Assembly: GCA_003599885.1 (NCBI GenBank)
Contig: QZKW01000021.1
Coordinates: 1 to 45,798 of the forward strand
Source: Desulfobacteraceae bacterium
GTDB taxonomy: Bacteria; Desulfobacterota; Desulfobacteria; Desulfobacterales; Desulfosalsimonadaceae
DNA length: 45,798 nt
Reading direction: 5' to 3'
Below the pieces are notes generated by a model that ran no database searches, was not told the DNA's origin, and saw only the letters and a program-made list of their open reading frames with translations. The translations under genes and the position numbers were made by a program. Position 1 is the stretch's first letter, and every line of letters begins with the position of its first letter. This document shows positions 1 through 45,798 of this stretch, piece by piece.

Positions 1-1047
1 CACCAGATCAAGGGCTTCTTCCTTTGTCAGACGTTTGTCAATATTCACATCCTTGTCATAGTACGGCCCGTGATAATAATCCGGACGGCATGGCATGGCG
101 CCTTCAAAGGCTTCGTGCCGGGTGAAGATCTGAATAAAATGGCCCAGTTGAAAAGATTCCTGTAGATTTCTTGGCGTCTTTGCCGGCACCTGCTCACAGG
201 TTTCCGAGATCCGCAGCAGTTCTTCCTTGCGCTTTGGGTCGGACTCAAAATTTTCAGCAATAATCCGGGCCAGACGCGCGTAGCGTTCAGAATGTTTGAT
301 ACACGCTTCAAGAATGATCTGCATGGCTTCCCAGTTAAGCATCTTGTCATATAAAGGCAGAAGGTCCGGACCCGGGTTGCCGGATGTTTTCTTTTCCGCC
401 GCATCCATGTGACCGTCGATTTCATTGATAATATCTTCAAATCCCCGTTTACCGGTCAGAATATATTCATAATCCTTGCCGGCATATCCGTAGGCTGATG
501 TGGGTGTCCCCCAGCCGATAACACCGCTCATGAACTTGACCAGGTCTTCCGGATCAAGGACCCTGCCCAATCTATCAATCGATGTTTTTCCGCCCCAGTA
601 GTCGGTCAGCTCGGCAATAGTTTTAAGAGATTCTTCTTGCGGTTCAGGGATAACACCTGCCTCGTTGTATACTTCCTCATTAACCATACTGGCACCCTCA
701 ACACACCATTGCAAAGAATTTGGCAACCCTCCTGCATACCCCACAAGCTGTGCATGATCGGTGATAAAAATCGTTTTATTTTCAAGTACATTGGCCAGTG
801 CTTTCGCCTTCCTCAACATCTGGGGATCACGGTCGTTCTCTTTCCAGGCTTCGGTAAAAAGAAGTGGACGTTCAATGTCAATTTTAATCCCCGGATTGTA
901 AGCGCCGCCGATGGCTCCTTTCTTCCATACGGCTTTTCTTAAATAATCTAGTCGTTTTGATCTTGATTTTTCAGCTACCCACCACCATTCCTGGTCTTTT
1001 GCATGCTGTTTTAGTTCCTCTGATTGTTTTGCCGCTGCAGTTGACAT
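1..1047 (-). CDS. Fumarate-adding glycyl radical enzyme, large subunit (BssA-type), C-terminus outside window
   Basis: The first 349 residues are visible; the frame stays open to base 1. The N-terminus carries a WWW-containing segment followed by RLDYLRKAVWKKG, ERPLLFTEAWKEND, GWGTPTSAYGYAGKDY and ENFESDPKRKEELL, which I recognise as the pattern of benzylsuccinate/arylalkylsuccinate synthase alpha subunits (usual length about 860). These enzymes use a glycyl radical and a cysteine thiyl radical to add a hydrocarbon or methyl-aromatic carbon to fumarate in the cytoplasm. The radical glycine and catalytic cysteine lie beyond the edge and cannot be checked. The ATG has an AGGAGG site 8 bases upstream, and the gene follows its small subunit by 20 bases. 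Family assignment is firm; substrate (toluene, cresol, methylnaphthalene, alkane or other) is unknown. Confidence 0.88.
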   Translation of the reverse strand, partial: MSTAAAKQSEELKQHAKDQEWWWVAEKSRSKRLDYLRKAVWKKGAIGGAYNPGIKIDIERPLLFTEAWKENDRDPQMLRKAKALANVLENKTIFITDHAQLVGYAGGLPNSLQWCVEGASMVNEEVYNEAGVIPEPQEESLKTIAELTDYWGGKTSIDRLGRVLDPEDLVKFMSGVIGWGTPTSAYGYAGKDYEYILTGKRGFEDIINEIDGHMDAAEKKTSGNPGPDLLPLYDKMLNWEAMQIILEACIKHSERYARLARIIAENFESDPKRKEELLRISETCEQVPAKTPRNLQESFQLGHFIQIFTRHEAFEGAMPCRPDYYHGPYYDKDVNIDKRLTKEEALDLV

Positions 1048-1067
1048 TTTTATTTCCTCCTGAAATA

Positions 1068-1232
1068 TTATTTTTTCTTGAATTGATCGCATTTTGATGC
1101 GTCAGTCGCATCCTCGACAGGTTTTGCTTTGTAATAAGCCTGCCTTGGATCAACTACTCGTTGAACACAATCACCGGTTGAAGGATCGTCTTCAAGCGGA
1201 AAAAAACTAGCGCATTCATTGCATGTTGTCAT
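1068..1232 (-). CDS. Small (gamma, BssC-type) subunit of the fumarate-adding enzyme
   Basis: This 54-residue protein starts MTTCNECASFFPLEDD and has Cys4, Cys7, Cys22 and Cys48. BssC-type subunits share this N-terminal CxxC followed by aromatic residues and later cysteines; they bind a [4Fe-4S] cluster and cap the large subunit. A strong GGGAGGTGAAG ribosome-binding site sits just before the ATG. It lies between the activase and large-subunit genes, the same D-C-A order as in bss operons. It is short, but its composition, position and start signal all fit. A separate beta subunit (BssB) is not in the window and would be expected to the left if present. Confidence 0.85.
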   Translation of the reverse strand: MTTCNECASFFPLEDDPSTGDCVQRVVDPRQAYYKAKPVEDATDASKCDQFKKK

Positions 1233-1361
1233 TTGTCTTCACCTCCCTTCGATTAATCATTGAAATCTTATTTTGTTTTTTATAATCACCCTCGCTTGCC
1301 TAAGCCGTGTAATAGATATACAAACAGACTATGAATTTCGTTACTGCGGACACCGGTACTG

Positions 1362-2324
1362 TTAATTCTCATCTTCAAAACCTGAACCGCCGATTGTTAC
1401 CTTCCGAGCACTCGACTCATATAAATCTTTCAGATAATCGATGTCTGCCGGATCAATCGCCTGCAGTTCACCCATTGGCCAAGCTCTTCCGAGCCAATTA
1501 TATTTATCCTCACACCAGTTGTGAAAAGGAATCAGATCGATTCGATCCATCGGTCGCGACAGCGTTGAGAGAAAAGCCGCGACTTTTCGGTGATATTCAC
1601 TGGAATCAGTGTATCCTGGAATCACCAATATCCGTAGCCAGATCTCAGAACCTTTGTCGACAAGCCTAGACAAATTTTGCAAAATCAATTCATTCGGCAC
1701 CCCGGTCAGCTTTTTATGAACCGTTGAATCTATGTGCTTCAGATCTAAAAGGATGATATCGGATTTGTTAACGAGCAATTCAAGATGTTCCCACGGGCAA
1801 AACCCAGTAGTGTCCAAACAGATATGAATTCCTCTTTTTTTTGCGGCAGTTAACAGTTTGTCCGAAAACGCAACATGGGCAACCGGGTCGCCACCGCTTA
1901 AAGTCATACCGCCACCTGAATTTTTATAAAAAAGATCATCTCTTTCCACTTCATCCAGAATTTGCTCGATGGTCATCGGTGTTCCGACAATCTCCAGCGC
2001 CCCGTAAATACAGGCATCAACACATTTCATGCAATTATCACAACGTTCTTTAATTATTTTATAATATGAACTCCCTTCCCTATTCGATTCTTCCGGTGAA
2101 ACAGGAGGATTTATCGCTTCGTTGGGACAGGCGTCAAAACAGGCGCCGCATTGTACACAGAGCCTTTTTTTCCAATAAAGCTCTTTAGCGTATGACTGTG
2201 TTTCAGGATTATGACACCACAGACAGTTCAGGCTGCATCCTTTAAGAAAAACATTGGTTCTAAAGCCCGGGCCGTCATTTACGGAAAAGCGTTGAATCTG
2301 GGTGGTCAACGTTTCATTACTCAT
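1362..2324 (-). CDS. Glycyl radical enzyme activase (radical SAM, BssD-type)
   Basis: This 320-residue protein generates the glycyl radical on its partner by reductive cleavage of S-adenosylmethionine. The radical-SAM motif CSLNCLWC gives Cys30, Cys34 and Cys37. An insert holds two ferredoxin-like cysteine quartets, Cys56/59/62/66 and Cys95/98/101/105, so two extra [4Fe-4S] clusters are expected, as in BssD and other non-PFL activases. SGGGMTLSGGDP is the SAM-binding glycine motif. I place the start at the ATG with GGAGA seven bases upstream; an in-frame start 14 codons earlier lacks a better site. A 129-base gap separates it from the small-subunit gene. It is the only activase in the window, so it may also serve the second glycyl radical enzyme at 19970-22363. 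Confidence 0.9.
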   Translation of the reverse strand: MSNETLTTQIQRFSVNDGPGFRTNVFLKGCSLNCLWCHNPETQSYAKELYWKKRLCVQCGACFDACPNEAINPPVSPEESNREGSSYYKIIKERCDNCMKCVDACIYGALEIVGTPMTIEQILDEVERDDLFYKNSGGGMTLSGGDPVAHVAFSDKLLTAAKKRGIHICLDTTGFCPWEHLELLVNKSDIILLDLKHIDSTVHKKLTGVPNELILQNLSRLVDKGSEIWLRILVIPGYTDSSEYHRKVAAFLSTLSRPMDRIDLIPFHNWCEDKYNWLGRAWPMGELQAIDPADIDYLKDLYESSARKVTIGGSGFEDEN

Positions 2325-2442
2325 TTTTATTCTCCAGACAATTATTGCGAAATAAAACGGCTGCAAAAACTATTTATGGTAAACAGCTATTTATCACATA
2401 AACGATGTTTCGACATACACTAACGATTTCACCGATAATATT

Positions 2443-2458
2443 TTCAAATAACGTGCCA
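2443..2458 (-). promoter_or_regulatory. Sigma-54-type promoter upstream of the activase gene
   Basis: On the minus strand the sequence is TGGCACGTTATTTGAA. The -24 half TGGCACG is the full consensus; the -12 half is TTGAA instead of TTGCA, with the correct ten bases between GG and the -12 dinucleotide. It lies about 120 bases before the activase ATG. The off-consensus -12 base lowers confidence, but an inverted repeat 153 bases upstream supports it. Confidence 0.55.
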
Positions 2459-2610
2459 AACTCATTAAAATAAAATTTTGCTGGGAATAATAAAAAAAGG
2501 GGGGGGCTTCCCTGTGCTATCTAAAAGGAACTGAGGAAGATATTTACCGCATAGTGATTGGCCGAAAAAAATTTTGAAACAAACAGAGCGGGTCGAGCAA
2601 AATAAAAAAA

Positions 2611-2648
2611 TCGGTCAAACTGGCATTTTTTTATACAATCATGTCCGA
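2611..2648. promoter_or_regulatory. Candidate upstream activator site (copy A)
   Basis: TCGGTCA and TGTCCGA form an imperfect inverted pair around a TGGCATTTTTTT...CAATC core. The same layout and core occur at 37057-37097. The promoter-proximal end lies 153 bases upstream of the -24 element at 2458. The position is typical for an NtrC-family enhancer. It could alternatively fold as an imperfect hairpin followed by a T tract on the minus strand, so a terminator role is possible. Confidence 0.5.
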
Positions 2649-2683
2649 AACAATGACTTAACAAAGCGATTTCAAACCATCAT

Positions 2684-2724
2684 GTGAAAATAAGGTCCTG
2701 AAGAAGGCAGGACCTTATTTTCAC
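2684..2724. terminator. Perfect 17-bp hairpin, bidirectional terminator
   Basis: GTGAAAATAAGGTCCTG pairs perfectly with CAGGACCTTATTTTCAC across a seven-base loop (AAGAAGG). The A-rich and T-rich outer arms give a U-rich 3' side in either direction. It sits 48 bases past the stop of the minus-strand carboxyltransferase gene and before the activase transcription unit, separating the two. Confidence 0.8.
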
Positions 2725-2771
2725 AACAAAAGAACAATACCGCGAAACGAGGCTATCGAAGCAGAGAGCAT

Positions 2772-4346
2772 TTACAACGGCATATTCCCATGCCGTTTCC
2801 CATACCTATTTCTTCTTTTATCAGGCATGATTTTAAGAGCACGAATTAAATAACCCCTTGTTTCGGCCGGTGTGATAACATCCTGAATATTTAAATTGGA
2901 TGAAATATCGTAAATGGGATTTGCATAAGTTTCCCGATATTCCTTGAGCTTCTGGTCTATGAATTCCTTTGTAACCCCTGGCGTTCTCCCATAAAGCAGC
3001 ATAATTGACTGTTCCGCCCCCAGGATTCCGGTTTCCACAATCGGCCAATAAAGCACCATATCATTTCCAAGTCCCGGCAGCACTCCCATGCCGAGATTCC
3101 CGCCGCCATACGCCTTTCTTAATACCAGCGAAATGCGTGGTACTGTTGCTTCGCAAAGCGCGTACAGGACTTTTGCTCCGCGCCTGATTATGCCAGCATG
3201 TTCCTGGTCTGCCCCCGGCATATATGCCGGGGTATCGACCAAAAGAATCAGCGGAATATTAAAGCAATCGCAAAAACGAATAAACCTTGCCTGTTTGTCA
3301 GAACTGTCAGATGTCAATGCTCCCGCCTTCACCATTGGCTGATTGGCAACGATACCGATTGTTTTTCCGTCCAGACGAGCAAAACCGACAATTATCTCCG
3401 GTGCAAAATCTTTTTTCACCTCATAAAAATCGCTATTATCCACAATTGCATTAATCACCTGATGCATATCGAATGGTTTGTTGGGTGAACAAGGTATGAT
3501 ATTGTTTAATTCTTCACAGGTTCTTTTCGGATCATCATTGCTTTGATATGCAGGGGGAGCTTCTTCGCAATTTAAAGGGAGGAAACTAAGCAGTCTTCTG
3601 ATATTAAGCAGACATTCCTCTTCGCCTGAATAAATGAAATCGCAGCAGCCGCTTATCCGTGAATGAACAGCGGCCCCTCCGAGTTCATCTTTTGTAATAT
3701 CCTCTCCGCTAATCATTTTTACCACCTGAGGACCGGTAATAAACATGTGGCTCTGCTTATCGATCATGTAAATAAAATCAGTCAATGCAGGAGAATAAAC
3801 CGAAAGCCCGCTGGATGTGCCTAAAATGGCGGATATTTGAGGGATCATCCCGGAAGCAAGCGTGTTTGGGAAAAAAATTGACCCGCCATGCTTTTCAGAA
3901 ATATTTGAAAAAAGGGAACGCTTTCCCATGGAAAGCACTTCCAGGTCTTCAGAAGTCGGGAGTCTTGCCCCCGGAGAATCGTGGAGTCCGATAAAAGGGA
4001 CTTTACATTCCAAAGCACGTTCCACGGTTCGATACATTTTATTTCCATGCTCCAGACCGACTGAACCTCCCTTTATTGTTGGGTCCTGTGAATAAACATA
4101 TACCTGCCTCCCGTCTATGGTTCCACTTCCACAGATAAGTCCGTCTCCCGGTATATTTCGGGCATGGCCGGCAAGCATATTGGTCTCCAGCAGGCTGTTT
4201 TCATCCAAAAGTATGTCAAGCCGTTCCCTGGCTGACAGTTTCCCCATGGCGTGCTGATTGACGATTCTTTTTTCGCCCCCACCCAGGCGTACTTTTTGGC
4301 GGACTTCATCAAGCTCTTTTAATCGTTTTTCCATCATTGGTTCCAT
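2772..4346 (-). CDS. Divergent acyl-CoA carboxyltransferase (PccB/MmdA family)
   Basis: A 524-residue two-domain carboxyltransferase: SARERLDILLDEN near residue 38, GDGLICGSGTIDGR at 67-80, and the family C-terminus KRHGNMPL. Such proteins move CO2 between biotin and an acyl-CoA, or decarboxylate malonyl-type CoAs. The substrate-facing loops differ from the canonical homologue at 43767: DSPGARLPTS (residues 123-132) replaces DSGGARIQEG, GTSSGLSVYSP replaces GPCAGGAVYSP, and AYGGGNLGMGVLPG replaces AYGGSYLVMNSKH. No biotin carboxylase or biotin carrier gene lies beside it. It is the last gene before the hairpin at 2684. Family certain; substrate unknown, possibly a bulkier substituted malonyl-CoA. 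Confidence 0.88.
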   Translation of the reverse strand: MEPMMEKRLKELDEVRQKVRLGGGEKRIVNQHAMGKLSARERLDILLDENSLLETNMLAGHARNIPGDGLICGSGTIDGRQVYVYSQDPTIKGGSVGLEHGNKMYRTVERALECKVPFIGLHDSPGARLPTSEDLEVLSMGKRSLFSNISEKHGGSIFFPNTLASGMIPQISAILGTSSGLSVYSPALTDFIYMIDKQSHMFITGPQVVKMISGEDITKDELGGAAVHSRISGCCDFIYSGEEECLLNIRRLLSFLPLNCEEAPPAYQSNDDPKRTCEELNNIIPCSPNKPFDMHQVINAIVDNSDFYEVKKDFAPEIIVGFARLDGKTIGIVANQPMVKAGALTSDSSDKQARFIRFCDCFNIPLILLVDTPAYMPGADQEHAGIIRRGAKVLYALCEATVPRISLVLRKAYGGGNLGMGVLPGLGNDMVLYWPIVETGILGAEQSIMLLYGRTPGVTKEFIDQKLKEYRETYANPIYDISSNLNIQDVITPAETRGYLIRALKIMPDKRRNRYGKRHGNMPL

Positions 4347-4395
4347 TCCGGTATTCTCCTCGTTTCAATTCTACAGTGTAAATCTGCTTCATATT

Positions 4396-4983
4396 TTATG
4401 CTTTTTTTTGGGCTGCCGCTTCTGCTTCTTCAAGGCCTGAATACCCCAAACCTGATACCATGCGGGTATAAATTTCTTCGGTCATATTCTTTTCCTGACT
4501 GTGCTTAACCATAATATCCCGAAAATGATGGGTCAGTGTCATCAATGAATAGGTTTCAAGTTCACAGCGAAGATACGTTTTAAAAGAAGTGTCCGCCTGT
4601 AGTTTTTTTGTATCCGTGAGAGGACGCCCGTGCGACATTAACGCCGGATACTTTGCAAACATTTCTTTCTGCCATGCCATCTGGACAGCAACAATTTCAT
4701 TCAGCATATTATCGATCTGAGGGTTTTCATGCAGGGGAGGAATTTTATTTTCCATGCGGGCATATTTTAATGTCATCAAATTCCGTTTATCGTTTACGGC
4801 GCTTTTTAAATCAGACAGGTAACTCTTCAGCGTTTCTTCCGACCATGGCACAAACTGGGCAGAACGCATGACGCGGAATCCTTCCGGATCCTCCTGGCAT
4901 GCAACCGGGTACAGGGAACGAACAGAGACGAACATATCAAATTCTATTTCGAGTATCTGGAGAATTAATTTTTCTTTTTCCAT
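4396..4983 (-). CDS. DUF4125 family protein
   Basis: A 195-residue protein with an acidic/aromatic start (LEIEFDMFVSVRSL), then ACQEDPEGFRVMRSAQF and NLMTLKYARMENKIPP. I recognise this as DUF4125, a family of unknown function. No catalytic motif, signal peptide or membrane segment is visible, so it is probably cytosolic. It lies 49 bases upstream of the carboxyltransferase gene and 24 bases after an epimerase-like gene, in a run that also has DUF4037 and TPR genes. DUF4125 and DUF4037 are often neighbours or fused in other anaerobes (from memory), which suggests one shared but unknown role. Confidence 0.75.
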   Translation of the reverse strand: MEKEKLILQILEIEFDMFVSVRSLYPVACQEDPEGFRVMRSAQFVPWSEETLKSYLSDLKSAVNDKRNLMTLKYARMENKIPPLHENPQIDNMLNEIVAVQMAWQKEMFAKYPALMSHGRPLTDTKKLQADTSFKTYLRCELETYSLMTLTHHFRDIMVKHSQEKNMTEEIYTRMVSGLGYSGLEEAEAAAQKKA

Positions 4984-5007
4984 AATTATTCCTTATTGTT
5001 TTGGAGT

Positions 5008-5922
5008 TTATAGTTCTTTACAGTACCAATCATACGTCCTTTGCATTCCATCGATCAGTGACATATATGTAAAATTCAACACCTGTTGAATCAAATCGCC
5101 GGAATAAATCAAATGGTTATCTAAGGGAAAAGGTAGGGGAATTCTTTTTTTATCAATTTCAGCCACGGACATGATTTTTTTTGGTAAAGGCCTGCCAGTG
5201 ATTACTTCAAGGATTTCAATCAGCCGACCGTATGAAACCAGCTCCGGAGCGCTTAAATTAAATGTCTTGTTGTAGGTATCCGGATTTCCCATGCACAAAG
5301 CAATAATCCGGGCTGCATCCCATACAGAAACAAATTGAAAAAGCGGCAAGTCATTATCAGGTATCACGACCAATTGCCCTTTACGGATCAAATCAAAAAA
5401 ATAGCTCTCCCGGGGAGCGTAATTATATTTGCCGTAAATAATGCCCGGACGAAGACAGGTAAAGGGTATAAGATTATGCTTGCACTGCATTGCCATCGTT
5501 TTCTCAGCCAGAATTTTCTGAAATCCGTAATCCGCAGCCGGGCCGAGTTCGGGCTGACGGCTAGTTAACGTGGGAGCACCTTCTTTTATGGGAAGGCCTT
5601 TTGTCGGCGCATAAACGGAAACCGTACTGATAAAAATATAATGCTTGATATTTTTTGACGGCAGAACGGAAAACAGGTTGATTATGTCCTGTGGCGTATA
5701 CGCGCAAAAATCAATTACGCCATGCCAGGACTCTTTTGGGAGCAACGCTTTCAGGCCGGCTATATCGTTTCGATCGCATTTGATTTCCACAACACCTTCC
5801 ATGTTTAATGGCCGGTTCCCCCGGTTTACCACGTATATCCGGTAGTCGTTATTTTGAGCCAGACTCTCTATAAAAACCCTGCCGAGAAAATAACTTCCGC
5901 CGATAATCAGTAACTTTTTCAT
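5008..5922 (-). CDS. NAD-dependent epimerase/dehydratase-family protein
   Basis: A 304-residue extended short-chain dehydrogenase/reductase. The N-terminal Rossmann motif is GGSYFLG (residues 8-14), followed by an NRG cofactor-specificity segment; the catalytic Tyr-Lys pair is YGFQK and the preceding serine lies in ISTVSVYAP. This resembles epimerases that act on nucleotide sugars, but the family is broad. The neighbours (DUF4125, DUF4037, TPR) are not sugar-nucleotide genes, so the substrate is open. The start codon follows an AAAGG site, with 17 bases separating it from the DUF4037 gene. The fold is confident; the function is not. Confidence 0.75.
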   Translation of the reverse strand: MKKLLIIGGSYFLGRVFIESLAQNNDYRIYVVNRGNRPLNMEGVVEIKCDRNDIAGLKALLPKESWHGVIDFCAYTPQDIINLFSVLPSKNIKHYIFISTVSVYAPTKGLPIKEGAPTLTSRQPELGPAADYGFQKILAEKTMAMQCKHNLIPFTCLRPGIIYGKYNYAPRESYFFDLIRKGQLVVIPDNDLPLFQFVSVWDAARIIALCMGNPDTYNKTFNLSAPELVSYGRLIEILEVITGRPLPKKIMSVAEIDKKRIPLPFPLDNHLIYSGDLIQQVLNFTYMSLIDGMQRTYDWYCKEL

Positions 5923-5939
5923 ATCTGCCTTTCTTCCTG

Positions 5940-6866
5940 TTATCCAACCCAGACGTTTTGCTCACGCAAAGCGTTATCAACAATCCTGTTCTGTATTGTC
6001 GGGCCGTGATCAGGCATAAATGAACTGTCGATGTCACTGAGCCCCTGTCTTATCAACTCTTTAATTACAGTGGCGCACATCTCTTCGACCCGCTTGATCT
6101 TTTCTTCGAATTCGGACTCGGATATCAGTGACGCAACTGCTCTGTGAGTCCACTCACCCAGAATCTGGAGACTCTTTACCGCCCGGTGCATCCATTTATA
6201 AAACGGAGCATATTTTCTGTTTAAAAGAAATATAAGCGACATAAAGTCGGCACAAAATTTGGTTTCAGCATATTGGGCAGCAAAATATTCACCCCGCTGG
6301 ACACAGCGAGGAAAATTGTATTGCCCAGCCTGACCGATGGTCATACAACGTGCTGCGATCTTTTTAAGCCTGGCGTCCTCTGGATAAAAATTCAGCAGGG
6401 CCTTGCGCCAACGGACAAACTCTTTCAGCGGGTCAAAAAAAACCTCCCCGTTTGTACAGGCCGCCAGATTATTTTCCGGGATTATCAGCCATTCATTCAA
6501 GCCTGACGGCAAATGATCGAGTCCGATAAATTTCCGGTAAAATTGGCTGATTTCAAAAACACCGATTCGTTCATCGCCCCATTGGCTTTTTTTCCTTGGG
6601 CCAAAACCGGCAAATGACTGCGGCAATTCGGCGACCGCCGACTTTAGTTTACTGCCGATAATTTGATGATCTTCCCGGGTCAACCATATACAAAACCCGG
6701 GTCCCCAGTCATGATCCCGGGATAAACTGTCATCAAACCCGAAACACTCGGAACCGTCCCCAACCAGACCGACTGCTATACGATCGATATAGTCGGCAAA
6801 TTTTTCGCGGAGCATGGCAAGGCCGACTTGCTGAAAATATGTCTCTGATAATTCAAGTCCCTTCAT
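5940..6866 (-). CDS. DUF4037 family protein (nucleotidyltransferase-like)
   Basis: A 308-residue protein. The N-terminal segment GLVGDGSECFGFDDSLSRDHDWGPGF is typical of DUF4037, whose members resemble nucleotidyltransferase folds: a G-x-GS stretch followed by D-x-D-like acidic residues (SRDHDWG). No experimental role is known to me. It overlaps the upstream TPR gene by 14 bases, indicating translational coupling. Together with the DUF4125 gene it forms a recurring but unexplained pair. Cytosolic; no signal peptide or membrane helix. Confidence 0.75.
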   Translation of the reverse strand: MKGLELSETYFQQVGLAMLREKFADYIDRIAVGLVGDGSECFGFDDSLSRDHDWGPGFCIWLTREDHQIIGSKLKSAVAELPQSFAGFGPRKKSQWGDERIGVFEISQFYRKFIGLDHLPSGLNEWLIIPENNLAACTNGEVFFDPLKEFVRWRKALLNFYPEDARLKKIAARCMTIGQAGQYNFPRCVQRGEYFAAQYAETKFCADFMSLIFLLNRKYAPFYKWMHRAVKSLQILGEWTHRAVASLISESEFEEKIKRVEEMCATVIKELIRQGLSDIDSSFMPDHGPTIQNRIVDNALREQNVWVG

Positions 6867-7434
6867 TGTTCATCTCTCGCTCATTAAAACCGGACAAAAC
6901 AGATATATTTTTTCCAACCAGCCCAGCTCTTTGCTCCATATTCAACTCCTCGTACAGTGCTTTCGCCTTATAAAACCATTCAAGGGCGGACTCGAATTCT
7001 TTTTTCTGCACACAAATATATCCAATATCGCTGTATTGATCAGCAAGACCGGTCTTGTCTCCTGCTAATTTAAAGGCTGCCACTGACTTATCATAACTTT
7101 TTCGTGCATTATCCCATTCTTCTTTATCCCGATAAACAGACCCGACATTACCGAGCTGTTGCCCCACGCCGAGCATATCATCAAGCCTGAAATGCATAGC
7201 GGCTGACTGATTAAAAGAATCAAGTGCTTTATCATAATCACCAATCTTGACCTGGACGTGTCCAAGGTTGTTAAGTAATTTTGCTTTTATTTCTTGTTCT
7301 TTCGTATCTTCAGTTTCCGCCAGAAGCTTCAGGGCTTCATTATAGCTCTGCACTGCTTTCTTGTAATCACCCTGTTCGGATTGATCTCCGGCTTTACGGT
7401 TAAAATTAATAACGGAATCAATTTTAGAATCCAT
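6853..7434 (-). CDS. Tetratricopeptide repeat protein
   Basis: A 193-residue protein made almost entirely of TPR units, for example GDYKKAVQSYNEALKLL, GDYDKALDSFNQSAAMH, EEWDNARKSYDKSVAAF and KEFESALEWFYKAKALY, about 40 residues apart. TPRs are protein-binding scaffolds. I use the ATG four bases after the upstream crotonase stop; a longer frame would run back through the crotonase gene. Its end overlaps the DUF4037 gene. It probably serves as partner or adaptor to the DUF4037/DUF4125 proteins, which is inference. Confidence 0.8.
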   Translation of the reverse strand: MDSKIDSVINFNRKAGDQSEQGDYKKAVQSYNEALKLLAETEDTKEQEIKAKLLNNLGHVQVKIGDYDKALDSFNQSAAMHFRLDDMLGVGQQLGNVGSVYRDKEEWDNARKSYDKSVAAFKLAGDKTGLADQYSDIGYICVQKKEFESALEWFYKAKALYEELNMEQRAGLVGKNISVLSGFNEREMNNEGT

Positions 7435-7438
7435 CGTC

Positions 7439-8236
7439 TTAGCATCCTTTAAAAACAGGTTTTCGTTTTTCAATAAACGCGGTTTGACCTTCCTTAAGGT
7501 CTTCACTGTTGAAACCTTCAGCGAGAATCGCATCTGCTTCCTTTAAGTCGGATTCTTTAAATTCAACAGCCCGGGACAGCATGCCCAATATCCGCTTAGT
7601 TCCTTTAAGGGATAATGGTGCGTTTGCGGCTATCTCGTTTGCAAGGGCGTAGGTCGTGGCTGAAAGTTCAGCCCGGGGGACCAGATAATCCACAATCCCC
7701 ATTTCCTTAACTTCCCGGCCCTTGTATTTCCGAGCTGTGAAAAAAATTTCTTTGGTCCGCGCCAGCCCTATCACTTCAACGAATTGTTTTATGCCTTCCG
7801 GATGATATATGAGGCCGAGTTTTGCAGGCGGCATGCTGACACTGATATCTTCAACAGCGACACGTATATCGCAGCACAAGGCAAGGTTCAGACCAGCCCC
7901 TAATGCATAACCATTCATCATGGCGATCGTCGGGAATGGATAATGTTTAACGCTGGACATTGCCAGTTTCAGCGGATTTTCCTTTTTCATAAGTTCCGCC
8001 ATTTCCGGCGTGAGATCAGTTGGAATGGCAAGAATGTCATATCCGGAAGAAAAAGCTTTGTCTCCTGATCCTGTAAATACAACCGCACGAATGGTTTCAT
8101 CCTGTGCCCATTCTTTTAATATCAGATGAAGCTTGAGAAGTAATTCCGGTGAGAGAGAATTTTTCCTTTCAGGCCGATTAAAAATTATGGTGCCAACGCT
8201 TCCATTTTTTTCTTTTACCAACATTTCGTTCACCAT
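7439..8236 (-). CDS. Crotonase-family protein resembling methylmalonyl-CoA decarboxylase (ScpB/YgfG)
   Basis: A 265-residue crotonase. The two glutamates of true enoyl-CoA hydratases are missing: ALGAGLNLALCC has Asn at the first site and SMPPAKLG has Pro at the second. Instead it shares features with E. coli ScpB: FSSGYDILAIP (FSAGHDI in ScpB), SMPPAKLGLIYHPEGI (SMTPVNLGVPYNLVGI in ScpB) and the C-terminus EKRKPVFKG. Tyr144 matches the ScpB active-site Tyr140, while Tyr66 stands where ScpB has His66. ScpB decarboxylates methylmalonyl-CoA, so a role in decarboxylating a substituted malonyl-CoA made by the mutase is plausible. A GGGGAGG site precedes the ATG. Crotonase fold certain; reaction inferred. 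Confidence 0.8.
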   Translation of the reverse strand: MVNEMLVKEKNGSVGTIIFNRPERKNSLSPELLLKLHLILKEWAQDETIRAVVFTGSGDKAFSSGYDILAIPTDLTPEMAELMKKENPLKLAMSSVKHYPFPTIAMMNGYALGAGLNLALCCDIRVAVEDISVSMPPAKLGLIYHPEGIKQFVEVIGLARTKEIFFTARKYKGREVKEMGIVDYLVPRAELSATTYALANEIAANAPLSLKGTKRILGMLSRAVEFKESDLKEADAILAEGFNSEDLKEGQTAFIEKRKPVFKGC

Positions 8237-8353
8237 GTTTCGCTCCTCCCCAAAATCGTATTATTGATTACAAAATAGCCTGTCAATTTCCCTGCACACC
8301 TCCGTCTCGATCGACCAAACAGAAAAAAATAATAATTTTCTCCTGAAAAAATT

Positions 8354-8788
8354 TCACCAATCCGTATTCACATCAACGACATGGACGTTATAATTCAAAT
8401 CAATCCCTGCATAAGGATGATTCCGATCAAGATAAACCCAGTCTCCGATATACCCCTGAACAGTGAACAACTCACTTTCAAAAATAGTCTTGTGCCTTCT
8501 GATTTTACTGCCGATCTTTATTTCAATGTCCGATGGGAGAGCGCTTTTCTTAAGTCTCAAAACTAATTCTTTTTTCCGCTCCCCATAACCCTGCTCAGCA
8601 GAGACATAGATGGTTTTGCTTTGGCCGGGACCAAGCCCCAGGATCTGTTTTTCCAAACCCTGGGGGAAGTCACCGCGGTCCATTTTAAATTTTATCGGAG
8701 TATTGGCATAAGTATTGTCCAGTACATTTCCTGAAACATCTTCTATTGTGTAGCGCATAGTAACAATAGTATTTTCAGTGACATGCAT
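8354..8788 (-). CDS. FKBP-type (SlyD-like) peptidyl-prolyl isomerase
   Basis: A 144-residue protein with GNVLDNTYANTPIKFKMDRG, PQGLEKQILGLGPGQSKTIYV and AEQGYGER, the SlyD/FKBP signature with an inserted-flap middle segment. It lacks a His-rich metal-binding tail. These cytosolic isomerases assist folding; one beside a large set of anaerobic enzymes may help their assembly. The 117-base gap to the crotonase gene holds no clear terminator, so it may head the minus-strand operon down to 2772. A -24/-12-like element lies about 85 bases upstream. The ribosome-binding site (GGATAT) is weak. Confidence 0.8.
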   Translation of the reverse strand: MHVTENTIVTMRYTIEDVSGNVLDNTYANTPIKFKMDRGDFPQGLEKQILGLGPGQSKTIYVSAEQGYGERKKELVLRLKKSALPSDIEIKIGSKIRRHKTIFESELFTVQGYIGDWVYLDRNHPYAGIDLNYNVHVVDVNTDW

Positions 8789-8873
8789 TTTATATCCATA
8801 AACGAATTAAGTTGGTTTGAATGGGACGGTATCCAAAAATGCTATTTTTAGCCTGCAGCTAAAGGATATTAAA

Positions 8874-8889
8874 TTCAATATCCATGCCA
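8874..8889 (-). promoter_or_regulatory. Sigma-54-like element upstream of the FKBP gene
   Basis: The minus strand reads TGGCATGGATATTGAA: good -24 (TGGCA), ten bases between GG and the -12 dinucleotide, but GA instead of GC at -12, the same deviation as at 2443. It faces the FKBP-to-carboxyltransferase gene run. The inverted repeat at 9154 lies 265 bases upstream. Confidence 0.35.
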
Positions 8890-9153
8890 ACAAACTCCAG
8901 TGGATGGGGTCTTAATTGATTTTGAGTTGGTGGGCTTTTAAAAAGTCAACTTAAATCAGAATAAGCATCGCTGTTCAAAAAATGGGAAAACTTTAGAATA
9001 TCTTTTAAAATCAGCAGGTAAAAAATAAAAACAAATCCTTGTGAAGTAATTGGACATAACGATTTGGGGAGACAGGCAAAAGCTATTTTAACGATAGGGT
9101 TTACTGCAATATTCCCTGATTAAACTCAAAACGCATTGCCGAAGCGTTACAAA

Positions 9154-9170
9154 CCGGTCAAAATGTCCGA
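9154..9170. promoter_or_regulatory. Candidate upstream activator site (copy B, compact form)
   Basis: CCGGTCAAAATGTCCGA contains the inverted pair CGGTCA / TGTCCG separated by three bases, the same half-sites as at 2611 and 37057 but without the intervening core of roughly two helical turns. It ends 175 bases before the -24 element at 9345 and lies between two divergent transcription units. Confidence 0.45.
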
Positions 9171-9344
9171 CGCATATGCCTATACTGAAAGCACTGCGAA
9201 CATTCTTTAATCAACACGATTCTGACTGTTTAATTTTGCAGTATTATTCCAATAATTTCCATATGAATTAATACGGCCTCTCATGCAAAGAGACATCAAC
9301 TACAATCATTTGATTTCTAAATCAGTCAATAGTTTCAATCTTTC

Positions 9345-9360
9345 TGGCACAATATTTGCT
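9345..9360 (+). promoter_or_regulatory. Consensus sigma-54 promoter upstream of the MFS/acyl-CoA synthetase genes
   Basis: TGGCACAATATTTGCT matches TGGCAC-N5-TTGCT exactly, with ten bases between GG and GC. Transcription would start near 9372 and run into the MFS gene at 9526 after a leader of about 150 bases. The rest of the 737-base intergenic region (8789-9525) shows no gene that I can support. Confidence 0.8.
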
Positions 9361-9525
9361 TCATTTAATACAGATTACATATTATAGCCTCAGCGTCATG
9401 GACCGTGTGACTGATCCCGAAGGATTCAGCCAAATGAATCGGGTGATACATAGCCAAACATTTTGTAAAAAAAATGTCCCTTTAATCCTAACTTGTAAAG
9501 GCGAATAAAAGGAGGCCTTGGAACC

Positions 9526-10809
9526 ATGAAAAAATCGACAATAAAATCCCCTGCTTTTCCGGCCGCAATCAACTATCAGTGGGTTATTTTTGCTATTTTA
9601 AGCACAACGCATATGATGATGGCCATGTTTTTCTACTCCTGGGGACCGTTGGCGCCCATAATCAAGGAAAAAACCCTGATAAATAACAGTGAATTCGGGC
9701 TTATCGTATCTACTATGTACTTTGTCATGGTTATTATCTCAATCCCATCGGGTTTTTTGACTGATAAATATGGCGCGAAATGGATGCTGCTACTCTCAGG
9801 TTCTCTTATGGGTGTGGCTTTTTTTCTGATGCCCCTGTTCCCCTTTTACGGTTTTCTTTTTGTCGTTGCCGCTTTGGCCGGTGCCGGATATGGAATGATC
9901 AATCAAATAACTGCAAAGGGGCTCATGTACTGGTTTGAGCCGGATAAAAGGGCGACCGTCATGGGAATAAAACAGACAGGAGTCACCATTGGCGGGGGGT
10001 TAATCGGTATCTATATCCCTTTTTTCGGGATGATCATGGGATGGCAAAAGGCCATAATGTTACTTGTTTTTGTCATATTCGGCATTTTATTATTTTCATA
10101 CTTTTTTTACAAAGAAAAGCCAACGTCATTAGAGACGCCCTCCCCTTCCCCCGGCACCGCACCAAACACAAAAAAAGTCAGTGTGCGGTCGGTCCTGCTC
10201 AAACCGGCACTGATCTTCTTAACAGCGATTCTCACCCTGTTTGCCATATGCCAGGCATGTCTTACTGCTTTTCTGGTCATCTATGTTTATGAAGTATTCC
10301 ATTTATCTATGGCCATTGCAGGGAGTTTGTTTACCGTGGCCATGGTGGGCGGGACGATCAGCCGAATCCTGTTCGGTCTGATCAGTGACCGCCTCTTTCG
10401 GAGGGACAGGATAGCACCGCTTGCATTGCTTGCATTAATAGGTGTTTTAAGCACTCTATCAGTTGTTTTTTTGAATGACACATCACCATTGTGGCTTTTA
10501 TTTATAATATCCGCTTTTTTGGGAGTCGCCTTAATGGGCTGGAATTCGCTGGCTATTGTTCTTGTGGCGGAATTAGCGGGCAACGAACTTGTAGGTTCAG
10601 TCATGGGAGTATTGTTTGCCATCGCATGGGGCGGGATGGTGATCGGGCCTCCGATATTCGGCGCCATTATAGACTTGAACGGATACAATTCCGGATGGCT
10701 TATGCTCTCAATCCTTTTAGGCATTTCATGCGTCGGCCTGGCAATCATCAGGAAAATACAAAAAAAAGAATCAATGCCGGTAAATAGCGCACACCATACT
10801 CAAACATAG
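9526..10809 (+). CDS. Major facilitator superfamily transporter
   Basis: A 427-residue membrane protein with about 12 hydrophobic segments in two halves split by a charged central loop (near residues 195-220, rich in Pro, Ser and Lys). The MFS loop motif appears as GFLTDKYGAKWML after helix 2, with an equivalent GLISDRLFRRDRI in the second half. The N-terminal half resembles the oxalate/formate-antiporter-like group of organic anion carriers, but the substrate cannot be named. An AAAGGAGG site precedes the ATG, and the gene sits behind the best sigma-54 promoter in the window. With the acyl-CoA synthetase genes downstream, import or export of an organic acid is a reasonable guess. Confidence 0.88.
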   Translation: MKKSTIKSPAFPAAINYQWVIFAILSTTHMMMAMFFYSWGPLAPIIKEKTLINNSEFGLIVSTMYFVMVIISIPSGFLTDKYGAKWMLLLSGSLMGVAFFLMPLFPFYGFLFVVAALAGAGYGMINQITAKGLMYWFEPDKRATVMGIKQTGVTIGGGLIGIYIPFFGMIMGWQKAIMLLVFVIFGILLFSYFFYKEKPTSLETPSPSPGTAPNTKKVSVRSVLLKPALIFLTAILTLFAICQACLTAFLVIYVYEVFHLSMAIAGSLFTVAMVGGTISRILFGLISDRLFRRDRIAPLALLALIGVLSTLSVVFLNDTSPLWLLFIISAFLGVALMGWNSLAIVLVAELAGNELVGSVMGVLFAIAWGGMVIGPPIFGAIIDLNGYNSGWLMLSILLGISCVGLAIIRKIQKKESMPVNSAHHTQT

Positions 10810-10856
10810 CTGCCACAACATAATCCTTTACTCAACGACATAAGGTTAAATCTCTA

Positions 10857-11516
10857 ATGGAACGGATATCTCAAAAAGACAAAACGCATACTGTATATCT
10901 GGATGAAGCGGAATCAAAAAAAATGCTGGCATCCGTAAACATCCCTTTCCCCGAAGAAGCGCTTGTCTCCAGTATCAAGGAGGCCCGTGAACATGCGCTT
11001 CACATTGGCTTTCCCGTTGTATTAAAAGGTGTCGGAATCGCCCATAAATCTGAAGCAAACGCTGTTGTGACGCATATAACCGATACGGGAAGTTTGAACA
11101 AAGCTTTCCGGCAGATACAGGAAAATCTGAATCCAAAAACCTTTCTTATTCAGGAAATGGTGCGCGGCAAGAGGGAACTTGTGGTCGGGTTTGAAAGGGA
11201 CAAACTGATGGGCCCTTGCGTGATGTTCGGATTAGGTGGAATATTCGCTGAAATTTTAAAAGATGTCACCTTTCGGTTGGCCCCTATTTCCATTTCAGAT
11301 GCCAAAATGATGCTTCAAGACATTGCCGGAAAAAAAATCCTGGGAAATGTAAGAGGTGAACCCGCAGCCGACCTGGACGCATTAGCCCGCATAATAAAGG
11401 CCGTCGGGGAATTAGGAACCCGCCATAAAAACATAAAATCGATTGATCTCAACCCGATTATTCTTTGCGGGAAAAATCCTGTGGCAGTTGACGCCCTGAT
11501 CGAGATTAAATATTGA
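10857..11516 (+). CDS. ADP-forming acyl-CoA synthetase, beta (ATP-grasp) subunit
   Basis: A 219-residue ATP-grasp protein: FPVVLKGVGIAHKSEANAVV carries the nucleotide-binding lysine, followed by FLIQEMVRGKRELVVGFERD, FGLGGIFAEILKDVTFRLAP and the metal-binding DLNPIIL. This is the beta half of NDP-forming acetyl/acyl-CoA synthetases, which interconvert acyl-CoA + ADP + Pi and acid + ATP + CoA. Its alpha partner follows 53 bases downstream. Start signals are weak (AAGG), so expression may be coupled to the MFS gene 47 bases upstream. It could either conserve energy from an acyl-CoA or activate an acid; sequence does not decide. Confidence 0.88.
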   Translation: MERISQKDKTHTVYLDEAESKKMLASVNIPFPEEALVSSIKEAREHALHIGFPVVLKGVGIAHKSEANAVVTHITDTGSLNKAFRQIQENLNPKTFLIQEMVRGKRELVVGFERDKLMGPCVMFGLGGIFAEILKDVTFRLAPISISDAKMMLQDIAGKKILGNVRGEPAADLDALARIIKAVGELGTRHKNIKSIDLNPIILCGKNPVAVDALIEIKY

Positions 11517-11569
11517 TGGAAATTACAGATTGACATCTTTTAATCAATAAAAACATCAAGAGGTTATCC

Positions 11570-13030
11570 ATGCCCTTTGAACATTTTCAAAAAATATTCT
11601 GCCCTGGATCTGTCGCGTTTGTCGGGGCATCCAATAACCTGAAAACAGCAGGAACACCCCTGTTTTTAAGTATCCTTGCGGCCGGATATAAACAGCCGAT
11701 TTACCCGGTGCATCCCGTGGAAAAGGAAATTTTCGGCATCAAGGCTTATTCCTCCATTCTGGATATTCCCGAAACCCCGGATCTCGTGATTTTCGTTGTA
11801 CATCACGATATTCTTATCAAGCTGCTTAAAGAGTGCGGGCAAAAAGGGATTAAGCAGGCCGTTGTCATTACCGCGGGATATAATGAAACCGGATCAAGAG
11901 GCAGGGCAAAGGAAAAACAGTTGTTGAATGCGGCCGGCAGATACGGCATCCGCTTTATCGGGCCGAACTGCATCGGGGTCTTAAACCCATGGCACCATTT
12001 TAACTGTACATGGTTCCCTTACACACACCAGCCGGGACACATGGGAATTATTTCGCAAAGCGGCAGCTTTGTCACACAAATGCTCCCCTTTCTTGCCGGC
12101 CTGGGGGTTGGGGTTTCCAAGGGGGTAAGTGTAGGGAATCAATCAAATACAGATACTGAAGAATGTCTTGAATATTTTGGCTGTGATGAACAGACACGGG
12201 CCATCGCCCTTTATCTGGAAGGACTTAAAAGGCCGAGGGCATTTTTTGAAATCGCCGGGAAAATCGCTCAAAAAAAACCGGTGGTGGTCTATTATGTCGG
12301 GGGGACCGAAGCCGGCGCACGGGCCGGGATTTCACACACCGGCATGCTGGCCGGAAAAGACGAACTCATGGACGGACTTTTCAAACATGCGGGTGTTCTT
12401 CGCGCCCCGGACAGCGAAACCCTTTTTCACTGGGCGGGGGCCATGTCTCTCCTGCCCCCCATGAAGGGAAACCGGGTTGCCATCATCGGCAATTCAGGAG
12501 GTCCCGGCGCCGCTTTTGCTGACTGTGCCCAGAGATCCGGGCTGGTCATCCCGGTGTTTTCACAAAAGCTTCAGAGCCGCATTAAGGGAATTATTGCCAA
12601 TATCGGCTCAGCAAAAAATCCCATTGACATGACCATGGACTTAAATATTGATTCCCTGATGAAAATACTCCCTAAAATAGTCATTGAATCGGGTGAGGTG
12701 GACGGTATTTTGCATTACGGTTTTTTCGGACCGATACACCATGAGGTTAAATTATCCCTTCTTGATAAAAAGATCAGGGACCTTGCCCGGTTTGAAAAGG
12801 ATCCTTTTCCGGCATATGAAAAGGCGGCCAAGGCCTTATGCGCTTTATCCGTGAAGCATCATTTTCCAATCATAAGTGCTTCTTTTCATGGAGGCTATGA
12901 TCCATGTCAGTCAATTTTGCGAAACAACGGAATCCCCGTGATGCCATGCCCTGAAAAAGCGGCCCAAACCCTTGGAGCGATGTGGAGATACACTGCTATA
13001 CGGCAAAATACGAAGAGCATTTCCCTTTAA
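11570..13030 (+). CDS. ADP-forming acyl-CoA synthetase, alpha (CoA-binding) subunit
   Basis: A 486-residue protein with an N-terminal CoA-binding Rossmann domain (VAFVGASNNLKTAGTPLF, GPNCIGVLNPW) and succinyl-CoA-synthetase-like flavodoxin domains (MGIISQSGSFVTQML, VAIIGNSGGPGAAFADCA). The phosphorylated histidine is expected in GISHTGMLAGKDELMDG. It completes the enzyme with the beta subunit encoded just upstream; archaeal-type split subunits and bacterial fusions are both known. An AGAGG site precedes the ATG. The acyl substrate is unknown. Placement behind the sigma-54 promoter at 9345 ties it to the inferred catabolic regulon. Confidence 0.88.
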   Translation: MPFEHFQKIFCPGSVAFVGASNNLKTAGTPLFLSILAAGYKQPIYPVHPVEKEIFGIKAYSSILDIPETPDLVIFVVHHDILIKLLKECGQKGIKQAVVITAGYNETGSRGRAKEKQLLNAAGRYGIRFIGPNCIGVLNPWHHFNCTWFPYTHQPGHMGIISQSGSFVTQMLPFLAGLGVGVSKGVSVGNQSNTDTEECLEYFGCDEQTRAIALYLEGLKRPRAFFEIAGKIAQKKPVVVYYVGGTEAGARAGISHTGMLAGKDELMDGLFKHAGVLRAPDSETLFHWAGAMSLLPPMKGNRVAIIGNSGGPGAAFADCAQRSGLVIPVFSQKLQSRIKGIIANIGSAKNPIDMTMDLNIDSLMKILPKIVIESGEVDGILHYGFFGPIHHEVKLSLLDKKIRDLARFEKDPFPAYEKAAKALCALSVKHHFPIISASFHGGYDPCQSILRNNGIPVMPCPEKAAQTLGAMWRYTAIRQNTKSISL

Positions 13031-13138
13031 ATTCAATAGTATTTTAACACATGTATAATTTTTTCAATATTAAAAATGATAAACTCGTAAATAGTCCGAG
13101 TCAATATCGGCTTAAGTTTTCTGAAAAAATTTTCTCGC

Positions 13139-13156
13139 TGGCGGGAAATCCCGCCA
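13139..13156. repeat. GC-rich palindrome upstream of the TetR gene
   Basis: TGGCGGGAAATCCCGCCA is a perfect inverted repeat with a short AT loop, flanked by A/T runs, 73 bases before the TetR-family start. It could be the regulator's own operator. It is not a good terminator on either strand because no U tract directly follows the stem. The rest of 13031-13228 is AT-rich with no gene seen. Confidence 0.4.
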
Positions 13157-13228
13157 AAAAAATTCAGGCAAATTGAAGACCCGGGTTTCCATTTAACAAC
13201 TAAATAAAAAATTAAGGTCTATTCAATA

Positions 13229-13828
13229 ATGGGAAAAAAAGAAACAGCGGCTCGTCGACTTGCTATAATACATACTGCAAGAGACTTGTTTGCAGAAAAA
13301 GATTATTATAAGACAAAAATAAGTGATATTACAAATCGGCTGGGGATATCACATGGGACCTTTTATAATTATTTTAACAACAAATCGGATGTTTTTACCC
13401 ATATAATAAAAGGATACATAAAAAGGCTTGAAGAAATATTTTTAAAAGACAACCCACGATTAAGTAATAATGCAATAGAATTCAGAAACCAACTTGTCAG
13501 ATTGACAAACGAACTATTTGATGTATTTATTGAAGATCAAAATATGTACGATCTCCTTTTTTTTAGAGCTGAAGTGGCAGGCTTGGAGATAAAAAAAGAA
13601 ATAAAAAAATTATTTAAAACTGCGGAATTATTTATAGAAAAATATTTAGCGCATGGCGTCAATAAAAAATTTCTAAAAAGCAGCATTGATGCATCACTTA
13701 ACGCTAAAGCAATCAGAGGGATGACAACGGTCGCACTAGAAGACTTGATGGAAAATGACGCGCCTTTACAATTGAAAGAAAGATGGATTATCTCACTTTC
13801 TAATTTCATAATTGATGGGTTATCTTAA
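13229..13828 (+). CDS. TetR/AcrR-family transcriptional regulator
   Basis: A 199-residue protein with the N-terminal TetR DNA-binding domain: IIHTARDLFAEKDYYKTKI, then ITNRLGISHGTFYNYFNNKSDVF, the helix-turn-helix ending in the classic Y-NYF-NKSD pattern. The C-terminal two-thirds is helical and would bind a ligand. It follows the acyl-CoA synthetase genes in the same direction after a 198-base gap containing a palindrome that may be its operator. TetR proteins near acyl-CoA genes often sense acyl-CoA or fatty acids; that is inference here. Codon use is more AT-rich than upstream genes. Confidence 0.88.
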   Translation: MGKKETAARRLAIIHTARDLFAEKDYYKTKISDITNRLGISHGTFYNYFNNKSDVFTHIIKGYIKRLEEIFLKDNPRLSNNAIEFRNQLVRLTNELFDVFIEDQNMYDLLFFRAEVAGLEIKKEIKKLFKTAELFIEKYLAHGVNKKFLKSSIDASLNAKAIRGMTTVALEDLMENDAPLQLKERWIISLSNFIIDGLS

Positions 13829-13858
13829 AACCCTCATGGGATCTCTCCTAAAATACCT

Positions 13859-14839
13859 TTACCCTAATTTCAACGCTGCTTTATGGTAAGCTATTTCCTT
13901 CTTTATCAGTCTGGTAAGTTTGTCAATGGATTCTGTAAAATCAGGCATGTTCTCTTCAGAGGCTTCCTTCAACGCTATAGCAAAATCACGCCATGCCACG
14001 CCTGCTTCCATCATCATCCGGTCGAGGCCGGATTCGGCAATTTCAGGAACAAACTCCGACGCCTGCCGGAGGAAATCATGATACATCAGCCGAAAACCGT
14101 TACCTCCGGTTCCCCGTTTTTCAATCACCTGATATGTAAACCGTGCGATCCATTTCCAGTCATCGATTTCAGACCAATCCCTCATTTCTTTTTTCATTTT
14201 ATAAAGCGCATTTAATCCTGAAGAATCATTTAAGGGTTCAGTTAATGCTCGGCTGTTTTTAATTATCGCCGTTCTTATGATTTTTGGAAAATATCCTGAA
14301 AATTCTATGAAATCAGGCGCGAACATGTCGCCTTTTATATTTATAAAGCCGCCGTTGGAATACCTTGCAAGCCGCATTTTATCAAAAGGGACGGGTAGGG
14401 ATTCTTTCCGCTCCGTATCAGTGACAAAAAACAGCTTTTCTCTCTCGTCATATCCCCATACTGTAATCAGGTGCCCCGGGAAATGGGTACTTGAGTTGTA
14501 ATACGGGAGGTGGTAAATATCCGTTCGCAAAAGTGCGGGTTTCCCTTCATCCAGTCTGCGGCAGAGATATTTTTCGCTTTGTTCGGGATTATCGAATTGT
14601 TCCCAGGAGAATGGATGTCCCGCCCCTTTAAAAAACTGCGCTTCCAGATCAGCGGTTCTTACATGAAGCATCCGGCTCGGCGTAGTCCCGGAAGGGCTTA
14701 AATACCAGATTCCCAGTCCCTCTCCTATGCCAAAACACATTGCTTCAGTTAAGAGATATCCATGAAACCGGATAAGATCGCTTATGGCCGTGCTGGCGCA
14801 ATGACGACCCGGATAATGGGTTACGTTTAAAATCGGCAT
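13859..14839 (-). CDS. BtrH N-terminal domain protein (papain-like fold, acyltransferase-like)
   Basis: A 326-residue protein. HYPGRHCASTAISDLIRFHG near residues 8-27 supplies the nucleophilic cysteine (Cys14); GHLITVWGYD supplies the histidine, followed by FFVTDT. This matches the BtrH N-terminal/DUF4872 family, named after the butirosin acyl-transfer enzyme and related to C39-like peptidases. It probably acts on a thioester or amide, but the substrate is unknown. The start follows AAAGGGG. Upstream on the same strand is only the remnant of a truncated gene (14880-15116), so its original operon partner appears lost next to the transposase at 15274. Confidence 0.7.
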   Translation of the reverse strand: MPILNVTHYPGRHCASTAISDLIRFHGYLLTEAMCFGIGEGLGIWYLSPSGTTPSRMLHVRTADLEAQFFKGAGHPFSWEQFDNPEQSEKYLCRRLDEGKPALLRTDIYHLPYYNSSTHFPGHLITVWGYDEREKLFFVTDTERKESLPVPFDKMRLARYSNGGFINIKGDMFAPDFIEFSGYFPKIIRTAIIKNSRALTEPLNDSSGLNALYKMKKEMRDWSEIDDWKWIARFTYQVIEKRGTGGNGFRLMYHDFLRQASEFVPEIAESGLDRMMMEAGVAWRDFAIALKEASEENMPDFTESIDKLTRLIKKEIAYHKAALKLG

Positions 14840-14879
14840 AAAACCCCTTTATTGTTACAGTAATAAACGGAAATATCTG

Positions 14880-15116
14880 TCAGATTTCTGCCGCTTCCTC
14901 CGGATTCGGCTTCGGCGCAAAATAAGTACTTTTAATGCGATAGTAGTTCCTCATGAGAAAGGTAAACGGCCGGCGGTATGGATAGATTTTTTTGGGGAAA
15001 AACGTTAGTTTGTTCAGCATTTCAAAACCGTCAATCATATTTTCGGAATCCCATTCGACCCTTTCTCCGGTTTGTTTAAAGTCCCACGTATTAAATTTAT
15101 CCTGCTTATAACGGAT
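14880..15116 (-). pseudogene. 3' remnant of a truncated gene upstream of the BtrH-like gene
   Basis: An open frame of 78 codons ends at TGA 14880 and is cut upstream by an in-frame TAA at 15117-15119, with no plausible start. The peptide (DGFEMLNKLTFFPKKIYPY, then RRPFTFLMRNYYRIKSTYF) reads as real protein and resembles the C-terminal tail of a larger enzyme, possibly a B12-type radical SAM protein, but I cannot confirm the family. It is 40 bases from the BtrH-like start. The 5' part is missing on the side of the transposase at 15274. Nothing else is seen in 15120-15228. Confidence 0.5.
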
Positions 15117-15228
15117 TTAGGGGAACTGGATGTTATCAAACTCAACCGGTAGCGGTTAAAACCGGTTCAGATCACAACATATTGAAATTAAAGTAAATAT
15201 TTGATCTAGACTTTTTTATAATGATTTT

Positions 15229-15273
15229 ATATAGTTAGAGAGCATACCCTGGCAAGGAGGTCTCTAACTATAT
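15229..15273 (+). promoter_or_regulatory. Hairpin enclosing the transposase ribosome-binding site
   Basis: ATATAGTTAGAGA (15229-15241) pairs perfectly with TCTCTAACTATAT (15261-15273). The 19-base loop contains the GGAGG site, and the right arm abuts the ATG at 15274. In mRNA this would hold the translation start in a stem-loop, a known way to keep transposase expression low. It could also be related to the element's end. Confidence 0.6.
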
Positions 15274-16530
15274 ATGGAAGAAGTAGATACAAAATCCACT
15301 ACCCGGCACAATCGAAACATATGTTTACCCTTTTCGCAAGATATCTATAACGAAAATATTGAGAACCCCATTAATTTCAGGAAATGCATCAACGAGCGCA
15401 TTGAACTTTTTCCAGAGCTATTTCCGCCCGAAATCGCTACGGGATACCTGATGAAAGACAGTTATTACTCAAAAAAACAATTTATTACGACTCGTCGAAT
15501 TGAAATAGCGGGCATCCCCTACACAATTCGTCCTTCATTTATAATGCCGTATATGACCGGGCTCACCGATGATATCGAAAAAGCACTCTTTTTGAGAAAG
15601 TTCAGCGTTCCGTTCTGGGCCCTGAGCCGTATGTTCGGTAAAGATCCAATGTATTGGTACAGAATTGAACAAGCGCTTGGCCGTAATAGCATTGTCGGCA
15701 CAACCGTCAGAAAACCGGGCGATATACCAAACCATCTTGCGGCCGATGAAAAACATACCCGAATTTTAGGCAAAAAAGTCTATGTGGCAACCACGGTCGG
15801 TAATGAGTGCATGCTTGGCGCATCGATTGCTGAAGATGCCGGAGAAGAGGCATTAACAGACGCCTATAAAGTTTTCAAAGACGAATCCCAATATTTAAAG
15901 CCAACCTACACCCCCACTACAGTAAATATCGATGGATGGAAGGCTACGCGTAAGGCCTGGTCGTTTCTCTTTACCTCGGTTGCCATCATCTGCTGCTTTC
16001 TCCATGTCTATATTAAAATGCGAGACAGAGGAAAGAAGAAGTACAAGGACTTTTTCTTTCAAGTTTCATCCAAGCTGTGGGAATGCTATAATGCGGAAAA
16101 TAAAGCTGCATTTTCACAGAGAATCCGAAGATTGCACGAATGGTGCAATAAAGAAAAGGTGCCGGACATATTTGTTAAGCCGATTGAGAAATTACGCAAT
16201 AATATTGCTCTCTACATGGTTGCTTACGATCACCCGAAAGCACATCGCACCAGCAACATGCTTGACAGGTTAATGCAAAGAATGGATCGGCATCTTTTCA
16301 GTGTTCAATATTTCCATGGATCAATAAGCGCTGCCAAGCTGAGCATTAGAGGTTGGGCACTTATTCAGAATTTTGCTCCTTCCAATCCTTGGACGGTTGA
16401 TAAGTATAATGGTTTTCAGAGTCCGGCTGAAAGACTGAACTCTTTTCGGTATCATGATAACTGGTTACATAATCTCACGATTTCGGCTTCTTTGGGAGGC
16501 TATAGAAGTGTTCCCCAAAATCCGTTATAA
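15274..16530 (+). CDS. Putative DDE transposase
   Basis: A 418-residue protein with features of a DDE transposase: Asp158 in HLAADEKHTRI, Asp220 in TVNIDGWKATRKAW (a DGW-type second aspartate) and a glutamate near 385 in SPAERLNSFRYHDNW. The region 90-135 is helical and could bind DNA ends. I cannot name the IS family with confidence. No terminal inverted repeats were found beyond the hairpin just before the start. Its stop overlaps, in convergent orientation, the last six bases of the M55 peptidase gene, and a truncated gene lies on its other side, so it appears inserted into a minus-strand operon. Confidence 0.7.
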   Translation: MEEVDTKSTTRHNRNICLPFSQDIYNENIENPINFRKCINERIELFPELFPPEIATGYLMKDSYYSKKQFITTRRIEIAGIPYTIRPSFIMPYMTGLTDDIEKALFLRKFSVPFWALSRMFGKDPMYWYRIEQALGRNSIVGTTVRKPGDIPNHLAADEKHTRILGKKVYVATTVGNECMLGASIAEDAGEEALTDAYKVFKDESQYLKPTYTPTTVNIDGWKATRKAWSFLFTSVAIICCFLHVYIKMRDRGKKKYKDFFFQVSSKLWECYNAENKAAFSQRIRRLHEWCNKEKVPDIFVKPIEKLRNNIALYMVAYDHPKAHRTSNMLDRLMQRMDRHLFSVQYFHGSISAAKLSIRGWALIQNFAPSNPWTVDKYNGFQSPAERLNSFRYHDNWLHNLTISASLGGYRSVPQNPL

Positions 16531-17238
16531 ACAGAATTTATCAGCAAGTTGTCGGGTCCGGAAAGTGGCCTCAAAATGAAGCGGACCCGGTATTATCAAG
16601 GGCTGCATCCGTGATGCATGACGAAGCGCTTCCCGTGCAGTCTCCTGAAGCAATGCTCTTCCCTCTTTAACGTAACGAATACTTTTTTCGCCGGAGGTGT
16701 AAATCTCTTTCCTTTTGTCAACGCAAACGGATTTTGCCCATGGCAGAGCTTCTAAAGCCTGTTTTACAGCAATCTCTTCTCCTGATACAAAACCGATGGG
16801 AATACCCAGTTCTCCCAGATAAGCGCCATAGATATCCATCTCACAGACACGCTTTCCGTTCAGCCGAACTTCGGAAAAAATTCCATAATGGGTGTGGGGG
16901 AAAAAGGCGCCGTCTGTTCCGGAAGCGGCATGAATGGCGACATACAGAACCAGATCCAGGTCGGTAATCTTTCCGAACAAGGATGGCTTAATATAATGAC
17001 CGCCAATATATCGTGCTCTGGTGTCCAATTTATTGATCAGGCAATTAAAGCCGACTTCATGCGTATCCTTAACCGTGACTTTTTCGGCACCACCGTCAAA
17101 AGCGCCTTGAATAACATAATTGACATCTTTGGTTAAACAGGCGCGTCCATACTGCCACTCCCGCGTTCCCATACGGCACTGACGCATTCGCCAGATACCA
17201 AAACTTCCTTCAATGTCAGCAAAAATTCCAACATGCAT
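16525..17238 (-). CDS. M55 family D-aminopeptidase (DppA-like)
   Basis: A 237-residue metallopeptidase. With the start at the ATG encoding MHVGIFADIEG, the zinc ligands fall at Asp8, Glu10, His60, His103 and Glu133, almost exactly the numbering of Bacillus DppA; this supports that start over a TTG 15 codons upstream. Other M55 motifs are KDTHEVGFN and HAASGTDGAFFPHTHYG. DppA is a self-compartmentalising decamer that cleaves N-terminal D-amino acids from peptides. The gene overlaps nothing upstream if the ATG is used and lies 35 bases after the thiolase-like stop. Its role next to acyl-CoA genes is unclear. Confidence 0.85.
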   Translation of the reverse strand: MHVGIFADIEGSFGIWRMRQCRMGTREWQYGRACLTKDVNYVIQGAFDGGAEKVTVKDTHEVGFNCLINKLDTRARYIGGHYIKPSLFGKITDLDLVLYVAIHAASGTDGAFFPHTHYGIFSEVRLNGKRVCEMDIYGAYLGELGIPIGFVSGEEIAVKQALEALPWAKSVCVDKRKEIYTSGEKSIRYVKEGRALLQETAREALRHASRMQPLIIPGPLHFEATFRTRQLADKFCL

Positions 17239-17273
17239 TGGTTCTGCTCTGCTCCCTTTGTTGATAGTTTCTG

Positions 17274-18788
17274 CTATAAACAAAAAACATTAAATCCATC
17301 TTTAAAGTCGACCCGTCCTTTTCTGCCGATAAACTCATTTTTCATCATATCCGCAAGTATTCCAGAGTTCGGCTCCGGCTTTGCCAGAAAGCGGCTGCCA
17401 TCAGCAAGTTTTCCGATGATTACCGCATCTATGGGGCGACTGTTTCTGTCATGAAAAATCGTATATGTTTCAATTTCCCCATTTCCATCAGCCTTTTCTA
17501 CGACTTTCCGCTCTTTAATTTTATCAAGGCCACCCTGAAGATCCATGCCATCCGCATTCCTGTTGTCAGCCTGCCGCCAATACCCTGAATATACACCGAC
17601 GGAATGTTTACTGATAAACCAGCTGAGCGAATGAACCAGCCCGATCCTGTCTTTATCCTGCCGGATAAGCTCCACCATTTTGCAAATCGCATGCATCGAA
17701 TAATTATTCCCCGGCCCGCCAAAGCAAGACATGCCGCCGGTAACAGTAAGGTCGCGCGGATCGTTTTTGTCTATGCCCAACATATTTCGCACAATGCGTG
17801 TGGCACAGGGAAAGCAACTGTAAAGATCAAGGCAGTCGACCTGATCAAGGCTGACCCCGGCCTGCGCAAGTGCCGTATCGGCAGCGACCCCGGCTGAAGG
17901 GGATGAATAAAAATTTACCCGTTCGGATACATGCCAGACATCAGAAGCATCTCCGCCGCCCACGGGATATACCCACTTCTCTTTTGGGACTCCCAGCTCC
18001 GATGCAGTCTGCTCATCCGTTAAAAAAATCGCAGCAGCCTGATCCACCTGCATCATCGAACACAAGAACTTGGTATAAGGGAAGGATACCATCGGGTTGG
18101 ATTCTGAAATAACCGGAATTTCATCTGCCGTTTTAGGCGTCTGGAACCATGAATACGGATTGCCTGCCGCGATTTTGGACATGCCGGCACAAAATTCCCC
18201 CAATTCTTTTTTATGTTCCTCTACGGTCAAACCTTCATGATGTCTCAGGGCATTTTCAAAAAACGGATAAAAATTAATCGGAAGTGTCAGTCCGTATTTC
18301 ATTTCCAGTTCAGTAATCGGGTCCCGGAGGTCGCCGACCATCCATGCCTTTTTGCGGGAAAAATCCCACTGCTGAAAAATTGTCCCTTTAGCCCTGGCAT
18401 CTATCTTCCTGGAATGGAATGCTTCACCGCCGCAAATCAACGCGATCCGGGCCTTTCCTGAAATAATCTTTTCCGCGGTTTGATTAACGAACCACTGGGG
18501 GGCGCATGCGCCGACCCAGGTATATGACTGATGCTTTGGCTTAATATTGATCCTTGCTGTAAATTCTGAAAGCGGATCATTATATTGCTGCGTCAGAATA
18601 TTGACCAGGCACAGCGTGTCCACTTTCTGTGCCAGGGTTTTAACATGTGAATCCGCTTCAGCCGCATGTACTGCCATTTCAATCAATTCCATGGGGGTCT
18701 TAATTTCAGCCGGATCTAAAGACCGGTGGACGCATTGTCCGATACCGATTATCACCGGCCGTTTATTATGAGAATAGGAAATCATCAT
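17274..18788 (-). CDS. Thiolase-superfamily protein (SCP-x/acetyl-CoA acetyltransferase-like)
   Basis: A 504-residue thiolase-like protein. The likely acyl-accepting cysteine is in YTWVGACAPQWFVN; the histidine motif is GGMSCFGGPGNNYSMHA; KHSVGVYSG is the C-terminal loop; a C-terminal extension beyond residue 420 (YTIFHDRNSRPIDAVIIGKL) resembles a small OB-like domain seen in long thiolase-like proteins. It is longer than standard thiolases (about 390). It may cleave or condense 3-oxoacyl-CoAs with branched or bulky chains, but the true reaction is unknown. The start signal is weak (GGATC before two ATGs). It is followed by the M55 gene. Confidence 0.8.
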   Translation of the reverse strand: MMISYSHNKRPVIIGIGQCVHRSLDPAEIKTPMELIEMAVHAAEADSHVKTLAQKVDTLCLVNILTQQYNDPLSEFTARINIKPKHQSYTWVGACAPQWFVNQTAEKIISGKARIALICGGEAFHSRKIDARAKGTIFQQWDFSRKKAWMVGDLRDPITELEMKYGLTLPINFYPFFENALRHHEGLTVEEHKKELGEFCAGMSKIAAGNPYSWFQTPKTADEIPVISESNPMVSFPYTKFLCSMMQVDQAAAIFLTDEQTASELGVPKEKWVYPVGGGDASDVWHVSERVNFYSSPSAGVAADTALAQAGVSLDQVDCLDLYSCFPCATRIVRNMLGIDKNDPRDLTVTGGMSCFGGPGNNYSMHAICKMVELIRQDKDRIGLVHSLSWFISKHSVGVYSGYWRQADNRNADGMDLQGGLDKIKERKVVEKADGNGEIETYTIFHDRNSRPIDAVIIGKLADGSRFLAKPEPNSGILADMMKNEFIGRKGRVDFKDGFNVFCL

Positions 18789-18863
18789 AAATGATCCATT
18801 TATTTCATTAAAAATTGTTACGAACTTGTTTTTGTGCCTCTTTGCTTTTGACGAAAGATAAAT

Positions 18864-19109
18864 TCACAGGGTTCTGCGGTCTTCAACTTCGGGCCGTCTT
18901 TTCACCCAACCATCTCTCTCAGGCCGATCAACAAGACCAGTTGTGGTGGATCGACCTGTAAAGGTTTTCTTCGCAAGCTGGCTGGGTTGTGAGCCTTCTG
19001 TCTCAATCACCGCCATCAGCATAAAGAACTGGGAATGAGTAATTCTGAATTTGGCAATCTTATCCCTGTAGTGCCGGGAAATTTCTCTGCTCAGATAACT
19101 GAGCTGTAA
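18864..19109 (-). pseudogene. Truncated MarR-family regulator remnant
   Basis: An 81-codon open frame ends in TGA at 18864 and has TAA just before its first codon, with no start. ITHSQFFMLMAVIETEGS, SQLAKKTFTGRSTTTGLVD and RDGWVKRRPEVEDRRTL are a MarR winged-helix core (recognition helix, then the D-x-R wing). The N-terminal dimerisation helix and everything after the wing are missing, so it is a broken gene. The remaining bases of the 18789-19112 gap show nothing else. Confidence 0.65.
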
Positions 19110-19112
19110 TTA

Positions 19113-19556
19113 TCAATCATAGGCCATGCGCATTTTTTCATCCGTTAATGCCGGCTGAATAATTTTTCCCCACTCAGGATCACGCCAAGTCCCTAATTGA
19201 TCGTGCATAATAAAATATTTTTGCGGAATAGGATGAGTGCCATATACTACTTCAATTCCATACTTTACTTTTATAAAATCACTGAATACGGGAATACTGG
19301 GACAGGGGGGATACCCCACAATCAGGCCGGTGGCAAGATGTATCACAGTTACTCCGTTTTTCATCATTTCGTCTACGGCATATTCAATATTGCCACCGGG
19401 GCACCCATCACAGTTGGTATAGCCAGCGATTTCAACCGCCATATTTTTGTATTCTGTAAAAGCGCCCTCTCTATCACGCAATGACCTGAAGCATTTCCCA
19501 CCGGCACACCTGCGGTAACGGTCGCAGATGATTATTCCGATTCTAATGCGCTTCAC
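19113..19556 (-). CDS. CGGC domain protein
   Basis: A 147-residue protein with a GTG start behind AGGAGATGATATA. Cysteines occur as CDRYRRCAGGKCF near the N-terminus, then GYTNCDGCPGG and YPPCPSIP, the layout of the CGGC family, a small predicted metal-binding domain of unknown function found mostly in anaerobes. IHLATGLIVGYPPCP corresponds to the conserved VIHLS..C..CP block. It lies between a MarR remnant and the second glycyl radical enzyme's transcription end. A redox or metal-sensing role is possible, but unsupported. Confidence 0.75.
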   Translation of the reverse strand: MKRIRIGIIICDRYRRCAGGKCFRSLRDREGAFTEYKNMAVEIAGYTNCDGCPGGNIEYAVDEMMKNGVTVIHLATGLIVGYPPCPSIPVFSDFIKVKYGIEVVYGTHPIPQKYFIMHDQLGTWRDPEWGKIIQPALTDEKMRMAYD

Positions 19557-19885
19557 TATATCATCTCCTACTCACCATATTGAATATGCCCGGGACTCAA
19601 ATCGCCCAAAAATTGATATCCGACGATTTAACCCGGAAAACCATCCGGTTTCAGACGGCTTCCTTGGATGCCTGTCAATTTTGCAATGGAGGCTCAATCC
19701 AACCTTCTATGAAAGGACTTTTCGTTCAGTGATTATTTAAGTGGTTTCATGAATTGACTATAATTTAGTTTCGTTTTTTCGATAAAATATCTGATACTCA
19801 ACGAAAGCCTTAACTGTTGCAACGGCTATTTTTGTAATCCTTATTACTTTCTTCATTATACAATTCCTTTCCATATATTTTTTTT
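19557..19885. other. Intergenic stretch without recognised gene
   Basis: No protein that I can support on either strand. The right part is AT-rich. It separates the CGGC gene from the hairpin downstream of the second glycyl radical enzyme. Confidence 0.5.
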
Positions 19886-19928
19886 AAGTGGAGGCTCCAC
19901 CGCCTTGCAGACGGTGGAGCCTCCACTT
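19886..19928. terminator. Perfect 17-bp GC-rich hairpin downstream of the second glycyl radical enzyme
   Basis: AAGTGGAGGCTCCACCG pairs with CGGTGGAGCCTCCACTT around a nine-base loop. It lies 41 bases past the minus-strand stop. No U tract follows on the minus strand, so it may be an mRNA 3' stabiliser rather than a classical intrinsic terminator. Confidence 0.55.
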
Positions 19929-19969
19929 ACGGGAAAATTCGTTCACCCTCCATTTATTCGCCGGGTTTC

Positions 19970-22363
19970 CTAAAACATCTGTTCAGTCCGTAGAATAATT
20001 TCATCCTGCATTCGATTGTCAAGATCGATAAAATAGGCTGAATAGCCGGCGACCCGCACTATCAGCCCTTCATGAGAATCCGGTTTTTCTTTTGCATCCA
20101 ATAACAGGGGGCGGTCTACGCAGTTAAACTGGATATGATGTATACCAAGGTCACTCCAGGTTTTTAAATAACTTTTCATCAGGCTGTATTTTGCGGGCGA
20201 AAAGAACACCGGCATAAATTTCTGGTTTAATAAAAAATTGCCGGTCTTTAACGGATCTATTTTTGCCACCGATTGTAACGTCGCTGTTGGTCCGCTGGTG
20301 TCCTTGCCCTGAACCGGGGAAATACTCCCATCATGAAATGGCTCTCCGGCTTTTCGCCCATCAAATGTTGCCGGCAGGAGCATTCCCACGCCGATGGGCG
20401 CGGATGCGGTTGTGCCGTCTATTAAATGCGGATTCCCGTAGATATCGATGGAATGATCGCAGACTTCTTTTACTTTCAGCATGATATCTCTGCTTATCAG
20501 ATCCACATAATCATCATCATTACCGAATTTGGGTACCTTTTGCTCTATCATCAGGCGGACATTTTCATATTCTCCTTCAAAATTATTCGTCACCGCATTA
20601 CAAAATTCTTCAAGGCTTATTGCCTTGTCTTCAAAAACCAGTTTCCTGATCGCCGCCAACCCTCCGGCAACATTGTTACAGCCGAAAACAAGATGATGAC
20701 GCATGCCGAGATATTCCCAGTCGCGCATATCGCATGCCTTTTCAATGTTGCCGTCTAAGATGGCTGAAAGAAAGGGCCTGGGTATGTACTTTTTCATGAG
20801 AACATCCGCAATATTGGAAATGTGCGTCAGCACCTTACCCGCATAATCCACCTGCGCACAAAAGGCATCCCAGACATCCTTGGAAGAGCGCATTTCCGAA
20901 ATCGGCGGGGTTTTAACGCCCACAAAATTTCCCATAAATTTACCTTCAGATAACGCAAGGTTTAAGCACATGGGCAGTATAAATGCACCGGTGTGCCCTG
21001 CCCGGTAATGAATATTTTTCCCGGGGATGACCGGCTGCATGCAGTTATTGATCCCGTAATCCCTGGCATCTTCAATTTTGGCACCTATATCCGTCAGCCT
21101 GGGGATATTTACATTGTCATTAAAAAGTCCGGGCTGAGCACTGCCGCTGTAAACACATTTAAAGATTGATTCATAAAGTTCAGATGGGGTTTTGTCATGA
21201 ATACGAACGGCTATCTGCGGAGCAATGGTTTTTATATCACCGGTCACCTCCAGGGCGATATGGGTCATCTCATTGGTAATATCTTTCCCGTCCGCATCAA
21301 CGCCCCCTAAGGTAATGGTCTGAAAACCCAACCCACCACCCCCATTATTTACCCATATGGGGGGCTGAACATAACCGCCTTCCTGCATCTTTACCCATAC
21401 AGCTTCCACAAGCTCTTTGGCCTGATTCCTGTCAAGAATGCCGGCCTTGATATCCGCCTCATAAAACGGGCCGAATATTTTATCAAAGCGAATTCCGTTT
21501 CCAACCTGGGGTTGATCAATATAATTAACAATAAAATTTATGAAAATAAAGCATTGCAGCGCTTCATTAAGATTTCGGGCAGGGTTTGCAGGCACTTGCC
21601 GGCAGGCTTCGATCATCCGGTCAAGCTCTTTTTTCCTTTTTTTATCTTTTATGTCTTTTTTATAACCCTCAAGCATGTCCGCATATCGTAACCCCCAGCG
21701 TGCAACCGCTTCGGTTGAGATCTTCATTGCCCGGAGTTCATCGAGTTTTTTCATGCGATCTTCGGAACCCACAGAAATGTCATCCGATACTTCCTTAATC
21801 TTAGCATTAATTTCTTCAACAATTCCATTTAGGCCGATATTTAATATTTTCTCATAATCAGGCGTTGAAATCTCCCACTGCCACATCCACATCCCGGTAA
21901 CGGTTTCACCCATTTTCCAATGCATGCCGTCCGGGATATATCCCCTTTCCCTCCCATGGATGGAGAGGGGTTTCCAATAGTTATTTATTTCAAAAAATTC
22001 TTCTTTCTCTTTTTCACTGAGCATTCCGGCATAATCAGGCAGCTTGTTCACCGCCTTTTCCAGCCATCGCCAATACAGTTCAGGATAGGTCGGCAGGCTG
22101 GTTTCCGAACTTGCAAAACAACCGACAATCAGTTCGTTTTCCCTGGTAAAAAGGGTCATGTTGTCCAGAAAGGCCGCCATCCCCTTAGCCCTTCGCAGAG
22201 CCATCGATTCCCCCTCGGTCTTTTTGTATACATCAGTGATGATACGCGCCCGTTCAAGGCAAATTTTTAAGCCTTTTTTCACCGTCCGGCTATCGGCAAT
22301 CCGGCCAAGGGACTTGACGCAGGTTTCTGTTTTCAAGGTCTTGTTTCTCAATGTCGCTGTCAT
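19970..22363 (-). CDS. Second glycyl radical enzyme, substrate unknown
   Basis: A full-length 797-residue glycyl radical enzyme. The radical-storing Gly773 is in VRVAGYSAYFIDLD near the C-terminus; the thiyl cysteine is most likely Cys441 in GINNCMQPVIPG. In the eliminating members (glycerol/diol dehydratases, choline lyase, hydroxyproline dehydratase) that cysteine is followed by V-E, the glutamate acting as base. Here it is M-Q, so ordinary dehydratase or lyase chemistry is doubtful. It also lacks the double cysteine of pyruvate formate-lyase. NGIRFDKIFGPFYEADI and CRQVPANPARNLNEALQ are general family features. No activase gene adjoins it; the nearest is at 1362-2324. The AAGGAG site lies somewhat far from the ATG. 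Confidence 0.88.
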   Translation of the reverse strand: MTATLRNKTLKTETCVKSLGRIADSRTVKKGLKICLERARIITDVYKKTEGESMALRRAKGMAAFLDNMTLFTRENELIVGCFASSETSLPTYPELYWRWLEKAVNKLPDYAGMLSEKEKEEFFEINNYWKPLSIHGRERGYIPDGMHWKMGETVTGMWMWQWEISTPDYEKILNIGLNGIVEEINAKIKEVSDDISVGSEDRMKKLDELRAMKISTEAVARWGLRYADMLEGYKKDIKDKKRKKELDRMIEACRQVPANPARNLNEALQCFIFINFIVNYIDQPQVGNGIRFDKIFGPFYEADIKAGILDRNQAKELVEAVWVKMQEGGYVQPPIWVNNGGGGLGFQTITLGGVDADGKDITNEMTHIALEVTGDIKTIAPQIAVRIHDKTPSELYESIFKCVYSGSAQPGLFNDNVNIPRLTDIGAKIEDARDYGINNCMQPVIPGKNIHYRAGHTGAFILPMCLNLALSEGKFMGNFVGVKTPPISEMRSSKDVWDAFCAQVDYAGKVLTHISNIADVLMKKYIPRPFLSAILDGNIEKACDMRDWEYLGMRHHLVFGCNNVAGGLAAIRKLVFEDKAISLEEFCNAVTNNFEGEYENVRLMIEQKVPKFGNDDDYVDLISRDIMLKVKEVCDHSIDIYGNPHLIDGTTASAPIGVGMLLPATFDGRKAGEPFHDGSISPVQGKDTSGPTATLQSVAKIDPLKTGNFLLNQKFMPVFFSPAKYSLMKSYLKTWSDLGIHHIQFNCVDRPLLLDAKEKPDSHEGLIVRVAGYSAYFIDLDNRMQDEIILRTEQMF

Positions 22364-22521
22364 AATGCACTTGTCTCCTTATTATATGGAATTTAATAAA
22401 AAAATAGTTAAAGCATATTTTCTATCAATGGATGTATTCATCAAAATTGATAGAATACAAAAAAAGATAAATCGCAGGCGAAAGGTTGGACAATTCCTGA
22501 TTTATTATTTATTAAAGGATA

Positions 22522-23460
22522 CTATGCACTTTTTTTGATTTTTTCCTCATAAAGCGCTTCATCGGCTTGTTTCAGGATTTCGTCAATATCGTTGCAATCC
22601 TTTTTCGGGGTCTTCATGCCCCAGCTTATCCCCACGTTAATTCCACCCTCTTTTCCCCAGTCCGTAAAGCGTTTATCAATTCGCCCCATGAGAATGCCCG
22701 CCTTTTCGATGTCGATATCTATGAGGAGAAGAACGAATTCGTCGCCACCGTACCGACTGATAATATCTGTTCCCCGAAAACCAGTTTTTAGCAGTTCGGC
22801 AAATTTGCACAATACGCGATCCCCCATGTCGTGGCCCATAGTATCGTTTATCTTTTTGAATTTGTCCAGATCCGCATAAATAACAATTATCGTCAACGGC
22901 AATCGCTCACGCAGGGAAAAAAGGTACTTTGCCGCCCGGAAAAACGCCCGGCGGTTCATCAAGCCGGTCAATTCATCGGTCTGGGCCTGGGACTCGGCCT
23001 TTTTTCTCAAAAATTCAATTCGCCGTGCCAGAAAAAAAGAATGAAAGGTAGTGATTAAAAGAAATGCCGAATAAAAATAAAACGGGTACGGCGGCAGTCT
23101 CATTAACAGGGAAAAATGCAAAATCACGCTTAGCAGCCCTGCCAGAATTCCGAGGCGAAGCAAGTCGTTAAAAATATCAAGCCCATGCTGCATCCCGTTC
23201 CCCAGTATAGCGATCAAGAGCAGAACCAACGTCGGATGCATCAGACAGGGATCAGCTATGATAGCCAGCATAGAAGCGATTATGTCGTTCCAGTTGCTGC
23301 ATCTACACTCTATTGCATATTCTTTTTTTTTGTAAAATCGACCGGATATGACGCGATTAAGAAATAATATGACGGTTATAAAGACATAGATAATCACTAT
23401 ACAAAGCATTGCCTTTCTTGACAAAACAAACGGTGGTGCCGGAGTAAACTGAACAACCAC
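22522..23460 (-). CDS. Membrane diguanylate cyclase (GGDEF), N-terminus possibly disrupted
   Basis: A 312-residue protein: four hydrophobic segments in the first 150 residues, then a GGDEF domain with DELTGLMNRRAFF, YADLDKFKKINDTMGHDMGD and the active-site RYGGDEFVLLL. RGTD five residues before GGDEF is a product-inhibition I-site. It should make cyclic di-GMP at the inner membrane. The upstream end is unusual: the only long-frame start is a GTG inside the terminal hairpin of the adjoining IS200 element, with no ribosome-binding site. The original N-terminus has probably been replaced or separated by the insertion; an internal ATG (23409) is the alternative start. Confidence 0.8.
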   Translation of the reverse strand: MVVQFTPAPPFVLSRKAMLCIVIIYVFITVILFLNRVISGRFYKKKEYAIECRCSNWNDIIASMLAIIADPCLMHPTLVLLLIAILGNGMQHGLDIFNDLLRLGILAGLLSVILHFSLLMRLPPYPFYFYSAFLLITTFHSFFLARRIEFLRKKAESQAQTDELTGLMNRRAFFRAAKYLFSLRERLPLTIIVIYADLDKFKKINDTMGHDMGDRVLCKFAELLKTGFRGTDIISRYGGDEFVLLLIDIDIEKAGILMGRIDKRFTDWGKEGGINVGISWGMKTPKKDCNDIDEILKQADEALYEEKIKKSA

Positions 23461-23525
23461 CGACTGAAAGTCGGTGGGTTCAAATTAAGTGCTGAAAGCA
23501 CAGATACGGGTCAAAGACCCGTCGG

Positions 23526-23954
23526 TTATGAGTCCGTTTTAAAATTATCATCTGGTTTTGGTTCAAAATGGTGTTCAAGGTAATTTGTAATCATTTCATC
23601 TGTAACTTGACCGGAGGTTACACAGAAAAAGCCTCGTGCCCAAAAATGTCTGCCCCAATATCGCTTTTTAACATTAGGGAATTCCTCAAACAGTTTTGTC
23701 GCGGACCTTCCCTTAATTTTTTTCATAATTTCACTTGGAGCTATATTCGGTGGCGCAGAGACAAAAATGTGAACATGATCCTTGCTCACAACACCACTAA
23801 TTATTCTTATTTCAAAGGCTTCACAGGTTTGCCGAACCAATTCTCTGACCCGTTGAGCAATATCTCCCTTCAATACTTGATAACGATATTTTGTTACCCA
23901 TACAAAATGATACTCAATATTGAAAACTGTATGGCTTCCATATCTATATTCCAT
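23526..23954 (-). CDS. tnpA: IS200-type Y1 transposase TnpA
   Basis: A complete 142-residue Y1 transposase. The HUH motif is HVHIFV (in KDHVHIFVSAPP), and the catalytic tyrosine is in TNYLEHH near the C-terminus. EYHFVWVTKYRYQVLKG at the N-terminus is the family hallmark. It nicks and rejoins single-stranded DNA at the element's hairpins. The length fits IS200 members without an accessory TnpB gene. No frameshift is seen, so the copy may be active. Confidence 0.93.
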   Translation of the reverse strand: MEYRYGSHTVFNIEYHFVWVTKYRYQVLKGDIAQRVRELVRQTCEAFEIRIISGVVSKDHVHIFVSAPPNIAPSEIMKKIKGRSATKLFEEFPNVKKRYWGRHFWARGFFCVTSGQVTDEMITNYLEHHFEPKPDDNFKTDS

Positions 23955-23978
23955 AAGCCCTCCTGTAGTTGGCTTATG
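23952..23978 (-). promoter_or_regulatory. Hairpin enclosing the TnpA ribosome-binding site
   Basis: On the minus strand CATAAGCC pairs with GGCTTATG, the latter containing the ATG start; the GGAGG site lies between and partly within the stem. Such sequestration is the known translational brake of IS200 transposases. Confidence 0.6.
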
Positions 23979-24020
23979 GTTACCATATTTAAAATGATAA
24001 ATCTATCCGCCTAAAGGCGG

Positions 24021-24301
24021 AGGTTTTAACCTTGGTTGAGACTAATAAAAATAACATCCCGTAATAACACCTGATAAAATCCTTGTTCCGAATTGGAGGG
24101 TCGCGTCATAGGCAAAGTGCTCTGATCCGATAGAAGAGACACGAGAGGCTTTCGCAAAGTTTTCCATCGATATTGCTCGCTACGAAAGGATTCGGTTTTA
24201 TGTTTTATATGAATGGAGATAAAAACGGCATGGCCGGGAACTAAGCCGAAAAGAACTCAATAGTAATCACCTGCCTGCATCAACCGATATCCCATAAGAA
24301 T
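24021..24301. other. Spacer next to the IS200 element, no gene recognised
   Basis: Only a 41-codon frame on the minus strand (24042-24167) without a ribosome-binding site is present. It may include former upstream sequence of the diguanylate cyclase gene, but I cannot join the frames convincingly. Confidence 0.4.
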
Positions 24302-24508
24302 TTATTCAGACCCCGTATGCCCGATTTTTTTATGCGCCGGTACACCGTATACTTTTTTATAAGACCTGCAGGCCGGACAGAGTTCTTCCTCCAGCTTGAC
24401 AAAATTGTATAAAAGCCCTTCACCCTTTTCCCTTGCCCGTGTACACACCGGGCATGTATTTTTACAAAAACCCGCCAGAGATTTCGTTATCTTTCCATGT
24501 CCCATCAT
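24302..24508 (-). CDS. Small cysteine-rich protein (probable zinc ribbon)
   Basis: A 68-residue protein with FCKNTCPVCTRAREKGEG and, 21 residues on, ELCPACRSYKK. The two CPxC pairs would make a zinc or iron site. The rest is basic with no membrane segment. A good CAGGAGAT site precedes two adjacent ATGs. It starts 43 bases after the MeaB gene on the same strand, so it is likely the last gene of the mutase operon. Family not recognised; a metal-binding or DNA/RNA-binding accessory role is possible. Confidence 0.65.
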   Translation of the reverse strand: MMGHGKITKSLAGFCKNTCPVCTRAREKGEGLLYNFVKLEEELCPACRSYKKVYGVPAHKKIGHTGSE

Positions 24509-24551
24509 TTATCTCCTGATTATATATATTACTGCCCCGGCGATAACCAAA

Positions 24552-25499
24552 TTATTGTAAGTGCATTAAAGCAAGCATCTCCTGTACAATAGAATATGGA
24601 TCTTTCTTGCGAGCGATCACCTGTTTCACCGCCTGATCCAAATTACCGTTTTGATCCCATCTGCACCGGAGAATATACGCGACTTCCTTTTCAAGAAGAG
24701 ATAAAATTTCTTCCTTGATCCGTTCTTCATGCCACGAGGACCTTATCCGTCCGACTTCCTGTAGCTTAAGCATAATCGTGACCAAATCCAACACCCCTTC
24801 ACCGGTTGCGGCGATTGTTTTGAGCACCGGAACTTGTGATGATGTTTCGTCAGAAGAAAGCTCCAGCATGGCACTAATATCAGCAACAGCCTGATCAGCT
24901 TCGCCCTGATCAGCCTTATTAACAACAAAGATATCGGCAATCTCCATTATCCCGGCCTTAATCGCCTGAATACCGTCACCCATTCCGGGGACACAGACAA
25001 CCAGCACCATGTCTGCAGCCTTCACGACCTCCACTTCATCCTGTCCCACCCCAACGGTTTCGATGAGTATAATATCCTTACCGAAAGCGTCCATAATTTT
25101 AACCACGTCCCGGGCCGACAGGTTTAATCCGCCTAAAGCGCCACGCGTAGCCATGGAACGGATGAAAACATCATCAAGGGTACTGACTTCTTTCATACGT
25201 AAACGGTCTCCCAGCAGAGCGCCTCCGGAAAACGGGCTTGAGGGATCCACGGCAATAATCCCGATTTTAAAACCTCTGTCGAACAGCTCACGGGCCAATC
25301 GATCCGTAAGAGTGCTTTTCCCGGCACCCGGTGAGCCCGTGATCCCGATAACGCACGCATTTCCTGTCATGGGATAGATCATTTGCATTGCATCCATCCA
25401 TCCCGGTTCCCGATTCTCGACCCGGGTAATCAGTCTTGCCAGGCCACGAACCGATCCTTTTCTCATTTCGACGATCAGGCTTTTCCAATCTTCCCACAT
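24552..25499 (-). CDS. meaB: MeaB/ArgK-type GTPase, chaperone of B12-dependent acyl-CoA mutase
   Basis: A 315-residue G3E GTPase. Walker A is GSPGAGKST (residues 55-63), DPSSPFSGGALLGDRLRM is the switch region, ETVGVGQDE the G3 motif and NKAD the G4 motif. MeaB loads, gates and rescues the adenosylcobalamin of methylmalonyl-CoA-type mutases. Its presence with separate large (33340) and small (27554) mutase subunits supports a working B12 mutase in this locus. A GGAGAT site precedes the ATG; the 279-base gap upstream holds no gene that I can recognise. Confidence 0.93.
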   Translation of the reverse strand: MWEDWKSLIVEMRKGSVRGLARLITRVENREPGWMDAMQMIYPMTGNACVIGITGSPGAGKSTLTDRLARELFDRGFKIGIIAVDPSSPFSGGALLGDRLRMKEVSTLDDVFIRSMATRGALGGLNLSARDVVKIMDAFGKDIILIETVGVGQDEVEVVKAADMVLVVCVPGMGDGIQAIKAGIMEIADIFVVNKADQGEADQAVADISAMLELSSDETSSQVPVLKTIAATGEGVLDLVTIMLKLQEVGRIRSSWHEERIKEEILSLLEKEVAYILRCRWDQNGNLDQAVKQVIARKKDPYSIVQEMLALMHLQ

Positions 25500-25778
25500 T
25501 GAATTTTATCTCCGTCTATGGATTATCTCTTTGCTTTGCCTCCCCACCGTTAAAGCAAAACAAATCTCAACCTCATTTCCCCGAAGACGAGAAACTGCAA
25601 AAATGATACCGTTTAATCTTTGGCACAGACATTTTAGTCAACGGTTCAGGATCAGAGCCTAAACCACCGACAGCACACATAATCATCCTGTAACAGTTTC
25701 CCGACATCGCGGAAATAAAACTGACAACCGACCTTCTTCTTTTAAACGAGGCTGTTTATCATAATTTATGTAGTGGTC

Positions 25779-26576
25779 TTACCTACCCTTGAAAACCGGT
25801 TCTCTTTTTTCAAGAAATGATTTAAACCCTTCCATGAAATCTTCGCTTTTCAGGCACACATCAAGGACATATGCCTCATAGTCGAGCGCCTGGGGCAAGT
25901 CTGTCTTGTAAAAATTCTGCAGACCCCTTTTGACGAAAGCGATCGGAATCGGCGCATTTTTTGCCATTCGTTCCGCCATCTTATACGTAACGGGAAGCAA
26001 CTCTTCAGGTGGCACCACCTTATTTACCATACCAATCTCCAGCGCCTCCCGGGCATCTATTACTTCACCGGAAAATAACAGCTCCGCTGCTTTGGCATAT
26101 CCGACCAATCGCGGCAGAAAGTGAATCCCACCCCAGTCGGGGAAAGCGCCCCTCCTGGTAAAAACCTGCCCGAATCTGGCTTTTTCACTGGCAATCCTGA
26201 TATCACAAGAAAGCGCCAGATTGCATCCACCACCGGCAGCAACGCCGTTAACCGCTGCAATAACCGGTTTTTCAATTGAATTTATAGCCAGAACGGTTTT
26301 ACACATAGTATGTCTTTCGTGTGAAACATTACTCGCAAGCGCCTTGGTTTCACCGGCCACAAATTCATTAACATCGCCGCCTGTGCAAAAAGCCTTGTCG
26401 CCGGCCCCGGTGATCACGATTACACGAATTCCCGGATCTGCCCCTGCGTTTTCCACGGCTTCAAGGATCTCGTTTCTCATATTACCGGCAAATGCATTAT
26501 ATTTATCCGGCCGGTTTAAGGTTATGGTGGCGATTTTATCTTTTTTATCTAAAAGAACATATTCCCATTGCATCAT
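25779..26576 (-). CDS. Crotonase-family protein (isomerase/hydratase-like)
   Basis: A 265-residue crotonase. The oxyanion-hole segments are AFCTGGDVNEF and AAGGGCNLALSC. The first hydratase glutamate is replaced by Asn, and the second region reads FGQVFTRRGAFPDWGG, with the aspartate pattern of PaaG/BadK-type members. It is therefore more likely an isomerase, or a hydratase of an unusual substrate, than a standard enoyl-CoA hydratase. It starts in an ATGA overlap with the stop of the NPD flavoprotein gene, so the two are translationally coupled. Confidence 0.88.
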   Translation of the reverse strand: MMQWEYVLLDKKDKIATITLNRPDKYNAFAGNMRNEILEAVENAGADPGIRVIVITGAGDKAFCTGGDVNEFVAGETKALASNVSHERHTMCKTVLAINSIEKPVIAAVNGVAAGGGCNLALSCDIRIASEKARFGQVFTRRGAFPDWGGIHFLPRLVGYAKAAELLFSGEVIDAREALEIGMVNKVVPPEELLPVTYKMAERMAKNAPIPIAFVKRGLQNFYKTDLPQALDYEAYVLDVCLKSEDFMEGFKSFLEKREPVFKGR

Positions 26577-27520
26577 CCGCCTCCAAACATTGTCTTCAGT
26601 TGTTGCGTCAATAGATCAGTTCCCTGTATCAATCCCAGAAAAATTTTGTCGATCTTCTCTATTTTTTTTATTAAGCCCGAAATTTGTCCGGCCGGCATAA
26701 CCGCAGTATCCGCATCGCCTCCTGACTGAATATATTGAGCGTCTGCATCAGCGCCTCTAAGATGCATGTCCTCCTGATGCTTGTCCGGATTCTGTATCAT
26801 GTCCACTGCGCGGTTTCTTAAAACACGGATGGGCATAGCGTCCTTTCCGAGAAGAATTGTGGAATCGCTGCCCGCTTCCACAATAAGTTGTTTAAAAAAA
26901 TCAGGGACCGGGCATTCCTGCGTGGCGACGAATCGGGTCCCTAATTCAACCCCTTCAGCGCCCAATGCAAAAGCGGCAACCACCCCCCGGGCATCTGCAA
27001 TCCCTCCGGCGGCAATGACGGGTATATTCAAAGCATCTGCCAACTGAGGCACCAGGCACATGGTCGTTGTTCCCTGTCGACCAACGTGACCACCGGCCTC
27101 AAATCCTGTGGCTATGACAGCGTCAACGCCACAGGATTGAGCTTTCAGTGCCATTTCTTTGGAGGAAACTTTATGCAGCACTTTTAAATCGGCCTCTTTG
27201 ATACGCTTCATAAACATCGCCGGGTTTCCCGCAGATGTTGTAATGGTTTTAATTCCTGCATCAATGGCTATTTCAAGCGCATCAAAGGCGTTCATGCGAT
27301 AGAGAGGGATATTTATTCCAAATGGTTGATCCGTCAAATCCCTTGCTTTTTTAACTTCCAGAAGTAACCGGTCCGAAGAGAGACCGGAGGCGGCAATCTG
27401 ACCGAAACCCCCGCTGTTTGATACGGCTGCCGCCATTTCACCAAGGGTGATGAGACGCATGGGGCCTAAAATAAACGGATATTTAGTCCCGGTAATCTCG
27501 ACGATTCGATTCTTTACCAT
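26573..27520 (-). CDS. NPD/nitronate-monooxygenase-family FMN oxidoreductase
   Basis: A 315-residue TIM-barrel flavoprotein. PFILGPMRLITLGEMAAAVS is the N-terminal barrel start; ATGFEAGGHVGRQG and PVIAAGGIADARG are the FMN-phosphate-binding segments; GVELGTRFVATQECP is the conserved late strand. The family includes nitronate monooxygenases and FabK-like enoyl reductases. In an anaerobic beta-oxidation operon, a role in oxidising or reducing an acyl-CoA double bond is more likely than oxygenation; this is inference. AGGAGGCAAAC precedes the ATG. Confidence 0.85.
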   Translation of the reverse strand: MVKNRIVEITGTKYPFILGPMRLITLGEMAAAVSNSGGFGQIAASGLSSDRLLLEVKKARDLTDQPFGINIPLYRMNAFDALEIAIDAGIKTITTSAGNPAMFMKRIKEADLKVLHKVSSKEMALKAQSCGVDAVIATGFEAGGHVGRQGTTTMCLVPQLADALNIPVIAAGGIADARGVVAAFALGAEGVELGTRFVATQECPVPDFFKQLIVEAGSDSTILLGKDAMPIRVLRNRAVDMIQNPDKHQEDMHLRGADADAQYIQSGGDADTAVMPAGQISGLIKKIEKIDKIFLGLIQGTDLLTQQLKTMFGGG

Positions 27521-27553
27521 GTTTGCCTCCTAAAAAATCGGATACCATAACCC

Positions 27554-27952
27554 TTAGGGTAAATTTGACCTGATAAATGTTCCCACATCTTTTATGGAAG
27601 TGCCTGAAGTAAACACGCCGCTGACACCCATTTTTTTCAGTTCAGGGACATCATTATCCGGGATGACCCCTCCGATAATGACCAGAATATCATTTGCATT
27701 TTGTTCTGATAGTTTTTCAATGACCTTCCTCGTCAATGTCAGATGAGCCCCTGATAAAATAGAAAGGCCCACCACATCGACATCTTCCTGAACGGCAGCG
27801 CTGACGATTTCTTCCGGTGTCTGTCTCAGACCCGTATATATAACCTCAAATCCCAGATCCCGTAGACCGTAGGCAATAACTCTGGCGCCACGCTCATGGC
27901 CATCCAAGCCAGGTTTGGCAACCAATACTCTAATTTTTTTTTCCGTATTCAT
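27554..27952 (-). CDS. B12-binding small subunit of an acyl-CoA mutase
   Basis: A 132-residue cobalamin-binding domain. The base-off/His-on motif D-x-H-x-x-G is Asp17-Gly18-His19 to Gly22 (GLDGHERGARVI); the partner motifs are VVGLSILSGAH and VIIGGVIPDND. This is the full small subunit of split mutases such as isobutyryl- or 2-hydroxyisobutyryl-CoA mutase. The large subunit lies about 5.4 kb upstream in the same strand run, unusually far. A GTGAGG site precedes the ATG, and a terminator-like hairpin lies between this gene and the one upstream. Confidence 0.93.
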   Translation of the reverse strand: MNTEKKIRVLVAKPGLDGHERGARVIAYGLRDLGFEVIYTGLRQTPEEIVSAAVQEDVDVVGLSILSGAHLTLTRKVIEKLSEQNANDILVIIGGVIPDNDVPELKKMGVSGVFTSGTSIKDVGTFIRSNLP

Positions 27953-28033
27953 TTTAAATACCTCACTATCCCACTATTTTTCTCATTTATGATGAGCCGT
28001 ATCGAAAATCTGAGATATATCTTTCTGGTCATT

Positions 28034-28079
28034 AAAATAAGCTCCTATAAGATTAAAATAACTTATAGGAGCGTATTTT
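28034..28079 (-). terminator. Terminator-like hairpin inside the catabolic block
   Basis: On the minus strand, AAAATAC-GCTCCTATAAG pairs with CTTATAGGAGC-TTATTTT (11 bp plus an A/T extension) around a ten-base loop, four bases past the hydratase/dehydrogenase stop, with a U-rich 3' side. It could stop or attenuate transcription before the B12-subunit gene. Confidence 0.7.
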
Positions 28080-28082
28080 CAT

Positions 28083-30176
28083 CTATACGAGGCCACTATC
28101 AACTCCGCAGGCGATCAACCGTTCAAATTCTCCGGCGGGCTTGAAAAACGCCAGTCCGTATTTGTCATAAAATTCCTGTAACCGCCCAAGTGTATATTTA
28201 ACCCCTTTCTGGGAGACATAACGACCGGGGCCATGCCAGCAGTCAGGGAAGCCGATCCCTATAACGGAAGCAAGATCCATACTGTAATAATTTTTAACAA
28301 CTCCTTCGTCCAGACAATGAAACGCCTGATTGGCCATTGCGAGCAAAAGCATTTCTTTCGCTTCCTCACGGGTTGGGGTCGGCAGGGATTCATTGCGGAC
28401 GACATGCTCTAATGCCGATTTGTCCGGTTTCATGCCCGGGCCGTAAAAACAGGGTTTCCCGGCGCCCACATAACCGGCCTCATACATTTTAATCAGGGTT
28501 TTCGGTACTTGAATCAGCTCCGGCTTTTTTGATTGCATATACGACCCGGCATGATAAATGACATTCCCGCCGGCTGTCCCGTAAATATTCAACGGGCCCT
28601 GAGGAAAACCGGCTTCAAGGGCCAACTGGTCAATTTCCCAGGGGTCAACCCCCATTTCCGCCAGATAAAAACCGGCCATAACATAAACGCCGAATGTTCT
28701 GCTGGTATAAAAACCAGGGCCATCGCCGACGATGACACAGGTTTTTCCCTGCTGCCGGCCGGAAGCGACTGCGGTTGCAAGCGCACTTTCAGATGTTTGC
28801 GGCCCTTGAATGACTTCCAGAAGCGGCATTAAAGGAACCGGTGAAAAATAATGCATCCCCACAACCATTTCCGGACAAACGGATTCAGCGGCGATTTCCT
28901 GCATGGGTATAGTGGAGGTATTGGACGCAAAAACAATATCCGGGTTGATGTCCTGAACCTGCTTGAGAATTTTCCGCTTTAAATCAAGGTCTTCAAAAAC
29001 AGCTTCAATCACCAGCGGAATAGTTTTCAACTCATCATAATTATCGGATACACGAATATTATCCATCACCATATTTTTTCGTTCCAAAGTCCAGCGCCCC
29101 TTTTTTACCAAAGGTTCCAAGCCCTTGCCGATATTTTCCTTTGCAGCTTCAGCGGTTTTTATATCAATATCAATAAGGAGGGTTTTGATACCCTTATCCG
29201 CGCAAACCTGAGCAATACCCTGCCCCATGAGACCTGCGCCGATGATTGCCAATTCAGGTGCGGGGATTGCTTTTTCCAAATTAACAATAGACAATCTCGG
29301 CGCAATACTTGTCATTAGAAAGAAAAAATCGATCTTGTTTTTTACATTGGGATGCTCAATCAGCGGGGCAAAGTGAATGACTTCATTTTTCGCGGCTTCT
29401 TCAAAAGGCAATTCAAGCCCTTCTTCAATGGCATCAATCGCCGCCTTCAAATAAGGTTTTTCCGGACAAAGGGCAAACCGTTCCCGAACTTTTTTAATCA
29501 ACGCGTCCCGAACTTTTTTGGTTAATTTTGCGGGTTCTTTCCACAAGGGATCATAATTCCGATTGACAATAATCGGATGAGATTCAATCCATTGTTCAGC
29601 ATCGTTCTGAATGTCTTTTTTATCGCTAATTGTAACTAAACATGAATCCGCGTATGCTTCTGCTGGAAGCACCTGCCCACGCATGACAACCTCAATCGCT
29701 TTTTCAAGTCCGATGACCCTTCTTAAGGTTTCGGGCCCGCCGGCTGCCGGGAAAAGGCCAATGTTGACTTCCGGCAATCCCAATTTTGTACCTTCAGTGG
29801 CAAAGACATGGTCACAGGTCCATAAAAGCATCTCAAAACCGCCTCCCAGTGCGGTTTGGCCGGGAAGAACCGCAACAACTGGGAACGGGCTCCTGGCGAG
29901 AGCCGCAAACGTTTCCTGAAGCTTCAGCACAGTATATTTCAGGTTCAGCGCTGATCCATCCTTCATTATTTCCATGAGGTTGGCGCCATCTAAAAAACTC
30001 TTCTTCTTAAGCGACGTTAAAATAACGCCTTTGGCATTATCTCGGTTTGCTTTTTCAGTAGCAATTGCCAAATCTTTGATGAACTGATCTCCAATGGTGT
30101 TGACCGGTCCTGCGGTATCTATGAGAAATGTTGCAATTTTATTAACAGGATCGAGTCGGTATATAACTTCAGGCAT
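28083..30176 (-). CDS. Enoyl-CoA hydratase / 3-hydroxyacyl-CoA dehydrogenase fusion (FadB-like)
   Basis: A 697-residue bifunctional beta-oxidation protein. The hydratase domain (about 1-190) keeps both catalytic glutamates, Glu115 in GGGFEMLL and Glu136 in GLPEVNIG. The dehydrogenase part begins with the NAD-binding GAGLMGQG (313-320); the catalytic histidine is His442 in GMHYFSPVPLMPLLEVI. It hydrates an enoyl-CoA and oxidises the 3-hydroxyacyl-CoA. It is the only crotonase domain in the window with a full hydratase signature. A GGAGG site precedes the ATG, and the thiolase gene is 48 bases upstream. Confidence 0.93.
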   Translation of the reverse strand: MPEVIYRLDPVNKIATFLIDTAGPVNTIGDQFIKDLAIATEKANRDNAKGVILTSLKKKSFLDGANLMEIMKDGSALNLKYTVLKLQETFAALARSPFPVVAVLPGQTALGGGFEMLLWTCDHVFATEGTKLGLPEVNIGLFPAAGGPETLRRVIGLEKAIEVVMRGQVLPAEAYADSCLVTISDKKDIQNDAEQWIESHPIIVNRNYDPLWKEPAKLTKKVRDALIKKVRERFALCPEKPYLKAAIDAIEEGLELPFEEAAKNEVIHFAPLIEHPNVKNKIDFFFLMTSIAPRLSIVNLEKAIPAPELAIIGAGLMGQGIAQVCADKGIKTLLIDIDIKTAEAAKENIGKGLEPLVKKGRWTLERKNMVMDNIRVSDNYDELKTIPLVIEAVFEDLDLKRKILKQVQDINPDIVFASNTSTIPMQEIAAESVCPEMVVGMHYFSPVPLMPLLEVIQGPQTSESALATAVASGRQQGKTCVIVGDGPGFYTSRTFGVYVMAGFYLAEMGVDPWEIDQLALEAGFPQGPLNIYGTAGGNVIYHAGSYMQSKKPELIQVPKTLIKMYEAGYVGAGKPCFYGPGMKPDKSALEHVVRNESLPTPTREEAKEMLLLAMANQAFHCLDEGVVKNYYSMDLASVIGIGFPDCWHGPGRYVSQKGVKYTLGRLQEFYDKYGLAFFKPAGEFERLIACGVDSGLV

Positions 30177-30224
30177 TTTTTTACCTCCTAAAATCTGAAT
30201 AGATTATTCTTTCCAAAAAGGGTT

Positions 30225-31418
30225 TCACACTTGAACCATGATCGCTTCGCCCTGGGTTAAACCTCCGCATATGGCAGCCACAGCATTTCCTCCGCCTCTT
30301 CGCCGAAGTTCGTACATCATTGCCATGGTAATCCTGAGGCCGGAAGCCCCTACCGGGTGCCCAATAGCAATTGCGCCGCCATTAACATTGGTTTTCGCTA
30401 TCAACTCGTGCCATTTTTTTTCATCATTTTCCGCCAGTATTTTGGTGCTGACCAATGGCATTGCGGCAAAAGCCTCATTGATTTCAATCAGACTGATGTC
30501 CTCAATGGCCATCTTTGTTCTTTCCAGCAACTTGTTAATGGCAAAGGCTGGAATCCACGATATGCCATAAGGCATGTCGGTTCTCCCGACCTGATCAATG
30601 ATCGTCCCTAGAATGGTAAGACCCAGTGCCTTCGCTTTTTTCTCGGTCATAATCACCATGGCGGACGCACCGTCATTCAACCCCGGCGCATTTCCGGCCG
30701 TAGTAGTTTTTGCCCCAAATACCGGCGGAAGCATTTCGAGCGCCCCGACGCTTCCGCCGGGTCTCGGCATTTCATCTGCTGCAAAAAAGAATTTTTGTCT
30801 TCCCTTTCTTACTGGTATGGGAACGATTTCATCATCAAATTTTCCAGCTTTCATTGCAGCCGCCCATTTCAAATGGGAGCCCATTGCAAAGCTGTCCAGC
30901 ATTCTTTTAGGAACATTATATTTTTCAGCGCCATCAGACGCATCGACCGCCACTGAATGGTAGCCGGGATACATGATGGGGAATATCGGATCAGGCATCT
31001 TCACTTCACCGATTCTGACACCAGCCCTGAGTTGACGCGACATATGAGGCGCCCTGCTCATGGCCTCTGTACCAATTACAAGCGCAGACTCTATTTCGCC
31101 CAGCCGAATGCCCCAGAGCGCCATTCGAAGTGCGGTAAGGGGCGAGCAGCAGGCAGTATCAATAGTTGTTGTGAATACGTCACGGCCCACCTTAAGGCCA
31201 ATCTGTCTGCCCGTTACCGAACCGGTCTCATAGGAACTCGGTATACAGTTTCCCACAAAAATCTGATCGATTTCATCTTTAACATTGTTTCCTGCTGCCT
31301 CCAGCGTGGCGTTAGCAACATGAACAGCCACATCAAGCGGCTCCATTTCGGAAAGAGAACCGAGGTATTTTCCAAAAGGCGATCTTTTGGCACTGACAAT
31401 GACACATTTTTCAGACAT
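30225..31418 (-). CDS. Acetyl-CoA acyltransferase (thiolase)
   Basis: A 397-residue thiolase of normal length. The nucleophilic cysteine is Cys91 in IDTACCSPLTALRMA, NEAFAAMP is the conserved middle motif, GHPVGASG carries the catalytic histidine, and AICGGLTQGEA the second cysteine. It cleaves a 3-oxoacyl-CoA with CoA to release acetyl-CoA or propionyl-CoA. I place the start at the ATG ten bases after GGAGG rather than 11 codons earlier. It pairs with the hydratase/dehydrogenase fusion directly downstream to complete a beta-oxidation round. Confidence 0.93.
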   Translation of the reverse strand: MSEKCVIVSAKRSPFGKYLGSLSEMEPLDVAVHVANATLEAAGNNVKDEIDQIFVGNCIPSSYETGSVTGRQIGLKVGRDVFTTTIDTACCSPLTALRMALWGIRLGEIESALVIGTEAMSRAPHMSRQLRAGVRIGEVKMPDPIFPIMYPGYHSVAVDASDGAEKYNVPKRMLDSFAMGSHLKWAAAMKAGKFDDEIVPIPVRKGRQKFFFAADEMPRPGGSVGALEMLPPVFGAKTTTAGNAPGLNDGASAMVIMTEKKAKALGLTILGTIIDQVGRTDMPYGISWIPAFAINKLLERTKMAIEDISLIEINEAFAAMPLVSTKILAENDEKKWHELIAKTNVNGGAIAIGHPVGASGLRITMAMMYELRRRGGGNAVAAICGGLTQGEAIMVQV

Positions 31419-31522
31419 TCGTTTTTTCCTCCTATATATATTTTTATTCAACTCTCATTTATCTACATAAACCTGATTATCCATCTCACAACATGCCCTG
31501 CACAAAAGCTGCGAATCGTGCT

Positions 31523-32872
31523 CTATTCCTTTTGTACCGACTTGACAAATGTCTTCATGTTGTCGATTGTTTCAAGGGAATCAACTGCCATATCCATAGC
31601 ATCAGCCGTTGGATTACCAAGGACAGGCGAGCAAAGGTCTTTAAATTTAGCTGAAATTTTAGACTTTTTTTCTTGAAGCTCCGGTATGATCTTTAAAATA
31701 TCTGAAACAGCGGTATATGCTCTTCCTGATTTGGTTTCGATTTCAACTCTTGCTTGCAGGGCTTGGAAATCCTGTGTGGTATTGACAGTTATTTTTTTCA
31801 TAAAGGCCTTTAATTCTGGGTCATTGATCTTTTCCTCAGTAAACGCCTGCATCCCGGTATTTTCATTTAATAGCGCATTGGCCACACAATATGGGATACA
31901 GAATTTTCCTTCCAGGCCAGTATTGGCTTCCATCTTGCTGGCGGCCGACAGGGCCAGGGCTGAGGAAAACACCCTGATTTCTTTGATATCATTGAGTTCT
32001 AATCCTTCCTTCTGGATGATAAATCGGGCCGCTTCGATGGGGGAATGGGTGGCATGGCAGGAGGCGTGGTATTTCTGTGCCAAATCTTCAATCTCCCATG
32101 TCTTGCCTATTGTGTTTACGACATCTTCACTCACATTTCCTTTAAAAACTTTGAAAAAACCGTGGGCGCCTTCAATGACATCCTCAGCACCGGTGAACCC
32201 ATCCCTTGCAAGAAGTGCAGCCATTAGACCGGACTGGGATGCTTTACCGGCATGAAATGCTTTGCTCATTGTTCCAAAAGATATTTTCAATCCGGAAGCC
32301 TGAGTTCCGGCAATTCCCAAGGCATTAGCAGATTGTTTTTCATCTAGCCCCAACAGTTTCGCACAAGCGGCAGCCGAAGCAAAATGCCCAAGCGTTGAGG
32401 TCGGGTGGCAGCCGGACATGTAATGCTCAATCCCGCCGCAAGCCCCGATAACAGCCCCCACTTTAAGGCCAATAATGTAAGCGGTAAGAAAATTACTGCC
32501 GGACTTCTCCATCCATTCCGAAAGCGCAAGAATAGAGGGGAATATCGTCACGGATGGATGTCCCAGAAAATGCTCCAGAGTATCGTCATAGTCGAGAACA
32601 TGAGATGCTGCACCATTGATTAAAGCTGCCTGGCATGCTGTTTTTTTGACACCATACCCCAACAAGGTCACCTGTTTGTGCCCACCCATCAGGTCAGCAA
32701 ATTTAATTAATTTTTCAACCAGCGGGTCATTTTTTCCGGCAAATGTAACGCCAAGCCAATCCTTAAAGGCGACCTTGGCATGATCAAAAACATGAGAGGG
32801 GATATTCGATTTCTCTGTTTTAGCAATAAAGTGAGCTAATGTTTTGGTCAGTTCGATAGATTTTTCCGGCAT
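31523..32872 (-). CDS. MmgE/PrpD family protein
   Basis: A 449-residue protein of the 2-methylcitrate dehydratase fold: KDWLGVTFAG near the N-terminus, GAASHVLDYDDT, HPSVTIFPSILALSE, GCHPTSTLGHFASAAA and KYHASCHATHSPIEAA. Family members dehydrate 2-methylcitrate, decarboxylate cis-aconitate or isomerise related acids. No methylcitrate synthase gene is nearby, so the true substrate is uncertain; processing of a substituted tricarboxylic or dicarboxylic acid is possible. AAGGAGG precedes the ATG. It sits between the small membrane protein and the thiolase in the mutase operon. Confidence 0.88.
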   Translation of the reverse strand: MPEKSIELTKTLAHFIAKTEKSNIPSHVFDHAKVAFKDWLGVTFAGKNDPLVEKLIKFADLMGGHKQVTLLGYGVKKTACQAALINGAASHVLDYDDTLEHFLGHPSVTIFPSILALSEWMEKSGSNFLTAYIIGLKVGAVIGACGGIEHYMSGCHPTSTLGHFASAAACAKLLGLDEKQSANALGIAGTQASGLKISFGTMSKAFHAGKASQSGLMAALLARDGFTGAEDVIEGAHGFFKVFKGNVSEDVVNTIGKTWEIEDLAQKYHASCHATHSPIEAARFIIQKEGLELNDIKEIRVFSSALALSAASKMEANTGLEGKFCIPYCVANALLNENTGMQAFTEEKINDPELKAFMKKITVNTTQDFQALQARVEIETKSGRAYTAVSDILKIIPELQEKKSKISAKFKDLCSPVLGNPTADAMDMAVDSLETIDNMKTFVKSVQKE

Positions 32873-32968
32873 GATTGAATACCTCCTTATACTCTAATAA
32901 TATAATTAATAACCTTGACCTCAGACACAACAGATCGTCCCCAATAAAGAATTTTTATCTGCGTTCTT

Positions 32969-33274
32969 TTAATTATTATGCCAGGGCAGCTTTGCATTCG
33001 GATTGCTCCAGAACATTGACAAAATCAGTGATATTAGAAAGCCCCCCAACAAAAAAGCAGTAATCGTTGAGCCCGCCAGTATTTCTGCATCAAGGTTAAT
33101 AAACAGACAACCGCCGATGAGCAGGTTGATCCATCCCCACATAACATTTATCGTCGGGCTGGATTTTTGAGAGAAGGGCGTCATGTGACGTTTACCGCAA
33201 ATCCCCTGAACCAGATGCGGAATTGCATTAAATAAAAATATGCCTGAAAAAAAAACTTTTATTAAATCTGCCAT
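32969..33274 (-). CDS. Small membrane protein, unknown function
   Basis: A 101-residue protein with three hydrophobic segments: ADLIKVFFSGIFLFNAIPHL, VMWGWINLLIGGCLFI and STITAFLLGGFLISLILSMFW. It has no signal-peptide cleavage site that I can see and ends in a polar tail (NAKLPWHNN). GGAG lies before the ATG. It is located between the mutase large subunit (65 bases upstream) and the MmgE/PrpD gene, an odd place for a membrane protein unless transport or membrane docking of the pathway is involved. Family not recognised. Confidence 0.7.
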   Translation of the reverse strand: MADLIKVFFSGIFLFNAIPHLVQGICGKRHMTPFSQKSSPTINVMWGWINLLIGGCLFINLDAEILAGSTITAFLLGGFLISLILSMFWSNPNAKLPWHNN

Positions 33275-33339
33275 TTTTATGCTCCGCTGGTTACGTTAAA
33301 AATCAAAACAACATCTGTCGAAAAGTCCCTTTTTAATTT

Positions 33340-35094
33340 TTAAATCAATGCAGGTTTCGCTTCGCCAAAAACATTTCGGAGAACATCACAAATTTCCTGC
33401 AACGTCGCATAAGTCTTGACGCAAGAGAGAATGTCCGGCATCAGATTGATCGATTCGTCAGCGGCGTTCTGTCTCAATTTTTTGAGGCTCTGTGCAACCA
33501 GACTGTTATCTCGATCATTTTTTAGACGTTGAAGACTTTCTTTTTGACGGTGCTCCGCGCTGGCCATCAAATCTGCCGAATACACTTCTTCAACGCTGCG
33601 GTTGACCTGAACATCTATTTCATCAGGGCCCATAAAACAATTGACGCCCACAACAAACTCTTCCTTGTTTTCAATTTTTTTCTGTTTTTCATAGGCACTT
33701 TTGGCGACGGCCTTTTGCATATATCCGTTTTCAATGGCAGCAACAACCCCACCCATTTGTTCGATTTTATCGAATTCCGCCTTTGCCTCGGATTCAATCT
33801 CATTCGTCATTGATTCCATAAAAAAGGATCCTGCCCAGGGGTCTAAAGTCTCACCTAACTTGGCCTCATATATTAGTACCCGCGTTCCGTCATAAACCAG
33901 CTGCTGGGCTTCCAGGCTGTGTCCCAACCCAAGCGGCTCGTCAAATGGAGGATATACACCCGGAAGACCTCCGGACATTCCGGCTGCCATAGCTCCGACA
34001 ACGGAACGGACAAGGTTATTCAGAGGTCTCTGCAACTGGGTACTGCTGCATCCTATGTGAGCTGTGGAAATCTGCCGGATCATCATGCTTTTTGGATTTT
34101 TTGCGGCGAAACGTTCTTTCAGCATGCGGGCCCACATTCTACGGGCAGCACGCTGGAAAGCAATTTCTTTGTAAAACTCCATGCTTCCGCCAAAGGCGTT
34201 AAAAGTAAATCGGGGGGCAAAAATATCAATATCAAGCCCCGCATCAACCCCTGCCTGAAGATAGGCGGCACCGATCACCATGCTAAAAGCAAGATCCTGA
34301 GCCCTTGTGGCCCCGGCTTCTCGCATATGATATCCGCCGATGCTGGTAACATTAAATTTCGGCATATATTTGGTACAAAAAGTAAGCGTGTCACGAAAAA
34401 GCCGCAAAGATGGCCCCGGAGGAAATATATAAGTACCCCGGCCAACAAACTCTTTTAAGATGTCATTTTGGGGCGTACCCCTTAGTTTGTTGATTGGAAT
34501 ACCGCGTTGCCCGGCCAATGCTGCGTACATGGCGATGATAACCGCCGCCGGCGCATTAATGGTAAAGTTTGATGCAATTTTGTCCAGATTCAGATCCCCG
34601 ATGTAGGGTTCGTAGATGATTTCAAAATCCCTAAGGGAATCTATCGCCACACCCACCCGACCGACCTCACCCTCTGCATGGGGATCATCCGAGTCATAAC
34701 CGCATTGTGTTGGCAGATCCATTGCTATGTTCGGAGCACCTTTACGTCCCAGTGAATGCATCCGGATCAGGTAATCCCGATAATCTTTAGCCGTCCCAAA
34801 ACCAGCATATTTTCCGGCACCGCTGGTGCCCCATTCAAACCGCGTTTCCGCCTTTGCCATCATTTCAGAAAAAGCCTGCCATTTAGGAATTGGATCATTT
34901 CCGGCGGTAAATGGGTATTGGCCGGGAAAGCCGACGTCTTCAAGAAAGCTAAAATTCTTTATATCCGCAGGCGTATAAAAACGTGTCGGACTATTTTTAA
35001 GGCCTAATTTATTCAGATGCGGCGAAATCACACCTTCCTGCCACTGTTGATGTGCCTGTCCTGTTTTTTCCTTATTCTCTTTGGTATCGTTCAT
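33340..35094 (-). CDS. Divergent large subunit of a B12-dependent acyl-CoA mutase
   Basis: A 584-residue TIM-barrel mutase subunit. Conserved parts include KYAGFGTA, DLPTQCGYDSDDPHAEGEVGRVGVAIDS, PQNDILKEFVGRGTYIFPP (208-226), GGYHMREAGAT (253-263) and DPWAGSFFMESMTNEIE. Two regions differ sharply from methylmalonyl-CoA mutase: the TMY..RPWT.RQ segment over the substrate is replaced by a longer stretch ending RFEWGTSGAGK (85-95), and the usual GGTQSLHTNSFDEA is replaced by SGGLPGVYPPFDEP (374-387). It lacks the B12 domain, supplied by 27554-27952. A substrate other than methylmalonyl-CoA is expected, possibly an alkyl- or aryl-succinyl-CoA. A GGGAGAT site precedes the ATG. Confidence 0.9.
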   Translation of the reverse strand: MNDTKENKEKTGQAHQQWQEGVISPHLNKLGLKNSPTRFYTPADIKNFSFLEDVGFPGQYPFTAGNDPIPKWQAFSEMMAKAETRFEWGTSGAGKYAGFGTAKDYRDYLIRMHSLGRKGAPNIAMDLPTQCGYDSDDPHAEGEVGRVGVAIDSLRDFEIIYEPYIGDLNLDKIASNFTINAPAAVIIAMYAALAGQRGIPINKLRGTPQNDILKEFVGRGTYIFPPGPSLRLFRDTLTFCTKYMPKFNVTSIGGYHMREAGATRAQDLAFSMVIGAAYLQAGVDAGLDIDIFAPRFTFNAFGGSMEFYKEIAFQRAARRMWARMLKERFAAKNPKSMMIRQISTAHIGCSSTQLQRPLNNLVRSVVGAMAAGMSGGLPGVYPPFDEPLGLGHSLEAQQLVYDGTRVLIYEAKLGETLDPWAGSFFMESMTNEIESEAKAEFDKIEQMGGVVAAIENGYMQKAVAKSAYEKQKKIENKEEFVVGVNCFMGPDEIDVQVNRSVEEVYSADLMASAEHRQKESLQRLKNDRDNSLVAQSLKKLRQNAADESINLMPDILSCVKTYATLQEICDVLRNVFGEAKPALI

Positions 35095-35209
35095 CGTGTG
35101 ATCTCCCTGTTCTTATCCAACATCTTGATATTCTATAATAAAATTTATATATTCATCCCAGATTCAGGCAAAACGTTATCAAACCCGAAGTGGCTGCCGA
35201 GAAAGCAGG

Positions 35210-36757
35210 CTATTCAGCCAGGTTGCCTATTTTTAGTTCCGCTTTTTTAATTTTCCCGGTTGAAGTCATCGGAAGGGCATCGATTATTTTAACATGAGCC
35301 GGAAATTTGTATTTAGCGATCTTTCCGTTAAGGAACTCATGGACTTCTTCCTTGGTAATGCTTTCACCCTTTACACATTCAATAAAGGCTTTCCCTGCCT
35401 CACCCCATCGATCATCAGACACTCCGACAATGGCCACATTTTCAATTTTCGGGTGATCGATCAGCACCTTTTCGATCTGTGCCGGATATACGTTCTCGCC
35501 ACCGCTACGATACATGTCCTTGGCCCTGTCAACGATATAAAAATAACCGTCTTCATCCATGTAGCCAAGATCGCCGGTGTGCAAAACGCCATCGACAATC
35601 GTCTCTCTTGTTTTTTCAGGCAGATTCCAATATCCTGTCATCACGGTGGGACCAGTGGCCACTATTTCTCCGATAACGCCTGGCGGAGTCCTTTCCCCGT
35701 GAAAGTCCTGAATCCAGATATCCGTAAAAAAGCCCGGCAAACCGATGGAGCCTTCTTTTTTTATAATGTCTTTTTTGGGTAGCATCATCATGGCGGAGTT
35801 TTCCGTCTGCCCAAAACCTTGCTGCATGAAGAGTCCCTTTTGGGCTAATTCTTCGAGCAGGCTGATGGGTGTCCTTTCACCGCCGCCCAACACATTTTTA
35901 ACACTGCTCACATCGATATTGTCGAGCGCCTTTGACTGCAGGATAAGGCGCCACATAGTGGTCAGGGCAAAAATCACCGTGGGTTTATATTTTTCGATAT
36001 CTTTGGCAAACTGTTCCGGCTCAAACCTGAGTCTCATAATAAATGATGCACCCCGGCACAAGACCGGTGTAGCAATGATAAACAGCCCGCCAGAATGGAA
36101 TAAAGGTAGCTGGGACAGGAAAATATCGTCCTCGGACATGTCTGTATACATCATGATCTGAAAAATTTTGAAATATGTCTGGCCGTGGGAAAGCACGGCT
36201 CCTTTTGGATTGCCGGTGACACCTGAAGTGTAAATAATGGCCAAAGGATCATCAATGTCGATGGCCATGTCAATCGTTGGTTCATCTGTTGATTTATCAT
36301 CAATTACATGATGATAATCACTCGCCCACTCCGGGCATTCCGGCAGCCCCGGGATACCAATTTTCAACCATAGGAACTTGTCTTCTTCCACCTGAACAGA
36401 AGACCGGATTGTCTCAACATTACCGGCAAACGCATCATGAAAGATAAGCAGGCGAGAACCGCAGTCATTGAGCTGATATTGAACTTCACCAGCCACCATA
36501 CGAACGTTCAACGGTACAAAAATAAGACCGATTTTAGCCGCAGCTAAATATATCGCCATAAATTCCGGGCAATTGGCCAAAAGCACTGAAATACGATCTC
36601 CTTTTTTAAGACCCTTTGACAGCAAATAATTGGCGACCCGATTGGTTTCCTCGTTTAGATGCCCATAGGTGATATTCTTGTCTTCAAAAATAAACGCTGT
36701 TTTGTCCGGTATAGCAATTGCCTGCTTGGCTGCGATTTTGCCGACATTCCACTTCAT
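35210..36757 (-). CDS. AMP-forming acyl-CoA ligase
   Basis: A 515-residue member of the ANL superfamily. The AMP-binding P-loop is IIYTSGVTGNPKGAVLSH; QGFGQTENSAMMM is the A5-type motif; GYWNLPEKTRE, HTGDLGYMDEDGYFYIVDRAKDMY and the C-terminal Lys in STGKIKKAEL complete it. It makes a CoA thioester from a carboxylic acid and ATP. It is the first gene of the mutase operon, behind a sigma-54-type element and the 37057 repeat, so it may activate the fumarate-addition product. Substrate specificity cannot be read from sequence. A GGAGG site precedes the ATG. Confidence 0.92.
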   Translation of the reverse strand: MKWNVGKIAAKQAIAIPDKTAFIFEDKNITYGHLNEETNRVANYLLSKGLKKGDRISVLLANCPEFMAIYLAAAKIGLIFVPLNVRMVAGEVQYQLNDCGSRLLIFHDAFAGNVETIRSSVQVEEDKFLWLKIGIPGLPECPEWASDYHHVIDDKSTDEPTIDMAIDIDDPLAIIYTSGVTGNPKGAVLSHGQTYFKIFQIMMYTDMSEDDIFLSQLPLFHSGGLFIIATPVLCRGASFIMRLRFEPEQFAKDIEKYKPTVIFALTTMWRLILQSKALDNIDVSSVKNVLGGGERTPISLLEELAQKGLFMQQGFGQTENSAMMMLPKKDIIKKEGSIGLPGFFTDIWIQDFHGERTPPGVIGEIVATGPTVMTGYWNLPEKTRETIVDGVLHTGDLGYMDEDGYFYIVDRAKDMYRSGGENVYPAQIEKVLIDHPKIENVAIVGVSDDRWGEAGKAFIECVKGESITKEEVHEFLNGKIAKYKFPAHVKIIDALPMTSTGKIKKAELKIGNLAE

Positions 36758-36892
36758 CCGGTACCTCCTTATTTTTTAATCTTAATTACAATGATCTACA
36801 TTTTCTCAACATAGGAACTCCATGCACTACCATTTGTGAATGCATCTGATCCCGGGAAAAAACGATGCCGACGATCCTGAAATATAAATCTA

Positions 36893-36908
36893 TACAAATA
36901 TTATGCCA
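36893..36908 (-). promoter_or_regulatory. Sigma-54-type promoter upstream of the acyl-CoA ligase gene
   Basis: The minus strand reads TGGCATAATATTTGTA: good -24 half, correct ten-base spacing, GT instead of GC at -12. It lies about 136 bases before the ligase ATG. The inverted repeat at 37057 lies 152 bases upstream, matching the activase promoter layout. Confidence 0.5.
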
Positions 36909-37056
36909 AAATTGGGAATACGCGGAAGAAACGGTTTAAGGAGGGATTAAATATTTAGACAGAGCATGGTCTTTAAACTGCCATGCCCGGAAATTTAAAT
37001 AAAAAAAATTTCTTTAAATTATTACAGATCATTCTTTGAAATATTAATTCAATTAA

Positions 37057-37097
37057 AAATCGGACATAATGGCATTTTTTGCAATCATGTCCGATTT
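37057..37097. promoter_or_regulatory. Candidate upstream activator site (copy C)
   Basis: AAATCGGACAT and ATGTCCGATTT are perfect inverted arms around a TGGCATTTTTTGCAATC core. The promoter-proximal TCGG begins 152 bases from the -24 element at 36908. The whole unit can also fold into an 18-bp near-perfect stem with a run of T on the minus strand, so it might act as a terminator for the PP-loop gene that ends 109 bases upstream. Confidence 0.5.
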
Positions 37098-37205
37098 AAG
37101 TTATTCCAAACAAATTTTTACAGTAGAAATTTAATCAATTCTCATAAAAAATTCGGACGACATCCTTGTGCGAGTCTTAAATCAAAGATGTAGATTCCGC
37201 TGATT

Positions 37206-38027
37206 TCATAATTTAATATCTATCAACTCTAATCCTTTTTCAATTGCTTGCTTAAAATACGTGCAGCACATCTCGACATAATCGTTGCATGATTGTCCAT
37301 CATATACCATCCATGGAAAAATACAGCTTGTCCACAGAACTGATGATGGAATCGTGCATTGTATTTGTCTTGACGGAATCTGATGCGTCTTCTCCTTTGT
37401 TTTATGATCCGGATGATCCGTGATCCCCGCTTCATAAAGCGTTTGGCATCTTTCCTCGGCAGGGATATGAAAGGCTGGCGAAGAAAAATTAATCCCATAC
37501 CGACTAAATATATCCCGGGCAATCACCTTGACGTCTTCAAGCTGCGATCCGTCATCCAATTGTTCAGTATTGCTGCCATCACAAACGTTTGAGATATTGT
37601 TTTCCTTACAAAATTTTATTGCTGCGATATCCATAGCAATTTTACATTGCAGGCATTCATTGGCCATAAACAGTTTGTGCATATTTTTCATATATGTTTC
37701 GCGGCCATTGCGCAGTCCATGCGCATCTTCCCACAAGGGACTTAGCTTCTGGCTAAGAACTGCCTGCTGGGCCTCTTGCTTCTCCTGGTGAGGCGTAATC
37801 ATCTGGTAAATATCTTCAATATCTATTATTTGATGATGAATTTTTGCTTTCGAAGGCGCTTTCTGCATCAGTCTGGTTACTGCATCTTGAAGATTCTCGG
37901 CTCGCCTCAGACCATGTCTTATAAAAGTAACAAGATAAATCTGATCATATTTTTGCAGCTGCAACCAGGCAACATATGTTGAATCCGTGCCCCCGGAAAA
38001 CATAACAGCTATTTTTTTAATTTTCAT
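37206..38027 (-). CDS. PP-loop ATPase-family enzyme, substrate unknown
   Basis: A 273-residue protein with an N-terminal PP-loop SGGTDS (11-16), as in QueC, ThiI and TtcA-type ATP pyrophosphatases that adenylate a carbonyl or nucleobase. Cysteine pairs follow: NECLQCKIAMD in the middle, NVCDGSNTEQLDD, and a cysteine-rich C-terminus (NDYVEMCCTYF). The cysteines could bind a metal or iron-sulfur cluster. It does not match QueC closely enough for me to assign that step. It lies between the ligase promoter region and the regulator gene on the same strand, and a weak sigma-54-like element is upstream. Confidence 0.75.
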   Translation of the reverse strand: MKIKKIAVMFSGGTDSTYVAWLQLQKYDQIYLVTFIRHGLRRAENLQDAVTRLMQKAPSKAKIHHQIIDIEDIYQMITPHQEKQEAQQAVLSQKLSPLWEDAHGLRNGRETYMKNMHKLFMANECLQCKIAMDIAAIKFCKENNISNVCDGSNTEQLDDGSQLEDVKVIARDIFSRYGINFSSPAFHIPAEERCQTLYEAGITDHPDHKTKEKTHQIPSRQIQCTIPSSVLWTSCIFPWMVYDGQSCNDYVEMCCTYFKQAIEKGLELIDIKL

Positions 38028-38477
38028 CCATCATCCTCCTTAAGCTGACCGTTGAATTAATGTTTCTAATGTTTAGCAAGCCTGATGGCATAATGAATAA
38101 ATTACATAACGCCATATCTTCTTCTTGCTTCTTTGTACTCTCCGCAAACTGCAATTAAATGATCGAACACTCAATAGGTTAGCAATACCATGCCATATTG
38201 ATAATACAAGAAGTATGCCATTATATGCAATAATGCCAAAGTGTAAGCAACTGGCAATGAGTCCTGGAGGGGGCGAATTCTTCGGCGGGGAGAGATGAAT
38301 CCAAATGTTAATCTGTTATGATTTTTTGTAAAATCTAATGGCGAAAAATATAAAATGCATGCTTTCTCAAGAAACAAAAAATAAGCCAAAATGGCTGTTT
38401 TTAACAATCAAAATAAATCCATATTAGCATACCGTTATTCAGGTTGACATGTGAAATAACTATATTCATACAATCTT
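38028..38477. other. Intergenic region upstream of the PP-loop gene
   Basis: AT-rich, with no gene that I can support. It contains several TGGCAT-like elements on the minus strand, one of them correctly spaced (38205-38220), and a short hairpin AGCCAAAATGGCT followed by TTTTT on the plus strand near 38384-38402. Confidence 0.45.
38205..38220 (-). promoter_or_regulatory. Weak sigma-54-like element upstream of the PP-loop gene
   Basis: TGGCATACTTCTTGTA on the minus strand has the right spacing, but GT rather than GC at -12. No convincing inverted repeat accompanies it. Confidence 0.3.
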
Positions 38478-39872
38478 TTAACGATATTCTTTCTTATCAA
38501 GATTATAAAGCCTCAATTTACGAAAAAGGGTACGCGTATTTATACCCGAGCACGTTACCACCTGATTAATCCGTCCATGATATCTTTCCATAGCCAGTTT
38601 GAGATAGTTTCGCTCAACTTCAACAATCTGATCCTTCAACGGCGGGAAAAGACTCGGGAGTGTAACGTTTATTATTTTTTCATCGCATGCCATTTCGGTG
38701 ATAAAAACTTTTCGAATTATTTTGTCTTGAGTCAATATGACTGTTCGCTCCATGACATTCGATAATTCTCGTACATTACCAGGCCATGAGTGACTGATGA
38801 GTTGAGTGACCGCTTCGGGATGAAGTGACATCGGATTCAGGCCCAACTGATGTGAAAAGATCTCTAAAAAATGACGAGCCAAAAGCGGGATGTCTTCTTT
38901 TCTTTCTCTCAGTGGGGGCAACTGAATTGGAACCACGTTAAGGCGGTAGAAAAGATCCCGTCGAAACCTTCCCTCTTGAACCAGCTGAATTAAATTTTCA
39001 TTGGTAGCCGCAATGATTCGGATATCGACCTCGATGACGGTCTCGCCACCAAGAGGCTGAAACGCTTTTTCCTGGATAAGTCTTAATAATTTTTTCTGAA
39101 CGGCAGACGATGCACTCGAAATTTCATCCAAAAAAATCGTTCCGCCATCGGCTTGCTTAAAACGACCTGCCCTGTCCGCAATGGCACCGGTAAATGCTCC
39201 CTTTTTATGGCCGAATAATTCTGATTCCAGCAGTGTTTCAGGAAGGGAACCACAATCAACAGTAACAATAGGACCGGAAGCTCGGGGGCTGTTATAATGT
39301 ATCGTTTTGGCGATTAGCTCCTTTCCGGTTCCTGTTTCACCTGAAATAAGGATGGACGTATCCAGAGGAGCAACTGATTCTATTAACTGAAATACAACAT
39401 TCATCGGCTCACTTTTTCCTACGATCTCATCCAGGCTGTATTTTTCCCCAAGTTCATTCTGTAGTTTTGAAATGGATTTTTTAAGTAATTTATTCTCTAC
39501 TTTCAAGGCAAGCCGCTCATCGGTTTTCTTTAAAATAGATTTTATCTTTAAAAAATCAAGCGGCTTACAAAGAAAATCGCAAACTCCGTCTTTCATGACT
39601 TCCACAGCGGCTTCAACCGTTGCAAAACCAGTAATAACTATTATCTCGATATCAGGATGACGCTTTCTGATAAGTTTGACCAATTCATTGCCCATGATGC
39701 CGGGCATTTTAAGGTCTGTTATTACCACATGAAAATCATTACTGGCCAGCAACTCCATACCGGAAGTTCCGTCAGGTGCCAAATGGACATCATACCCCCA
39801 TTTAGACAACCGCAATTTAAAAGTATGGCGAATTGAATCTTCGTCATCCACCACTAGAATTTTTAACTTCAT
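38478..39872 (-). CDS. NtrC-family sigma-54-dependent response regulator
   Basis: A 464-residue regulator. The receiver domain has the acidic pocket at Asp9-Asp10-Glu11 and the phosphoacceptor Asp53 (VVITDLKMPG). The AAA+ domain has Walker A GETGTGKE, GAFTGA (the sigma-54 contact loop), Walker B GGTIFLDE and RFRRDLFYRLNV. A Fis-type helix-turn-helix ends the protein (INQVVTCSGINTRTLFRKLRLY). It would hydrolyse ATP to open sigma-54 promoters. I start it at the ATG after AGGAGCTATAAGG, 13 bases past the kinase stop; the two are co-transcribed. It is the likely activator of the -24/-12 promoters in this window. Confidence 0.92.
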   Translation of the reverse strand: MKLKILVVDDEDSIRHTFKLRLSKWGYDVHLAPDGTSGMELLASNDFHVVITDLKMPGIMGNELVKLIRKRHPDIEIIVITGFATVEAAVEVMKDGVCDFLCKPLDFLKIKSILKKTDERLALKVENKLLKKSISKLQNELGEKYSLDEIVGKSEPMNVVFQLIESVAPLDTSILISGETGTGKELIAKTIHYNSPRASGPIVTVDCGSLPETLLESELFGHKKGAFTGAIADRAGRFKQADGGTIFLDEISSASSAVQKKLLRLIQEKAFQPLGGETVIEVDIRIIAATNENLIQLVQEGRFRRDLFYRLNVVPIQLPPLRERKEDIPLLARHFLEIFSHQLGLNPMSLHPEAVTQLISHSWPGNVRELSNVMERTVILTQDKIIRKVFITEMACDEKIINVTLPSLFPPLKDQIVEVERNYLKLAMERYHGRINQVVTCSGINTRTLFRKLRLYNLDKKEYR

Positions 39873-39885
39873 TACCTTATAGCTC

Positions 39886-42279
39886 CTATTGAGGAAGGGG
39901 GCTCTCATAAATATTTGACAATAATCTGAGTAGTTCTTTTGGCGAAAACGGTTTCTGTAGAACCGGGATGCGTGGGAAAACGGATGTAGTCTGTATCTCA
40001 AAGTCTGAGTAACCACTCATAAATATGACTTTTTTAACCAATTCCGGTCGTTTCTCCACCAAATATTGATAAAGTTCAACCCCGCCCATCACTGGCATCT
40101 TCAGGTCAAGCATAATTAGATCATAGGTTTTTTTCTTGAGTATCTCCATCGCCAATAATCCATTCAAGGCGGTATCCGCCTGGCAACCCAACTCCTTTAA
40201 ATATTTTGCAAGGTTTCTGCACAGAATTTTTTCGTCATCAACAATTAATACTTTTGAAGGCAGGCATGCTATACTATTAAGTTCATTTTTCTTTTTTGTC
40301 GATGCTTCATGTACTTTGGCCGAATGAATTTTAATAATAAATCGGGTGCCAGACGGCACATCCTGTGCCAAAGAGATGAAACCATTACACCTCTGAATTA
40401 CATTGTAATTGATTGATAGCCCCAGGCCGGTTCCCTTGCCTGGGGATTTAGTTGTAAAAAAAGGATCAAAAAGGTTTGGCTGGTTTTCTTCCGGGATACC
40501 AGGACCATTGTCTTCTATTTCCATGACAACCCATTCATCTTGATTCATTGTTCGAAAAATGATTTGGTCACCTATTCCGGATTCCTCAATTGCATCCACT
40601 GCATTTTGTAAAAAATTGACAACTACCTGTTGAATCTGAGTAGTATCCCCAATAATCGAATTAATTTCTTCGCATAAATCAAGGATTATCCGGATATTTT
40701 TTTTGTACACCTGATCTTTATACAAATTGACAATATATTTTATTATATCATTGAGACAGATGGAGGTGTGGTTCGAGCTTTGCGGATAGGCAAATCTTAG
40801 AAGGTTCCTTACAATCTGGCTCGCCCGCCCGGCGCCCTCAATAATAATCTTCAAGGCTCCATAAGCCTCGCTGTCATTTGCTTGGTCCTCTATAAGATGT
40901 TCGGCACATCCTAATATACTGGTCAGGGGATTATTCATCTCATGAGCGACGCCTGAAACAAAAAGCCCTAATGAATTCATTTTTTCGGCCAGGATTCGGG
41001 CACTCAGCAGATCAGATTCCAGTTTGATACGCTCGGTCACATCATTAACAACAACGACTTGTCCCATTGCATCAGATCCAGGGATTTTAATTGGCCCCAA
41101 CAACACTTCAAGACAATAAACAGCGTTGCTGTTGTTGCTTAAGATCATTCGCTTTTGGCCGAAAACAGCTTCGTTTTCAGATTGAGTCAAGTCCTTTCGC
41201 CAGAATTGATCAGCAGGATACATATGGAGACTGGAAAGGCTCTTGCCCACAACGTGGTCTTTCGTTATTCCGACTTTTTCAAAATATTGTTCCATCTTTG
41301 GATTTGCAAAAATTACATAACCGTTGTGATTAAGAAAAAGTACACCTGTGGGATTGGCATCGATAAGATTTTTATAAAACTGCTCTGTTGTTTCCAGTCT
41401 CTTTTTGATTTTAGAGACTTCTTCTTCGAGACGTTTCGTATATTCTTTTTCCCTTTTTAGTGTAAATTCCCTCAATTGAACTTGTTCTGAAATATCGGTA
41501 ATTTCCAGCGCCACAAAGGAGATTCGCCCTGATGAGTCCCGAATCGGGCTTGCATTGAAAAGAGATGGTCGGTCATCGTTCTGTTCGAATGAAAAATTAA
41601 TTTCAACAGAGCCTTTGATTCCAGCTCTGGCATCAAAAAGAACTCTCCGGAGCTTCTCTTGGTGATTTTTAAAACGTTTCAGCCGAGTCAAATCACAAAT
41701 ATATTTTCCCTGAATAGACTCTAAGTTTAATTGAAATGATGACAAAAAAGGCTGATTACAGGAAACAACCTTTCCGTCGGGCGTGCACTTGGCAACAAAA
41801 GATCCCATGGAATCGATCCATTGCTGCATTTCCCAGCGCTCATTTTCAAGCCTTGCCTGAAGCATCTTTATGTCTGAAATTATTTTTCCCTCCGGCACTA
41901 GAGCAATAATTTCTCCATTCTCATCCCGGATGGGTGTGATTGAAAAAATTGCCTGAATGACGCGACCATCCGGACCTTTGAGCGAATCTTCTATTATGGG
42001 AATTTCGCCATTACATGCTTTTTCTATCATTCTATCAGTCAGTCTTTTAGCCTCAAGCGAATGATTTCGCCAGGGAGAATCGCGGAATGAACGGCCTATA
42101 ACTTGCTTCAGCGTCTGCCCGGCAGCCTTAAGGGCCGATCGATTTGCAAAAAGCATCGTTCCATCCTTATCAATTACTCCAGCCATGGTATCGATCTGGT
42201 CGAAAGCAAAGGCGAGAATTCGTAACAATTTATCGGAAGCATGAGCTGTGCCAAAGGGTTTCTTTTGAGATGGGTTCAT
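39886..42279 (-). CDS. Soluble hybrid histidine kinase with PAS domains and receiver
   Basis: A 797-residue protein without membrane segments. Three PAS-like domains (about 20-135, 150-265, 300-420), with a coiled coil at 265-300, precede a HisKA box with His446 ([16 protein letters not shown]). The ATPase domain follows with Asn559 (NFLQNA), DNGPGIP (590-596) and GTGLGLS. A C-terminal receiver has Asp725 ([12 protein letters not shown]). The phosphorelay would end on the NtrC-type regulator encoded just downstream. Cytosolic PAS domains suggest sensing of an internal ligand or redox state. The start follows GGAAGGAAG; a frame extension of 15 codons is possible. Confidence 0.92.
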
Positions 42280-42433
42280 GGTTCTTCCTTCCGGTTTTCT
42301 TTTTCCAACAAACGGACAGGTCACGGATTGGTTTGGATTTTTCTATTCATGTAATCCGATTCCAAGCATATTTCTTCCGTCAAATATAAAAATTATATCA
42401 TAATCCAGACATTGGATACAAGTATCATGATAG

Positions 42434-43205
42434 ACCCGTAAAACATTTCAATGTAATCAATGCCACCACCAGACATCAGTGACCGCCAATACGATTTTCC
42501 ACAAAACCCGCAGCAAACCATTAAGAGACTGGTTTTGGGCCATCTTTATTGTTGCCACGAGAACAACCGGATCTTCTGCCCGCCAGCTACAGCATGACCT
42601 GGATATTTCTTATCCCAATGCATGTAGCTGGTGCCACAAGATACGCAAGGCTATGTGCGATCGAGATACACGTTATTCATTAAGCGGTATGATCGAGTTT
42701 GATGATACCTAAATCGGCGGAAAAAATAAACCCGGTAAACGCGGCCGTGGCACCGGAGGCAAAACCGCCGTCATGGTAGCGGCTGAATCCAGACCAAAAG
42801 GCATTGGTCTATTGCATTGTTTCTGCCCAATGCTGTCAGCTCTGAACACGCCGCTCTGTTTCTGTCGCAAAAGGTTAAACAATCCGCAAGCATCACTTCA
42901 GATGGTTTTTCCAGCTATCAGTCAATTGCTGAGGATTTCAATATTGACTGTATCACGTTAAACCAAAACAGGCTTCTAAAGTCTTGCCCGACGTCGATCG
43001 GGCGATATCGCGCTTAAAGACATGGATCAGTGGTACTCATACGCATGTCTCCAGAAAACATTTAAACCAATATTTGTCTGAATTTTCATACGGTTTTAAC
43101 AGGCGTTTCAAGGGACGCCGTGAAAGAATTTTTGATCGATTAGCCACGACCTGTTGCATCAATAGAGCAACCACATACAGCCAATTAGTTGTTGGCTTAA
43201 CTTGA
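42434..43205 (+). pseudogene. Decayed IS1595-type (ISXO2-like) transposase
   Basis: The peptide begins in the zinc ribbon (TFQCNQCHHQTSV), continues with TANTIFHKTRSKPLRDWFWAIF, then EFDDT followed by an in-frame stop where Y-IGGK is expected (IGGKNKPGKRGRG continues). Two later frameshifts lead to SDGFSSYQSI and finally HTHVSRKHLNQYLSEFSYGFNRRF, the family C-terminus. The first CxxC pair and the N-terminus are missing. At least one stop, two frame changes and a 5' truncation make it inactive. It separates the kinase gene from the GC-richer right end. Confidence 0.85.
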
Positions 43206-43766
43206 TAACTCTTTTCTCGAAATATGTCCCCCAATATTTCCTAAGTTCAACATATATAATCTTAACGTCTCAAAGCTGCTTGGGATCGCAGTTACCTCCT
43301 GAAAATCCTTTCAACATGATCTACATGCAATTGCCCTGCTCTGTGAGTCCCCTTGCAGGGTCGAAAGTTTACCGATTCTAAAATCGGTGGCATAAAAACT
43401 GCATATGATTTTAAGATGTGATTTAAAAAACGAGAATTTTTGCCTTAGAATTTTTTTTAATGCGACTGATCGTCTTGTAACCACTATTTTTTTTATAGAA
43501 TGAAAATTGATAGCTTGAAAGAAATGAAAAAGCAATTTTCGACGGTATCGATGATATTTGAACCGACAATTTTTTTTTGGAATAATTCTATTTTTTTTAA
43601 AAAAGTTACTCCTAATATTATTCAGTTTTATAAGCTTTCCCAGAATAACACGCATGTGGTGATGGCACTTTTGAAGATGTGAAAAATTGCTTCTTACCGA
43701 AACAGGACACCTCTGTGATAGAAATTTTTTAATAAACCACTTATGAAATAAGAACTGGTGATTCAT
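43206..43766. other. AT-rich intergenic region before the carboxyltransferase gene
   Basis: No gene is supported. Homopolymer A/T runs are frequent between 43430 and 43620, giving spurious open frames. It contains the sigma-54-like element at 43388. Confidence 0.5.
43388..43403 (+). promoter_or_regulatory. Sigma-54-like element upstream of the carboxyltransferase gene
   Basis: TGGCATAAAAACTGCA keeps GG and GC with ten bases between. The leader to the start codon would be about 350 bases, which is long. No clear inverted-repeat partner was found upstream. Confidence 0.4.
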
Positions 43767-45320
43767 ATGGATATTCCTATCAGCTCCAATCTTGAAACCC
43801 TCGAAAAAATGCGACATAAATCTCTTTCGGCCGGGGGGCCATTAAAAATCGATGAACAACATAGCCGGGGAAAACTGACGGCCAGGGAACGTGTCATTCT
43901 TTTGATAGACGAGGAATCTTTTGAGGAGTTCGACGCTATAAAAATCGGGCGCGGCGGCGCTTTGGGCGACAACCGCACCTATCCCGGCGACGGCGTCATC
44001 ACCGGCCACGGCACCATTGACGGCCGGGAGGTGTTTGTGTTCAGCCAGGATTTCACGGTGATCGGCGGCACTCTCGGGGAAGCCCATTCCCAGAAAATCT
44101 GCAAGGTCATGGATCTTGCGGTCAAGGTGGGCGCGCCCATCATCGGGTTAAACGATTCCGGCGGCGCCCGCATCCAGGAAGGTGTGGACGCCCTGGCCGC
44201 CTACGGCGAAATATTTCACCGGAACGTCTATGCCAGCGGTGTGGTGCCGCAAATATCCTGCATTATGGGGCCTTGCGCCGGTGGAGCCGTATATTCCCCC
44301 TCCATGACCGATTTTGTATTCATGGTGGAAACCGGTTCCTTCATGTTTCTGACCGGACCCGCTGTGGTCAAAACCATCATCCACCAGGACATTACCGCCG
44401 CCGAACTCGGCGGCGCCCAGGTACATGCCCGGAAAAGCGGGGTGGCCCATTTCACCTCGCCCAATGACATCCTCTGTATCCGGGAAGTGCGGAGGCTGAT
44501 CAGCTACCTTCCCTCCAACAACCGCTTGAAATCGCCTATTATGGACATGCGGGACCCGGTCGACCGCATTGACCCGGCCCTGGATTATCTGATTCCGGCG
44601 AACCCCAACCAGACCTACGATATGAACGTCCTGATTTACAGCATTCTGGACGGGGCTGAATTCATGGAAGTCCAGCCCCAATTTGCCCGCAACATCATTT
44701 GCGGATTCGGCCGATTGGGCGGCCAGACCATCGGATTGGTGGCGAACCAGCCCGCGGTGCTGGCCGGTGTGCTCGACAGCGACGCATCGGTCAAGGCCGG
44801 TCGGTTTGTCCGGTTCTGCGACGCATTCAACATTCCCTTGATCGCCCTGGTGGATGTCCCCGGATTCATGCCCGGCCCGGATCAGGAGCACGGCGGCATC
44901 ATCCGCCACGGCGCAAAACTCCTCTATGCCTTTATTGAAGCCACGGTGCCGCGCATCTCCGTTATCGTCCGCAAGGCTTACGGCGGTTCTTATCTGGTGA
45001 TGAACTCCAAGCACATCCATTGCGACGTAAATTACGCCTGGCCATCCGCCGAAATTGCGGTGATGGGCTCCAAGGGGGCTGCGGAAGTGATTTACCGGAA
45101 AGAAATTCTGGCCTCAAAAAATCCGGAGGAAATGCTGAAGGAGAAGATGGATCATTACCGAAACGCCTTCGCCACCCCCTTTCTGGCTGCCCAACGGGGA
45201 TATATTGATGATGTTATTTTCCCTCGGGACACCCGCCACCGGTTGATTCGCACCCTTCAAGTGCTTGAAGGAAAAGAAGCCAAACCTCCCCGCCGCAAGC
45301 ACGGCAATATACCGTTATGA
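43767..45320 (+). CDS. Canonical methylmalonyl/propionyl-CoA carboxyltransferase
   Basis: A 517-residue carboxyltransferase of the PccB/MmdA type. KLTARERVILLIDEESFEEFD, GDGVITGHGTIDGREVFVFSQDFTVIGGTLGEAHSQKI, the acyl oxyanion loop DSGGARIQEGV, GPCAGGAVYSPSMTDF, AYGGSYLVMNSKH and the terminal RRKHGNIPL are all standard. It transfers CO2 between biotin and propionyl-CoA/methylmalonyl-CoA. A biotin carboxylase gene follows 10 bases downstream. Start is uncertain: ATG 43767 or GTG 43758, both with weak ribosome-binding sites. The gene is clearly richer in G+C than everything to its left. Confidence 0.92.
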   Translation: MDIPISSNLETLEKMRHKSLSAGGPLKIDEQHSRGKLTARERVILLIDEESFEEFDAIKIGRGGALGDNRTYPGDGVITGHGTIDGREVFVFSQDFTVIGGTLGEAHSQKICKVMDLAVKVGAPIIGLNDSGGARIQEGVDALAAYGEIFHRNVYASGVVPQISCIMGPCAGGAVYSPSMTDFVFMVETGSFMFLTGPAVVKTIIHQDITAAELGGAQVHARKSGVAHFTSPNDILCIREVRRLISYLPSNNRLKSPIMDMRDPVDRIDPALDYLIPANPNQTYDMNVLIYSILDGAEFMEVQPQFARNIICGFGRLGGQTIGLVANQPAVLAGVLDSDASVKAGRFVRFCDAFNIPLIALVDVPGFMPGPDQEHGGIIRHGAKLLYAFIEATVPRISVIVRKAYGGSYLVMNSKHIHCDVNYAWPSAEIAVMGSKGAAEVIYRKEILASKNPEEMLKEKMDHYRNAFATPFLAAQRGYIDDVIFPRDTRHRLIRTLQVLEGKEAKPPRRKHGNIPL

Positions 45321-45330
45321 GGAAAAACAA

Positions 45331-45798
45331 ATGTTTGACAAAATCCTGATCGCAAACCGGGGCGAAATCGCCTGCCGCGTGATTCGAACCTGTAAAAAAA
45401 TGAACATCCGGACAGTCGCCGTGTATTCTGAAACAGACACGCGGAATCTGCATGTGCAGATGGCCGATGAAGCCTTTTGCATCGGCCCGTCCCCGGCTCG
45501 TGAGTCCTATCTTGCCGCAGACAAAATCATTTCCATCGCCCTTTCCAGCGGGTGCCGGGCGATTCATCCGGGATACGGCTTTCTGTCCGAAAACCAGCGA
45601 TTTGCCGAGGCAGCGGCTGCGGCAGGTCTGACATTCATCGGCCCGCCGCCGACGGCCATTTCCATGATGGGCGATAAAATCGCGTCCAAAGAACTGGCTA
45701 AAAAAACCGGCGTTCCGGTGATTCCGGGACATGACGCGCCTTTGGAAAGCATTGAAGAGGCATTGGCGGCGGCTTCACGGATCGGGTATCCGGTGCTG
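45331..45798 (+). CDS. Biotin carboxylase subunit, cut by the window edge
   Basis: The first 156 residues of a biotin carboxylase: MFDKILIANRGEIACRVIRTC, AVYSETDTRNLHVQMADEAFCIGP, GCRAIHPGYGFLSENQRFAE and FIGPPPTAISMMGDKIASKELA. These N-terminal and early ATP-grasp motifs are diagnostic. It carboxylates biotin with ATP and bicarbonate and would feed the carboxyltransferase encoded just upstream. TGAGG overlapping the previous stop provides the ribosome-binding site, so the genes are coupled. The remainder is beyond the right edge. Confidence 0.93.
   Translation, partial: MFDKILIANRGEIACRVIRTCKKMNIRTVAVYSETDTRNLHVQMADEAFCIGPSPARESYLAADKIISIALSSGCRAIHPGYGFLSENQRFAEAAAAAGLTFIGPPPTAISMMGDKIASKELAKKTGVPVIPGHDAPLESIEEALAAASRIGYPVL

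Follow-up and report, generated by a model that had tools for sequence, protein, structure and literature searches.

The gene at positions 33340..35094 (minus strand) of a 45,798-nucleotide stretch of Desulfobacteraceae DNA (contig QZKW01000021.1; the whole stretch analysed is called the window below) very probably encodes the large subunit of a (1-methylalkyl)succinyl-CoA mutase of anaerobic n-alkane degradation, acting with the B12-binding subunit at 27554-27952 and a MeaB protein. Alkane activation is proposed to be followed by epimerisation and by rearrangement of the carbon skeleton (PMC3653055 and PMC4561516, in their available parts), and the accessible text of genome papers including PMC6776118 already proposes the carbon-skeleton step and names McmLS as its putative mutase. 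The genes of the later alkane steps remain unclear according to the available part of PMC8163825, and are elsewhere "not conclusively described" or called methylmalonyl-CoA mutase (MCM). The window mutase would be of the same kind as McmLS, the putative "methylmalonyl-CoA mutase" of the ass/mas clusters of Desulfoglaeba alkanexedens and D. alkenivorans AK-01. On our best reading, it belongs to a kind of enzyme already proposed in papers, with a sequence signature that is apparently undescribed, and no description of the lost motifs or of a separate mutase clade was found in the accessible text of the open-licence PMC literature. The genes of the locus are the following:

1..1047, minus strand: N-terminal part of a MasD/AssA-type alkylsuccinate synthase catalytic subunit, 349 codons from the predicted start to the contig end, which truncates the gene
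1362..2366, minus strand: radical-SAM activase of a glycyl radical enzyme, AssD role
2772..4346, minus strand: PccB-like carboxyl transferase, candidate for alkylmalonyl-CoA decarboxylation or transcarboxylation (role from the available parts of papers)
24552..25499, minus strand: MeaB-type GTPase, mutase chaperone (TIGR00750 above cut-off)
25779..26576, minus strand: enoyl-CoA hydratase family protein (by eye from the translation), recurring with the NPD gene
26573..27520, minus strand: FabK/NPD-like flavoprotein, recurrent in related loci
27554..27952, minus strand: mutase small subunit, B12-binding domain with DxHxxG (DGHERG)
28083..30176, minus strand: enoyl-CoA hydratase/3-hydroxyacyl-CoA dehydrogenase fusion, downstream beta-oxidation
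30225..31451, minus strand: acetyl-CoA C-acyltransferase (thiolase), downstream beta-oxidation
31523..32872, minus strand: MmgE/PrpD-family protein, predicted alkylsuccinate C2 epimerase, closest to iminodisuccinate (IDS) epimerase
32969..33274, minus strand: 101-aa protein encoded between MmgE/PrpD and the mutase, without a match in Pfam; locus L256 has a 54% relative
33340..35094, minus strand: mutase large subunit, predicted (1-methylalkyl)succinyl-CoA mutase, 584 aa
35210..36757, minus strand: AMP-forming acyl-CoA ligase upstream of the mutase, predicted to activate the alkylsuccinate (AssK role)

Downstream of the mutase, the same strand carries the genes for the 101-aa protein, the MmgE/PrpD protein, the thiolase, the fusion protein, the small subunit, the flavoprotein, the hydratase and MeaB. 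The DxHxxG partner and the nearby MeaB GTPase form the setting of an adenosylcobalamin-dependent mutase, and the ligase, MeaB and small subunit in the window, with an AssA fragment 32 kb away, form that of an alkylsuccinyl-CoA mutase. Two queries for an acyl-CoA dehydrogenase found none in the window. MeaB is, we assume, what is usually misnamed the "LAO/AO" system. Much the same genes are found in ass cluster 1 of D. alkanexedens, which holds assABCDE and masE with both mutase subunits, an "LAO/AO" system and an MmgE/PrpD gene as ancillary genes (PMC7180275).

In the proposed pathway, the AssA/MasD glycyl radical enzyme would join the alkane to fumarate, the MmgE/PrpD protein would epimerise C2 of the (1-methylalkyl)succinate, and the AMP ligase would form the CoA thioester. 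In the mutase, Tyr96 and Arg219 would hold the free carboxylate while the thioester carbonyl is moved with the B12 subunit to give alkylmalonyl-CoA, MeaB loading or repairing the cofactor; the carboxyl transferase would then remove CO2 ahead of beta-oxidation. We infer the substrate, its chain length, the part played by the replaced segments and the steps after the first.

A distinct clade of mutase large subunits

The original prediction held that the protein keeps the barrel and cofactor motifs of its family and has lost the TMY..RPWT.RQ segment and the GGTQSLHTNS block, and both halves are borne out. The large subunit scores 464.9 bits in a profile search with PF01642 and has the TIM-barrel fold with its cofactor partners retained, and alignment with other mutases confirmed the two replacements, which lie with two retained residues at these positions:

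34810..34842, minus strand: residues 85-95, replacing the WTxRQ segment before MCM Tyr89 (from the alignment; model confidence low)
34807..34809, minus strand: Tyr96, at the MCM Tyr89 position (55 of 56 clade rows, one gap)
34438..34440, minus strand: Arg219, at the MCM Arg207 position (56 of 56 clade rows)
33916..33984, minus strand: residues 371-393, a block ending PPFDEPLGLGHS that replaces GGTQSLHTNS (from the alignment)

In the alignment, Y96, Q209, R219 and H256 are the equivalents of MCM Tyr89, Gln197, Arg207 and His244, which we take to be the functional MCM residues in their usual numbering; Q209, R219 and H256 are conserved in all 56 clade rows. PDB titles give 5req as the Y89F mutant and 1e1c as the H244A mutant. 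With Y96 and R219, the protein therefore retains the two residues credited with holding the free carboxylate of dicarboxylic acyl-CoA substrates. Replacement of the two segments probably gives the pocket and the CoA channel another shape, one that fits an alkyl chain; residues 83-93 have a pLDDT below 50 in the AlphaFold2 model.

The mutase set retained 169 of 214 matches after removal of short and identical ones, and from these, three partial rows and a second copy of the window protein were excluded. The signature is shared by 56 of the 166 sequences compared: WTxR occurs in none of the 56 clade rows versus 105 of the 110 others, SLH in none versus 95, and GLG in all 56 versus none. The GLG count is circular because this motif helped define the clade, which does not apply to a tree built without those columns. 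In such a tree of 85 rows (the 56 clade members and 29 of the 110 others), with both odd segments removed, the 56 group together with support of 100/100 on a stem of 0.85, and they form one side of a branch in all 200 bootstrap trees checked. The suggestion that the protein represents a separate subfamily is thus supported. The window mutase sits in a subclade of 23 rows (support 100/100) containing mutases linked to AssA elsewhere, L120, L126, L250-L252 and L254-L257 among others. In a quick tree of 61 rows, 29 of them from the clade, the references 4r3u, a 2-hydroxyisobutyryl-CoA mutase (HCM), and 1req, an MCM, both fall outside the clade; this tree included one proven HCM and no proven isobutyryl-CoA mutase (ICM) or pivalyl-CoA mutase. 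The interrelations of the outgroups are unsure because several of their branches are long. One contig scan listed at least four clade members among 80 loci, and a tblastn search of plasmids matched 422 records, none at 60% identity or more (best row, 41.5%).

The pathway mutase is currently annotated as MCM. The clade signature (no WTxR, a GLG-containing DEPLGLGxS block, and the Tyr/Arg pair kept) offers a way of telling the pathway enzyme apart from the housekeeping MCM.

Linkage and co-occurrence with alkylsuccinate synthase

Co-occurrence was scored on the best 2-6 candidates per genome, in an order set and a phylum set that overlap in some genomes, with cut-offs of 44% (XSS, alkylsuccinate-synthase-like enzymes), 66% (AssA) and 53% (isomerase) chosen after the lists were inspected. 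Among the 395 genomes of the phylum set, 20 hold both the clade and an AssA of at least 66% identity, 16 the clade only, none AssA only and 359 neither; the clade is thus present in 20 of 20 genomes with such an AssA, versus 16 of the 375 others. In the order set (194 genomes; XSS of at least 44% at the full-length level), the corresponding counts are 13, 1, 3 and 177. Fisher tests of co-occurrence gave p = 1.3e-16 and 3.4e-24, with genomes treated as independent and shared ancestry ignored. In the actinobacterial order of the L035 organism (18 genomes; AssA of at least 60%), both genes occur in nine genomes, the clade only in two, AssA only in one and neither in six. No clade mutase was found in the order genomes G049, G124 and G133, all of which have an XSS, the AssA of G124 matching at 70%. 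In G049 and G133 (loci L153 and L154), the XSS is 43-45% identical to AssA and an MmgE/PrpD isomerase lies about 7-8 kb away; these enzymes perhaps serve another fumarate-addition substrate.

The two genes are also linked physically. Mutase and AssA/XSS genes share a contig in 15 genomes including that of the window, with gaps of 0.35-32 kb, and a glycyl radical enzyme of about 830 aa recurs at clade loci. Among 16 loci with the mutase and a glycyl radical enzyme, the small subunit is present in 12, MeaB in 11 and the ligase in 10; the enzyme of L121 is 31% identical to AssA and counts as generic, which leaves 15 loci with a clade mutase and an XSS. The 23-row subclade of the window mutase accounts for 12 of these 15.

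The AssA of the window is an incomplete fragment, 66% identical over 347 aa to the AssA of L117, which itself scores 1485 bits against MasD (9o8u) versus 518 against benzylsuccinate synthase. The second half of the gene was not found on other contigs of the genome at E 1e-60. Between the fragment and the mutase, 32 kb apart, lie transposase-like genes (15274-16530 and 23526-23954; family assigned by eye from the translations), and these may be what separated AssA from the mutase genes. A 797-aa glycyl radical enzyme encoded at 19970-22363 was considered as the alkylsuccinate synthase and rejected, its best PDB match being glycerol dehydratase (401.9 bits) and its identity to AssA 31%; the AssA is therefore the fragment at the window edge. 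The 797-aa enzyme has Cys-Met-Gln where dehydratases carry Cys-x-Glu, and relatives of it (44% and 68%) occur in two other mutase loci, L121:3149-5569 and L251.

Other substrates and other mutases

The original prediction proposed a bulkier succinyl-CoA derivative as substrate, and named benzylsuccinyl-CoA and alkylsuccinyl-CoA. The general proposal is well supported, by inference, from the retained Tyr/Arg pair and the clustering with alkylsuccinate synthase genes, and alkylsuccinyl-CoA is the favoured compound. Benzylsuccinyl-CoA is disfavoured because none of the six genomes found to encode a benzylsuccinate-synthase-type enzyme has the clade; five of them (G011, G042, G077, G115 and G156) belong to the order set and one (G478) to the phylum set. 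With TutD, G478 scores 1523 bits and G011 1008 bits, and the enzymes of G042, G077, G115 and G156 are 56-97% identical to that of G011. G077, whose enzyme is 97% identical to that of G011, gave a partial match of 45% in the order set and is not included in the XSS count; among five phylum genomes with matches of 33-38%, only G478 was typed as benzylsuccinate-type (not G206, G266, G322 or G462). If the toluene route needs no mutase, the absence of the clade from these genomes is expected.

A substrate not derived from alkanes is an unlikely alternative for the window. Here, the enzyme would rearrange aryl- or other alkylsuccinyl-CoAs whose acids are imported or made otherwise, on the model of the phenylsuccinyl-CoA mutase IaaGH. 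In the available part of PMC8360864, IaaGH of auxin degradation is reported as a phenylsuccinyl/benzylmalonyl-CoA mutase, likewise rearranging a bulky substituted succinyl-CoA; it belongs to another pathway and is likened to the window mutase by its reported reaction. No AssA was found at E 1e-120 in 16 of the 36 phylum genomes with the clade. Clade members also occur in four named records (L035-L038): the genome of L035 has AssA, whereas the other three (Chloroflexi, Dehalococcoidia and Desulfosarcina), of uncertain completeness, gave nothing above 36% identity. Several AssA-less clade loci carry TRAP or TctC transporter genes and CaiB instead, so that the substrates of the clade are probably wider than alkane products. 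Against such a role for the window enzyme stand its own AssA fragment and activase and its place in the subclade that holds most XSS-linked loci. In L232, L235, L236, L238, L244 and L245, the AssA-less clade mutases adjoin CaiB with TctC or TRAP transporter genes, and these loci possibly serve the import and use of substituted succinates.

For the alkylsuccinyl-CoA mutase reading, an ordinary diverged MCM of the propionate/succinate route is a far weaker competitor and is very improbable. It would explain the shared Pfam family and the retained equivalents of Tyr89, Arg207 and His244. The split subunits would not tell against it either, as HCM too has separate large and small subunits, 4r3u being a large subunit of 584 aa. 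However, compared with MCM (1req, 2xiq and E. coli ScpA), the window mutase lacks the WTxRQ and SLHT blocks and the fused B12 domain, and does not group with known MCMs in the trees. It scores 402.6 bits against the MCM equivalog profile, far under the cut-off of 876, and its host genome carries elsewhere two canonical MCM-type genes, besides a fused gene of 1092 codons that is IcmF-like by length.

The least probable candidate of all is a mutase for monocarboxylic acyl-CoAs, of the 2-hydroxyisobutyryl-, isobutyryl- or pivalyl-CoA type: it would share the split architecture of HcmAB, and 4r3u is among the top PDB matches (316.7 bits), but HCM has Ile/Gln where the clade has Tyr96/Arg219, keeps SLHT, and clusters in the tree with Shinella L173, away from the clade. 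A role in acetone/2-hydroxyisobutyrate degradation, with a mutase of the HCM type, was considered and rejected since the Arg207 and Tyr89 equivalents are retained.

The MmgE/PrpD neighbour as a candidate epimerase

There is about an even chance that the MmgE/PrpD protein (31523-32872) is the C2 epimerase still missing from the anaerobic alkane pathway. Acting before the ligase on the free (1-methylalkyl)succinate, it would supply the diastereomer accepted by the mutase clade and form with the mutase one module that also serves AssA-less organisms feeding in other substituted succinates, with a CaiB-type racemase replacing it in some AssA-less loci. In the available parts of the papers, epimerisation ahead of rearrangement is proposed from stereochemistry in PMC3653055; PMC4561516, also from stereochemistry, places it after CoA-ester formation, which counts against the free-acid reading, and PMC6776118 names an alpha-methylacyl-CoA racemase as candidate. 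No named alkylsuccinate epimerase gene was found in the accessible text of the open-licence PMC literature.

The best PDB match of the protein is IDS-epimerase (195 bits; 32% over 358 aligned positions). A role as methylcitrate dehydratase was rejected on scores of at most 39 bits (1szq, 37), and one as decarboxylase on at most 181 bits for the IRG1/aconitate decarboxylase entries. The latter value, that of Bacillus subtilis IRG1, is little behind IDS-epimerase, and IRG1 of B. subtilis probably has another function according to the available part of PMC12290011 (2025). H91, D94, H105, Y151, H156, K204 and K267 do not vary among 19 such proteins, and IDS-epimerase has them too; judged from sequence, the predicted catalytic His/Tyr and dicarboxylate-binding His/Lys of the IDS-epimerase/methylsuccinate-isomerase branch are present. 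D94 stands against Glu91 of (S)-(R)-methylsuccinate isomerase, in a mapping to the published residue numbers made by spacing only and one residue off at H156.

Relatives of at least 53% identity occur in 16 order genomes, 15 of them with XSS, and 15 of the 16 XSS genomes have one. In the phylum set, 25 genomes have such a relative; the mutase clade is present in 24 of these and AssA in 19, and a single AssA genome has no such relative. All 15 fetched loci with a clade mutase and XSS have an MmgE/PrpD match, at 54% or more in 14 and at 32% in L035. CaiB, presumably the family of the racemase so far proposed for alkylsuccinate epimerisation, was found in none of the 16 mutase and glycyl radical enzyme loci (L121 counted) versus 11 of 38 other loci.

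The available part of PMC12290011 describes the MmgE/PrpD proteins of itaconate clusters as (S)-(R)-methylsuccinate isomerases that act on the free acid but not on its CoA ester, and states that larger, C3-modified substrates could be accommodated. Unlike these isomerases and IDS-epimerase, the window protein lies in an alkane cluster, and its substrate would be far larger than methylsuccinate. With a named candidate, the epimerisation step becomes testable by the coupled assay published there, and the epimerase reading may be a more novel lead than the mutase assignment.

Three further features were observed. A BtrH_N/DUF4872 protein (13859-14839) lies mid-cluster with no obvious link to degradation. 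A radical-SAM protein with a PDZ domain (domain scan for L119 only) is encoded at L119:10776-12767 and in eight other loci, where its gene often adjoins those of the two mutase subunits or lies between them; no match was reported in the window. Furthermore, L133 (8038-9711 and 9724-10995) and L122 carry on one contig a clade mutase and a 37-38% mutase of the ordinary motif type, and genome G046 has six mutase matches of 51-76%; such paired or multiple mutases may form heteromers or act on parallel substrates.
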